A stretch of DNA of 64,000 nucleotides, from NCBI GenBank assembly GCA_021234155.1, contig JAJEKV010000102.1, positions 1,048,456 through 1,112,455 on the forward strand, given 5' to 3'. Origin of the DNA: Isoetes taiwanensis. Taxonomy: Eukaryota; Streptophyta; Lycopodiopsida; Isoetales; Isoetaceae. The notes beneath the pieces were generated by a model that saw nothing but the letters and a program-made list of their open reading frames with translations, was not told the DNA's origin and did no database searches. The translations under genes were made by a program, and so were the position numbers. Every line of letters starts with the position of its first letter. Positions within the stretch are counted from its first letter, which is position 1. This document shows, piece by piece, positions 1-64,000 of the stretch.

Positions 1-25
1 CTATAGATGGAATACGACAACCCCC

Positions 26-1024
26 ATGGGCTGCCACAGTGGAATGTCCATGCTTGAGTTGCGAGCTAGAGATCATTCTTATCAAGTGCCAGATGGCAGA
101 ACTGCAGGCGTATATTTCGCAATGTGCACCACCGACTATGACTTCTTGTGTGCCTCCGCACCATATAGATGCATTAAACGCCCACGTCCTGCAACAACAT
201 TCAGCTCCAATACGGACTTCATCGACTCTTCCGAGTCTGATACTGAACAGGAGAAATCCATTGACAAAGATAAAAAAGTGATTGCCTCTATAAGCACTAG
301 TACTTGGCAGACCCGCAAGCTCGTCTAGTTCTCCAGCATACATGCCGAGTCTTGGTTAAACGAGATTTACCAGGTTGGCAACGCGTATGGGGTGACTGAT
401 AAAGCCACTGGGAGACTTGCTATCAGTAACTTCGCGGGCCCTGCCCATAATTGGTGGGAAGAATATGCATGAGCTAATGGCTTAACAAGCAATAAGTGCA
501 GCTTCGACACATTTGCTCAAGCTTTCAAAGCTCGCTATGTTCCACATACTCATAAGTGTCAGCCACTCCACACTTTTTATAGGCTGGCACAGAAGCATTT
601 ATCAGTATATGCTTACACTAATCAGTTCTTGCGCCTCCGCTTATACGTGCCGGCTATTTCAGAATGGACAGCTATGGAGCGATACATTGCCGGATTGTCT
701 GGCAATCCCCCGAACATGGTACGTGCATTTGCCACCAAGTCAGTAGCTGAATCCGCAGCAAGAGCCCTTGCATTAGAGGGGAAAGCACCTCCAACCTCAG
801 ATCGAAACCCCTCCACTTCTACTCCAAGCAAGAACCCAGGACCTGCCCAACCATCATTATATAACAGGCTCAAGAAGGACCAGGCATGCTTTCGATGCTT
901 CCGCCGTGGATACCTTATTCACAACTGCCCTTCTGTGACACAAGTAGATCGCATGGCCATAGCACAGATGACCAGTGAACCATCAACCCCTTTACTCGAC
1001 TCGTATCCGATGGCATCAACTTAA
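26..1024 (+). pseudogene. Gypsy element A gag, decayed
   Basis: Remnant of a Ty3/gypsy gag (virus-like-particle coat protein). The reading frame changes several times. Around 345-470 there is a retrotransposon-gag-like stretch ending in the NWWEEYA type motif, cut by a TGA at 470-472 in what was probably an Arg codon (CGA to TGA). It continues with FKARYVP and a Pro/Ser-rich linker, then a zinc knuckle at 887-928 reading CFRCFRRGYLIHNC. The knuckle His is replaced by Tyr (CAC to TAC), so metal binding is probably lost. Both changes are C-to-T, as expected from cytosine deamination in silenced DNA. A knuckle of the same style but intact is found in element B at 19213-19254. The 5' LTR must lie left of the window. 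Confidence 0.75.
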
Positions 1025-1675
<651 letters not shown>

Positions 1676-3058
1676 GGGTCCATTCAGACCCGTGGTTAAG
1701 TTAAGTTAAGTTAAAAAAAAATTAACTAGCTAGTTTAACTTAACTATAATAATTGTATTCGCACCCAAAAGGGTTAACTTTCTATTAAAATACTAAACTT
1801 AACTAGGACGAGCAAAATATCTTCACACCCACCATAGTTAAGTTAATAATTTTAACCTAACTAAACAACATGGGTTGTTGTTCAGACATTGTCCTATTAG
1901 GTTAGTAGTAACCGAAATGCCTTCACACACGCCATTAGTTAAGTTACAACTTTAACTTAACTAGAACACCTTCAGACCATTCTAGTTAAGTTTATTATTT
2001 TAAACTTAACCAATTGCCCTCACACATGTTCTAGTTAAGTTATCTACCTATTTCAAAGATTTTGCTTTATTTACCTACCTTTAGATATAATTTTACAAAT
2101 AGTATAAAGTCTATATGCCTATTACATTAATGCTATCACAAAGCTTTGCCGAAGATGCACCTGGTAGATTGCAATAAATGAGCATTGATCAAGTATTGCA
2201 AATAGGCTGGAAAATTATCCTGTATGCCTAATGATTCTTTCTACAGAAGACAATGTCCATAGTGAACAACCAATAATAGAATTCATTGCAAACAGTTAAT
2301 TCACCAAAGAGCTTACCATAGAATTTAAAACGTCATAACTAAAGCTTGCATGCCAGGTATTGAAGTGGAGGTCTGACGTAAGAACATGCAGATGACCTGA
2401 AGCAGGGGGATGCATAAAAAATAGAAATGGCATCAATGCCGCATTACGAACATGTGGTGATGATGGATCCAATTGCTCTTGAGCCCTATTGCACACGGGC
2501 TTGAAATGGGATTGATTCAATCACATTAATTGATGCTTAAAGCATCTGTTATAGTACTAAATGATATGGTTGTCAGTCTAAGTGCCCAACTCAAACAGCG
2601 CAAATACACATAGGACAGTCGTGCAAATCTTTTATTGTTATATAGATGACATAATACAAACAACCAACATTGACACAATTGGACCATACGAATCAAGTAC
2701 ACACCTCTGTCAAAAACCACTTTCCACTACCTCCTGTGCAATTTCTGACCTCTTTCCCTGATACAACTTGCTTCACACATACTGCAACTATATTGGGCAT
2801 CTTTCCTACACTTGGGATAATATTCATTGTGCTGCCAGATCAGACCTCGACAGATGACTGTGAGACGACATCATCTCGATTTCCTAATAAATAAAGGAAC
2901 AACACTCCATTTCATGTGGACTCTTTTGTTTCCTGTCATGTCTCCTCTTCTACACTGACTGTTATGCTTTTGTTTTGCTGCCCATTTCACTTTCTTAGAC
3001 ATCATTAATGTCACTCTGCTAAGGCTTTATCTGCCTATTCTCTAGCTGGTGAGAACAC

Positions 3059-3243
3059 TTGCAAAGAACACATTCACAACCATGAAGTAATAGTATTTGC
3101 GTGCAGTTACTTTGTCTAATTTTGATTTTGATAAATGCCCTTCCAATTTAGAGATAATCATCATGACACTTGGAAGTAAAAGAAGGAATAGTTTAAGGAT
3201 CAATCCTGGCAGAAAACCTTGCACAAATGATTTCACAAGTTTT
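3059..3243 (-). pseudogene. Captured exon of OSCA/CSC1-like channel
   Basis: A minus-strand exon with a pyrimidine-rich acceptor ending CGCATCGCAG just upstream and a possible GTGTTC donor at its end. The reading includes FVQGFLPGLILKLFLLLLP, ISKLEGHLS, and ARKYYYFMVVNVFF. This matches the conserved seven-transmembrane block of the OSCA/CSC1/ERD4 family of hyperosmolality-gated calcium channels, where a QGFLPG segment, an SKFEG segment and a KYYxFxxVNVF segment follow in this order. Only one exon of the large gene is recognisable. It lies inside the transposon, so it is a captured fragment rather than a working channel. Confidence 0.75.
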
Positions 3244-4514
3244 CTGCGATGCGAGAAAAGAAAAACTTAACATCAGATAACCATACAAACAATAACCAGA
3301 ACAACTTTTAAAGCACAACAGAATGTACAGTCCTCATATTACAGCAATAGGAATTCCTCATCGGCATAAAACAAATTCAGAATGTTTATACTCTGCCTAG
3401 ATATTACCAAAAAGTAAAGCTAATCGAATTCCTATCAGATTGATTGAGAATAGGCATCAGCAAGCGTGTTTAATGAGCCAAGATCTACCAACTGGAAATC
3501 GTTTGTTCACTTAACATGCATGTCTCCTGCAATCAGGACTTGAATGTCCATCTTGTCCAGTGCGAGAAAATTCTGTGCCATTAACGCTAGATGGGCCAAA
3601 GGAAAGACGAAATTTTGAAAGGAGTTACTTAAGAGAAGGCACAACCGTGAATCAGGCTGGTTAGAAATTCTCATTGTGCACTAGGTGTACAATCCATAAG
3701 ACCAAATGGCAATAATAAACCAATAAGGACAGCCAACATGCTGCCTAATAGCATGTGATTCAGAACCTAAAAATCAGAATGCTGACAGATAATTCAGATT
3801 CTAGTCTAGAAGCCAGAAAAAAATATGGGGTGTCTTTTTCTCACTTCATTTTGAGTGCACGCACCCAATGGAACCCTCACGGAAGCGTCTTTAACATCAT
3901 GTTGAACGTACAGAAAAAGACTACATACAGAAAAAGCTTACGCATTTCAATACAAGGCAGAATCTACTGATTTGTCTAGAGAATAGTGTGTGCCGAGATC
4001 ACTTTGCTAAGGCGGCACACTATGCTTGTTTCTGACATATTAAGCACAGATGAGTCATTCAAGTTTTTTAACTGTTACTTACTCAATATCTGCAAGGGAA
4101 TTAATAAGTGGAACCCATATATTTGATGGCATGTTTATGCTGAATACGAACCTGATCAATCAAAACAGAACCTCGTAAATAACCAACCGACTGGTAAAGA
4201 ATATGACAACATTTGAATAACATACAAAATACAAATGAGCCACAAGAGAACTTGCGGTTGGAGCTCTCTGACAATATCCACTAGAGCTAAACCTTTATTC
4301 GTTTTCATCTGAAGAATATCTGCTTAAATTCGAAAAGTAGAAACATCAAAATTCACACATATAAAAATAAGGAAACAAATATTTTCGAAAATTACAATGT
4401 CTCTTATGGTAGAAACAGAAATGCATAATCAGAGGTCCAAATGTTTGCATCTGGTATACAGTTTACTAGCTTATGTCTCAGGAACTGAAAGAGAAAGAGC
4501 TCCAAATGAAATAC

Positions 4515-4856
4515 CTTTAATGGAACTCCAATCTGAGGTGCAGCAAGCCCAACTCCAGGGGCATTTCTCATTACGGCAATCATGTCATTAATCACATTCT
4601 GCACTCTCTTGCTACCAATGTCTACCAACGGAACTTCAGCTGCCGGTTCATGCAGCAGGGGGTCGCCAGCCTGCACTAATTCTGGAAGCCTTTTTCTCTT
4701 TGATCTGCCAAATCCAAACAAACTTGCTGTGGGACTACTGGTAAAATTCTGTGAACTCCGCTTTGTGGCCATTTTCCCCTGCTTTTGCCCTAGTGCTCTG
4801 TAAGTTATCCCAGAAAGGAATGCAGCATTTAGCCGATATAGATGGATTGGAAGCAT
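4515..4856 (-). pseudogene. Captured first exon of peptide deformylase
   Basis: An ATG at 4856 opens a 114-codon minus-strand reading that stops being gene-like at a canonical splice donor (AAAG then GTATTT, intron starting at 4514). The last 60 residues contain [30 protein letters not shown] and [16 protein letters not shown], the first conserved block of plant organellar peptide deformylase (GxGLAAxQ motif 1), which removes N-formyl groups from new organelle proteins. The N-terminal part is basic and Ser-rich, as in a transit peptide. The later catalytic motifs (EGCLS and HExxH) were not found within the transposon, so this exon cannot encode an active enzyme. The reading is unbroken, suggesting recent capture or some constraint. 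Confidence 0.8.
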
Positions 4857-5265
4857 CCCTAACTTTGATTCCCTCCATCACGCCCTTCACGCCCATGACC
4901 TCGACCGCGCCTAAGTCCTCCTCGATCCCTTGCCATATCTGCCCGTCGCCATATCTGCCCGCCGCCGTGTATAGGAAAAGGCATCGCCAATTAACTGGAG
5001 TTAAAGTGACGTCGTTGGGGTCACTTTAATTTTTCACATTTCCTAATATATTTTAACGGTCTAGTTAACTTTGTGTTAACAGCATATTAACTGCGATGTT
5101 GAGTGTGAAGGAAAGTTTGGTTAAGGTTTTCCGTTAAAAAAAAGTTAACCATCACTAACTAATATTATGGTAACTTAACTTGTGGTGTGAAGAGTGTTGT
5201 GGTTAAAAATGCTAACTTAACCTAACTTAACGGCTGGTCTGAATGGACCCTAATAATAATAATAA

Positions 5266-5866
5266 GAAAAAAACATTGATACAAAATAACTAGGGCAGAG
5301 TGTAATAACACAAATTGTAAAGTGAAGGGAGAGTATAATAGAGATATAAAAGAAGTTAATATGATTTGAATGGATTTGTAGTAAACAGTGTGAGAATTAT
5401 AAGTGTGTATTATATTAAAAGACGAAATCGAAGTTGTCTATGTCTATGCCTATGTGTAATATATAATCAGTTAAATGTGTGTGAATAAAGAATGATTTTC
5501 TGAAATAAGTATACTGTGATATAGTGTCAAAGTAAGGTATACCTATAAAAGTATAACATAAATGACTAGTGTAGTAATGAAAGGTATGTATCGATCAGTA
5601 TAGTGAAATGTAGAAAAGAGTAGTTCCAACCATTGCAGAGACCTAAATCGTCATGGTTACGACAATTCGACCCCAAATTGCTCACCAACATGTACATTTT
5701 GTTGAGGATTCGGGTTGGCAATTTCGTCTTGTTGAAGATTAATTCTTAGCGGGCTCAGTCTAAGATTCGATATTCCATGATACTGCCACCTCGATGAGCG
5801 GAACCTTTTAGATAATCTAGCCAGTATGCACGAGCCTATAAGCTACTTCTCGCGCATCTGCATGCC
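5266..5866. other. AT-rich spacer then unassigned gypsy-flank DNA
   Basis: The first 370 bp are AT-rich like 1025-1530. From about 5640 the composition becomes balanced again, probably where element A resumes, but no protein domain is recognisable until the chromodomain scrap. Confidence 0.45.
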
Positions 5867-6180
5867 ATGACGTCCTGGCCAAGACACGGGACGACCATAG
5901 CCTGTCCTACTTCGTTAAGTGGAATCACTTACCAAAGAAAGCTCCAACATCAGTCCTCAAGTGGGATTTTTGTTGAGGCTTACCTCGATTTCCTATGGCA
6001 ACGCCACATATGCGCCAACAACGATGCCATCAACTCCGGCTTCGACAGAAAGCAGTGCGTGCTACAACCACCAGCCGATATCTCGTGAGTCTTAGATTTG
6101 GCAGGGATCATCCAGGCCAGCCTTCATGCAACGGGGATCGGGCTAGAAGCATCATAGGAATGGGGATGGGCATATAGTCA
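5867..6180 (+). pseudogene. Gypsy element A integrase tail, chromodomain scrap
   Basis: Short, frame-shifted remains of the C-terminal end of pol. The stretch around 5895-5990 aligns by eye with the better-preserved element B sequence at 22505-22605 (VKWKHLP, ATWVLK, DFI), that is, the second half of a chromodomain. Several substitutions and frame changes destroy it. It is followed by the same 3' untranslated style as element B. Confidence 0.6.
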
Positions 6181-6846
6181 TAAAAGGACGCCTTCATCTA
6201 CGGCTATGCCGAGACGAATGACAAGCCTTAGGCACGATAGGCTTCCCCTTTTCTTTTCCTTTTCTTCTTCAAAGGAGGTGGTCCCTTCAACCACAACATA
6301 TAAATTAATTTATAGATACTGATGCCTTGTAGCCAAAAGCATTTAGCTTAGCGCCTGCAGTACTTCTAAGGATTGCTCCGGGCCCATGTTCTTGTTTGTA
6401 CGTCTTTTCTGTATGCATTGCCAGGCCCATAGGCTACGGTCCACCGAGGACCAATAATGTGCTTGCTTATGTATTATATCTTGAGTGTTGACTTTTGACA
6501 GGACTACAGTCCTACACTATGATCGTATACGATCTATGTATGTCTCCTTTATATCACCTACCGGAATCTGTCCACCTTCCTTAATTAAATTTTCCTTGTA
6601 AGTTAACCACCTAACGCAAATGCTGAGGATAACATAGATCGTTATGTCCTCTTCCACATAACGTCGTTCAATTAATTACCGTTCAACTTTTGCCGAGTTA
6701 TAAATTGCACATTACGCGTCGTTTCAAACTTGATCACCTTAAACATGACAACTTTTGTGTGCCTTATAATTTCGCCTTACCTCTTTAAGGTGAGGAGGCT
6801 TACTTCTAACATGCTGAGGACAACATCATTTTCAAGGTGGGGAGAA
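6181..6846 (+). other. Gypsy A 3' untranslated region and polypurine tract
   Basis: Non-coding sequence colinear with 22700-23157 of element B (for example the 'ccttcaaccacaacat' and 'tgaggataa' segments). It ends in a purine-rich tract (AAGGTGGGGAGAA, 6834-6846) directly before the LTR, the priming site for plus-strand DNA synthesis. Confidence 0.6.
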
Positions 6847-8423
6847 TGTGACGTTCCATGTATTTATACGCCTTTTGGGTATAAATACATGACACGTCAC
6901 TATGAATAATTAATGGTGCATTAATTATTCACAAGCTAAGGTAGCTATGTTAATCATTAATTAGTAAGGTGGAAACCTAACCCTAAACCCTAATTTGAAC
7001 TTAGGGCTTAACCTAATATTAAAAAGGGTTAAAATATTAAATTAGTTAATAATAACCAATCTAGAGTTGCCACCTGGCCCAAATCGATTGGGCAAGGTAG
7101 GCTTGCTAAATTGGGACACCCAAATTGAGGCTTCCACCCCAATTTGCCCCAATTCGAATTGGGGGAGATTGGTGGAGGAGGAGCTATTGTTCAACCTTGT
7201 TTCAGTTAGAAGGATGGAGAACCAGAGAGATAATGGATCTAGCTATGATTCCGGTTAGTACGTAGATAACTTGGATTCCTAGATAGTCATAGGATTAACC
7301 CTTGTATGCTTAGAAGATATCTAGGATTAACCCTCGTATAAATAGATGTATGGTTAATCTCTATTTTATGTTCTATTTGAAGCTACGGATGGATGGATGG
7401 ATGTATAATGATAGTTCTCTTTCTGCTTTCCTCCCCGTTTGTGGGGATTTTTTGGGGTAGAGACCTAAAGCCTATGTAGAAGTAGAGATGCTCTTAGCTA
7501 GAATCCCTTAAATTACAATAAATGCGGCCTGTACACAAGAGCCCACCTGGCTGGGGATGCTATGTTGTGATTCAACACCAAATAACGTGTATGACGGTGA
7601 AACGGGGGTGGGATCCTGCCTAGCATGGCTACATGATTCCTATAGTGTGCTAGGCTTGTAGTCGGTCACTGAAGGGGCTGGGTATGGGTCTGACACTCCC
7701 TGGGTTATAGGATACGTGCCTATAGGGACGTCCTAGGCTCGAACGGGCGCGATGAGCAGGCCTTTAGATTTACGGGAGTAAGTCGGGTACGAATGCAGGG
7801 GCTGCTGATGTGGCACTATTCTCTAGCACACCCAAGGATCCATTGTGGCCGGTGAGAGGACGCATGTATAATCTGCGTCATCGGACCGGGGAGATGTAAC
7901 ACGAAGTAGCCTCATAGGGTGATTCCATGAGATTGCGTCTCCGGAAGGCTACAATCACGCCATAGCATGTTTCAACCTATCTGCAAAGTGTGCACAGGAG
8001 GGACGGATGGAGTGGACTACCCTAGACATTGTTCTATGCCAGCCAATGCCATGTTATACCTCTGTCTGTCAGTCGACCCCTTTGAGTCTGAGCCTGGGGT
8101 AGAAGCCTCATTTATGATGCATTTCCTTTGTTATGTTAGTATTCTGTTGTATTCGTATTCATGATGATGGGCCACCCTTCGTGGTGGTATATTATTTATT
8201 TGTATTGTTGCCAGGTGTTAACATATATGTATGATTCCGCTATATAGGATTTCCATAGAAGGCGCGGGACGAATGACACCTTTGTGTCCTTCACCTGGAC
8301 ACTCGCCCATCACAAGTGGTCTGAGTCAGACGGAGGGCCTTTTTGTGGTGATGGAGTCGCCATGGAAGGGGAATTTTCCATATTTATATGATGGGAGCAT
8401 TGTATAGTCCGGGAAGCATCACA
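6847..8423 (+). repeat. 3' LTR of gypsy element A
   Basis: Starts TGTGACGTTCC right after the polypurine tract and ends near AGCATCACA. It is similar along its length to the LTR of element B (23158-24641) and, more distantly, to the LTRs of element C (in reverse orientation), sharing the 'gcggcctgtgcacaag' and 'cccacct' segments. The first 55 bp form a 22-bp inverted repeat with 20 matches around a 9-nt loop. The 3' boundary is by analogy and may be off by a few bases. Confidence 0.7.
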
Positions 8424-9522
8424 GATTTAAGTCATACTTTCTTACAAAACATGTATTTCCATGTATTTTTGTGTTGACATTATCAGAACTTAGAAGATAT
8501 GTTTGCTGAAAAAACATTGTGTTCATGTTTGAATGACAAACATAACCTTTGTGTTCCTATAACAACTGTCTTTTATGATACGAAATCGTAGGTATAGGTA
8601 TGTATGGGCTTGATTGGCAATCCACTAGTTAGGATATGCAGTTTGGTTTTCTAAGAATAAACCTTCCTTTTATTTTAGATCTATTTGCTTTCAAGTCAAA
8701 TGAGTCATAGTTTATTTGTTTAGTTAGCTTTTTGCATCTTAATCATGTTCTATTACTTATTGCATATTTCAGATGTTGGTGAGCCCATGGTAAAAGCTTG
8801 CTGCAAAGCATCAATTGAAAGTAAGGAGCAACAATATAACATGTGGTAATAATGGTTAGCAAATCACCTTCGTGATGTTTTAATGTTTGTATAGGAACAC
8901 TTTCAGAATGATAAATGGTTCTTCTTGATTTCTATTGCAAGACGCATAGAAAGGGACACATCTTATTTGCAGCATTCGATGAGGAGGAGCTTTGCAGGCA
9001 AGTTTCACTACCTTTATGCCGTTTATTAATGTCATAACTATTATAGAAGTCAACATGCCTTGTATACTCCAGCAAAGTAGAGCAAAATCATAAAATGTGA
9101 GTAATTAATTGTGGTCCACTTCATTTTTGTTGGGTTGTGCCTGCTATTTTATGCTATTTTTCGTGGATTCTTAGAGCCAAAGATGCTAGAGGCCAAAGAT
9201 GCTCTATTGCAAATTGTCCAGTTTTGATTTTATATGCTAAAGAATGGATTTATTGATGGAGCTCTTCAATTTGTTCTTATAGATGTCTTAGAAGGGATCA
9301 AACAAAACATAATCACTTTTATTGTTATTTCAGTCTCTATACTGCTTTCTTTGATATGTAACTGTTGCTACGTGAATAAAGGAGTTCAATTTTTTCCCAC
9401 TTTTATCTATGAATTTATAAAACATATTTATATAAATTTAAGCATCATCGTACCATGAGAATGCAATTGTGAAATGCAACTAGATTCAGTTCAGAGTGCA
9501 AGTAAATTTAAAATATAGATGT
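8424..9522. other. Non-coding DNA with exon-like scraps
   Basis: No gene recognised. A possible plus-strand exon lies at about 8773-8820 (acceptor TTGCATATTTCAG, donor GTAAGG), with a second acceptor-like site near 8973. The short readings do not match a family I know. These may be introns and exons of a decayed or captured host gene. Confidence 0.35.
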
Positions 9523-9852
9523 GACTACTATGCTGGAAAAAATGCTAGCAAAACCATTTTTGACGCGTTCTGACAGAAACACTGACGAAGATTGTGACGA
9601 AAATTGTGACAAAAATTTTGACGATTTTTTTAATGCATTTTTATGACGATTTTTTTGACATTTGTTTCTGACAATTTTTCTGCCTAATCATCAGGAAACT
9701 GACGAATTTTCTGACGACTTGTCTGACGCTATATCGTCAGATAAAAAGCGTCAGGTAAATCACCAGTCAGTTGAATCTGGACAGTTGTCTGCTTTGTGAA
9801 GACTTTTTGATTGACGATGTTTTTGACAAAAAACCTTCATTCTCTTGTAGTG
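9523..9852. mobile_element. CACTA-type element end or small non-autonomous copy
   Basis: The right end reads TCTCTTGTAGTG, the reverse complement of the classic CACTACAAGAGA terminus. The 300 bp before it is dense in TGACGA/TGACAA words and, close to the end, their CGTCA complement, like the subterminal arrays to which CACTA transposase binds. The proposed left end (GACTACTA at 9523) is a weak match and the TSD is not clear, so the element may be longer than shown. Confidence 0.5.
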
Positions 9853-10192
9853 TGGGCTACATTGCCATATAACAAAACCAAAAGTGACCACATGCACAAT
9901 TTATAGATGGACCTTAAGATCTGATGTTATATTTATCCCATACACACATATAGAAAGGTATTCAGACAATCTAAGCACAGCTCAAAAAACCAATATATTA
10001 AAACCACAAAAGTGGAACCACCTTGACCAATGGATCCCATTATTTGTAGCATATGCACCAATGACCAACACATAAGTTCCTGCACACTATATATTAATGA
10101 CAAAAGGAGTTACCAATATCGAAGCTACATGGTCAATGGTTACAGGTTGTTCCACATAAACTGACAGATTTAGCCTATTCTTTGATGTTAAT
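9853..10192. other. Spacer, no feature seen
   Basis: About 340 bp of AT-rich DNA between the CACTA end and the LINE remnant. No convincing reading frame or repeat. Confidence 0.5.
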
Positions 10193-11248
<1,056 letters not shown>

Positions 11249-12198
11249 GCTAGCATATTTCCATATTAACCTGTGTGTTCTTCTTGGATCCTTGAGCAAA
11301 ACCAACTCTATCAAACCATTTCCATCATCTAGGACCATATGTCCCTATTGAGGATCTGTTACAATGATACCCCGGAAATAATGATTGATGAGATTGACAC
11401 TAACATGAATGGAGTCAAAAAAATCGTTTGCATCCAGCAAAAATTGATATGCCATATGACTTCCAATGGAACATTGTTATATCCGGTAGATTGCATCTAG
11501 GAACAAGTTGGGTAGATTACAAGTGCATAAATAACCAGGAATCTAACATGCAATGGCATTAACATGATTTGAATTGTAGCCCTTTTTACTCAAGTTGCTC
11601 AATGCATTGCTGTTATCTATTAATGAACAGTTTCTATGGTATCCGCCCACTAGTACTTACCAGGTAGGTTTCATTTAGCACAAATATGATAGCAGCATGC
11701 AGTTGGATAAAATAAATATCTGAAGCTTCAATAACATAACAATGTGAATGAGGAAAATGTATAATAAGAATAAGCAATGAAGAAAAAGATTATTCAAGCA
11801 TGTCAAAACCATGCAAATACACAATGGAGAAAACAACAAAGGAATCAAGCAATTCATCTTACCTGAAGCTAGGCTCTTTGAAAGCAAAGACCGACGCCAT
11901 TACTCCTGCAGAGGGCGTGGCAAGTGCGAGTTGTGAGATGAAGAGCTTGAGCGCATGCAAAGTATAGTCCATTTTGCGCTTATTGTAAAAGATGCAGTGT
12001 CGGTTAGCCAGTTTGCACAGCGACTGCCTAACAACACTGACGACCGCCAGTTTACATGCAATAGCAAGTTTGAAGCAATTTTCGACATATTTTAGGCATA
12101 TTCCAACATATACTTAGAATATGCCAAAAACCCACATTAGCGAGGGTTTGTCCCCCTAGAGGCAAGCCAAAGAATAATCAAACATATAGTATCTTAGT
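11249..12198. other. Intergenic DNA with a possible minus-strand first exon
   Basis: No complete gene. On the minus strand an ATG at 11900 opens a 38-bp reading (MASVFAFKEPSF) that meets a consensus donor (CAG then GTAAGA, exon end 11863). It is preceded by GC-richer sequence, like a 5' UTR. No following exon was recognised, so this could be a captured or relic first exon. The rest is AT-rich. Confidence 0.3.
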
Positions 12199-12199
12199 A

Positions 12200-14006
12200 T
12201 CTTATATTATAAAATTATACCGTATGTCCATTGTGAATGGTGCCCTAGATCGGACGGTTGAGGATTTGATGGATCAACGGTGAAGATGACGTGTGCGTGT
12301 TTTCAACGAAAATTTCATCTTGATCGTTGCTTCAATACGATTTGCACAATCCGACAGTTAAAGGGTTGAAGGGAAAAGGGAAAAGGGAAGGGAAAAAGGA
12401 AAGAAAGGAAAAGAGAGGGAAAACTGAGAAAAAAGAAAAGGGAGGAAAAAGGGAAAGGGAAAATGGAAAGGGAAAGCAAAGGGGCATGGAAAAGGTAAAG
12501 GGAAGAGAAAGGGGGAAGGGGGAGACCAAAAATGACATTGAGAAGGAAAAGGGTGAGGAAAGGTAGAAAAGTGAAGGGAAAGGGAAAAGGAAAAGGAGGG
12601 GAAAAGGGAAAAAGGGCATGGGGAAAAGAGGAAGAGAAAAGGAGGAAAAGAGAAGCGGAAAAAAGGAAGAGAGAAAGGAGAGAGGAAAAGGAAAAGAACA
12701 CAGGAGGGAGGAAAGGTAAGGAAAAAGACTACAAGAAGAGGGAAAGGGTGGGCAAAGGGAAGGAAGAAAGGGCACTGTAAAAAGGGAAAGAGGAATAAAG
12801 GGAAGCGCAAAAAAGACATGAGAAAAAGGAAAAGAAAAAATAAAAGAAAAAGGAGGTGGACGAGTGGGAAATAAAAGGGAAAAGGGCACGAAAAAAAGCA
12901 GAAGAGAGAAAGGGTTGGGAAATGAGGAAAAAGGAAGGAAAAAAGGCCATTAGTAAAAAAGAATTCAAAAGAAAAATGGGAAGGGGAAAGGGAAGCGGGG
13001 GGTGGGATGGGAGAAAAGTAAAATAAGAAAAGGTAAAAGGAAAAAGGGAATGTGAAAAGGGAGGGGAAAAAAGGAAGGGGAGATAGAAAAGGGAAAAGCG
13101 AGGAGGGGGGAAATGGAAAAGGCAAACGTGAAAAAAGGGGAAAAAGCAAATAGAAAAAGGCAAAAGGGAACAAAAGGGGGGTAAAATGGGAAAATAGAAA
13201 GGGGAGGTGAACGAAAAGGAAGAGCAAAATAGAAAAAGAAAAAGAGAAGGAAAAGAGGGAAAAAGACGGGGGAGGAGGAAGAAGAGCAAAAATGTGAAGA
13301 AAGGGGAAAAGAGGATCGAAAAAAAGCATGGGAAAATAGAAGAGAAAAGGGACATGAAAAAGGGAAGAGGGAAAAGGTGAGGAAAGGGGAAAAAGAAAGG
13401 AAAAATGGACATGGAAAAAGGGAAAGGGAAAGAGCAAAAAGAAAAAAAGAGGGGGGAAAGGAAGGGGAAAAGGGCACTAGAAAAAAGGGAAGACGGAAGG
13501 GCTGGGGAAAGGAGGGAAAAGGGGGAAAAAAGAAAAGATGGGGAGAAAGAAAGGGAAAAGGGAAAGGAAAAAGAAATGGAAAAGGGAAAGGAAAGGGGAA
13601 AGGGGGAAGAAAAACTTGGAAAAAAGGGCACGAGGAAAGGAGGAAGAGGGAAATGGGAAAAGGGAGGGGGGAAAGGGCACGGGAAAAGCGAAAAAAGGGC
13701 AACCATAAATTGGAGAAAAGGGAAGGGGAAAATAGAAAAGGAAAAACAGGGAAGCAGAAAAAAGAAAAGGGAAATGAGGAAAATGGAATAATGGAAAAAG
13801 AAAAAGGTAAAAGGGAAAAGGGGCAAGGGAAAAATAGAAAAAAAAAAGTAAAGGCAAAGGGAAAGAGAAAAGGTAAGGGGAAGTGGAAAATGTGGTCAAA
13901 TGCTCTTGATTATCTAATTTTAAAAGCGTGAATCCATGTAATGATTGCTCCAGTATATCATTTACAGTTCCTAGCTATGCCCAGCAACGCTGGGCACCTT
14001 AACTAG
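12200..14006 (+). mobile_element. Non-autonomous Helitron
   Basis: The 5' end reads TCTTATATTATAAAATTATA after an A (12199). The 3' end has a hairpin with stem TGCCCAGC and loop AAC at 13979-13997, then a short spacer and CTAG at 14003-14006 followed by T. This is the A|TC...hairpin...CTRR|T arrangement of plant Helitrons. There is no Rep/helicase gene. Almost all of the interior is a purine tract (separate entry). Helitrons make no target duplication, and none is seen. Confidence 0.75.
12361..13890 (+). repeat. 1.5-kb purine-only tract inside the Helitron
   Basis: The plus strand consists almost only of G and A in irregular GGGAAAAGG words, with scattered single C or T. Long open readings exist on both strands (Lys/Gly/Glu-rich on plus, Phe/Pro/Ser/Leu-rich on minus) only because purine codons contain few stops; they are not genes. 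Such DNA can form triplex structures or stable R-loops. Confidence 0.95.
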
Positions 14007-14823
14007 TAAATTATAGGTTTACAAGTTTATTTACTTACTCTATACCGTGCTATATCATGGAACTTATCTAACCATTCTATAATATATCCTTTCTTTATAG
14101 TATTGTGGGTGGTATGTAACCTTGGTTTCTTTATAGTATTGTGGATGGTATGTAACCTTGGTTGAAGGATCAGTGGGTTTTCTAAAGGGCAACGGATTGA
14201 TGCGTTAGCATCTTGTTTTTTTAAATTTGTATTAAAACAAAGGGAAAGTTACTTCTAATAATCATAGCAAATTTTAGCCATAGCCAAACCAAACGTTTGC
14301 CCGAGGGGATGCCTTGTGGGACATGCCATTTAACACCATAATTTTATAGTGCACTTGTTCAGATTTGTCCAAAATCTTTGTAGGAATGTTGCCAAATGGT
14401 CTTCCCTTCCGGAGTACAAAAAGATTGCCCTTCAGCTTTGGAAAACATTGCAAACAGATGATTTGCATCCAAATATGTACATGTGATGTTATGTCGGAGC
14501 GCAACACTGAGGATTTCGTAAGATGTATCAATGCAACTCCAAATACATGAAAGAACGTTTCTAAACCTTGCAAATGTCGCCATCGAAGATCCTAAAAAGG
14601 CGGGGCCAAAAAATTTCAAGTTCCAAGCCGTTTTCCCATTTCTCCATATCTCAAAATGCTGATTTTGTTCGTTTCTGGAAGATCTTGTCTCTTTTGCAAA
14701 GATACACTAGTACCAGGTATGTTCTATATTAGCTGTTTTACAATTATTTCTAGCTTAAATCGCATCGGTTAGGACTCGTGAAGTCATTCACACTCTTTGG
14801 ATGAGGTACAGCAGGCAAAAACT
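14007..14823. other. PPR gene upstream region
   Basis: No gene recognised. A 36-bp tandem duplication lies at about 14091-14162 (unit TTTCTTTATAGTATTGTGG plus GGTATGTAACCTTGG). Overlapping minus-strand readings at 14274-14619 look coding-like but match no family I know. The last few hundred bases should hold the promoter and 5' leader of the PPR gene; I see no clear TATA box. Confidence 0.4.
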
Positions 14824-17319
14824 ATGGAAATGCCTGGACCCTTAGGCAGAAATCATGTCTACAGTCTCCTGCAGAACTGTGAAAGGAAAAATGATTTGCA
14901 GCTTAGCAGACATGTGCAATCCTACATAATTCAAAATGGACTGCACGAAATTGTTGCCTTAGGTAACTATTTGGTTCGAATTTTTGGTTATGCTGGAAGT
15001 TTGCCTGAAGCAAATCAAGCATTTGTCATGATTACACAACCAAGTGTGCACACCTGGGTTGCTGTTATTTTGGCAAATGTAAAGCGAGAACAGTGTGAAA
15101 ATGTGCTTAATCTGTACCAAAGACTGCAATTGTCTGGGATGAAAAATAGTAAGTCTGTATATATTGCTGTTCTAAAGGGATGTACAGCAAGCAGGTCCCT
15201 TTTGGGTGGAAGGATCGTACACGACCGGATTATCCAAGAAGACATTCAATCTGATGTTGTGGTAGGAAGTGCCATTGTTCATATGTATTCCAAATGTGGA
15301 AGCCTTCATGAGGCCATCTCGGTTTTCAAATCGTTGCCAGTTCAGAACGTGGTGTCATGGACTACAATGATTGTAGCTTATGCACAAAATGGTGCAGACA
15401 TCAAAGCCCTAGAATGTTTTGAAAAGATGCAAGTTGAAGGAATTACACCAAACGAGGTCACGTTCTTGGGAATCCTAAAAGCATGTGCCAATACACAGGA
15501 AATTGATCGAGGCAGGCATGCTTATGACAGGATCCTAAAATCTGGACTTCAACCACATGGTATTTTGGGAAATGCTCTGGTCGATATGTATTCAAAATGT
15601 GGTAGCTTGAGGGAGGCTGCAGATGTATTTGACAGATTGCCAATTCGAGATGTGGTTTCATGGGGGGCAATGATTGCAGGCTGCGTTGATCATGGCGAAG
15701 GGCCAATGGCCCTAGACTTGTTTTCAAAGATGGACGATCAAGGTGTCGAGCCAAATGAAATTACCTTTCTGGGCATCTTGAAGGCATGTACCCTTATGGG
15801 TGAAATAGAGCAGGGCAGGTTCATCCACGAGAAACTAATCAAACAAGGATTTCAATCAGAAATTGTCATGGGAAGCACTTTACTTGACATGTATGCAAAA
15901 TGTGGGAGCTTGGAGGAGTCGTATACAATATTTTTGGGACTTGTCAACCAAGATGCTGTTTCCTGGGGCGCAATGATCGCAGGATATGTACAGCATGGGA
16001 GGTCACCTGAAGCTTTACAATGCTTTGATCAGATGCAGCAAGGGGGAATAAAGCCGAATGAAGGTACATTTTCAAGTATATTGAAAGCATGCGCAAGCGT
16101 AGGAGCAATACAATTTGGCATTTTCGTCCATGAACATGTCATTGCAATGGGGATCAAATCAGATGCTGTAGGGAATAGTTTAATCACATTGTACTCCAAA
16201 TGTGGGGACCTAGACGTAGCATGTAACGTATTTGAAAGCTTGCCAAACCAAGATGTTGTGGCCTGGAATGCAATGATTGGAGGATATATTCATCATGAGG
16301 AGTATATATCAGCTTTAAGGTGCTTTTGTGAAATGCGCCAGGAATTTGGAGAACCAAATGAGATTACCTTTTTGAGCATTTTGAAGGTATTATCAAGTTT
16401 AGGAGCAGTAGAGGAAGGCAGACTCATCCACACCGAGATCCTGAAACATAATATTCAGCCAGATACTTCTATCGGGAGTGCTCTGATTGATATGTATGCA
16501 AAATGTGGGAGTCTATATGAAGCACATGAAGTGTTCTGCAAACTAAATTATCAAAATGTGATTTCATGGTGCACAATGATTGCAACGTATGCCCAAAATG
16601 AAGAGGTTCTTCTATCTCTGGAATATTTTATGAAAATGCAAGAAGAAGGTACTGACCCAAATTCAATTACATTTTTGACTGTGCTGGATGCCTGCGCAAG
16701 CATAGGGCTAATAGGACAGGGCAGGCTTGTCCATGATATGATCATTGAGAGGGGACTTCATCTGGATGTTGTGATGGGAAGCAGCTTAATTGATATGTAT
16801 GCAAGATGTGGGAGTCTACAAGAGGCATCAAAAGCTTTTGAGAGATTGCCGCGTAAGAATGCTGTGTCATGGGGTGCAATGATTTCAGGGTATGCCCAGC
16901 ATGGTGAAAGCACTTTTGCCTTGAAGTATTTTGAAACTATGCAACAGGAAGGCATAAAACCAAACGATGTGATGCTTACTAGTATCCTCATTGCATGTAG
17001 TCGTATTGGACTAGTAGATGAAGGCCGATGGTATTTTTATTCTACATCAGAAAGCTATGGCATTACATCAAGGATTTCACATTGTACATGTATTCTAGAT
17101 CTCTTAGGGCGTGCAGGACTTTTCAGCGAGGCAAAATGCTTAATTGAGAATACAATACAAACAGATATTATGGCATGGAGGGCTTTGCTCAGTGCTAGCA
17201 AGCTGCATGGCAATATTGAGATGGCCAGGCACTGCTTCAAACAAGTAGTAAATTTGGATGTGAACTGTGCTTCTGGACATGTGCTTATGTCAAACATGTA
17301 TGCAGTTTCTCATGTATAG
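14824..17319 (+). CDS. PLS-type pentatricopeptide repeat protein
   Basis: Intact, intronless, 831 residues. The first in-frame ATG is at 14824; the frame is closed by TGA at 14779. It carries tandem PPR motifs nearly from end to end in the repeating P-L-S order. The signatures VVSWTTMIVAYAQNG, NEVTFLGILKACA, and LVDMYSKCGSLREA recur seven to eight times with small changes. PPR proteins bind organellar RNA one base per repeat and direct C-to-U editing, splicing or processing in chloroplasts or mitochondria. The C-terminus has an E1-like segment (ISHCTCILDLLGRAGL, IMAWRALLSASKLHGN) but stops at SNMYAVSHV, so the end of the E region and any DYW deaminase are absent. It may act with a DYW partner in trans or be recently truncated; the 100 bp after the stop do not continue the family pattern. 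No obvious targeting peptide can be seen in the first 20 residues. Confidence 0.92.
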   Translation: MEMPGPLGRNHVYSLLQNCERKNDLQLSRHVQSYIIQNGLHEIVALGNYLVRIFGYAGSLPEANQAFVMITQPSVHTWVAVILANVKREQCENVLNLYQRLQLSGMKNSKSVYIAVLKGCTASRSLLGGRIVHDRIIQEDIQSDVVVGSAIVHMYSKCGSLHEAISVFKSLPVQNVVSWTTMIVAYAQNGADIKALECFEKMQVEGITPNEVTFLGILKACANTQEIDRGRHAYDRILKSGLQPHGILGNALVDMYSKCGSLREAADVFDRLPIRDVVSWGAMIAGCVDHGEGPMALDLFSKMDDQGVEPNEITFLGILKACTLMGEIEQGRFIHEKLIKQGFQSEIVMGSTLLDMYAKCGSLEESYTIFLGLVNQDAVSWGAMIAGYVQHGRSPEALQCFDQMQQGGIKPNEGTFSSILKACASVGAIQFGIFVHEHVIAMGIKSDAVGNSLITLYSKCGDLDVACNVFESLPNQDVVAWNAMIGGYIHHEEYISALRCFCEMRQEFGEPNEITFLSILKVLSSLGAVEEGRLIHTEILKHNIQPDTSIGSALIDMYAKCGSLYEAHEVFCKLNYQNVISWCTMIATYAQNEEVLLSLEYFMKMQEEGTDPNSITFLTVLDACASIGLIGQGRLVHDMIIERGLHLDVVMGSSLIDMYARCGSLQEASKAFERLPRKNAVSWGAMISGYAQHGESTFALKYFETMQQEGIKPNDVMLTSILIACSRIGLVDEGRWYFYSTSESYGITSRISHCTCILDLLGRAGLFSEAKCLIENTIQTDIMAWRALLSASKLHGNIEMARHCFKQVVNLDVNCASGHVLMSNMYAVSHV

Positions 17320-18559
17320 AACCTGGGCTTGGCCTACCCACCTGCAGTACTGGAACAAAGCAGTAGCAAACAAGTGCGCAAATGCGTTTTTAAGCATTTA
17401 AGTTGTCAAAGGAGCTTTGCAGGATACCATGTACGCTAAAAAATGAAGGACTTTCCTACTCTAGCATAGAGAGATTAAGTCCCGCATAAAGCAGGTGAAC
17501 CTTGGGGAAAGCAACCAAAAAGCTAAACTTTCTGAATAGTAAAGATTGATATGAAGAGTCAGATCACTACAGGGGAAAGGAAAATATATATCATGAAGAT
17601 TTGTTAAGCTCTGGAGTGTCTGCATACACCTCAAGATGCCTTTTTACTTTCAAAAAAATGAAGGCAGGTGTATGATCGTAGCTGGCCAATCTTATATGCT
17701 TGACTGCCATATTGACTGGCTGGCTCACTATGGTCTTCCTTATTTGTAGCCAACTAGAATTACTTAGATACATGTATATACTATGACTAAGTAGGAGGAT
17801 CTATAATCCTTGATATTCTATTATGCTATTAGAGCACCAGTTTTCTGTCATAATAGTAGAGCAACGGATGGCTGGACTTGTGCCTGCATTCTTGCCAAAT
17901 TGCAAGCTACTTAGTGGAGAATCTCATTCTGATTGTTTGCAGAGCTTTAGACCTGCTGCAAAAGCCACACATATTTGGATTGTGTGATGTCGATTTGGTA
18001 GTCTTCAGTGATATCAATTTGGCATATTCAGGACAATTTTGGAAAACCTGGATCTTATTTACATTGAGCTGATATTTCAGGCAATCTGATTGACCAGTTG
18101 AAGTGTCATTTTTCCCTTTTGGGTTATTTCAAGGGTGATACTTATTATGGGCATGGTGAAAGTTACTTTAAAATACCGCGAACATGGACAGGTAATCCCC
18201 TTGAAACCACTAGTTTTAAGAGTCCGCTTTTAGCTTCTTAGACTCTCCATCTGCAGACTTAGGATTAGATTGTTCAGGGCTTCCTCTTTTTTGTAGAATT
18301 TGTAGAATTTAGATTTTTTTCTTTGAGAACTTCGAGGTGTCCTCTTAAAGACTTTCCTCATGGCTTTTTCCCGGAATCAGAACTCCGAGGCTTACCCATG
18401 CAATGTATTTTTGTTTTCTTTGTACTTGTCCTCTTAAAAAAAAATATACTTATTCCTTCTTCCCCTTCCCAAGTTGATGAGCTAATTTGTTCACTCTCAC
18501 AAAATCCTTGGGCTTCAACCCAATTATCCGCTTTTTGAGAGCAACACTAAATAGATCAT
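17320..18559. other. PPR 3' flank, no gene seen
   Basis: AT-rich intergenic DNA. The first few hundred bases should include the PPR 3' UTR. No domain, TIR or LTR recognised. Confidence 0.5.
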
Positions 18560-18957
18560 CTAAAAAGAAGTGAATATGTCAAGCTTCAAACAAATCTCCA
18601 ACTATGTGGATATAATCCCGTACCTTACGTACCTTATTGATATAAACATCGAGAAAACCTGTATATTTACAGTACTGTAGCTTCTCAAGCGCATTTTGAA
18701 CATCATGGTGAGGCGCATATTCCTCAATAAAGTACTTTCTAAAATTAGGCCATGTAATTTTTCATGGTAGGACCATTCCACCAACTATAGGCATCCAATT
18801 TTAGCCACATCAGCACAATAGACAATCGCGCCTTGTCACCTTCATTGGTAGCATCGAAGAAGATCTCTAGCTTGTCAATCCACGCCATTGCCTTCTCGGC
18901 AATGCCTTTCTCGTCTAGAATCTTGGTGCTCTCGAGATTCCGTCCCAGAGGATTCAT
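18560..18957 (-). pseudogene. Gag fragment of another gypsy element (minus strand)
   Basis: Minus-strand reading from MNPLGRNLES with WIDKLEIFFDATN, KARLSIVLMWLKLDAYSWWN and further on ALEKLQYCKY-like sequence in a shifted frame. This is the retrotransposon-gag capsid domain (aligned positions WxxxLExxF...A..WW). It is opposite in orientation to element B, which begins right after it, so it comes from a separate element or an inverted piece. Confidence 0.7.
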
Positions 18958-19452
18958 TTATATTTAGATATGGCATCTGCGTTCTTGGGTTCATAAGAAA
19001 ATCATCTTCAAATTTTGGGGAGGCAAGCCATATGCGCACTATAAAGCATGTTCACCTAGTCCAGGACCTCCACAACAGTATCCCTACCCAAAGAATGATA
19101 ATAAGATGACCTTTAATGTCCAGATAAGCCAACAAATATTACATGGACCATGCAGTAGATTCTCCAGTCCATTCCCAGGGAAGCTAGAGAACAGTTAAGG
19201 AAGGACAAAGCTTGTTTCCGTTGCTTCCGACCAAGGCACTGCATGCAGAAATGTCCTTTATGTCACCCAAGTAGCCCAGGCTATCTTGGCAGAAGTAGAG
19301 TGGGAGGAATTAAACGACCGTCCTGCCTTAGCCGAGGAGGAATCATGCAATTACATCCAAGGTGAGTCCTATATCTTTGCTGCTATAGTAACGGGAAATG
19401 CGGATAGTCATTCCTCCATCATATCCACTGTGGGTAATATAGACTCCAAGCC

Positions 19453-20133
19453 TTTTGCGTTCTCATTGACACAGGTAGCACATACAATTTTGCATCTCCT
19501 AGACCCTTGAGATCTAAACCACTGCCAGTTGGCTTAGCCAACGCAGCTTTCCGTCACACTCAGGGGCGCTGCCTCAACTTTGATATCCAATTGCCAGGAG
19601 CATTAGGGGCGTTGGGGGCTGAAATTATGAACATTGGCAAGTATGACCTTATCGTGGGTATGGAATTCTTGGCCGTTGCTAAGGCTAACATTGATTGGGA
19701 GAAACGACAGGTTACATTCAATGCCTCTAATGGTACACGCATCATCATATCAGGTAACTCAGTTAATCCACTCGTAAAATGCATTTCATTCAAACAATTG
19801 GATAGGGCAATCCGAAAGAATAAGGTTGCGTGTATTGTTCGACTTGCATCCGCCGAATCACTGTCCAAGCAAGAAGAAGTTATTTGTGCTTTATCCAATG
19901 CCATTGCTAGCTTGATTAGAGAGTTCCATTACCTTTTTCCTAATGAGATTAAAGAACTGCCATCTTTCAGGGGAGTAGAATGTAAAATTGCCTTTGCGCT
20001 TGGTATTAAGCCTACTAGTAAGTCTCCTTACCGTGTGAGTATCCCTGAACTAGCTGAACTTGAGAAGCAATTGCAGGACCTCCTTAAGTTGGGATTCAAC
20101 CAGCCGAGTGTCTACCAAGGGCACATGACTTAA
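19453..20133 (+). pseudogene. Gypsy B protease and RT N-terminus
   Basis: Open frame holding VLIDTGSTYNFA (retroviral-type aspartic protease active site, DTGS), YDLIVGMEFL and WEKRQVTF, the typical second half of the gypsy protease. It then runs into the start of RT (PYRVSIPELAELEKQLQDLL). The stop at 20131-20133 falls shortly before the next RT block, and the expected VLFVKKKDG region is missing there, so a short deletion or frameshift separates the two parts. Confidence 0.75.
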
Positions 20134-20754
20134 TGGACCAGCTTCAGGGAGCTAAGTATTTCTCCACGATTGATCTTCGATCAGGGTATCACCAGATAAG
20201 AATAAAAAAAGAGGACATCCATAAGTCAATCTTTAGGACGAGATATGGTCATTATGAATTCACTATGATGCCTTTTGGATTGATCAACGCTCTCGCCACT
20301 TTTATGCAACTCATATATTTTTCATGAGTTTCTTGATGAGTTTGTCATCATTTTCTTTGATGATATACTTATTTATAGCAAAACAAGGGAGGAGCATGAA
20401 TGCCAGCTTCGACTGGCTTTGCAAAAGTTGCACTGCCATAAGATTTTTGCTAAGTTTTTCAAGTGCAAATTTACGACCACGGGGGTGGGGTACCTAGGGT
20501 ATATTGTCTCTGTAGTTGGCATATCCACGGACTCGACAGAGATTGACGCAGTTAAGGAGTGGCCTGCACCTAAGAATGTTTCAAAAGTGAGAAGTTTTCT
20601 TGGCTTAGCCAGATATTACAGAAACTTTGTTAAGGATTTTGCCAAGATAGTGGCACCCCTCACCGACCTCACAAAAATGAGAAGGTTAAGGATTGGGTTA
20701 TACATTGGCAAGAGAAGGTACAATCGTGCTTCTAGCAGCTTAAGGATGCATTGA
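20133..20754 (+). pseudogene. Gypsy B reverse transcriptase core
   Basis: Contains [39 protein letters not shown] (the catalytic Y/F-x-DD box) and FLGLARYYRNFVKDF, in the order of a Ty3/gypsy RT palm and connection. It is split by a stop after QLIYFS (about 20327) and further frame changes around 20335-20420 and 20690. The catalytic aspartates are present but the gene cannot give a full enzyme. Confidence 0.8.
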
Positions 20755-21150
20755 CCTGTGCACCGATTCTTACCTTGCCAAATCCCCAGAATGATAAGTG
20801 GGTTGCCACGGATGCCAGTAAGATAGCCACCCGAAGTGTGTTGATGCAGGAAGGACGGGTTATTGCTTATGACTCTAAGAAGATGAATGATGCCGAGCAA
20901 CGTTACCCTACGCATGACTAGGAATTGCTTGCGGTCGTGTGCTCCTTGAGAATTTGGCGACATTATCTTCTTGGCAAACGTTTTCAGTTGATACCAATCA
21001 CCAAAGTCTTCAATACATATTCACACAGCCACATCTTAACCATAGACAAAGGCGATGGATGGAATTTATGGTAGAGTATGATTTTGAGGTTGTCAAAAAA
21101 CTTGGTAAGCATAATGTTGTTGCAGATGCTCTTTCTAATATCCTTTAGTA
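20755..21150 (+). pseudogene. Gypsy B RNase H region
   Basis: Readings ATDASK, RVIAYDSKKMNDAEQRYPTHD and ELLAVV mark the RNase H domain. A TAG replaces the usual Lys/Gln codon at about 20920, and a later frameshift leads to the segment NHQSLQYIFTQPHLNHRQRR and NVVADALSNIL that ends the domain. No complete frame remains. Confidence 0.7.
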
Positions 21151-21179
21151 ACTCGAACTCATTGTAATGCCATTTCGAC

Positions 21180-22440
21180 TCTCACCAGAAGTTCGGTAAG
21201 ACCATTGAGCAAACTCTTTCGGGCGATCCTGAATTTAAAGAGGTGTAGGGAGGCCAGGACTGATAAGAAGCATGATACCTTTCGCCATTATAAGAAAGAT
21301 GGTAATCTCCTCTATTACAAGCATAATTATATGTAACAAAGACATCCAGAGTCTGAAAGCTCATTCTCCGTGACACACATAATAATCCCATAGCCGAATA
21401 TGCTAGGTTTATGAAGACCTATTTTAAGATAAGGTCTGATTACTTTTGGCCAGGTATGAAAAAACATGTTGCAAAGTACATCAAGCAGTGTCATCTTTGT
21501 CAACAAACGAAGGCCGAATAGTTGTGAATTTCAGGCATGTTAGAACCATTGGATATTCCCAATGCAAAATGGGAAGTCATCACTATGGATTTCATCGTGG
21601 GCCTTCTACGAACTTTGAGGGGATTTGATGCTCTAATCATAGTGGTGGACAAGCTCTCCAAAATGGCACATTTTCTACTGCACCACCGACACTACGTTGG
21701 ATACCGCACTCCTCTTTGCAAAGGAAATCTTCCGTCTCTATGGAATGCCGCGCACAATAATTTCAGACAGAGATCCAAAGTTTGTTAGTGCTTTTTGGAC
21801 AGATTTTTTCAGCATTATATAAACTAAGCTCTCCATTAATACGACATATCACCCTCAAACGAATGGGTAGACAGAACGCACCAACCACATGATTGAAGAT
21901 ATGCTATGTAATTATGTCTGGAATAAGCACTCAAAGTGGGTAGACTATATCTATTTGGTCGAGTTTGCCTATAATAGCACCAAGCAGGAGTCTTCATGAA
22001 TGTTTTCCTTTATAATAAATTATAGTTATCAATATCTAACTCCAGACATGTGGCACAACCCTGTTTCCATGTTGAAGTATCTCAACAGTTGCTCACCGAT
22101 ATGCAAGCTTTGGTTGAGGAAGTCCGTGGGTATTTATTAGCCGCCAGAAGCAGACAAAAGAGTGTTACAGACAAGCACCATACACCATGTGAATTCCAGG
22201 TTGGGGATTTTCTTGTTTGAAAATTAAGGTCAAGCAGGCTAAGCTCAAGATTGAAAATTGTAAGAAACTAGCACCACGATGGGTGGGACCTTTTGAGATA
22301 ATCCAGCGAGTAGGGCCACAAGTTTATAAGCTAACTTTGCTCATATATCTAAAGGTCCATAGAGTCTTTCATGTAAGCCTTTCGAAGAAGCATCCACCAG
22401 ATCTTGATGAGGTACTAGATTAGATTCACCAACACTCTTG
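21180..22440 (+). pseudogene. Gypsy B integrase core, decayed
   Basis: Fragments of the zinc-binding N-terminus (YKKDGNLLYYKHN, CHLCQQTKAE), the core starting PNAKWEVITMDFIVGLLRTL, LIIVVDKLSKMAHF and later FAYNSTKQES-like and WVGPFEIIQRVGPQVYKL pieces lie in order in changing frames. Stops occur at roughly every 100-200 bp. It aligns by eye throughout with the better-preserved integrase of element C (40342-41181, minus). Confidence 0.75.
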
Positions 22441-22710
22441 AAAATAACAGATGAGGCTCTTCTCGATCGCGCATATAGCAAATCTGAAGGGCCCAAATTC
22501 TACAATATTTGGTTAAGTGGAAACACTTACCCATAGACGATGCTACATGGGTCCTCAAGTCAGATCTAGATAAGGCTTATCTAGACTTTATCAGGCAGTG
22601 CCAGGGTCATACCATCAACGATGCCATCAACTCCAACTTCGACGGTAAGCAGTTGAGTGCTAAGTTGAGTGCTATATCTGGTAGGGATCATGCAGGGGGT
22701 TGGGGATAGA
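22441..22710 (+). pseudogene. Gypsy B chromodomain
   Basis: Open stretch with VKWKHLPIDDATWVLKSDL and AYLDFIRQ. This is the chromodomain at the integrase C-terminus of chromoviruses, which steers integration to marked chromatin. The two tryptophans of the fold are present; the N-terminal half is degraded. Confidence 0.7.
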
Positions 22711-23157
22711 TGCATCCTAGGAAAGGGATGGGCATATAGGCATGATAGGATGCGTTCGTCGGCGACTATTATGTGGCATTCCTTATGTCGAGATGATTTG
22801 CAAACCCTAGGCATGCTAGGATTTCCTCTTTCAATTTTCTTCATTCAAAGGGGGCAGTCCCTTCAACCACAACATCTAAATTGTTTTTTAAGTACTAATG
22901 TACTGTGATTCTGCAAGTCAGTAGCAGGTGACTTAGAGCCAGGTTTCGTAAGGACCTATGTTTTTGTTTGATATATGTCATGTGTTTGAGTGCTTTGTTT
23001 TGACGGACTACGGTCTGAGAAAATGATCATGTATGATCGATGTACCTTTGGTATTACCTACTTGAGTAAATCTTGTCTTTGATAATCTAATCCTCCCTTT
23101 ACTTTAAAACTCCACTATCTCCATGTTGAGGATAATATTTATTCTAAGGGGGGAGAA

Positions 23158-24641
23158 TGTGACGTTCCATGTATTTATATGCTATATGTACAAATACCAT
23201 GATACGTCACCAAACGTATTTTAGCCATTATAAAATAGACCAAAAATATTAAAGTTACCTATGCTAAAATTATATTAATTAATTAAAATAACTAATTATA
23301 TAGTGTATTATTATTAATTAGGCTAATTAAATAAGTGCCACCACATGGGCCAAATTGATTAGCCCTAATGGACTTGCAACCTAGGGTTAACTAAATTGGC
23401 GCTCCATCCCAATTTTGCCCCAAATCGATTTGGGGGGAGGAGGAGCAGCTTGTTCAACCATGTGCAAACCAGAAAGATGGAAAACCTAAGACATAACAGA
23501 TCCGGCCAGGATACCGGTTAGTATGTAGATAGCTTGAGCTTCTAGATAACCCTTGTATGAGTAGTTGTATGATCAATCTCTATTTATTACTTAGCTAAGG
23601 TTATGAATGGATTTATATATTATGGTGGTTATTTTCCTGCACCTCTTGTGCGTGTGAGATTAAGGAGGGTAGAGACTTAAAGGCTAGTAGAAATAGAGAT
23701 GTTTCTAGCTAGAATCCTATAAACCCCAATAAAGGCGGCCTGTGCACAAGAACCCACCTAGCTGTGGATGTTATGCCAAGGCTGAGCACCACATAACACA
23801 ATGGTGAAGTGGAGGTGGAGCCTTGCTGAGCGTGGCTACTGGGGCTCCTACAGTATGCCAGGCTTATAGTCGGTCACCGCGTGTGGGTCCTATGGGTCTG
23901 ACACCTCCTAGATCGCAGGCACCGTCCAGTGGAACGTCCTGGTCGATAGGTACGATGAGCCGACCTATGGATTTTGGGGGTTAAGCCGATACGGATGCAT
24001 GGGAGCCAGTAGTGCCACAATCCTCTAGCCACCCATGGAATCATTGTGCTTCAGGAAGGGACTCGTCTCTTTCCTACCTCATCGGACCGGGGAGATGCAA
24101 GCTGGAGTAGGCTCATAGGGTGACTCCATGAGATTATATCTCTAGAAGGCTAGAGTCGTGCCATAGCATGTTTCGGTCTATTTACAAAGTGTGCACAGAA
24201 GGGGCGGATGCCTAGCTATTATTCTATGCCAGTCCAATGCCATTGTCATGATTCCATATGTTGTCATCCAAAGACCCTAACCGTCAATCGACTCCCTTGA
24301 GTCTGAGCCCAGGGTAGAACCCTCATTTATGATGCATTTTTTATGTTATGTTGGTATTACGTTGTTGTTCGTATTGATGATGGATGGGCCACCCTTCGAG
24401 GTGGCATATTATTTATGTGTATTGTTGCTAGTGCTAATATGTATGTACACTTCTGCCATATAGGATACCCCATAGAAGGCGTGGGATGAATGACACCTCC
24501 GTGCCCTTCACCTAGACACTTGGCCATCACAAGTGATCTAAGTCAGTCGGAGGGCCCTTTTATGGTGACCGAGTTGCCATGGGAGGGGAATTTTCTATAT
24601 TTATATGATGCGAGCATCGTACAAGTTCGGGGAACATCGCA
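23158..24641 (+). repeat. 3' LTR of gypsy element B
   Basis: Starts TGTGACGTTCC directly after the polypurine tract and ends near GGAACATCGCA. It is homologous to LTR A along its length, with indels. The terminal hairpin is preserved but weaker than in A. The matching 5' LTR was not found upstream, so B is a 5'-truncated copy. Confidence 0.7.
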
Positions 24642-25808
24642 GATATTTATTGAATGACCCTATTTAAGGAAAAGCCATTACCCTTTGTTATAAAGGCAAG
24701 GAATAGAAGAGCCATTTATCTTAAAAAGGCCAATGAGGAGCATGCATTTTTATAGAGAAGGGACATTTGCAATATACAGGCCGGTGAGCATAAATTCAAA
24801 GACGACATGCCTTCAGCAACTCGACCAGCTATTATCAGTGTTGGGCCAACCTTCCAACCTGTCAGCCGAGGTTCGTCAAGGTTGGAGAGGTTGGTCTGAG
24901 AATGCCAACTGAGGTTGGCATTTGCCTAATTATCAAAGTACAAAAACATAGAACTACAATAAATTCATATAAAAAAATCTCACAACAAAAACAATGTAAC
25001 CAACATTAATCTAAATAACATAAGGAATAGAGTAAGAATTTGAACCGGGATGTTCACACTTAAGAACTTAAAGTATAGAACATGAATTCAAAGAACTATA
25101 TAATCTCAAAACCAAAAGTAACTCAAACTAAAACCAAACTATGCACCTATATCATCCCCGCTACTCTCAGTAGAGTCATCAGTTTTCTCATCACTACTTT
25201 CAGATAAAACACGCTCTTATAAACTCTTATAGAATGCAATATTATAAACTCTTATAGAATGCAATATTATTTCAAATAGCAAAGTTTTGATTTTCAACTT
25301 TTTCAATGGTCGATCAACAACACTATAGCAATGGGATCACATACAATATTGAAACTTCTTGATTACACAATTCAAGGAACTAGGAAGTTCCAACTCAAAT
25401 GCTCCTCCTTGATCTAAATTTCCCAGTTGTACAAGCCGATCTGCATCATAGAGATTTTTAACAACTTTCGGTCGGCAAGGCTGGTTTCCATATCTGATCA
25501 TACGTACTTGGCTTCATCTCATTATACCCTTAGAATATCAACGACCATGATGTTAATGACCTACGTTTATGATTTCAAGTCTCAACCTAGTAAACCCTTT
25601 GTAGGTTCTTAGAAATACAAAACGGACTTAATGCATTAATCCCTCAGACATATTTCACACTCCTTCCATTTTGTATTTCTATTTGAATCTTTATGTATCA
25701 TGTATCAGCACTTGTATGACAGGCAACTGTAATCATCGCTCTCAACTATGTCTGTACCTATATGGTTGATCATTACACCTGTATTGTTGGCACCTATAAT
25801 CATCATTC
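24642..25808. other. Spacer; possible hAT end and copia 3' flank
   Basis: No gene. CAGTGTTGGGCC at about 24837 has the same start as the hAT-type element at 47177 and may be a lone hAT terminus; I did not find a matching right end. A 29-bp unit is duplicated at about 25216-25273 (TTATAAACTCTTATAGAATG then CAATATTA). The part next to 25809 should be the 3' remainder of the minus-strand copia element, which the CACTA element separated from its body. Confidence 0.4.
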
Positions 25809-26749
25809 TATCACTACAACCCCAACATTTGGTCTACGGCTGAAAACAACAGTAAAAACAAAATATGCGTTGTTTTTTTGAAGATTTGAAAAAAACCTAC
25901 ACGTAGTTATATGGGGGTGTGGTTTTCCAAGGATATGCTGTAGTTTTTCTTAAGGATACGTAGTTTTTTTTTAAACAATGGGTGGGTTCTAAAGGAGGTG
26001 TAGTCTCTTTTTTAAGGATGTGTTGTTTTCTCAAGCGGTATAGTTTTTTGAAGGGATGTTTTTTTTAAGGTGTTTTTTAAGGTAGTGTTTTTTTGAGGTG
26101 TGGTTTTTTAAAGTTTTCTAAGAATTCATGTATGATCAAGTTGTCCACATGCCATTACTGCCACAAAATGGCAGCATACAAGAGTTATATATGTTTGACA
26201 CATTTCACTAGCATTTGACTTCATACATGTGTTGTGTGAGCTTGTAGAGCGTGAAAATTGAAGACATCCATCGCAACTTGTAGAAGTTGATATGAAGAAC
26301 CAAAGATGGATAGTTTGGCATCATATAGGCATTTCTTGAAGGACATTTGATCACCTAAGCATATTGAAAACTTGAAGTCAAAGGTTGAAGACCCAAAAGT
26401 TAATTGGAAGACTACTCGAAATTCAATATATAGCACAATAACAGGGGGTACTTTGCATGATTCAAGCTTTTGCCATGACGTTACTTCTTAAGGCATGATT
26501 TGCTATTTCCCAAGGCTTTACTACCATCATTCCACCCAAAAACATCATCTCTTATACATCATTTTCTCCCCTTTCATACACCAGTTTCAAAACCAAACTT
26601 AGCAAGACTATTTTTCCTAGTCAAAAGAACACCATTTATCCATCGCATATGAAAATTTGCTAAAATTCCATTCAATTTAGCCATTTCTAAAGTCCCAAAA
26701 CCATATTCTCTCTCTAAAGTAACAAAGAGAGAGAGAGAGGAAGTATACC

Positions 26750-29700
26750 TTTCAACATGTCATCTGGGTGGCTCAAACATACCACGCGGCTCCAACATGC
26801 CACCTAGGCTCCAACATGCCAAGGTGGCTCCAACATTCCACCTAGGCTCGAATATGCCAAGGTGGCTCAAACATGCCACCTAGGCTCCAACATGCCAAGG
26901 TGGCTCAAACATGCCAAGGTGGCTCCAACATGCCAAGGTGGCTCCAACATGCCATCTAGCCTCCTGCATGCCAAGGTGGCTCCAACATGCCACCTAGGCT
27001 CAAACATGCCAAGGTGGCTCAAATATGCCATGCAGGCTCCAACATGCCACCTAGGCTCCAACATGCCAAGGTGGCTCAAACATGCCAAGGCGGGCCACCT
27101 AGGCTCCAACATGCCAAGGTGGCTCGAACAGGCCATGCGGGCTCCAACAGGCCAAGGTGGCTCAAACATGCCATGTGGGCTCCAACATGCCACCCAGGGC
27201 AACCAACAAAGTGGCTCAAACATGCCACCTAGGCTCCAACATGCCAAGGTGGCTCCAACATGCCAAGGTGGCTCAAACATGACATGTGGGCTCCAACATG
27301 CCACCTAGGCTCCAACATGCCGAGGTGGCTCAAACATGTCAAGGTGGCTCGAACATGCCGAGGTGGCTCAAACATGCCAAAGTGGCTCAGACATGCCACC
27401 TAGGCTCAAACATGCCAAGGTGGCTCGAGACATGCCATGCGACTCCAACATGCCAAGGTGGCTCAAACATGCCATGTGGGCTCCAACATGCCACCTAGGC
27501 TCCAACATGCCAAAGTGGCTCAAACATGCCACCTAGGCTCCAACATGCCAAGGTGGCTCCAACATGCCACCTAGGCTCCAACATGCCAAGGTGGCTCAAA
27601 CATGTCATGTGGGCTCCAACATGCCACCTAGGCTCCAACATGCCTGGGTGGCTCAAACATGCCAAGGTGGCTCGAACATGCCACCTAGGCTCAAACATGC
27701 CAAGGTGGCTCAGACATGCCATGCGGGCTCCAACATGCCAAGTTGGCTCCAACATGCTCCAAAGATGCCAAGGTAGCTCAACATGCCACCTAGGCCCAAA
27801 CATGCCACCTAGGCTCCAAACATGCCAAGGTGGGCTTCAACATGCCATCACGGGCTCCAACATGCCAAGGTGGCTCAAACATACCACCGCTCCTCCAACA
27901 TGCCACCTAGGCTCCAACATGCCAAGGTGGCTCAAACATGCCAAGGTGGCTCCAATATTCCAACTAGGCTCTGAATATGCCAAGGTGGCTTAAACATGCC
28001 ACCTAGGCTCCAACATGCCAAGGTGGCTCAAGCATGTCAAGGTGGGCTCCAAAGATGCAACCTAGGCTCCAACATGCCAAGGTGGCTCCAACATGCCATC
28101 TAGGCTCCAACATGCCAAGGTGGCTCAAACATACAAAGGTGGCTCCAACATGCCATCTAGCCTCCTGCATGCCAAGGTGGCTCCAACATGCCACCTAGGC
28201 TCAAACATGCCGAGGTGGCTCAAACATGCCATGCAGGCTCCAACATGCCACCTAGGCTCGAACATGCCAAGGTCACCAAGGCTCCAATATGCCAAGGTAG
28301 CTCAAACATGCCACCTAGGCTCCAACATGCCAAGCTGGCTCAAACATGTCAAGGTGGCTCAATGGCTCAATCATGACATGCCTGCTCCAACATGCCACCT
28401 AGGCTCAAACATGCCACGTGGGCTCCAACATGCCAAGGTGGCTTTAACATTCCACTTAGGCTCGAACATGCCAAGGTGGCTCAAACATGCCACTAAGGCT
28501 CCAACATGCCACCTAGGCTCAAACATGGTGGCTCAAACAAGCCAAGGTGGCTCAAAACATGCCATCTAGGCTCCAACATGCCCACGTGGGTTCCAACATG
28601 CCACCTAGGCTCCAACATGACAAGGTGTCTCAAACATGCCACGGCTCCAACATGCCACCTAGGCTCCAACATGACAAGGTGTCTCAAACATGCCACCTAG
28701 GCTCCAACATGCCACCTAGGCTCCAACATGCAACCTAGGCTCCAACATGGCAAGGTGGCTCCAACATTCCACCTAGGCTCCATCATGCCAAGATGGCTCA
28801 GACATGACACCTAGGCTCCAATATGCCAAGGTGGCTCAAACATGCCATGTTGGTTCAACATGCCACCTAAGCTCTAACATGCCAAGGCGGCTCAAACATG
28901 CCATCTAGACTCCAACATGCCAAGGCGGCTGTAACATGCCAAGGTGGCTCAAACATGCCACCTAGGCTCCAACATGCCAAGGTGTCTCAAACATTCCACC
29001 TAGGCTCCAACATGCCAAGGTGGCTTAAACATGCCAAGGTGGCTCCAATAGGGCACCTAGGCTCTAACATGCCAAGGTGGCTCAAATATGTCGGCTCCAA
29101 CATGCCACGGTGACTCAAACATGCCAAGATGGTTCAAACATGCCATGCGAGCTCCAACATGCCAAGGTGGCTCAAACATGCCATGTAGGCTACAACATGT
29201 CAAGGTAGCTCAAACATGCCACCTAGGCTCCAACATGCCAAGGTGGCTTAAATATGCCAAGGTTTCTCAAACATGTCAAGGTGGCTCCAACATGCCACCT
29301 AGGCTTCAACATGCCAAGGTGGCTCCAACATGCCACCTAGGCACAAACATGCCAAGGTGGCTCAAACATGCCACCTAGACTCCAACATGCGCACGTGGGC
29401 TCCAACATCCCACCTAGGCTCCAACATGCCAAGGTGGCTCAAACATACCGCCTAGGCTCCAACATGCCAAGTTGGCTCAAAAGTGGCCCAAGCATGCCAA
29501 GGTGGCTCAAACATGCCACCTAGGCTCCAACATGCCAAGGTAGCTCTAACTTGCGACCTAGGCTCCAACATGGCCAGGTGGCTCCAACATGCCACCTAGG
29601 TGCCATCTTGGCTCCAACATGCCAAGGTGGCTCAAACATGCCAAGGTGACTAAAACATGCCACACAGTCTCAAACATGCCACGCAGGCTCAAACATGCCA

Positions 29701-30155
29701 CGCAGGCTCAAACATGCCACGCATGCTCTAACATGCCTAGGTGGGTCAAACATGCCATTTGGGCTCCAACATGCCACCGAGGCTCCAACATGCCAAGGTG
29801 GCTCAAACATGACACCCCTAGGCTCCAACATGTCAAGGTGGCTCCAACATGCCACCTAGGCTCCAACATGGCAAGGTGGCTCAAACATGCCACCTAGGCT
29901 CCAACATGTCAAGGTGGCTCAAACATGCCAAGGTGGCTCCAACATGCCACCTAGGCTCCAACATGGCAAGGTGGGCCAAGGTCGCTCAAACATGTTGCCT
30001 AGGCTCCAACACGCCAAGGCGGCTCAAACATGCCACGTGGGCTCCAACATGCCACCTAGGTTCAAACATGCCAAGGTGGCTCAAACATGCCAAGGTGGCT
30101 CAAACATGCCGAGGTGGCTCCAACATGCCAAGATGGCTCAAACATGCCAAGATAG
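26750..30155. repeat. 19-bp satellite array with two alternating unit types
   Basis: About 175-180 tandem 19-bp units. The main types are ACATGCCAAGGTGGCTCAA and ACATGCCACCTAGGCTCCA, with minor ACATGCCATGTGGGCTCCA-like variants. Because 19 is not a multiple of three, every frame encodes a 19-residue protein repeat, which explains the many open frames on both strands; none is likely to be a gene. The core of one type is nearly the reverse complement of the core of the other (10 of 11 bases), so a transcript could fold on itself many times. Confidence 0.97.
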
Positions 30156-31559
30156 GAAGGCTCAGATGTTTGAATTGTCGGATGCCCCAAATTGAAAAAG
30201 ATAAGGGAAAAAAAAGCTTAAGTTACCCAGACCAAGGCAAAGGTGAAAACAATGCACGTGCCAAATTTATAGTTTTCGATAAAAATTAAGGGAAACAAAG
30301 CTTAAGTTACCCAGACCAAAGCAAAAGGAAAAAAAAATACACCTGTCAAATTTAAAATAAACCTGTCAAATTTATAGTTTTCAATAAAAACCAAGTAAGG
30401 GCTTGACCCTTAAAAACATCGGGTAATCTTAGAGGTTATAAAAAAATGCAATATTGAAGAAATTCAAAAATTTTCAACGGCAGAGATCAACGGCCGAGAT
30501 CTCGATCTCGGTCCTAACATCCTATTGGATGATTTTTTTTTTTGTGTTTCTTTCTATTCTTCAGTTCTTGGTCGCTTGCTGCTTCCTGTGTTTGGTGCCT
30601 CCGCCATACCGCCTTGGCGCCTTACCGCCTCCGCCTCCGCCTACCCGCCTTGCGAATCCATTCTGCCTTGGCGGATATGAAATAATATGCCAAATCGAAA
30701 GCATCATTGCTTCAAATGACCAAGTCCGGCGCCCAAGTCCAGGTCCATTTTTGAGAATGTTGAGTCTGTTAGGTTTCTTTAAAACCAAATGCAATGGCGT
30801 TTTAGTCTGCAAGAAAATATTCATGAGGACCTAATATTTAAGGAGAGATGGATTCAGGCCAGATTTGGCCCCAGTCAGAAAGGGTAAGCAGCATGGATAT
30901 TTAAGAGCTTTTGAGTGATACTTGTTTTCCGCGTTATAGCCGTGAATAGGACCCTTATATGTAGACTATTCTTCTTTTGCAGAAGAAACCTATAATAAAA
31001 CTGTTGCAAAGGCTTGGAAAGCTATGTTTCTAGTACCAGGAGAAGCACAATGGCAAAAGAGAACCAAGGGGAGCGGTTTATTCTAGGATTCATGCCTTCC
31101 TTGGACATTCCTTTGTCCTTGCGCAGGCGACACCAAATCCAAGTTTTTATTTTTAAGCATCTATGTTCTATTTTTGTGTTCCTGTTGTGAACGGTTCAAT
31201 ATAAACCATCTTGTATGTTTTTTGTATAAATATTATTGATAATAATAAAGCAATGGTCTTTTCCATTCTTTGTTTGTGGTACTCATTTTCTAAAAATGTC
31301 AAATTGAGACCTTAGTTTTGGAAGATTGTCTTGAATCATCTATAATCTATAATCTAAGGGCTTAATAAAAAAGTTACTAACAATAACAATAGCAAAACAT
31401 AAACGGAATATGCATGGTTGCACTTCTCAAATTAAAAAATACATATACAATTAAGAAGAAAACATATACGTTTTGGAAGAAATGTCAGCCATTTAAAAAC
31501 AAAACATATATGTTTTAAGGAAAAAATGTTAACAATTTTGAAGAAACAACATTAAGTTG
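30156..31559. other. CACTA interior after the satellite
   Basis: Starts with a duplicated block (about 30197-30288 and 30289-30399) sharing GCTTAAGTTACCCAGACCAA and AAATTTATAGTTTTC. A GC-rich stretch at 30590-30665 reads as CCGCCT repeats. A plus-strand open reading of 126 codons (30454-30834) has a hydrophobic segment and a Pro run but matches nothing I know; it may be captured DNA or chance. Confidence 0.4.
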
Positions 31560-32016
31560 CTTAAAAACATATATGTTTTTGAATGAAACAACGTAGGGTT
31601 GCTTAAAAAACAATGTATAGAACCAATTTCTTACCTTAAAAAAACACACAAGAAAACCACACAAGTTTTCTACCTATGAAAACTACACTTTGAAAGCAAA
31701 AACAACATATAGTTAACCAAATTCTTACGTTTGAAAACTACACGAGTTTTCTATTATCAAAACTACACTTGAAAGCCACACCTATTAAAAACCATGCAAA
31801 TTTTCTATTGGTGAAAACTACATTAAAAGACCACACGATTGAAGACCACACTTAAAAAAACCACACCAAATTTCTACATCTAGAAACCACACTTGAAAAC
31901 CACTGTTGTTTCTAGCATTTTCGGAACAAAACAATGCATGATCTTTATGTGTTGTTTTTTTGCAAAAACAATAGCAAACAACTATACATTGAGCAGATTT
32001 TGGGGTTATAGTGTAT

Positions 32017-32271
32017 CTCTGAACTGCACAAATTTTTGTTCAACAAGAGCTTTTGTAAATGCATCTGCAACCTGTAAGGATGTATGAACATATTTCATTT
32101 CAATGTATTCTTTCTCTGCTAGATCCCTTATAAAAGGAACATGAAGCTCTATATATTTGGCTCTTTCATGATAGACTGGATTTTTGACAATAGCTATGCA
32201 ACTCAAACTATCTGTCATAATTTTAGTAGGTCCAAACTGTATACAACCAAGCTCACCAACTACTCATCTTA
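32017..32271 (-). pseudogene. Copia RNase H, C-terminal part
   Basis: Minus-strand reading with MTDSLSCIAIVKNPVYHERA, KYIELHVPFIRDL and QVADAFTKAL, the end of copia RNase H. Directly upstream, near the Tourist insertion, a TGA stands where a Trp codon is expected. The reading runs into the CACTA right terminus after KFVQFRD. Confidence 0.8.
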
Positions 32272-33236
32272 GGGCCAATTCCCACTAGCGGTTAAGTTAG
32301 GTTAAATAGGGCAAATAAAGAAAACTTGCTTTCACACTAGCACTTAAGTTACTACCAGTTAAGTTAGGACTTGGTTAAATTTTAACTATGGTTAACTTAA
32401 CTAGGCCACCTTCATACTGATAATAGTTAAGTTAAGTTAAGTTAAGTTATAACTTTAACTGTTCCCCTAGAGGTACACTTAACTCGGTTAAGAACTAACT
32501 TAACCTAACTGTTAAGTGAGGGTAACAATCTAGTTAGGTTAGTTAATTTTTATATGAAAATGGCTTATTTCTCCTCTTTGAACAACTAGACTAGCTCGAG
32601 AATGAAAAGTTTTTTGGATCGCCTTCGCTCAAAGGACAATTCATTAGGATCAAATCGAATTGGGCGTTAGTTTTGGGATCTTGGAGCATATTTTGGGCAT
32701 ACCTAAACATCTAACGACTAGACTTTGTGGTTCTTTTTTCCGTAGGGGAAACATTTTTTAGTTATTTTCAAGAAGTATATGCAGTTTTTCCAATGCCAAG
32801 AAAAATGTGACACCCACCAAAAATAATGAGACATCCAAATTGAGGTTCAAAAAGTGAATACATTGAGAGAGAAAATAGAGACAAAATATCGGAATATAGA
32901 ATGAGAAGAGATAGAAAATAAACCTTGTATGATATCTTTAACTTAATGGCATCTGTTAACTAAAGTCAGAAATGGACTTAGTTATCTCTAACCTAACAAA
33001 GGTTCTTAACTACTAGTGTGAAGCATCAAATCATTATGAATGTTAAGTTAAGTTGATTTTACGAAATTAACCTAAGTGATCCCTAACAAATGTAGTGGGA
33101 ATGTATACCTTCGTAGTCCGTTAAGTTAGTCTTAACTTGACAACCTTAATGCGAAAGCATAATCTCTTTTTAGTTAAGTTAAGAGATATCCGATTGGTTA
33201 AATTAACTTAACTTAATGGCGAGTGGAAAATGGCCC
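32272..33236. mobile_element. Tourist/Harbinger-like MITE in the copia element
   Basis: 965 bp. The left end is GGGCCAATTCCCACTAGCGG; the right end in reverse complement is GGGCCATTTTCCACTCGCCA. The flanking TSD is TTA (32269-32271, 33237-33239). Both ends are dense in GTTAAGTTAA words, as in the larger element at 1676-5250, though the outer 15 bp differ. No coding region. Removing it with one TTA leaves the copia RNase H frame continuous, which confirms the boundaries. Confidence 0.88.
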
Positions 33237-33239
33237 TTA

Positions 33240-34020
33240 GCCAAGCTATTTCTTTTGCAACTAATGAGCTAGCAGTGTACTCAACCTCAGCAGATGACAT
33301 AGCTACTGCATTCTGCTTTTTTCTTCTCCAACATATTAAACTTCCACCAAAGAATACAAGGTATCAACTTGTAGACTTTCTGGTAGACAAATCGCCTCCT
33401 CAATTTGCATCACTGTATGCACATAAGATTAAATCTTTACCATTGTAAGTTATCCCTAAATCTATAGTCCCTTTCAAATATCTGATAACCCTTTTTGCTG
33501 CTATCCAATATATCTTTCCTGCATCATGGCAATGTCTGCTCAACAAATTTACAACAAATGATATATCAGGTCTGGTATTATTTGCTAGATAAAGCAAACA
33601 ACCAAAGAGCTCCCTGCATGGAATATTTTGCATGTCTTCTTTTGTGTATGTATGAGTTACTTCTGCAGACAGTTTGTGACCTAGAACTATGGGTGTTCTC
33701 ACAAGTCTAGAGTCTTGCATATTAAATCTCTTGAGCATATTTATAATGTTTTTACCTTGACTCAATTTCAGAATCTTCTCCGCTCTATTTCTATAAATTT
33801 CGATGCCAAGGAAATGTTCAAGCTTTTCTAAAGCAGACATTTGGAACCTTTGTTTCAGGACATCCTTACAGAGATTTAGACATTCCATTTTGCTGCGTGC
33901 CATTATGCAGTCATCTACATATAGCGCTATAATGCATATGTTGTTCCCACCTTGATATTTATAGAGATTTCCATCATTCTTGAGCCTTTCAAATCCTTGC
34001 TCCCTTAAGAACTTATCCAT
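33240..34020 (-). pseudogene. Copia RT C-terminal half and RNase H N-terminus
   Basis: A long open stretch (33400-34020) with NNICIIALYVDDCIMARSK (YVDD catalytic box), FLGIEIYRNRAEKILKLSQ, NNTRPDISFVVNLLSR and CAYSDAN. It is followed in other frames by RKSTSGYL-like and SSAEVEYTASSLVAKEIAWL sequence of RNase H up to the Tourist element. The active-site residues are intact; truncation is by frame changes only. Confidence 0.85.
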
Positions 34021-34562
34021 ACATAATTACACTCTCTTGGGAATTGTTTCAGCCCATATACTGCTCTATGTAATCTCCAAACCATGTCTTTATTTTGCTC
34101 AAAGCCAAGTGGTTGCTTCATGTATATTTCTTCTTCCAATTTAGCATTTAGGAATGCTGTCTTGACATCCATGTGATGTAATTCTCTCCCATGCAATTGC
34201 TATTGAGAATAAAGTTCTCAAACTCGTCAGTTTTACAACTGGAGAGAATATTTCTCCATAATCTTTACCTTTTTCTGTGTAAAGCCCTGAGCAACAAGTC
34301 TGGCTTTGAATCTTTGATTTCCATTTACATCATTCTTTATCTTAAAAATCCATTTACTGCCTACAACATTCTTGTCATTTGGACAATCAACCAATTTATA
34401 AGTCCCTATATGTTTAAAGGAGTCCAATTCTTCTGTCATGGCAGCCACCCACTTGTCTTTATCACAAGAATCCATAGCTTCCTCAAATGAATTTGGGACT
34501 GTTACATTCTCTAAGAGTGCTAGCATATGCTCTGGATCATTATAAGCTTTATCGAGTCCCAT
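34005..34562 (-). pseudogene. Copia RT N-terminal half
   Basis: Two pieces in different frames. 34233-34562 has SFEEAMDSCDKDKWVAAMTE, NVVGSKWIFKIK and RFKARLVAQGFTQ, the start of the RVT_2 domain. 34005-34196 has [20 protein letters not shown] and VYGLKQ. A frame change lies at about 34200-34235 and another at about 34020. Confidence 0.85.
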
Positions 34563-35223
34563 ACTTCTTCCACTTTCTAGTCTCCCATATTGGCCTTCTA
34601 CAAATCCAACACTTTCTTTTTGTCTTTCAACCTGAGTTTTCCCTTTGTTCGTGGGTGCTGGTTTTTATATTTCTTCATTGAATTTTTGTACTTCAGGAAC
34701 GTCATCTTTTGCTGAATTTAAAGCTGCATATATTACATGAGTATCACAATGTATTTGTGATGATTGAACCTCCTCCTCATCATCAATATCGATGTCCTTT
34801 TGTGTCTTTTTTATTGATGACATTTTTTATTTCTTCTCGTTTTCCTTTTTATGAACATGTCTGTCTTTATAAAAAGTTTTCTCATCAAACACAATATCTC
34901 TATTAATGACAACCTTGTTTAATTTAGGAACATATATACGATAGCTTTTGATTCTTCATCGTATCCGACAAGGTATCCTATATCAGCCTTGTCATCTAAT
35001 TCACGTCTAATTTCTTTGGGTACATGTATATAACTCAAACATCTATATGCTCTGAGAATATCATAATCAATGCTTACCTTTTGATCAGACCACACAAGTT
35101 CAGGAATGTTCCCTTGCAAGCTCGATGAAGGTAATCTATTTTTGAACCATCACGACAGTTTTGAGTGCTTCTTCCCACATCTTATTTGGCAGCCCAGAAG
35201 AATTCAACATGCATCTTACAGCA
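34563..35223 (-). pseudogene. Copia integrase C-terminal region
   Basis: 34919-35119 reads MQGNIPELVWSDQKVSIDYD, LRAYRCLSYIHVPKEIRREL, DIGYLVGYDEESKA, the conserved segment downstream of the copia integrase core. The remaining linker to RT (34563-34918) is broken, acidic and Ser/Glu-rich on the minus strand, as is usual. Confidence 0.75.
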
Positions 35224-35625
35224 TCAAGCAAAGTTTGATTCTTCCTCTCTGCCGCTCCATCTTGTTGTGGAGTTAACCTGCATGTTAATTGTCCTTTTTA
35301 TTCCATTTGCAATACAATGCTGCGTGAATTTCCCTGATAGATATTTACCACCCCTATCTGATCTAATACATCTAACTTTTCTTCTAGTTTGTCTTTCCAT
35401 TTCTATAACAAATAATTTCAGAGCGTCCAAAGCTTGATTCTTCCTCTTTAGACTGTAGCACTTGCATTTTCTGCTATGGCCATCAATAAACGTGATGAAA
35501 TGTCGTTTTCCAGGTCTAGTTACAATATTCAGTGGCCCACATAAATCAGTATGGATGAGGTCCAAAATTCCTTGTGCTCTATGCTTTGATCTCAAAAATG
35601 GAAGTCTACTTATCTTTCCTAACAT
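35224..35625 (-). pseudogene. Copia integrase catalytic core
   Basis: DLIHTDLCGPLNIVT, RHFITFIDGHSRK and VRCIRSDRGGKYLSGKF give the two aspartates of the DDE core. The region of the catalytic Glu (expected in QNGVAERKN) is altered to a frame-shifted TTRWSGREEESN, so the core is not intact. Confidence 0.8.
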
Positions 35626-36391
35626 ACATCCTTCACAGATATGCTATTTTTCATCATCAAGCAACCTGTAATTTATAATACCTTTCTTTGCCAGGAATTT
35701 AACATTATTGTAATATGTATGTGCCAATCGCTTGTGCCAATTTTCCATATTAGGGATCAGAACAGTGCTTATCACAGATCACACCATTCATTTGAAACAA
35801 GTTGCCAACATGCTTGGCAAAGAACCTCATGTCATTATTCAAGTAAACTCTACATGCTTGGTTATCAAACACAAGTTTATAACCACGATCCATCGATTGA
35901 CAAACTGAAATCAGATTTTTTATAAGAGTTGGTATGCACAAAACATTTGGAACATCCACTACGTTTCCTTTTAAATATAGCAGCTGCAAAAAACTGCACC
36001 CTTCTATCATTTGCATCTCCCCATTTCCAACTTGAACATGCTTTGATTTGGCTGCTGCAACATTCTTGAACAGATCAGTAGATGTGACTACTGATCTCTC
36101 AGCTCCGCTATCAACTACAATCACATTATGCTTATGATTAGTTTGTGCATCAATCTTAGAATCATTCATAGAGCATACAAGTTTTACCTCATTATTATCT
36201 AGATCACCTTCCTTTTCTGATTTTTCTTCCTCTCTTGCAAGGTGAATGCTAGAAGCACGATCTCTTCTTACTCCTCCTCTTCCCCTTTGGATTGTATTGC
36301 TTGAACTTGCTCTGCCTCTTCTGGGACTTGAATATTTTGCTGCCATGTGCCCTTTTCCACCGCAATTATAGCATGTAAATTCCACATTCAA
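35626..36391 (-). pseudogene. Copia gag zinc knuckle and protease
   Basis: ATG at 36391. The knuckle at 36332-36373 reads CYNCGGKGHMAAKY; the last Cys has become Tyr (TGT to TAT). After an Arg/Ser-rich linker comes the protease active site VVDSGAERSVV and LLYLKGNVVDVPNVLCIPTL. The frame ends near 35750, and the GAG-pre-integrase zinc finger that should follow is broken. Confidence 0.8.
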
Positions 36392-36400
36392 CTTAGAACA

Positions 36401-37313
36401 ATTTGATTTATCTTCTTATCATTATATGAAGATAAATTCAATTGTCAAAACCAAATAAGGGAGAGAGAGAAAATGAGACAAACTGAAAGAAAAGCCACAT
36501 CTGGGCATCTCCACTAAACACAAAACCAGAATACAATAAGCCACATCTACGCATTTCCACTAAACACAAAATCAGAATACAAAAAACCACATCTAGGCAT
36601 CTAAACACAAAACCAGAATACACTGCTAATCCACTAAACAAAAAACCAGAATACAATGCTCCATAATACAATGTTGATGATCAGTGAATCTATTATGGCG
36701 GGGATTAAAAAACCTCGCCCTTTTGGGTTTTCGAGGAAAAACGATGACTATAATAGTGACACTAACCAATAGGGATCTAAACTGTCTAAGTACAATAACA
36801 GCTGAACAAATCTGATCACGATGAGACAAGCAAAGTACATGCTCTTCTCCACAACTAGTCAAGTCGAAAAAACCTCCCAAACTATACTCCAAAATTATCA
36901 TGGTGGATCACGCCTCTACATAAACTATAATCCCAAAACATGCTCCAAGTCAACTTGATAGAGCTAAAGAAGACACTCTGCAACATAAATCCACCCAGCA
37001 AAACAAGGGAAACACTAGGGTCTCATCACAACATTGTAGCACAAAGCACAAGACATGAGGGTCTTCTAATACAAGGCTTTCCAACATTGGCACGAGGGCC
37101 AAAATATACAATCTCATAACAGCAAGTGGCATGAGGGCCAAAAGTCACAACCAAGTACACTAGCATGAGGGCCCTTTTCATGACTAGGCTTCAAATGAGT
37201 AAAATTATCCCAATGGGTAGGATGGATAGGTGAACATTTAGAACAATAAGGAACTAGGATGGAACAAGGTAACTAAGGCTTTCAGGAAATCCAAAGCACT
37301 ATGCAGTGAGGGA
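36401..37313. repeat. Irregular tandem repeats at the left of gypsy C
   Basis: At 36486-36665 a 42-48-bp unit containing ACTAAACACAAAACCAGAAT occurs about four times. A single related copy lies beyond gypsy C at about 44530-44575, so C inserted next to or within this host repeat. At 37040-37180 the motif GCATGAGGGCC recurs at irregular spacing. No gene seen. Confidence 0.6.
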
Positions 37314-37318
37314 GGGAG

Positions 37319-38971
37319 TGTGACGCTCCCTACTAAATATACGGCACCCGGCCGTACACTCGGCAGGAAATCCCCCATCCGGTCCTTCAACCGCACGAGC
37401 CCTCCGTCTATCCCGCACTCTGAGAGGATTGTAGTGCGGGAAGGGGACACGAAGGTGTCTTGCGTGCCCTTCCCCTATGGGCTCCTATCACAGCGGAAGC
37501 ACAAACATCGTCAGAACTAGCAATAACTATACATCACACTACCTCGAAGGGTAGCTCATCCACATATCCATAGGTGCAAAGAACATAAACATATGCCATA
37601 AAACATGAGAGCTCCTACTCGTGGCTCCGACACATAAGGAAGTCGACTGACTGGATAGGCCTCAAGATAGAGCAGACCGAATCATGACAATGGCGGGGCT
37701 GGCATAAGACAATGGCTAGGGTTGACCACTCCATCCGTCCCTCCTGTGCATACATTGCAGATGGGCTCAATCAGGCTCTGGCATGACTCTAGCCTTCCGG
37801 ATACGTAATCCCATGGCATCCCCCATCGGGACTACTCCAGGTTGCATCTCCCTGGTCCGTTGAGGCAGGAAGGGTTGCATCTCCCCTTCCCGGGGTCTAC
37901 AGGCTCCTCGAGCGACTAGAGAATCGTGGCGACACACGATTCATACCCGACTGAACCCCCCAAAACAAGAGCCAAGCTGACACTTGCAACTCCTGAGAGG
38001 CAGGGCTGCAGCATTGCCCCAGGAGGTGTCGGACCCATGCTCGGCCCACACGAAGTGACCGACCATAAGTCTAGCCCACTATGGGATCCCCCGAAGCCCC
38101 CACTCGGCAGGGATCCTCCATCCGCGTTGCCTCTAGCCCCGTTATGTAGTGCTGAGTCACATCATAGCCTCCATAGCCCGGTGGGTTCCTATGCACAGGC
38201 CGCAACTAATAGGAACTAAGGGATCTAGACTAAGAGCATACTACATAATAGCTACTAGGTCTCTACCCCCCTTCCCAATACAAGAGGAGCAAACATGATC
38301 ACCCAACATCACATAACATCATATCATGATAACATAGTAAGAACATCTTAACCTAATCATACATATCTAACTTACAGTTAGGGTTCCTTGATTAGGGTTC
38401 GAGATGTTCAACAAAGGTTCTAGGATGGCTCTACTCTAGATACAATATACAGACCCATCTGGAATGCTAACTTCCAGATGAACTACTATGAACTCTACTC
38501 CACCTACCTGCTCCAGAAGCGCTTCCTCCCATCCCTGGTGTCTCCATTGCTCCTTGACGGGGTCGAGGTCGTGCTCCCTCTATGATCATACACACACTTG
38601 AGGGGCTGCCCGGGCCCAGCTATGCTACGACGAGCGATGCTCAAAACGGGGGTTTGAAAAGGTAGATGAGTGTTCAAAAAAGCTAGAGTCAGGGAAAAGG
38701 GTCTAGGGTTAGGGTTTGAGCCAATATAGGTGAGGGTCCACATGGGATGCCACGTGGCACCACTAGGATGGGGCCGTGTGGCGGTTGCCCAATAGGATAA
38801 GGTCATGTGGAAATGGGCCTTATCCTAAGGTTATCTAAGTTAACAATTAACTTAGATATGCACCCATTGCCACTTTCTAAGGTATACAAGGCTCCCAAAG
38901 ATGGAAGCTTGTATCGTGGATGGGTCCGAGAAATATAATGTATTTATGGCGATATTCCCTCGAACGCCACA
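37319..38971 (-). repeat. Gypsy C 3' LTR
   Basis: 1653 bp by my boundaries and colinear with the 5' LTR at 42870-44498, with scattered substitutions and a few indels (for example around 38584-38700). Short open readings inside it are repeated in both LTRs and are not genes. It is distantly related to the LTRs of elements A and B. Confidence 0.9.
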
Positions 38972-39807
38972 TTCTCCCAAGGACAATGTTGTCCTCAGCA
39001 TTGCGCTAAGGTGACGAACCTATACTATTCCTGCAAAACAACATAAGTGCACAACTTCAATTTAACTTAATTGATCAACTTCCTTATTAAACAGTTTATT
39101 GTCAAAATTTAGGCTATATTTGCACTTATACAAAATTAGATAGCCTTACAAGGTTACTCCCTATAATAATTCAAACATTACTATAAGAGTTACTAGGGTC
39201 CATAATCTAAATCTAAATCATGGTTCCCCTATCTTCTCATAATGCGTCCCTCCTCGATGCTCGCTTCTCACTTGCCTGCACGAGTAGCACATTACGTTAG
39301 TTTAGTTAATAAATTTGTGGTTTTTTAGGGGACCACCCCCTTACCAATACCTTGCACTCGATCATGGCCCTTTCGGATTTGAGCTTAAGGACCATTTAAG
39401 ATGATCCCATCATCGCCCATGATCAAGTGCTACCTTGTACTCGGTTACCCGGTGCAGAGTACCCCTAGTGCATCATGCCCCAAGGGTTTTAAGCTAGGGA
39501 ACGTCTCACGATCCCATCATCGCGCATGATCACTTTGACCTTCACCATGACCCCCCTATGGCCAGGTGTGCGAGCCCCGCATCATGGCATAGGGAGCATC
39601 CGACCGATGTCCCATCATCGCGCACCATGCCTCCCTTCCTTTCTCCATGACCCTATTGGTCATGCGCACCTCTTGGTGCATGTTGGCCTAGAGAATGCCT
39701 TAAAGGCTTATCTCATCATCGCCTACATGTTCCAAGATTCTGGCATATGCATTCCACTAACTAGAATACATCTGCCAGAGCTAAGGCTAACTAAGAAACA
39801 TCTTAAG

Positions 39808-40341
39808 CTAACCTCCTGGCAAGTCGGGGTCGACCAAGTCGGAGACGACTCGCCCATCAAACTCCTTCATAAACTCTGGGTATTGCTTCTCCAAATCCTG
39901 CTTCAATACCCATGTCGCGTCTTCCACGGGCAAGTGTTTCCATTTGACCAAATACTGGAGGAACTGAGACCTCCTAGTCTTCTTGAATGACTTATCAAGA
40001 AGTAACTCAGGCACAATTTCAACTTGCTCTTCTGTCATTTCCAACAAAGTTGGAGTATCCAAGACCTCATCAGGGTTAGGATTGTGCCTTTTCAATAAAC
40101 TTACATGGAAGACTTTGTGGACCTTAAGGTGCGCCGGGAGATCCAACTTGTAGGCCTGAGAGCCCACCTTCTCCAAGATCTTGAATGGACCGGCCTACCT
40201 AGGGGCAAGCTTCTTACAATTCCCAATCCGAAGCTTAGCTTGCTTCACCTTGATCTTCAACCACACGCTGTCGCCTACCTTGAACTCCCTTACGGTTACA
40301 GTGCTCGCTTGGCTTCACTCTTACGCCGACTTCTTTCATTG
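39808..40341 (-). pseudogene. Gypsy C integrase tail with chromodomain
   Basis: Continuation of the integrase after a frameshift near 40342. It reads REFKVGDSVWLKIKVKQAKL and KKLAPR, then a TAG (about 40196) in place of a Trp codon, then VGSQAYKLDLPAHLKVHKVF and a chromodomain: FLQYLVKWKHLPVEDATWVL with DLEKQYPEF. The two core Trp residues are present. The first aromatic-cage position seems non-aromatic (VEIVPELL), as in the weaker plant group II chromodomains. Chromodomains at this place bind modified histone H3 tails and direct integration. Confidence 0.8.
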
Positions 40342-41400
40342 CTAATAAGTACCCCTTACTTCTTCCACCGCTGCCGTGATATCTCCTAGCATCTGCTGGG
40401 ATACTTCAACCTTTGACACAGGATTGTGCCAAGTATCCGGGGTTAGGCACTGGTACCCGTAATTTACCATGAAGGGAGACATCTGGGATGACTCCTGCTT
40501 GGCACTGTTGTAGGCGAATTCTACCAAGTGGATGTACTCATCCCACTTGGATTGCTTATTCCACACATAACTTCTAAGCATATCTTCGATGATTCGATTC
40601 GTGCGCTCCGTATGGCCATCCGTCTGCAGATGATAAGCCGTGCTCATGGAGAGCTTCGTCTGAATGGTGCTAAAGAGGTCCTGCCAAAAAGCACTCATAA
40701 ACTTGGAATCTCTGTCTGAAGTTATCTCCCGAGGCATGCCATGGAGTCTAAAAATCTCCCTTACAAATAACTTGGCGGTATCTAATGCTGTGTCCGTAGT
40801 TCTGCAAGGTACAAAGTGTGCCATCTTAGATAATTTGTCTACGACAACCATTAATGCATCTTTGCCTCGTAGAGTTCGGGGAAGTCCTGTGATAAAATCC
40901 ATACTTACCACTTCCCATTTTGCATTCGGCACTGCTAAAGGTTCCAAGGCTCCCGGAATTCGAAGCTGCTCTGCCTTAGTCTGCTGGCACAACTGGCATT
41001 CCTGAATATATCTGGCTATCTGTTTCTTCATTCCTGGCCAGAAATAGCTACTTCGAATCTTGAAGTAGGTCTCCATAAACCCCGGGTGCCCTGCTATTGG
41101 GCTGTTGTGTGTGTCGTGAAGAATTAACTTCCTTACACCTGATGATTCGGGCACACACAACTTATGCTTATGGTACAACAAGTTGCCTTCCTTCCTATAA
41201 TGCTTGAAGGCTTCCCGTTCCTTATCTGTTCTAGCCTCCTTAGAAAGGCTTTCCCATACCTCCTTGAAATCACCATATGATGGTAATGTTTCCTCAATTT
41301 TCTTGCCATACCCACTCGAAAGAGTAGATATAGCATTACAATGTGTTCTCGTCTCAAGGGGTCTTCTAGAGAGAGCCAGGCGCTCAAACGGCGCCTTCCT
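40342..41400 (-). CDS. Gypsy C integrase zinc finger and catalytic core
   Basis: Open minus-strand frame. It has an N-terminal HHCC zinc finger (HDTHNSPIAGHPGF, then CQLCQQTK) and a DDE core: VVSMDFITGLPRTLRGKDAL (first Asp), EITSDRDSKFMSAFW (second Asp), and DGHTERTNRIIEDML (Glu). All three catalytic residues remain. The frame is open further upstream through GNLLYHKHKLCVPES to about 41615, where a TAG occurs, and it joins gag-like sequence without any RT between. The core could be functional, but the C-terminal tail is frame-shifted. Confidence 0.88.
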   Translation of the reverse strand, partial: RKAPFERLALSRRPLETRTHCNAISTLSSGYGKKIEETLPSYGDFKEVWESLSKEARTDKEREAFKHYRKEGNLLYHKHKLCVPESSGVRKLILHDTHNSPIAGHPGFMETYFKIRSSYFWPGMKKQIARYIQECQLCQQTKAEQLRIPGALEPLAVPNAKWEVVSMDFITGLPRTLRGKDALMVVVDKLSKMAHFVPCRTTDTALDTAKLFVREIFRLHGMPREITSDRDSKFMSAFWQDLFSTIQTKLSMSTAYHLQTDGHTERTNRIIEDMLRSYVWNKQSKWDEYIHLVEFAYNSAKQESSQMSPFMVNYGYQCLTPDTWHNPVSKVEVSQQMLGDITAAVEEVRGTY

Positions 41401-41640
41401 AATCAGGAGATTAGTACACTGTTGGAAGTGCCTAATCTCCTGAAAAATGTGGGCATGCCGAGAGTTAGGCCCATGGTGGACCTTCTTCGGCTTCTCCGGA
41501 CGTGGAGGTGGCGGCTTCGGCTGGTTCTTCTTCGGCCGGCCTCCTTTGACAAACCTCTCTACGTTCTGCTTGTAGTACCAGTCATTGTACCTCGTCCAGT
41601 GACGAAGGTACTCCTAGTACGCCTTCAGGCGGTGCTTGAA
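41400..41640 (-). pseudogene. Gypsy C gag C-terminal part joined to integrase frame
   Basis: In the integrase frame, minus strand from 41640: FKHRLKAY, stop (TAG), EYLRHWTRYNDWYYKQNVER, a KPPPPRPEKPKK linker and IFQEIRHFQQCTNLLIRKAP, then directly CNAISTLSSGYGKK, which belongs to the segment before integrase. A deletion junction that removed protease, RT and RNase H must lie near 41340. This is capsid-like sequence I cannot place in a named domain. Confidence 0.55.
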
Positions 41641-42313
41641 TTCGCGTTCCCTCACGGAGTGCGAATGGCCGCTCGCCCACCTTCTGCTTCTTCACTACCT
41701 TCGGTGGCTTGGGCCACTTTGGGTAGGGTGGGCGTGCGTTGGGGTCTGAAGATTCCCCAACGACTTCGTGCTCCTCCTCCTCCCCGTTCTGCTCTTCCTC
41801 ATCTCCACCTCCTTCCCCCTCGTCCTCGTCAACTGCCTCGCGTCGGTGAGGTTCCTCGATCACGACGGTCCCGCGAGGCCTATCGTTTCTCCTCTTCGTT
41901 CTCCGCTCCTTCTCCCTAAGCTCCCTCTCCCTCTTCTTTCTCGCGGTTGTTTCTTCTGGCCACTCCGCCACCTTGTTCTTGCCCTTCTTCTTGGGTGAAG
42001 AAGGGCCCGGCTGCTCCATCTGGTGTTGCTGCTCCTGTTCTTCATCCTGCTCCTCCTCTCGGCCTGAGAGGTCACCCACGTGAACTATCTCGCCGGTCTG
42101 CTGGGACTGGGCCGCCGAAGAACTAATGCTGCTGGTAGGGCTGCCCTCCTCCGAAGGGTGGAAGGTGTCATCGGTGGAGGAAGACGCCTCGTCACCTGGC
42201 TTTGGCCGAAGGTGTGGCGGAACCTGCTTACCATGACGACCTGCTGCTACCTGTGCCATTGAGAGTGTGGGTCTCTCACCAAACTTCCTGGCTGTCTGCT
42301 TGGTGCGTGCCAT
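41582..42313 (-). CDS. Gypsy C gag-like protein with histone H3-like N-terminus
   Basis: 243 residues from the ATG at 42313. The frame is also open 35 codons upstream, but that part is Pro/Ser-rich leader sequence. The protein begins MARTKQTARKFGERPTLSMA: residues 2-10 are identical to histone H3 residues 1-9, including K4 and K9, after which similarity ends (Phe replaces S10). A Ser/Thr/Gln-rich part, a basic stretch (ARKKRERELREKERRTKRR, nuclear-signal-like), an acidic Glu/Gly run and a Pro/Lys region follow. There is no zinc knuckle. A frameshift near 41665 probably separates it from its original C-terminal part, which continues in the integrase frame. It is expressed as the first protein after the 5' LTR. 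I cannot assign a standard gag family. Confidence 0.7.
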   Translation of the reverse strand: MARTKQTARKFGERPTLSMAQVAAGRHGKQVPPHLRPKPGDEASSSTDDTFHPSEEGSPTSSISSSAAQSQQTGEIVHVGDLSGREEEQDEEQEQQHQMEQPGPSSPKKKGKNKVAEWPEETTARKKRERELREKERRTKRRNDRPRGTVVIEEPHRREAVDEDEGEGGGDEEEQNGEEEEHEVVGESSDPNARPPYPKWPKPPKVVKKQKVGERPFALREGTRIQAPPEGVLGVPSSLDEVQ

Positions 42314-42856
42314 ATTTAACGATCTAGGAAATGGATGACGTAAGGCTGAGCAAGAGAGATAAGGTGGAGGAAAAGGTTGGGGGGAAATGAGGTGCTCTAG
42401 GGAATATTCTCTTACCATTAATATGCCTACTTATTAGCCCCCCTTATTAATTACTTCAATATAACTTAATTATTAATATATGTTTAATTATTAGTGTGTA
42501 TTTTTAATTTCGTATTATACTTTAAATTTTCAAATTTTCCTAATAGTTTGGAGTGTTAATTATGAATTTGCACCATTTTTCACTCAGGTCTCGGATTGGC
42601 ATGATTCTTCGACCCATTTTAGGTGAAATTTGATGCAGATGCATAATTTTCATTTCAAATTTACTAGAAGATGAATTTGACTCGTTCTTTTCTTCGTCTA
42701 ACACTTAACCTATTTTCGGACCCACTACTTAGGAGAAAACTTTTCGCCTATTTTTCGAGGTTCGATGGTGGAAATTTTCATTTCGCACCCTATCAGACCT
42801 GTTAGACTAGTTTCATGGTTATGGTCAGTGCTAGTTCCTGGTCAACCAAGAACTTT

Positions 42857-42868
42857 GCTCTGATACCA
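42857..42868 (-). promoter_or_regulatory. Primer binding site for tRNA-Met
   Basis: TGGTATCAGAGC on the minus strand, one base from the end of the 5' LTR. This is the standard plant LTR-retrotransposon site pairing with the 3' end of initiator tRNA-Met to start minus-strand DNA synthesis. Confidence 0.93.
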
Positions 42869-42869
42869 T

Positions 42870-44498
42870 TGTGACGCTCCCTGCTAAATATACGGCACCC
42901 GGCCGTACACTCGGCAGGAAATCCCCCATCCGGTCCTTCAACCGCACGGGCCCTCCGTCTATCCCGCACTCTGAGAGGATCGTAGTGCGGGAAGGGGACA
43001 CGAAGGTGTCTTGCGTGCCCTTCCCCTATGGGCTCCTATCACAGCGGAAGCACAAACATCGTCAGAACTAGCAATAACTATACATCACACTACCTCGAAG
43101 GGTAGCTCATCCACATATCCATAGGTGCAAAGAACATAAACATATGCCATAAAACATGAGAGCTCATACCCGTGGCTCCGACACATAAGGAAGTCGCCTG
43201 ACTGGATAGGCCTCAAGATAGAGCAGACCGAATCATGACAATGGCGGGGCTGGCATAAGACAATGGCTAGGGTTGACCACTCCATCCGCCCCTCCTGTGC
43301 ATACTTTGCAGATGGGCTCAATCAGGCTCTGGCATGACTCTAGCCTTCCGGATACGTAATCCCATGGCATCACCCATCGGGACTACTCCAGGTTGCATCT
43401 CCCTAGTCCGTTGAGGCAGGAAGGGTTGCATCTCCCCTTCCCGGGGTCTAGAGGCTCCTCGGGTGACTAGAGAATCGTGACGACACACGATTCGTACCCG
43501 ACTGAACCCCCCAAAACAAGACCCAAGCTGACACTTGCAACTCTTGAGAGGCAGGGCGGCACCATTGCCCCAAGAGGTGTCGGACCCATGCTCGGGCCAC
43601 ACGAAGTGACCGACCATAAGTCTAGCCCACTATGGGATCCCCCGAAGCCCCTACTCGGCAGGGATCCTCCCTCCGCGTTGCCTCTAGCCCCGTTATGTAG
43701 TGCTGAGTCACATCATTGCCTCCATAGCCCGGTGGGTTCCTATACCAGGCCGCAACTAATAGGAACTAAGGGATCTAGACTAGGAGCATACTACATAATG
43801 GCTACTAGGTCTCTACCCCTCTTCCTAATACAAGAGGAGCAAACATGATCACCCAACATCACATAACATCATATCATGATAACATAGTAAGAACATCTTA
43901 ACCTAATCATACATATCTAACTTACAGTTAGGGTTCCTTGATTAGGGTTCGAGATGTTCAACAAAGGTTCTAGGATGGCTCTACTCTAGATACAACATAC
44001 AGACCCATCTGGAATGCTAACTTCCAGATGAACTACTATGAACTCTACTCCACCTACCTGCTCCAAAAGCGCTTCCTCCCATCCCTGGTGTCTCCATTGC
44101 TCCTTGACGGGGTCGAGGTCGTGCTCCCTCTATGATCATACACACACTTCGGGGGCTGCTGCGCCAGGCTATGCTACGACGAACGATGCTCGAAACGGGG
44201 TTTCGAGTGCGTAGATGAGTGTTCAGGAGCTAGAGTCAGGGAAAAGGGTCTAGGGTTAGGGTTTGAGCCAATATAGATGCCACGTGGCACCACTAGGATG
44301 GGGCCGTGTGGCGGTTGCCCAATAGGATAAGGTCATGTGGAAATGGGCCTTATCCTAAGGTTATCTAAGTTAACAATTAACTTAGATATACACCCCTTGC
44401 CACTTTCTAAGGTATACAAGGCTCCCAAAGGTCGACTTGTATCGTGACGGGTCCAGGAATATACGTATTTATGGCGTATATTCCCCTGGAACGTCACA
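42870..44498 (-). repeat. Gypsy C 5' LTR
   Basis: 1629 bp, from CGTCACA at 44498 (element 5' end, minus strand) to 42870. Its first 55 bases on the minus strand form the GTGACGTTCCAGGGGAATAT hairpin also seen in LTRs A and B. It should contain the promoter for element C transcription; no clear TATA box was picked out. Confidence 0.92.
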
Positions 44499-44503
44499 GG
44501 GAG

Positions 44504-45045
44504 GGTGGGTGGGTGGGTGGGGAATAGGAGACCAAGCCATCATCTAGGCATCTCCATTAAACACAAAACCAGAATACAATGCTGAAGAATAGAGGCAGCA
44601 AGAAACTATGGGTCAGTGGAGCGGGAGGAAAAAGCCAGTAGGAGTTCCACAGAGCTAGGATCAGAAGGATCCAGACCTAAGGAATGAGAACCCAACAGTT
44701 ATTGCTGAAGAGACGGGCAAACATAGCCATCCTTGGCTGAATCAGAGTGTCAATACCCATGACCATTAAGATGCCAGACCTAGAACAGATCAAGAACTTT
44801 TGGACAAAATCCTTTAAATCAAGCATGTCAACATCACCATCCAAGGCGTTCTAAAACCCTGAACACAAAACCTCTGCATGAAACAAAGAAAAACTCATCT
44901 AAATTAATAATGACGAATGACAAAGCAAATAAAAGGACTCATTGGTTTGTGGCATGACAGCTTTGAAGATGGACTCATCGTAAGACCTTGTCCACCAACC
45001 TAAAAGTACAAGTAATCCACAATAATCGTATCCCACTCTGCAGCA
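44504..45045. other. Right flank of gypsy C, no gene
   Basis: Begins with a (GGGT)n run, then one copy of the ACTAAACACAAAACCAGAAT-type repeat known from the left flank, then AT-rich DNA. No coding feature seen. Confidence 0.5.
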
Positions 45046-45560
45046 TCATTGTGTAGCAAAGGCCACCACGGGGTTGACTCCCAATGAAAAAATTACCAAA
45101 GTATAGTAGGCTTGGCAAGCTTTAGCGAAAGAGAAAGCTTTGAACGTCAAGGCAAGAGAGAAAAAATAGTAGCTATTTGTTGAATGCCAAGACTGAGCAA
45201 AAGCATCAGGTAGACAAGGGTCTTCTGGAATTGGATGCCCACAAATAAAATTAGGAAGCAAATGGTTTATTTAAATTAGCGAAGCGATCCCACTAGGTCA
45301 ATGATGTGAAAAAACCTCAGGTGTCAAACTACAATCATCAAAATCCTTCAGTTTAGACAAGCAATTGGCCTACTGGTTAAGATTATGGGGGATCCATGCA
45401 GGTTTGAAGATGATACTATGGCGAAAACAAAGGGTAAAGGTTGGGGCACAAGAGTGGAGAGTGGCTTCTTCATTGAAATTGCCCTTATCAATATTTTGCA
45501 CACCATCTTGAGTTGGAGGGGCACCTATGACCTAGACAAATTGCACCCTTTTTAATCAAT
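45046..45560 (-). pseudogene. DIRS-like retroelement RT/RNase H end, decayed
   Basis: Minus-strand reading from about 45425: FKPAWIPHNLNQ, stop, ANCLSKLKDFDDCSLTPEVF, then two more stops, LLPNFICGHPIPEDPCLPDA and FAQSWHSTNSYYFFSLAL. The order W-I/V-P-x-x-x-N-x-x-A-D-x-L-S, D-F-D-D-W-x-L, P-x-F-x-S, DAFxQxW is that of the RNase H end of DIRS-type (tyrosine-recombinase) retroelements. Four or so stops make it a relic. The tyrosine recombinase itself was not found. Confidence 0.5.
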
Positions 45561-47168
45561 GAATAGGAAATAATTAAATATCATAAGAAAAGTACGTACA
45601 TTTATGGATTATATAGAGGTAAATCAAAATATTTAAAAAGCAAGAAATTCCTTGGAAATAGGTTTAATTTAATAATAACAATGGATATAAATGAAATTAT
45701 TTAAAACAAGAAATTTCATGGCAACAATCCTAATTTAATAAAACTTATCATACACTTCCAATAATGAACTTAAACAACAAGGAAATGACCTCTAAAATAT
45801 ATCCAAAATTTAATTTTCGAAAATTTAGCCATGAGTATAGGAAAAGACATACAAAATATCTAAATTCTGATCTAAATATATAAAGGTAGCCGTGAGAGTT
45901 TATTGCATTAAATGCAATATTCTTCATATATACCCTAGATGCTATACCTGGCGGGAAGACCATATGCCTGGCGTGTTATTTCGGGCAACCAAATATTCAC
46001 GTTAATTAGTGAGACCTAAATTTCTAATTATGCCTATATAAATCCAATTCACGCTCTCAAAATTCTCTATTCTTCCTTTCTTCATACGATTTGACGGTTG
46101 TGCTTCTGCTGTGTTTTGTTCCGCCCTCCTAGCGTGCTTGGATTTACATTTCCAGCCTCTTAGCATGCTTAATTCTTGGTGAGCAGGTTTCTTTTCAGCA
46201 ATTTTTAGCCTTCTGGGGTTTGCATGATTGGTTTCAGCAATTTCTAACCTTCTCTGATTGCATGCGAGCCTCATAAACTTACTTGAAGACTCTGTTGTTT
46301 TTTTCTCCACAGGTAAGAAAAAGCATCTGTAGCAGAGGCTACAAAGAATATCGGAACTCTACACGTTCAACAAAGGCCTCAGAATTCAGGGTTAGTTCTG
46401 ACTTAATTTTAAGATGCATGTCTATAGCAGGTTTAATCCAAGAAGAGAAGCTCAACGATCTTGCTCAAGGCAGAGGAAGCAGATGATGTTTATGAAAGCA
46501 AGCATAGCTTTTTATAAACTTCATCTGCTTCTTTTTGTTTCGAGTAAATCATTGAGTTTTTCTAAGGTGCCTGTGCCAGAGCAGAGGCTGGTGCGCTTGC
46601 ATTTCCATGCCAGTTGCTGAATGGACCATCACGTAAAAATAGGGTACAGATGCTTCCAGACTTCAAAAACTCCACGGAAGTATAGACCAGATTAAAAGTC
46701 GTTTGTTGGGCAGTAACATGGATGCCCAAGAGGGCCGCGATGACCACACTTTCAGCAGTAGATGCAGCTGCAAGAGATCGCTCGCATGACTGCGTTGCTC
46801 GACAGAAATGCGTTGTGGTATATATACCTTGCAAATGTGTTGAAAGAGTTTTCGTCTCAATCAAGCAGCCCCCCCTGCTTTTGCGGGACCAAAGAATCTT
46901 TCTGCTAATAATTACATATCTTAGATTAGATATGGTAAAAGGGTCTTGTAACAGTGTAGCCTTCAATTTCCAATAGGTGTTGCTTGAGAACACCTCACAT
47001 GGCCACTTGACAGGCTTCGGAATCCCCAATAGCTCTAACTAGATAATTTACTGAAAAATGTCATGCTCCACTGGATTTTGAATATAAACTCAAGAATATT
47101 TGCCGAATTTTGAAGGAAACCCTACAATTTTTTTGCCGAGAAATAAAAACTCGAATTGGAAAATAAGG
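45561..47168. other. Intergenic DNA with one unassigned open reading
   Basis: Mostly AT-rich. A minus-strand open reading of 155 codons at 46562-47029 (starting MGIPKPVKWPCEVF) and a shorter one at 46002-46310 have mixed composition, no domain I recognise and no splice or repeat support. They may be chance or an unknown gene. Confidence 0.35.
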
Positions 47169-47176
47169 ATTGTGAC

Positions 47177-47392
47177 CAGTGTTGGGCAAAGTTTTTAAAC
47201 CCAATCGGAAATTTTCCTACTCTTTCATCAAATAGCCGGATATTTTCAGTTCCCAATTAGAAATTTGTATTACTCTTATACAAATATGCATAAAAATCTA
47301 CCGGAATTTTTCCTGCAATGCACTAACTCAACAGAAAATTCTTAGTTTCAACTGGAACAAACCTTCTCTACCCCGAAATTTGCCCAACAGTG
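47177..47392. mobile_element. hAT-type MITE
   Basis: 216 bp with inverted ends CAGTGTTGGGCAAA (left) and CACTGTTGGGCAAA (right, reverse complement). It is flanked by a perfect 8-bp duplication ATTGTGAC (47169-47176, 47393-47400). The 8-bp TSD and CA-TG ends are those of the hAT superfamily. No coding capacity. It lies about 600 bp upstream of the receptor kinase start. Confidence 0.88.
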
Positions 47393-47400
47393 ATTGTGAC

Positions 47401-47995
47401 CGAAAATTTAGGAGACTAACTCCTAGTTTTCCGATGCCTTGCCTGGCCAGGTTGACTGGCAACGTCTCTACTCGACAATCGAGTAGAGATGCAAGATAGC
47501 ACGTGCAACGACCTTCCTAAGGAATGAGATCATGTTGAAGAAAGTCCCTCTAGACTATATGTCGATAGATGTCGACCACAAAAAGACAAAAATAGTATGG
47601 TAATAGAAGATCCGGGCCGTTACATTTTCAACTGTCCCTTTGCGAGCTCGGAGCAAGAAAAACAGAGTTTTCACTCCATATTCGTACCTATGTCCCAAAA
47701 GGTGCTTCATAGATGTAGATTAAAAGAAAGGAAAACGGGGTTTTCACCAAATATTCCACACGAATGGGTCAAAAACCATGTGAAAAGCTTTAGATATGTT
47801 CCCGCTCACTGTAAGGACAGAGTGTCTCACAGTATGTACTTGCATTAACAATGCTGGCGGCCAACAGTTCACCAAACTTGTGCTTCTAGCTCCAGCACTC
47901 CGGCAATAAGCTTAAATTACGTCTGTTTGGAAGTTGGAAATCTGAGGCAGAGGTGTTTGGTGGTGGAGATGTGAACTTGAGCACTCTTGAGCGGA
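47401..47995 (+). other. Receptor kinase upstream region
   Basis: Non-coding stretch between the hAT MITE and the receptor kinase ATG; the promoter and 5' UTR should lie here. No TATA box or other element can be named with confidence. Confidence 0.4.
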
Positions 47996-50900
47996 ATGGT
48001 TTCTTTCAAATGTGTGCACAACGGAGCAGGGCTTTTAGTAGCTTGTATAGTCCTCCTGCTAAGGCACCAGCGTGCATTTGCACAGTCAGGTAAGTTTACT
48101 TCTTCTTCATGCAACCTGTTTCATGGCTGTTATGTCCACTTCAATGAAGGCTTTTGCACATGGCTACTAAAATCTCCACCACCAAACGCCTACATGGCTC
48201 TGCAATATTGTCAAGACTAGTGACAAAATCAGACCAATTAAATGACTCATGTTTCTACATAGTCTTTTGAGTGTTTGAATTGAACATATGTGTTTCTGTT
48301 CATCTCCTAGACCATAAGGGCATGAGTAAACTTCTCATGTCTACTTCTCTGTGTGCCCAGGCCTTAGCATATAGTAGCAAATGTTAGTCTGTTTCAGCCA
48401 CAAGCTACATATTGACCTGCTTCGTTCTGAAACCCTGCACAGATGTCTGACAGAAATAAAGCAAAATTCAAGATTTGAGTCTCTAGTTCCAGTAGAGTTG
48501 TAAAATCCATTCCCTCATATGTCATGACCAAGGTCTGAGGTTTAAGCTAGGGTCTCAATTTTTGTTATACTATAGGATATATAACATGCTTCACCTCACT
48601 AGACTTGCTTTTCTAATTCCAGGTTTTATAAGTCTTGATTGTGGAGGAAATCAGTCATACATTGACAATACAACCACCATCCAGTGGCAACCTGACGACT
48701 CCTTTATTTCTGTTGGCACAAAGGTATCCCTGAGTGTTAATACATCTCGTCAATTGACAACTGTGAGAGCATTCTCAGATAAGAAAAGCTGTTATACCAT
48801 TTCTGTAAATTCAAGCCAGCGATATCTTGCTCGGGCAACATTTCTATATGGAAACTACGATCAAAAGAATAATTTGCCAACATTTGAGCTTTACATAAAC
48901 ACCACGCTTTGGGCTACCATTGTGATTACAGATGCGCAAGCTGAGAAATCCGAAGAGATCATCTTTCTCTCCACTGGCACAGTAGTCTATGTTTGTCTTG
49001 TACAAAACACTGGCATGCCATTCATATCGTCTTTTGAAATAAGACAAGTGGGAGACAATTGGTATTACACAAATTACGAACAATCGACCTATCTTAAGAC
49101 TATTTTAAGGATCAATTTTGGGACCTCCTCGAGAGATGTCATCAGGCATGTGACTGCTTAGAATGGTAGCCTTTTGCACATGCTTTAGCACCTCTAACTA
49201 ACTTCTGTCTTTTGATGGTAATTATGCTAGGTATCCAGATGATACTATAGATCGCATCTGGCAGTCGTACCTTACAAAACCGAATTCTTTATCAATGGAA
49301 GCAGAAGGCACAGAACCACGTAACACTACCCAAACTATCAATATAACTAACGTTCAAGCACCTATGAAAGTCCTACAAACTGCTGTAGTTGGAACAAAGG
49401 GAGATCTGTCATACCGGTTCAACCTGGGTACGACTGACTTTCCTGCAGATTGCTATACAATGGGATACCATGCAGAAATAGAAAATCTTAATAGCTCAGA
49501 AGTTCGAGCGTTTACATTTTATTCTACCGATAACACACTGTACAATGACCAGGTATTTAATATTGCAAAAGACTATGGCACTTTTACTGGTGTGCAGAAA
49601 GGATTTCCCAACATACATTTTGGAGTATATGCAAATGTTAGTTACCAAAAAACTTCATACTCAACTCTTGGCCCTATATTGAATGCTCTTGAAGTCCTTA
49701 AAAAGGTATCAAAACAAGTTCAGACATCATCTGAAGATGGTAAGTGTGAAGAGAATTTCAATTGCCATTTAATTCTAATGCATAATAATTCGGACTTAAT
49801 ATTCCTGCCCGCTTATGCATGGCAGTCAATTCACTCGTTACGTTGAAAGACCAATTTGGCTTGAATGGCACGGGGGATCCATGTGCACCAGCAGTTACTT
49901 GGGACTGGGTCAGTTGTAGCAACAGTTCTGAATGGTTGGTAACAGGAATGTAAGAACTTTTTCTCCTTTAAGACATTTTGTTCACAGATGATGTGCATGC
50001 TGGACATGGATGTTAGATAAGATTCTTAAAATCCTCCTTTATTACAAAGCTAGATGCTGGCATTGATTTTGGGTCTTTCTGGTGAATGTTGACTTCTGGA
50101 AATTCACCACGTTTCACTAGTGTGAAGCTTTGACATAATGATAATTAGTGTTGTAGTTTTCTTGTTTGTTTCTTACACGGTTGCTTGATAATGGATACAA
50201 TGTTGGTGTGACGATGAGCTTCTTACTTTAGGAAGCGGTTAGTTAAATACAAAGTGTGCCTCTTCTTTTGTTTTAAGTTTGTGGGTAAAAATTTTCCTGA
50301 TACTTTTTGCTTGCAGAGTTCTACCAAACAGGAAGTTAAGTGGCATAATACCATCCAGTATCTCTCAGTTGAAAAATCTGGTAGAAATGTAAGGTTAACA
50401 AATGGGCCCCTGGTAGATGTGTTTCTTATTTGTTTAGGAAGCACCTGATCTCGGTTAGTGGATCATTTGGCAGCCAACTAAATGGAAACAATCTGACAGG
50501 AACAATACCAGATTTCAGCTCATTATCCACACTGGAAAAGTTGTACGTTTTGAATGATGCACTTATTGTAAGTATGCATTTGTGAATCTTATTACTGACT
50601 CACTATGATGCCAGGCATTTACAAAACAATCGCCTCAGCGGGTCAATTCCAGAGTCACTTGCCGAAATCAATGGCCTAAAAGAATTGTCAGTATATTTGC
50701 ATTCAAAGGTATTGAAATGTTGCTCATAAGATTGACTATTGACCTTGAATTTCTCTATGGGAAACAACAGATATTTGCAAAATAATCAGCTCAGTGGTAA
50801 AATTCCACAAGGCTTGCTTAATAAACAAGGACTAGATTTCAGGTAGGTCAATGTTGCAAAGTTGTCAAAGTGAAATGGGTGGGACTTTATAAGAGATGAC

Positions 50901-52674
50901 AATATGACATTTATTCTTATTAAATGGATAAATGTATTTCCAGATGGGATAACAACACTGGGCTTTGCTCTACCTGCCACCATTCTAGAAAATCGTTCAT
51001 TGCTGCCCTAGTTGGTGGGATAGTCGGCGGTTTAGTACTCTTGTCTGCTGGCGGTTTTGCTATATATTATATATTCTCTAAGGCTCATCACAAGGAACAA
51101 GGACATCCAACATCTAGTAAGTTAATATTATCTATTTTGCTAGATTTATCAGACTGGATGGGGCTTCGTTGGCCACTGATGCGGTGATGTTCTAGTATCT
51201 GCAAATCCAGGTTGTGCTTTGCATATTTCTCTAATCAGCAGTATACCACAAGATCAAACTCCTAGTCAAGCACAGGTTTTCCAACTCAACGAGCTTACGG
51301 TGGCAACAAACGATTTTAGTATGAAAATTGGTTCAGGTGGTTTTGGCGTTGTTTATTATGGAAAATTGAAAGATGGAACAGATGTTGCCGTAAAAGTTTT
51401 ATCAGAAGAGTCACAACAAGGTGCAAGAGAATTTTTTAATGAGGTAAATAATGTATTGTCAATTTTACGCTAGAGAATGTGACTTCGGATGTCTACTCAA
51501 TAGTTGCCAAATATGTCAGGTAGCCTTGTTATCACGAATACATCACAGAAACCTTGTTAAATTCATTGGCTACTGCCAGTCCAAGGAAGCAAGCATTCTA
51601 GTGTATGAATACATGGAAAAAGGGACATTACGGGACCACTTATATGGTACTACAAATGTGCATTTGATAATACTGTTGTGCTGTTGTATCTAAACAAATG
51701 AAATTACTTGTTTGTGTAAATCATGCTACTTTGCAGTTCTTAAAGATAGGGAACCTCTCGATTGGTCAAGGAGGCTAAGGATTCTCCTTGATGCAGCAAA
51801 AGGTTTGCTAATAATTTCAAATAGAATCCTGAAAAGGTAAGACATTCTAATGTGTGTGCCCTTTAGGATTGGACTATCTCCATAGTGGATGCAATCCTGC
51901 CATTATACATCGGGATGTAAAAAGCAGCAATATCCTTATTGATGGTGGATGGACAGGCAAAGTCTCTGACTTTGGATTATCCAAACATATGGCTGATGGT
52001 GCAAGTCTTGTGTCCACTTCAGTAAGGGGGACACTGGGCTATTTGGATCCCGAGTATCTTTCTGTCCAATGCCCTGTATTTTACTTTGAGGAACAAATCC
52101 CTAACTATCTCTTACATGCAGGTACATTCTACAGCAACGGCTGACACAGAAAAGTGATGTCTACAGTTTTGGAATTGTACTCCTTGAAACACTTTCTGGG
52201 CACAACCCCTACTTTAGTGAGCTGTTTGAGCCTGACTATAGTATTGTGCCATGGGTAAGAAATGGAAACCTGCCTGACCCTATCAAAGGTTTCTGTTATA
52301 GTTTTTGTTTCCTTATTCTTGTTTCTGAACTACAGGCAAGGGAGCTCTTACAGAAGGGCAACATTGGGCAAATCATAGACCTCAAATTTGGGACTTCATA
52401 TAGTTTGGACTCTGTTTGGAAGGTGGCTGAATTGGCAATGCACTGTGTAGAGCCAATAGGATCACAAAGGCCATCAATGGCAGAAGTTGTGAGGGAACTA
52501 AAGGAAGCTTCTGAAATTCAGGATAAACTTACAATATCACAAAACGAAGATAATGATACAAACCTGAAACATGGCCCAAACCTTTCAAGCCCAGGATACT
52601 ATCTGGAATACAGTGCAAAGCTTCCTCAGCTTCCATCTGTAGACTTGCACTTTGAACAGCCAGCTGCACGTTAG
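47996..52674 (+). CDS. Malectin-like LRR receptor kinase, 15 exons
   Basis: Complete gene, 930 residues when these exons are joined: 47996-48089, 48623-49145, 49231-49739, 49826-49949, 50317-50388, 50474-50542, 50615-50686, 50771-50842, 50944-51116, 51211-51443, 51520-51646, 51737-51802, 51867-52053, 52122-52254, 52336-52674. All phases agree. Exon 1 is a signal peptide ([19 protein letters not shown]). Exons 2-3 are the malectin-like domain ([21 protein letters not shown]). Exon 4 holds [16 protein letters not shown], and exons 5-8 are LRRs of 69-72 nt each ([18 protein letters not shown]). Exon 9 is a membrane span ([19 protein letters not shown]). The cytosolic kinase has [33 protein letters not shown] and GTLGYLDPE, so it is an active RD-type Ser/Thr kinase. 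Architecture and size match the LRR-I family of Arabidopsis At1g67720/At2g37050. Intron 2 starts with GC rather than GT (49146). The ligand is unknown. Confidence 0.93.
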
Positions 52675-53196
52675 CTGTGCAATATTTGATCAGCTCTCGT
52701 TATTTCTTCTGTATGTAAATAAGAAGAGACCCATAACATTGTGATTAGATCTTGGACGAGCTTTTGGCCCATAGATGCGTCCACATTTGATGGCTTTGCC
52801 CCCTGAGTTTCAGATTACATTTGCAAACTGAGAATAATCATCCAAGGCGAAGATGTAGCAAGAGGACTGGAGGATTGACATGTATTGGCCACAATTTGGA
52901 AAAATGTTATGATGTTTGGTTTAAGTATAACACGGACGAATTACGCAAAAGGTAAAGAATATGAAGCAGATCTTGCAGTTCGTATCGATTGTTGTATGTT
53001 ATTAAGATATGCATAGTTAGGTCATTTGCCCAATCTCACCTAGTAATTACATTCATTCTCCCGGTATGTTCTATATAGATATTGCAAGAGCCATCGTTGC
53101 CTTTTTTCCAAGAATAGCACGACTTTTTATATTCATTTCGTACTACATAGTTCACGCCGGGGCAAGTTTACGCCCCGTGAGGCTTCGAGGCAGCGG
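52675..53196 (+). other. Receptor kinase 3' flank
   Basis: AT-rich, presumably containing the 3' UTR and polyadenylation site. No separate gene seen. Confidence 0.5.
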
Positions 53197-53205
53197 CGCC
53201 AGTCG

Positions 53206-53335
53206 GGGTGAAAATAAAGTTACCCTGGTTATAGGTCGTGGCACGATCATGACCGTGGGTTATTCTACGGGATGGAGTCACCAACCATTGGGATTGCGCC
53301 ATATCAGCATAACAAGGGTAACTTTATTTTCACCC
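53206..53335. mobile_element. Mutator-type MITE
   Basis: 130 bp with inverted ends GGGTGAAAATAAAGTTACCC on both sides (about 27 bp, one or two mismatches). It is flanked by a perfect 9-bp duplication CGCCAGTCG (53197-53205, 53336-53344). A 9-bp TSD points to the Mutator superfamily. No coding capacity. A transcript would fold into a stem with about a 75-nt loop. Confidence 0.85.
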
Positions 53336-53344
53336 CGCCAGTCG

Positions 53345-53967
53345 AGGTGGCCGACCATTCCATAGCCCTGCACAAAAGTTTCTACGTTGTCAGAGATGTT
53401 TGGAAAGGCAATAACATGGAAAATGACAAAAGATTCTGTTTGGTTCTGTACTTTTACTTTGAGTGAATTCACAACATTTTGAGTGAATGTCCAGTAAATC
53501 TGTAGTAGTTGAAATACTAATTCTATATCACAGTGTGCTATACTGAAAATTGCTTAGCATTTCATGTGATAACATAAAGTCTAATAAAGCTAAAGATAAG
53601 GGCATAAAGTACCTGAAATGCTATGTACATAAATGTCGAGAGTACCTGGCTTATAATTGCATTTATAAGCCTTTCCCTAAATGCATTGCATCTTCCACAT
53701 GTTTTCCTAATAGAGCAGCAGAACCTAAAGCTATAATAAAGCTTAAGAATTTTTTAGTCTATTAGAAATATTTTCTACTATTACAATGCTAAGTTTACAA
53801 GAGTAAAAGTTTGCTTTTTTAAAAAAAGAAAAAGGAAAAAAAAAAACCTTGCTTGGTCTGAAACATAGAGATGCTTGAGGTCGCTTCTTGTTGTATCTAT
53901 TTCCATTTTAAAAGTTGCTACTTCTCAATGCTATTATTAATTATTTTCTTAATCCTTCATGCATAGG
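53345..53967. other. Spacer before hAT transposase relic
   Basis: AT-rich with an A run at 53816-53846. No gene or clear hAT terminus identified. Confidence 0.45.
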
Positions 53968-55790
53968 ATGGGCAAGGGACTTGAATGGGAAGAAGTCAAA
54001 ATCCTCAGAGCCCACCAGAAGGGAAGTTTTGGAGTCAGTTGCAAACATAGCAATTATGAATTCTGCAACACCAATCAAAATTAAAGGCCATATTTTGGGC
54101 AAAGGTGGAAGCGGTATTAGTGGTCCTTGCACGATTATCCAGTTTACGTGAAGAATTCCATGTAAATTTGTGAACGCAAGTGGTTGTTGAAGGAAGAGAA
54201 AAAGAATATTCCAAGTTATGTTGATCTACTGCAGAACTATCTCACACCTTGGACTTGTCTAAGCGGCACATGTCTACAAATGATATCGATGCCAATTTAG
54301 GCCCACTTACAAAGGCATTCAAGATGCAGCACAGGAAAGATGCGGATGAAACAATAGACTGGTGGTTTTATGCATGTGCAATTCCATACAATGGGCCAAT
54401 AATATTTGGTACAAGGATGCTTTTGGAAAGGCAAGGAAAGTTGGAATTGGATATGTGCCACTTTCTTACAATCTTTTGAAAGGCAAGCTACTTATGAATG
54501 GATATAAAATTGTAAATGGTTGGCTAGATCATCTTAAGGAATCATGGAAAATATTTTCTGTCCCTATTTGTGCTGATGGTTGGTCAGATTGCAAAAAAAA
54601 GCCTCTTATAAATTTTGTGGTATCTTCTGTTCAAGGATCATGTTTTTTGAAGAGTGTAGATGCTAATGGGCAATTCAAGGATGCAGATTATCTTTTTGAA
54701 CTCATGACAGATGTTATACTTGAAATTAGAGCAAAGAATGTGGCGCAGGTAATAAATGACAATGCATCTAATTGTGTTAAACTGGGTGGGATGATTGAAG
54801 AGGAATTTCCTTCCATTTTCTATACTTGTTGTTCTTGTCGTTGTCCTGATTTATTATTTGAAGACATTGGTAAGCTTGATTGGCTGCAACCTGTTCTTGT
54901 TGATGTTGAGAAGCTCATCACATTTTTTACGAGAAAGGAATCAGGGCTTGCATTGATTGCTAAATCTTGTAAAAGAGCTTTGGTTAAGTCGACAGCCACA
55001 AGATTTGCATATTCATATATCATGCTTCGCGAGTTGACATGTGAGGGTGTAGAGAACGGCCTCATAAGAATGATCACTGATAACAAATAGATAAATTGGA
55101 AGCATTCACGGTCACATACGGGTAAATGGATGTTTGAATTAGTAAAATGGGTCATTCTTTAGAGAAGCAAGGAATATTTTGACTATTCTTAGTCCACTAT
55201 TGATGTTGTTGCTAGTTTGTGATAGGGAAGGAGCAACAACAGGTCAAATTTATGAGCTTATGAAATCTTTGGCAGCCTCTCTTGATGCACTTGCGATCAA
55301 CTGGATGATGAAAAGATAGCAGTTATTAAGGACTTGATCTTCCATGATCAAGATGACTGTGGCGATAGATGGAAGATGATGAAATCTCCTGTTCATGCTG
55401 TTGCTTATTTATTGCATCTATCTGCAAATCAGATGGAAGACTTGGAATTGATGAAGGGTGGTATTCTTATCTCATGAGGATTACAGGTGGGAATTTGTCA
55501 TTGCAAGCACGAATAAAGGAACAATATTCTTTATTCTGTAGCGGTGGTGACCAACACCTCATGCACTCCTGGCATATGAAAGAGATAAATCCAATAACTT
55601 GGTGGGAGAATTTTGGTGCACCAGTTCCACACTTGCGCATTATGGCATTGAAAGTGTTAAGTCATGGACATCTATCTCGCCATGCGAAAGAGAGTTCTTT
55701 TGCTCAAATTTACACCTTCAAACGGAATAGTCTTCTAGTACCAAATCTTAATCAATTGAATTTTGTACAGACTAACTTTTGATTGCTTAA
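53968..55790 (+). pseudogene. hAT transposase relic (BED finger, DUF659, hATC)
   Basis: It begins MGKGLEWEEVKILRAHQKGS and VSCKHSNYEF, a BED-type zinc finger (CxxC then KGHILGKGG in a shifted frame). The best-preserved part, 54362-55090, has VPICADGWSDCKKKPLINFV, SVQGSCFLKSVDA, DADYLFELM, AQVINDNASNCVK and LLFEDIGKL. This is the DUF659 block of hAT-type transposases, with the Asp of CADGWSD in place. The C-terminal dimerisation part (55561-55790) shows NPITWWENFGAPVPHLRIMA. Stops and frame changes occur at about 54080-54150, 54479, 55090, 55150-55370 and 55490. It is dead as an enzyme. Terminal repeats were not found. Confidence 0.85.
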
Positions 55791-56561
55791 AAATATTGAA
55801 AATAGAAAATGGAGACACATCGAGCATGATCCAGATAAAAGGTTTGAAGAGAATGAAACATGGTAGCTTGATACGCAGAATGAATTGGATAGAATTGAAG
55901 GTGACCGAAGGATATACTTGCCATCATAGCTCCGACCACATGGACCAGGCATTAGATTATTTTCAAAATTGTATGAGGTAATATCAGTGTGAAATGTGCT
56001 GGAGGGATCAATGCATTAAGTCCATTTTGTATCTAAGAACCTACAAAAGGTTTACTAGGTTGAGACTTGAAATCACGTCTTCTATTTATATGGAAGTCCC
56101 TTTAGATAGTCGACACGTGTCACTAATCAAAGACTATTTTTATGCCACCTGTTTGCATTCTAAGCTACGTATAATGTATATATTTTCATAGGGAATCGTT
56201 GCATATAATTGAGGTTCTAGATAAACGTCTGCAATTACGGAGCCCTCAGTAGTCATTATCTCTGCTTGTCTAGTATCATCATTACTGCAAAGATTTTTCC
56301 CTTGAAAACCTTTCGAGGCAGGGATTTTTTAATCCTAGTAGTAATGATTGTACTAGCCCATTGTATGGGTCCCATGACCTATTGGTCTCCGTAGACGTTA
56401 AAAAAACTATTCTATTCTATTCTATCTAGATAATCGACATATGTCATTGCCTTCCTTCTGCCACGTATTCGCATTTTAAGCCACATGTAAATAATATTAA
56501 ATATCATTAATATAATATAATAGGCATAATCATATAAAACCATTCTCATAAATGAAAAGGC
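55791..56561. other. Spacer, no gene seen
   Basis: No clear coding. 55800-55980 may still hold the degraded tail of the transposase. Around 56300-56420, CCTTTCGAGGCAGGGATTTT with a (TATTC)n run looks like the 3' end of a non-LTR element, but no protein remains. Confidence 0.4.
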
Positions 56562-56806
56562 ACATGTCAATACAAATCCATTGTAATCTAGATCAGATAA
56601 ACCATGTGTCAATTCAACACGTTAATCCCATATTGATTCGTACATTTGCAAATGATGAATTAAGGCACATGTCAATTTGTACGTTACATAATTAATGATG
56701 GATATGCCATATGCATATATACCCAAGGTCGGATCTGCCACGTGACAATCGCAAGGCTTAGGTTTAGTCTAATGTCTACATCACTTAGGTTTTCTACGAT
56801 GTTGGA
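56562..56806 (+). repeat. 245-bp dispersed repeat, first copy
   Basis: Strongly similar to 60772-61018 over its whole length (shared CACATGTCAATACAAATCCA and GGATATGCCATGTGCATATA type segments). It ends where a copia integrase reading begins. It may be part of an LTR or of an unclassified repeat. Confidence 0.65.
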
Positions 56807-57195
56807 TGCCTTTTTCTAAGGCCAAGAAAAGAGCTAAGGTTCCTCTTGAATTGGTACATACAGACCTATGTGGTCCACTAAATATTACTGGGATTACTGG
56901 CAAAAAATATTTCATAACCTTTGTTGATGATTTTAGCAGAAAAGCACAAGTTTATTGTCTAAGGAGTAAAGATCTAGCTTTTAAAGCTTTCAAGAGATAT
57001 GCTGCAGAGGTTGAGTGCTCTACTGGAAGAAAGATCAAGTGTGTTCGATCAGACAGAGGAGGTGAGTACATGTCCTTTAAGTTCATAAAGTTTTGTATTG
57101 AAAAGGGAATTAGAAGGCAGTTTACATGCAGCTACACACCTCAGCAAAACGGTGTGGCTGAGAGAAAAAATAAAACAATTCGTGAATATTTCTGA
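56806..57195 (+). pseudogene. Copia integrase core fragment
   Basis: Open for 129 codons. It has KVPLELVHTDLCGPLNIT, YFITFVDDFSRKAQVY, IKCVRSDRGGEYMSFKF and YTPQQNGVAERKNK, so both Asp and the Glu of the DDE triad are present. It is truncated at both sides: the upstream zinc finger and the downstream pol are missing, and it meets unrelated coiled-coil-like sequence at about 57195. It shares the lineage of, but is not the same copy as, the copia element at 32-36 kb. Confidence 0.85.
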
Positions 57196-57529
57196 TACAA
57201 GCCCAAGATCTGCTGCTTGCAATAAACCAGGAGTTTATGGGAAGCCAACAACCAAAAGAAGATCTCGAGTTCATATAGATGAAGATATTGCAACAGGCAT
57301 ATCTAAAATGGCAAACAGTTTTGGGAAAAATGAAGCAAGGAAATTGGAGTTCATGAGGGAGGATTCTGTGAAGAAGGCGGAATTGATCAAAGAATTGGAG
57401 ACAATGAGATCAGCTAACAGCTTGAAAATTGCTGAATCAATGGCCACCATGACACAAAACATTTGTCAGATGACAAAAGATACCCTCCTGGAGATTGCCA
57501 AGCTTGCTTCATCGAAATCAAATTCTTAA
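57196..57529 (+). pseudogene. Helical, trihelix/SANT-associated-like C-terminus
   Basis: The reading continues from 57098 in another frame and gives RSRVHIDEDIATGISKMANS, FGKNEARKLEFMRED and KKAELIKELETMRSANSLKI up to a stop at 57527-57529. This charged helix resembles the C-terminal part of plant trihelix/SANT-type proteins, including those encoded beside Harbinger transposases. The DNA-binding part is absent. It is fused in sequence to the copia integrase fragment, so a chimeric transcript is possible. Confidence 0.4.
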
Positions 57530-58048
57530 ACTGAGGTATTTCGAGGTTTTTCACCTATCAATTCTATACTCTGTTTTTCTGTTATTCTGTAATACTCTGT
57601 TACAGTAATTCTGTTATTTTGAGATTCTGAGTTGTTGTTACAGGTTTGTCTCATGTGATGTAATGGGTAGGTCATTTTCAATTCTTTATGAATTTTTCTA
57701 TTTGCAAACTGAAGTCGTCTGATATAACAGTCTGCCCCATTAGTTCAAATCCAATAACATGCGTGTTATTGGTCTGGTAGTCATATAATTCCAATATATG
57801 ATTTCAGACCATTATAGATTCTGGTCCAATGTACCATCAGCCAGCAGCACGTAAATGCACCCTCGTATATTGTGCCCACATTATTTCTTCCTTTTTCTAT
57901 TGAGGAATCCAGCAGCCAAACCAAACCAAACACAAACCATTAACATCCAACAAATGAGGAACTTTACGTACGGTATAGATTAAGGAATAAGGGGTGAATA
58001 TGCCTATCCAACAGCTCTCGTTGCCCTACGTCACCCCCCGTGTGAATA
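57530..58048. other. Spacer, no gene seen
   Basis: AT-rich intergenic DNA without recognisable coding or terminal repeats. Confidence 0.5.
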
Positions 58049-58310
58049 TGCACCCAAACCAAAGGGGGTTTAAGGGGGATTTTAATTTAAATGTGTTGGA
58101 CCCAATGGTTATGTTAATTAATGTCAATGGTAGTTATGTGTTGGTTGTTAATGTCAATGGTTGTTATGTGTTGGGGGATTTAATTTTTATATGTTGGATG
58201 TTAATGGTTTGTGTTGCAAAAAATTTTTTTTGGTTCCCCTCTTGGGCCTTAGGGACGTCCCATTATTCGAAAGTCATAAAGTTTACAACACAAAGAAAAC
58301 CCTCTCGTTA
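58049..58310 (+). repeat. Direct repeat, first copy
   Basis: About 190 bp from ATGCACCCAAACCAAAGGGG to about 58240 recur almost unchanged at 59176-59362. A second shared block CATTATTCGAAAGTCATAAA at 58261 recurs at 59529. It contains GTCAATGGTAGTTATGTG- and GTCAATGGTTGTTATGTG-type internal near-repeats. Perhaps the ends of an unclassified non-autonomous element. Confidence 0.7.
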
Positions 58311-58845
58311 TTCTCATACATATTGTTACTTCGCTACAACTATTTCTCTTTCACAATGACACCATTGTTTATCAATCCATATGATTTTGGATGCTCCATC
58401 TCTAGCTTAAAGGTAATGCATGATTCACCTTACGGTTCGATTAAAGTTCCAAACCTACAATATAAATGTATTCTTGTGGCCACTGCTTGACCCGATCTCT
58501 GCGTGACATGGAAAAGGGCGGAATAATCCACCAAGTGTGCATAAGAATCCGTTTGTTGATTGAAGCTAAAGGTCGGGCCGCTATGAACAATCCGGGAAGC
58601 CGAAAATATCCAAGAGTTGAAAGCAAACAGAGGGCCTAAACTTGAATCTGGCAAACAAATCATAGGAAGGAAACAAAAGGGGTTTTGCAAAGACTACATT
58701 GTAGAATCAGAAACCAATACCTTGTAAAAAACATTATGCTAACTCAAGAAACATTAAAAACAAATACCTTTGTAAGTGTGAGCAAAAATCCATCTCGTGG
58801 TAGTAAAATCCACTCCGGCAATAAGAATCCAAGAGGGCAAGTACA
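58311..58845. other. Interval between direct repeats
   Basis: No gene. Short open readings have no recognisable domain. Confidence 0.45.
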
Positions 58846-58982
58846 CATGCACACACATGCACACATGCACATGCACTTGCACTTGCACATGCATATGAAC
58901 ATGCACATGCACACACATGCACATGCATGTGCACATGCACACACATGCACATGCATGTGCACATGCACATGCACACACTTGC
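58846..58982. repeat. CACATG-type alternating purine-pyrimidine repeat
   Basis: Irregular ACACATGCACATGC microsatellite of about 135 bp in which purines and pyrimidines alternate almost without interruption. Open frames across it (His/Met-rich on plus, Cys/Met/Val-rich on minus) are artefacts of the repeat. Confidence 0.9.
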
Positions 58983-59116
58983 ATAGTGTTCATGCACAAA
59001 CACATGCAGAGAAAGACAACAACCCTCGGATTTTTCCAACCAACGAAAATCAACGGCCCATAAAGGGTGCACTCTAGAAATACTATTTAGTACACCTTAA
59101 CGAATACAACAACGAA

Positions 59117-59560
59117 ATCATAGAAAAACCATATGAAAAAGCGTATAAAAATCTAAAAGTAACCCCCTGTTATTATGCACCCAAACCAAAGGGGGTTTAA
59201 GGGGGATTTTAATTTAAATGTGTTGGACCCAATGGTTGTGTTAATTAATGTCAATGGTAGTTATGTGTTGGTTGTTAATGTCAATGGTTGTTATGTGTTG
59301 GGGGATTTAATTTTTATATGTTGGATGTTAATGGTTTGTGTTGCAAAAAATTTTTTGGCCCCTTCGGCCTTAAAGGACATCCCCAGTGTGACAAAAAAAT
59401 TTAGAATTCAAACCAAAAAAAACTAGAATTCCTTTGAGGCTTTCATCACCGTAGCTTTTGAATTTCATCACAATAAAACAAATAGAACATAAGTAAAAGT
59501 TACCATAAAGATAGAGCGGATTGATCCCATTATTCGAAAGTCATAAAGTTTGCAACACCC
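59117..59560 (+). repeat. Direct repeat, second copy
   Basis: 59176-59362 matches 58049-58240. The preceding stretch AACCCCCTGTTATTATGC (about 59160) also occurs at about 60400 after a similar lead-in, so the family has three partial copies here. Confidence 0.7.
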
Positions 59561-60000
59561 ATACACAAACATTTTTGAACTAGAATTTAACAGCACCTTT
59601 GGCCTCCATAGATTCTTGTGGTGAGAAACCAAAGTGGGAAACTTTTTGCTTGTTAGCACAAGGATCTAGAAGCCTTGGAATTTGCTTAATAACCGCCTCA
59701 AAATCTAAATTGCATGGTAATTTTTGCAAGCTTCATTGAATGAGCCATAAAACAATATCCAATAGCTAAATCAGATTAATCACCGGGTAGGATGTGAAAG
59801 CCTACAAAACCCGGACGAAAAATTGCTGTTTTAGCATAGATAACTTAACCAAACATAACCATATCATACACTATCAAAAGATCTCGTAGAGAGCTTTCCA
59901 ACGCAATAAAAATCATCTCAAACAGAGCTCGGATCAAAAGTTATGATAAGAAATGTGTTGCTTGGCGGAAACCGCACTACATCGCCCTTCAAGCCCTTCA
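59561..60000. other. Spacer, no gene seen
   Basis: AT-rich. No reading frame or repeat that I can name. Confidence 0.45.
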
Positions 60001-60310
60001 TGTGCCCATTATGCACCACACACACAAAAGAGGGCTTTTGTTGTGAGCCATTGGTTGTTGACCGTTATGCACCACACGCACAAAAAAAGGGCTTTTGTTA
60101 TGAGCCATTGGTTGTTGACCATTGGAAAAAAAAAAAAGGCTAAAATCAATGGCTCGAAATGGTGCACTCTAGATGCATCATTAGGGCTTTTGTTGTGCCA
60201 TTGGTTGTTGACCGTTACGCACCACACGCACAAAAAAAGGCTTTTGTTGTGAGCCATTGGTTATTGACCATTGGAAAAAAAAGGCTAAAATCAATGGCTC
60301 AAAAATGGTG
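60001..60310 (+). repeat. Irregular tandem repeat, 55-60-bp unit
   Basis: Units containing GCACCACACGCACAAAAAAG, GGCTTTTGTTGTGAGCCATT and GGTTGTTGACCGTTATGC occur three to four times; a longer 115-bp period with GGCTAAAATCAATGGCTC is seen twice. ACCATTGG/CCAATGG and TTGTTGTGAGCC words allow local pairing. No gene. Confidence 0.75.
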
Positions 60311-60771
60311 CACTCTAGATGTACGCATTAGTACATCCATTTGAATACATCACGAAATCATAGGAAAACCTTAGTGAAAAGCGTACAAAAACACAAAGAA
60401 AACCCCCTGTTATTATGCTACATATTCCTTCTGTTACAAGCTATTGAGGTTTACTTTTTCTGAAAATACACATTAAACAACATATTCCCCCATAAGGGTA
60501 CCAAACTAAAGTGGTTGAATTCCTAAAAACACAACATATGCGTTCGCAGCTATATTTATGAGTCTGCACTAGGGTACCAGCATAACATAAATCTATAAAA
60601 CACAACGATTTAAGAGAATCATGCTCATAACTAATATGTATAAGCTTCTGCTGGAGTTAAAGCTAAACCATGTGCAGGGCAGATCCATGCATTTTCAATA
60701 ATCGGTCACACTCTCCCAAATATAAGCAAACGGCAGAGTCTTGCTATACAAATAGAGGACCAGAAATAAGA
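60311..60771. other. Spacer, no gene seen
   Basis: Begins with the third copy of the CCCCCTGTTATTATGC-type tail; the rest is AT-rich. Confidence 0.45.
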
Positions 60772-61018
60772 CACATGTCAATACAAATCCATCGTAATCT
60801 ACACCAAATAAACTATGTGCCAATTCAATATTTTAAACCCATAGTGATTCGTACATTCTCAAATGATGAATTATAGCACATACCAATTTATGCGTTACAT
60901 AATTAGTGGTGGATATGCCATGTGCATATATACCCAAGGCTGGATCTGCCACGTATCAATTGCACGGCTTAGGTTTTATGTAATGTCTACATCACTTAAG
61001 TTTTTCATGATTTTGGAA
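60772..61018 (+). repeat. 245-bp dispersed repeat, second copy
   Basis: Homologue of 56562-56806 in the same orientation, 4.2 kb downstream, with numerous substitutions. With the first copy it brackets a copia fragment and could represent old LTRs, but the ends are not clear. Confidence 0.65.
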
Positions 61019-61300
61019 TATTGAAACCAAAACAAGTGTCGCTCTCGCCTAATTAGTAAGGAGACATAAATGTATCATAAATGCAGCCTTTAGTTTCGAA
61101 GACACGTCACGAATCACGATGGACAGCCGAATTAGCAAGAAAGGAAAAAAAAATTGAGAACAAAAAATCCAAAAGATTTATATAGGCCATCATATAATCC
61201 TTGGAAAAAGCATATTATCATGAAATACATCATGAATGCAGCCTTTAATTTTGAAGACACGTGTCAGGCTAAAAGAATTAATAAGGAAGAAAATATATGC
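61019..61300 (+). repeat. Short duplicated segment
   Basis: About 60 bp around 61065-61105 (ATCATAAATGCAGCCTTTAG, GAAGACACGT) recur at 61220-61265 with few changes. No gene. Confidence 0.5.
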
Positions 61301-61339
61301 AAATTGAAAAGAAAACTGCTTTATATAGGAGGGAAAACA

Positions 61340-62345
61340 AGAGGATGCCTCTATCCTTCCTTGCTTCCACTTCTTTGCTTCTACATCGACGACACCATCA
61401 TTATCAACAACTCTTTGGAGTCTCTCGTGCACATCTTCAAAGCTGCTCTAAGTGCCAATTTCTCATGCAGGATTTAGAAAAAAATCAAAGCTGCCTTGGT
61501 CTTCGTATGATCAAGGGCAATATTCTCTTAGAATTCTGGCCAAGTTCTCCATGCTCGATTGCCATGCAACCTCCACTCCCATGGAAGTAGGCACCCAACT
61601 TACCACCACCCAATGTCCTTAAAATGCTCAGGAGCAAGCGGCCTTTCCATACAAAAGTGTGATTGGCTGCCTTAACTATCTCATGGTCTCCACTCCACTT
61701 GCCAGATTTGAGTTTTGATGTCAGCGATCTTAGCAGGTTCATGACCAATCCTGGCCCTCCTCATTAGATTGCCCTCAAGCGTGCGCTTCGCTACTTGGTG
61801 TTGTACTACCAGTTTTGGCACACCCGACAGCTCTGATTACGGAGAAGACGAATTAGCCAAATCCACTTCTGGCTATTGCTTCATGTTTCAAGGCAGCACC
61901 ATCACTTTGGAGTTCAAAAAAATAGGAAGCCGCTGCTCAATCTGAGGCGGAATATATTGCAGCTTGTGAAGCTGCCAAAGAAGCTGAACAGCTTCAGGTA
62001 GTGCTGATCTGCAGCTTCAGTAGGAACTTCCGATCCCTGCCTTCTGTGACAATCAGAGTGCAAGTGCACTAGCCAAAGATCCCAAGTTCCACCCCAAATC
62101 CAAACACATGAATGTTCGTTTCTATTTTCTCCAAGAAAAAGTCCAGGAAGGCAGCGGCATCATTATGCCCTATTGCTCTGCATCGCAGCTCAGATGATTG
62201 TTGACATCCTGACCAGACTTCTTTCTGCCGCCAAATTCATCAACTTCCGCCATCAGCTTCATCTGGCCGATCTCTGGTTATCTCAAGCAGGAGAAGATGA
62301 AGTGAGCTCCACCTCTCAGACCACTTCATGCAGGAGCGTTGACCA
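61340..62345 (+). pseudogene. Copia RT and RNase H remnant
   Basis: Plus-strand pieces in changing frames. FYIDDTIIINNSLESLVHIF holds the YIDD catalytic box of copia RT. Later, GEDELAKSTSGYCFMFQG, SALAKDPKFHPKSKHMNVRF and EKVQEGSGIIMPY are the RNase H end. More than ten stops or frame changes. GC content and sequence differ from the copia element at 32-36 kb, so it is another lineage. Confidence 0.75.
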
Positions 62346-62609
62346 TTGAAGTTCGTATGACACTTCAACCAGTAAACTTAGGAAGGCGGTTAAGAAGTGG
62401 TTGCTACGGACACTTGGCATGCTTTTTGTGGCAACCATCTCGATGCCCTGATTCTAGGAGAAATTATGGGCTTAATAATTTAAGCTAGATTTCCTTTGTT
62501 TGGATCTATTGATCCCAGCATTGTATTCAGTTCCATTGTTATGAATCAAAGCTTGTCCTTGATCTGTCTCTCATTTCTTCTTTCTTAGATTGGCTTTACA
62601 CCCTCATTA
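62346..62609. other. Spacer, probable copia 3' flank
   Basis: Non-coding. It could include the copia 3' LTR, but no paired copy is visible. Confidence 0.4.
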
Positions 62610-62876
62610 TCAGTTAGCCTTCTGTGTCAAGGCATCCCATACATCCACGAATGTCAGGCATGTGCTTAGGACAAATCTTGCTCTGAAACTTGGAAAATAG
62701 TTGAGATTTCTTGAGCAGCAAGCCAGCAAGACTGCAAGCAAATAAAATGGATCTGTGTTTTTGTTGCACTTGCTGAAAATGTTCAAGAACACCCTTGATA
62801 GTTCCCAGCTAACACTGCAATTATTGCCTTCGAAGATGCCAACATTACACTTAAAAATCATTCCTGTGCAGCTCAT
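62610..62876 (-). pseudogene. PPR pseudogene fragment
   Basis: Minus-strand DNA aligning by eye with the start of the PPR reading at 63600-64000. GCAATTATTGC/TTGCAATTACTGC, the 'tgctgaaaatgttcaagaacaccct' region and the 'gcagcaagccagcaagactgcaagca' region correspond. Frame-shifted fragments such as LAGLLLKKSQLFSKF match HAGLLHEGWQLFVSMF. Indels and stops show that it is a dead duplicate. Confidence 0.7.
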
Positions 62877-63537
62877 TGGACGTGACTCAGTGGCATAGAT
62901 AATGCCACTGAAGAACTTATTTGTTTAACATATAAGCAGGAATTAACTGTGGGCATCCATGATGAAAACCAAGTTCTATGAAACCCTTCCGTTAATGTCT
63001 CAATTATGTTCGAATTAAAGATGAAGGTAAATCCCCTACAAGAATATCATTTGAATCATGCATTTGAGCAGTCAAAGCTATTATGAAAAATATTACCTAA
63101 GAATGCACCCAGAAATATTTGCCTTCAGTTGGCAAATGGACACAAGTTCTTGAGCCACCTATAGATTAGATGAAAAAAATATTAGGTCTCAAACGACTCG
63201 TGTAGGAGCCTATCATATGTAGTTTTAATCAACGAAGATGAAGATAAATCACTCACGGGAACAGCAATGCAAGCATTTGACCTAGAAATATAGTTGGTTT
63301 CTGCTGGCAAATAAGAAGCTCCAAGCACAATTTCTTCAGCCACCTATGGATAAACGATAAAAATGTCACATGTGGTGGTGCTCGTCTAAGGATAATGATA
63401 AAAACATAAGTTAGGTAGGAGCATCTTCTTAGAGAGAGGAAAGAAATTGTGAAGGAACGACAGACCAACTCGTTATCTGCACAACCTTATGGCCTGGAAT
63501 ATTTTCCAGCTACCCTTTCTGGCTCGTCATGAGAATT
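62877..63537. other. PPR 3' flank with internal duplication
   Basis: Non-coding. The stretch at 63117-63180 (TTGGCAAATGGACACAAG, GAGCCACCTATAGATTAGAT) resembles 63290-63365 (CTGGCAAATAAGAAGCTCC, CAGCCACCTATGGATAAACG). The duplication that made the PPR pseudogene therefore extends into the 3' flank. Confidence 0.5.
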
Positions 63538-64000
63538 TCAATCAAGAATTTCAACATCCCACTTGCCAGCATGAAGGTTTGACACCAAGATATATGCTGC
63601 AGGATTTTGCGGATTTGAGTCCATAATAATTTCTGCAACTTGTTTCCCTACTTCAATATTACAATGTTTCTTACAAGCACCAAGTAATGCTCTCCATGTC
63701 TCAGTATCAGGCACAAATGGCATTCTTCTTACTAAGTCTTCAGCTTCATCGAGGCATCCTATACGTCCAAGGATGTCAATCATGCAGTTGTAATGATCTG
63801 ACTGAGGGACAATGCCATACTCAGAAAACATGGAAACAAATAGTTGCCATCCCTCGTGCAGCAGGCCAGCATGACTGCAAGCAGATAGAGCACTCAGAAA
63901 CATTACAGCATCTGGATATATGTGTTCTTGTTGCATTTGCTGAAAAAGTTGAAAAACACCCTCATCATGATAGTTTTCAGCTAACGTTGCAATTACTGCA
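63538..64000 (-). CDS. PPR protein, C-terminal part (gene leaves the window)
   Basis: The minus-strand frame is open from the window edge to a stop at 63538. It reads AVIATLAENYHDEGVFQLFQ, DAVMFLSALSACSHAGLLHE, SDHYNCMIDILGRIGCLDEA, DTETWRALLGACKKHCNIEV and NPAAYILVSNLHAGKWDVEI. These are the last P, L and S motifs and the E1 segment of a PLS-class PPR protein. Like the first PPR gene it stops within the E region and carries no DYW domain. The start and most repeats lie beyond 64000. Confidence 0.88.
   Translation of the reverse strand, partial: AVIATLAENYHDEGVFQLFQQMQQEHIYPDAVMFLSALSACSHAGLLHEGWQLFVSMFSEYGIVPQSDHYNCMIDILGRIGCLDEAEDLVRRMPFVPDTETWRALLGACKKHCNIEVGKQVAEIIMDSNPQNPAAYILVSNLHAGKWDVEILD

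Follow-up and report, generated by a model that had tools for sequence, protein, structure and literature searches.

A histone H3 variant is the first open reading frame of a high-copy chromodomain LTR retrotransposon in Isoetes taiwanensis

The window analysed here is a 64,000-nucleotide stretch of Isoetes taiwanensis DNA, and it carries on its minus strand an LTR retrotransposon whose LTR ends we set from sequence. The 5' LTR (42870..44498) and the 3' LTR (37319..38971, with its right end placed by the sequence CGCCACA) are 95.1% identical, with 54 mismatches and 9 gap openings over 1642 columns, and the pair is flanked by a 5 bp target site duplication, GGGAG, at 37314..37318 on the left and 44499..44503 on the right. 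Next to the 5' LTR is a primer binding site (TGGTATCAGAGC, 42857..42868), which we take to be of the initiator-Met tRNA type, followed by a leader (42314..42856) and by the open portion of a first reading frame, ORF1 (41582..42313; 243 aa and a stop). Beyond ORF1 lies the integrase part of pol, with its H2C2 zinc finger and core (40342..41376; Pfam E values of 9.9e-20 and 1.2e-9), and at the integrase C-terminus there is a chromodomain (39856..40011; Pfam Chromo, E 2.9e-12), as an earlier note on this DNA had claimed. The best named relative of pol is an Adiantum nelumboides protein (54%). The C-terminal chromodomain of the integrase, the order gag-PR-RT-INT, the LTRs and the presumed Met-tRNA-type primer binding site are the features of a chromovirus, the position of INT in this order being given by the window and one of nine other copies.

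Elsewhere in the window are long open frames of a repeated unit like SNMPPRLQHAKVAPTCQGG (26808–30289), apparently a minisatellite array, and about 1.6 kb of low-complexity DNA (12332–13974) in which each strand has long frames, those of one rich in F, P, L and S and those of the other in K, R, E and G. An open frame of 845 aa at 14782–17319 presumably encodes something resembling a pentatricopeptide repeat protein, and fragments at 473–1024, 19438–20754 and 33400–36415 resemble, by eye, other gypsy-like and copia-like elements.

Read on the minus strand from 42313, ORF1 begins M ARTKQTARK FGERPTLS..., and the residues after the Met are exactly residues 1–9 of histone H3. The earlier note had described this match, in codons 1–10 (42284..42313), and translation bears it out; its further statement that the similarity stops after nine residues does not hold. 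When three canonical H3 sequences were compared with the window by tblastn, the two best places among the matches listed were both ends of one protein, namely 41571–41377, which aligns H3 5–71 with an E value of 4.4e-5, and 42313–42185, with E values of 0.004–0.010, the next-best place having an E value of 0.14 or worse. The first of these places falls in the remainder of ORF1, which lies in another frame (41377..41613) and comprises the end of the tail and the alphaN-alpha1 part of H3 (EIRHFQQCTNLLIRKAPFERL). This alphaN-alpha1 piece has 165 PDB matches at E ≤ 1, all 60 of those listed being H3 or CENP-A, and its score against H3 was reached by none of 2000 shuffles. In the protein database we found no relatives of the piece among the three candidates compared, and none of the tail at E ≤ 1 among word-sharing proteins of about 134–425 aa.

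The window copy of ORF1 is broken by a frameshift near 41640 (placed by inspection), by a TAG at 41614–41616 and by a deletion, whose junction at 41376..41377 puts H3 alpha1 against pol close to where RNase H and integrase meet. Missing from this copy at that junction are the remainder of the H3 fold, a second reading frame (ORF2), gag, PR and RT. The junction is placed by the match starts of pol relatives, 23 of the 120 listed starting exactly at ORF residue 80, 87 later and 10 earlier (residues 49–77), and we take the ten early starts to be weak extensions. From the H3 pieces together with these match starts we conclude that the window copy keeps the opening part of an H3-like gene, joined to pol by a deletion, and it would thus be a defective descendant of the elements described below. 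Its Pfam Histone score by itself (14.9–19.1 bits) lies under the cut-off of 26.4.

A search of the 1.66-Gb source genome with ORF1 as query gave 152 matches, the best 150 of which were scored out of 10,668 first-look candidates, and most of the matches aligned from residue 1. A single capture into one dead copy was ruled out by these 152 places. We sampled 90 of them (L010–L039 and L049–L108) and could place the start segment in 88; as they were taken from the best 150 scored matches, the sampled copies are biased toward those that resemble the query. Leaving out five copies in which fewer than seven of the ten start residues match gives a set of 83. In this set ORF1 is open over at least 360 aa and ends in its own stop in 27 copies, and 26 of these (365–385 aa) have an H3-like C-terminus, L092 being the one open copy without it. 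Among the 30 loci first cut out, seven carry a complete frame of 372–377 aa that ends in the full H3 fold.

In the unlesioned copies, then, the fold is complete, and ORF1 opens with MARTKQTARK and closes with a full H3 fold; between the two, about 275 residues that are new and include basic and acidic tracts take the place of residues 10 to about 47 of H3. ORF1 of copy L013 scores 101.7 bits against Pfam Histone (E 4.3e-29) and matches 176 PDB sequences at E ≤ 1e-3, all 60 of those listed being H3 or ‘histone domain-containing’ chains; since its fold passes the Pfam cut-off and resembles H3 most closely, it classes as a core histone H3. Identity to canonical H3 is 59–63% over 83–87 aa in seven copies, and ten copies have a mean identity of 63% to one host H3 gene across 88 columns. 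Across 61 stop-free copies the H3 residue is the commonest at 55 of the 88 fold positions. R63, K64, R69, R72, R83, C110, H113, K115, R116, T118, D123, L126 and R129 are kept as in H3 in 92–100% of copies; R49 is kept in 82% of the stop-free copies, and R53 is mostly H. At 14 of 15 positions that we take to be the DNA contacts and H3-H3' contacts of H3, the commonest residue in the same 61 copies is that of H3.

Capture of a CENH3 gene was considered because of the sequence EIRHFQ..TNLLI in the alphaN-alpha1 piece. CENH3 is, like ORF1, an H3 variant with a diverged and long tail, and in plants its loop 1 is longer than that of H3. The intact copies of ORF1 have no such longer loop, their fold aligning to H3 over 88 columns ungapped, and this explanation was dropped for that reason.

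The place of ORF1 within the element was examined in nine 10-kb copies on nine contigs, chosen to have an open ORF1 and ending at 10 kb. Matches to the LTR of the window lie directly 5' of ORF1 in all nine, and the 12-mer of the primer binding site follows the LTR in eight. Downstream come, in this order, ORF2 (eight of nine), gag (eight of nine, some partial), PR-RT (five of nine) and integrase (one of nine). The full succession ORF1-ORF2-gag-PR/RT is seen in four copies (L041, L042, L045 and L047) and parts of it in the other five, among them L048, a copy with PR-RT and no ORF2. In L044 (3140–4690, minus strand) the ORF2 region between the histone frame and gag consists of two open stretches of 320 and 196 aa. 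ORF2 matches no Pfam family above the cut-off. The earlier note had taken ORF1 for a gag-like protein, which proved to be wrong; Pfam finds no gag or Ty3 capsid domain and no CCHC motif in ORF1, these being present in downstream frames, and gag is a separate frame (Retrotrans_gag, E 4.8e-18) followed by one with PR and RT. That ORF1 might be a gag whose tail arose by chance or as a mimic was ruled out by the H3 fold in the neighbouring frame and by the presence of gag elsewhere in the element. The peptide stands at a likely translation start, as all 83 copies have a purine at -3 with a G at +4, and in 68 of them the 150 nt before the start contain no ATG in the same frame; the window copy has such an ATG at 42418, and short upstream ATG frames also occur in its leader.

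Since canonical H3 genes are present in the same genome (15 places at 95–97% identity to canonical H3), one might suppose that ORF1 belongs to a host histone cluster, or to pseudogenes, situated beside retrotransposons and outside them. The layout makes this a very remote explanation, as ORF1 lies between the LTR and primer binding site and ORF2 or gag in nine copies on nine contigs, and the window copy is enclosed by paired LTRs and their 5 bp duplication. A separate search for RT, with 81 matches scored out of 37,711 candidates, yielded 82 places, and setting these beside 150 of the 152 ORF1 places also speaks against a host cluster. An ORF1 place lies 2–9 kb upstream on the same strand for 21 of the 82 RT places, against one in the opposite-strand control and two in the wrong-side control.

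Nor is the peptide a product of chance. The N-termini of gag proteins are often basic, and a fortuitous or convergent match in such a terminus might be imagined, but the genome holds 1,051 sites (516 and 535) of DNA coding exactly for MARTKQTARK, host H3 genes included, whereas the reversed pattern gave none on either count (0 and 0). With a full H3 fold downstream and gag encoded elsewhere, the probability of such a coincidence is negligible, and the earlier note was right to think the match unlikely by chance. Among about 70 of these sites whose codons were spelled out, some use recurrent codon sets that are rare in the sampled copies, and the genome may contain other families or subfamilies that carry an H3.

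Outside this genome, degenerate MARTKQTARK-coding DNA was found at nine loci in 257 Gb of GTDB genome contigs. In seven the frame continues as H3, and we read these, from their sequence, as probable eukaryotic contamination; in the other two it does not, ending after 28 and 19 aa. The records of L002, L003 and L005–L009, labelled as bacterial MAGs, contain H3 genes or parts of them. In the IMG/VR viral contigs we found neither degenerate MARTKQTARK-coding DNA nor relatives of ORF1.

The earlier note had held that absence of the motif from other copies, a translation start elsewhere in them, or lack of purifying selection on the motif would count against its reading. The motif is exact in 60 of 88 copies of the same genome, and individual residues are kept in 79 (R2), 82 (T3), 84 (K4), 83 (Q5), 87 (T6), 74 (A7), 84 (R8) and 85 (K9) of them, whereas residue 11 is F in only 52. 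By the Nei-Gojobori method on pooled pairs, which share ancestry and have high dS (0.8–1.2), dN/dS for codons 1–10 is 0.044 (83 rows; 0.030–0.057 in 60 row bootstraps), against 0.246 for codons 11–30, 0.148 for codons 195–258 (78 rows) and 0.082 for the fold (73 rows). Dropping the five poorly matching rows lowers the value for codons 1–10; with all 88 rows kept it is 0.094, which is no lower than that of the fold, and codons 11–30 give 0.245. In the 27 open copies the values are 0.038 for codons 1–10, 0.264 for codons 11–30, 0.121 for codons 195–258 and 0.047 for the fold (26 rows), and in the other 61 copies they are 0.122, 0.243, 0.164 (49 rows) and 0.103 (46 rows) respectively. The open copies therefore show that within this genome the N-terminal peptide is about as constrained as the fold, and both far more so than codons 11–30. 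The constraint acts on the protein, since the copies differ in synonymous codon choice at most of the ten positions, although little at R8 (AGG in 81 of 83). On these comparisons the H3-tail peptide of ORF1 looks protected by selection, and inside this genome it comes through the checks that the earlier note had set.

These values bear on whether the H3 gene could be a passenger, carried by chance and with no role for the element. Sections of PMC13317346 report that plant LTR retrotransposons often carry host sequence, those of PMC6317226 describe many extra ORFs without a known role, and a full open ORF1 is missing from 57 of the 83 sampled copies. Such a passenger would nevertheless be hard to reconcile with the low dN/dS of all three parts of ORF1 in open copies (codons 1–10, codons 195–258 and the fold) in the face of much synonymous change, or with the recurrence of an H3-fold frame upstream of gag in a second family, and we consider it improbable.

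The second family came to light with canonical H3 as the query against the same genome. Of the best 150 places scored out of 9,022 candidates, 135 are H3-like at 69–84% identity, besides the 15 host H3 genes. Four of the 135 were examined, and three have a frame of 409–413 aa, the fourth (L112) being broken. The frame has a different N-terminal part, starting MA[IN]TK and not MARTKQTARK, and an H3 fold 78–83% identical to H3; that of L110 matches Pfam Histone with an E value of 8.1e-41. Directly after it comes a 386-aa frame without a Pfam family and then a gag-PR frame, the layout of the second family being that of this one copy. Places of the second-family ORF1 are L109:454–1884, L110:345–2045, a minus-strand frame of L111 at 245–1555 from its end, and L113. 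As to whether H3 was captured once or twice, a tree of 30 rows and 88 columns, unrooted and with its bootstrap unsettled, has three groups, namely family 1, family 2 and H3, and the two families share only two majority residues that none of the four H3 rows has, Y54F and a C-terminal P.

An H3 variant is thus ORF1 of a chromodomain LTR retrotransposon, at high copy and with low dN/dS. With a probability of roughly 0.85, we propose that this LTR retrotransposon encodes its own H3 variant, captured from the host and kept by selection as its first ORF. A Ty3/gypsy chromovirus lineage would have taken up a host H3 gene and kept it upstream of ORF2 and gag-pol. Capture has the most support among the steps that we infer, and support decreases with each one after it: the ORF1 protein would be made from the element; it would pair with host H4 and enter or dock on nucleosomes, the contact residues being mostly kept; host K4/K9 writers and readers would handle its R2–K9 peptide; and chromatin or particles containing it would either be harder to silence or be anchored more firmly on chromatin for integration. 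This last step is suggested by the absence of S10 and of K14–K36 from the ORF1 tail. What fits the sequence best is a variant that would meet K4/K9 enzymes and readers and escape marks further in.

For the use of the K4/K9 peptide three versions were weighed. The fold might serve only for dimerisation or nuclear import, with the peptide acting as a decoy or tether that binds K4/K9 readers and writers and the protein entering no nucleosome. H3 1–9 is kept about as strictly as the fold, with residues 10 to about 47 lost, as such a role would allow; a pure tether would, however, need none of R63, K64, R69, R72, R83, K115 and R116, all of which are kept (R53 is not), and we regard this version as unlikely, if still worth serious attention. 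The element might also recognise itself, its chromodomain binding the methylated ORF1 tail and tying integrase complexes to it, as the earlier note had suggested. Both proteins are indeed encoded by the same element. In a by-eye alignment to HP1, at what we assume to be the cage positions, the chromodomain (EIVPEL...YLVKWKHL) has I and L at positions 1 and 3, leaving only the tryptophan of the three aromatic cage residues that mark a type I chromodomain, the H3K9me reader. Judged by sequence, it fits the group II pattern E-I-V-P..W-K-H-L, and group II chromodomains are described in parts of PMC3350952 and PMC6317226 as having partly lost the cage residues and having an unknown binding partner. 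Because two of the three cage residues are missing, self-reading is doubtful, the weakest version of K4/K9 use and in our estimate distinctly improbable. The most far-reaching version, which we put at somewhat less than even odds, is that the elements encode a nucleosomal H3 variant whose constrained K4/K9 peptide would set or evade marks on the elements themselves or on their insertion sites; this would then be the first known case of a transposable element that carries and maintains a core histone.

Several known systems resemble ORF1 in part. Core histones are encoded by viruses, as in bracovirus H4 and the histones of Marseilleviridae and medusavirus. There too a core histone fold whose tail is altered or long is the product of a mobile genetic agent, but these are DNA viruses, whereas ORF1 belongs to an LTR retrotransposon and is an H3 with residues 1–9 exact. 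Histone mimics, of which the influenza NS1 tail is one, are short motifs of otherwise unrelated proteins. Like ORF1 they present a copy of the H3 N-terminal peptide to host enzymes; the earlier note had placed the peptide among them, which must be revised, as a mimic is a motif in a non-histone protein and the ORF1 peptide belongs to a protein that is a histone by its fold. Host coding sequence inside LTR elements of plants is described in portions of PMC13317346 (Bs1, Rider, and the rice and sorghum surveys), which also report selection on many captured genes; unlike those captures, ORF1 is a whole core-histone gene that forms the regular first ORF of a high-copy family, and the word ‘histone’ occurs 0 times in that review. 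The eORF-5'F of plant Ty3/gypsy elements is likewise an extra ORF between the 5' LTR and gag, for which the parts of PMC6317226 in question name the plant mobile domain, Transposase_28 and Athila ORF-1; its main text has the word ‘histone’ a single time, in connection with chromodomains, and never mentions ‘fern’. A search of open-licence PubMed Central, which leaves most subscription papers and bioRxiv preprints outside, gave no papers on a transposon-encoded histone. Extra ORFs have been described before, as have captured genes and histones of viruses, but to our knowledge no transposable element has been known to have a core histone among its regular genes.

Transposon silencing runs largely through H3 marks. 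If our reading is true, the nucleosome itself is where an element with its own H3, in which K4 and K9 are kept and the rest of the tail is exchanged, would act on silencing. In plants of this kind, ChIP and mass spectrometry of H3 may be complicated, because the first nine residues of ORF1 are those of host H3. It would also follow that a core histone can turn into a selfish gene, at high copy in one genome.
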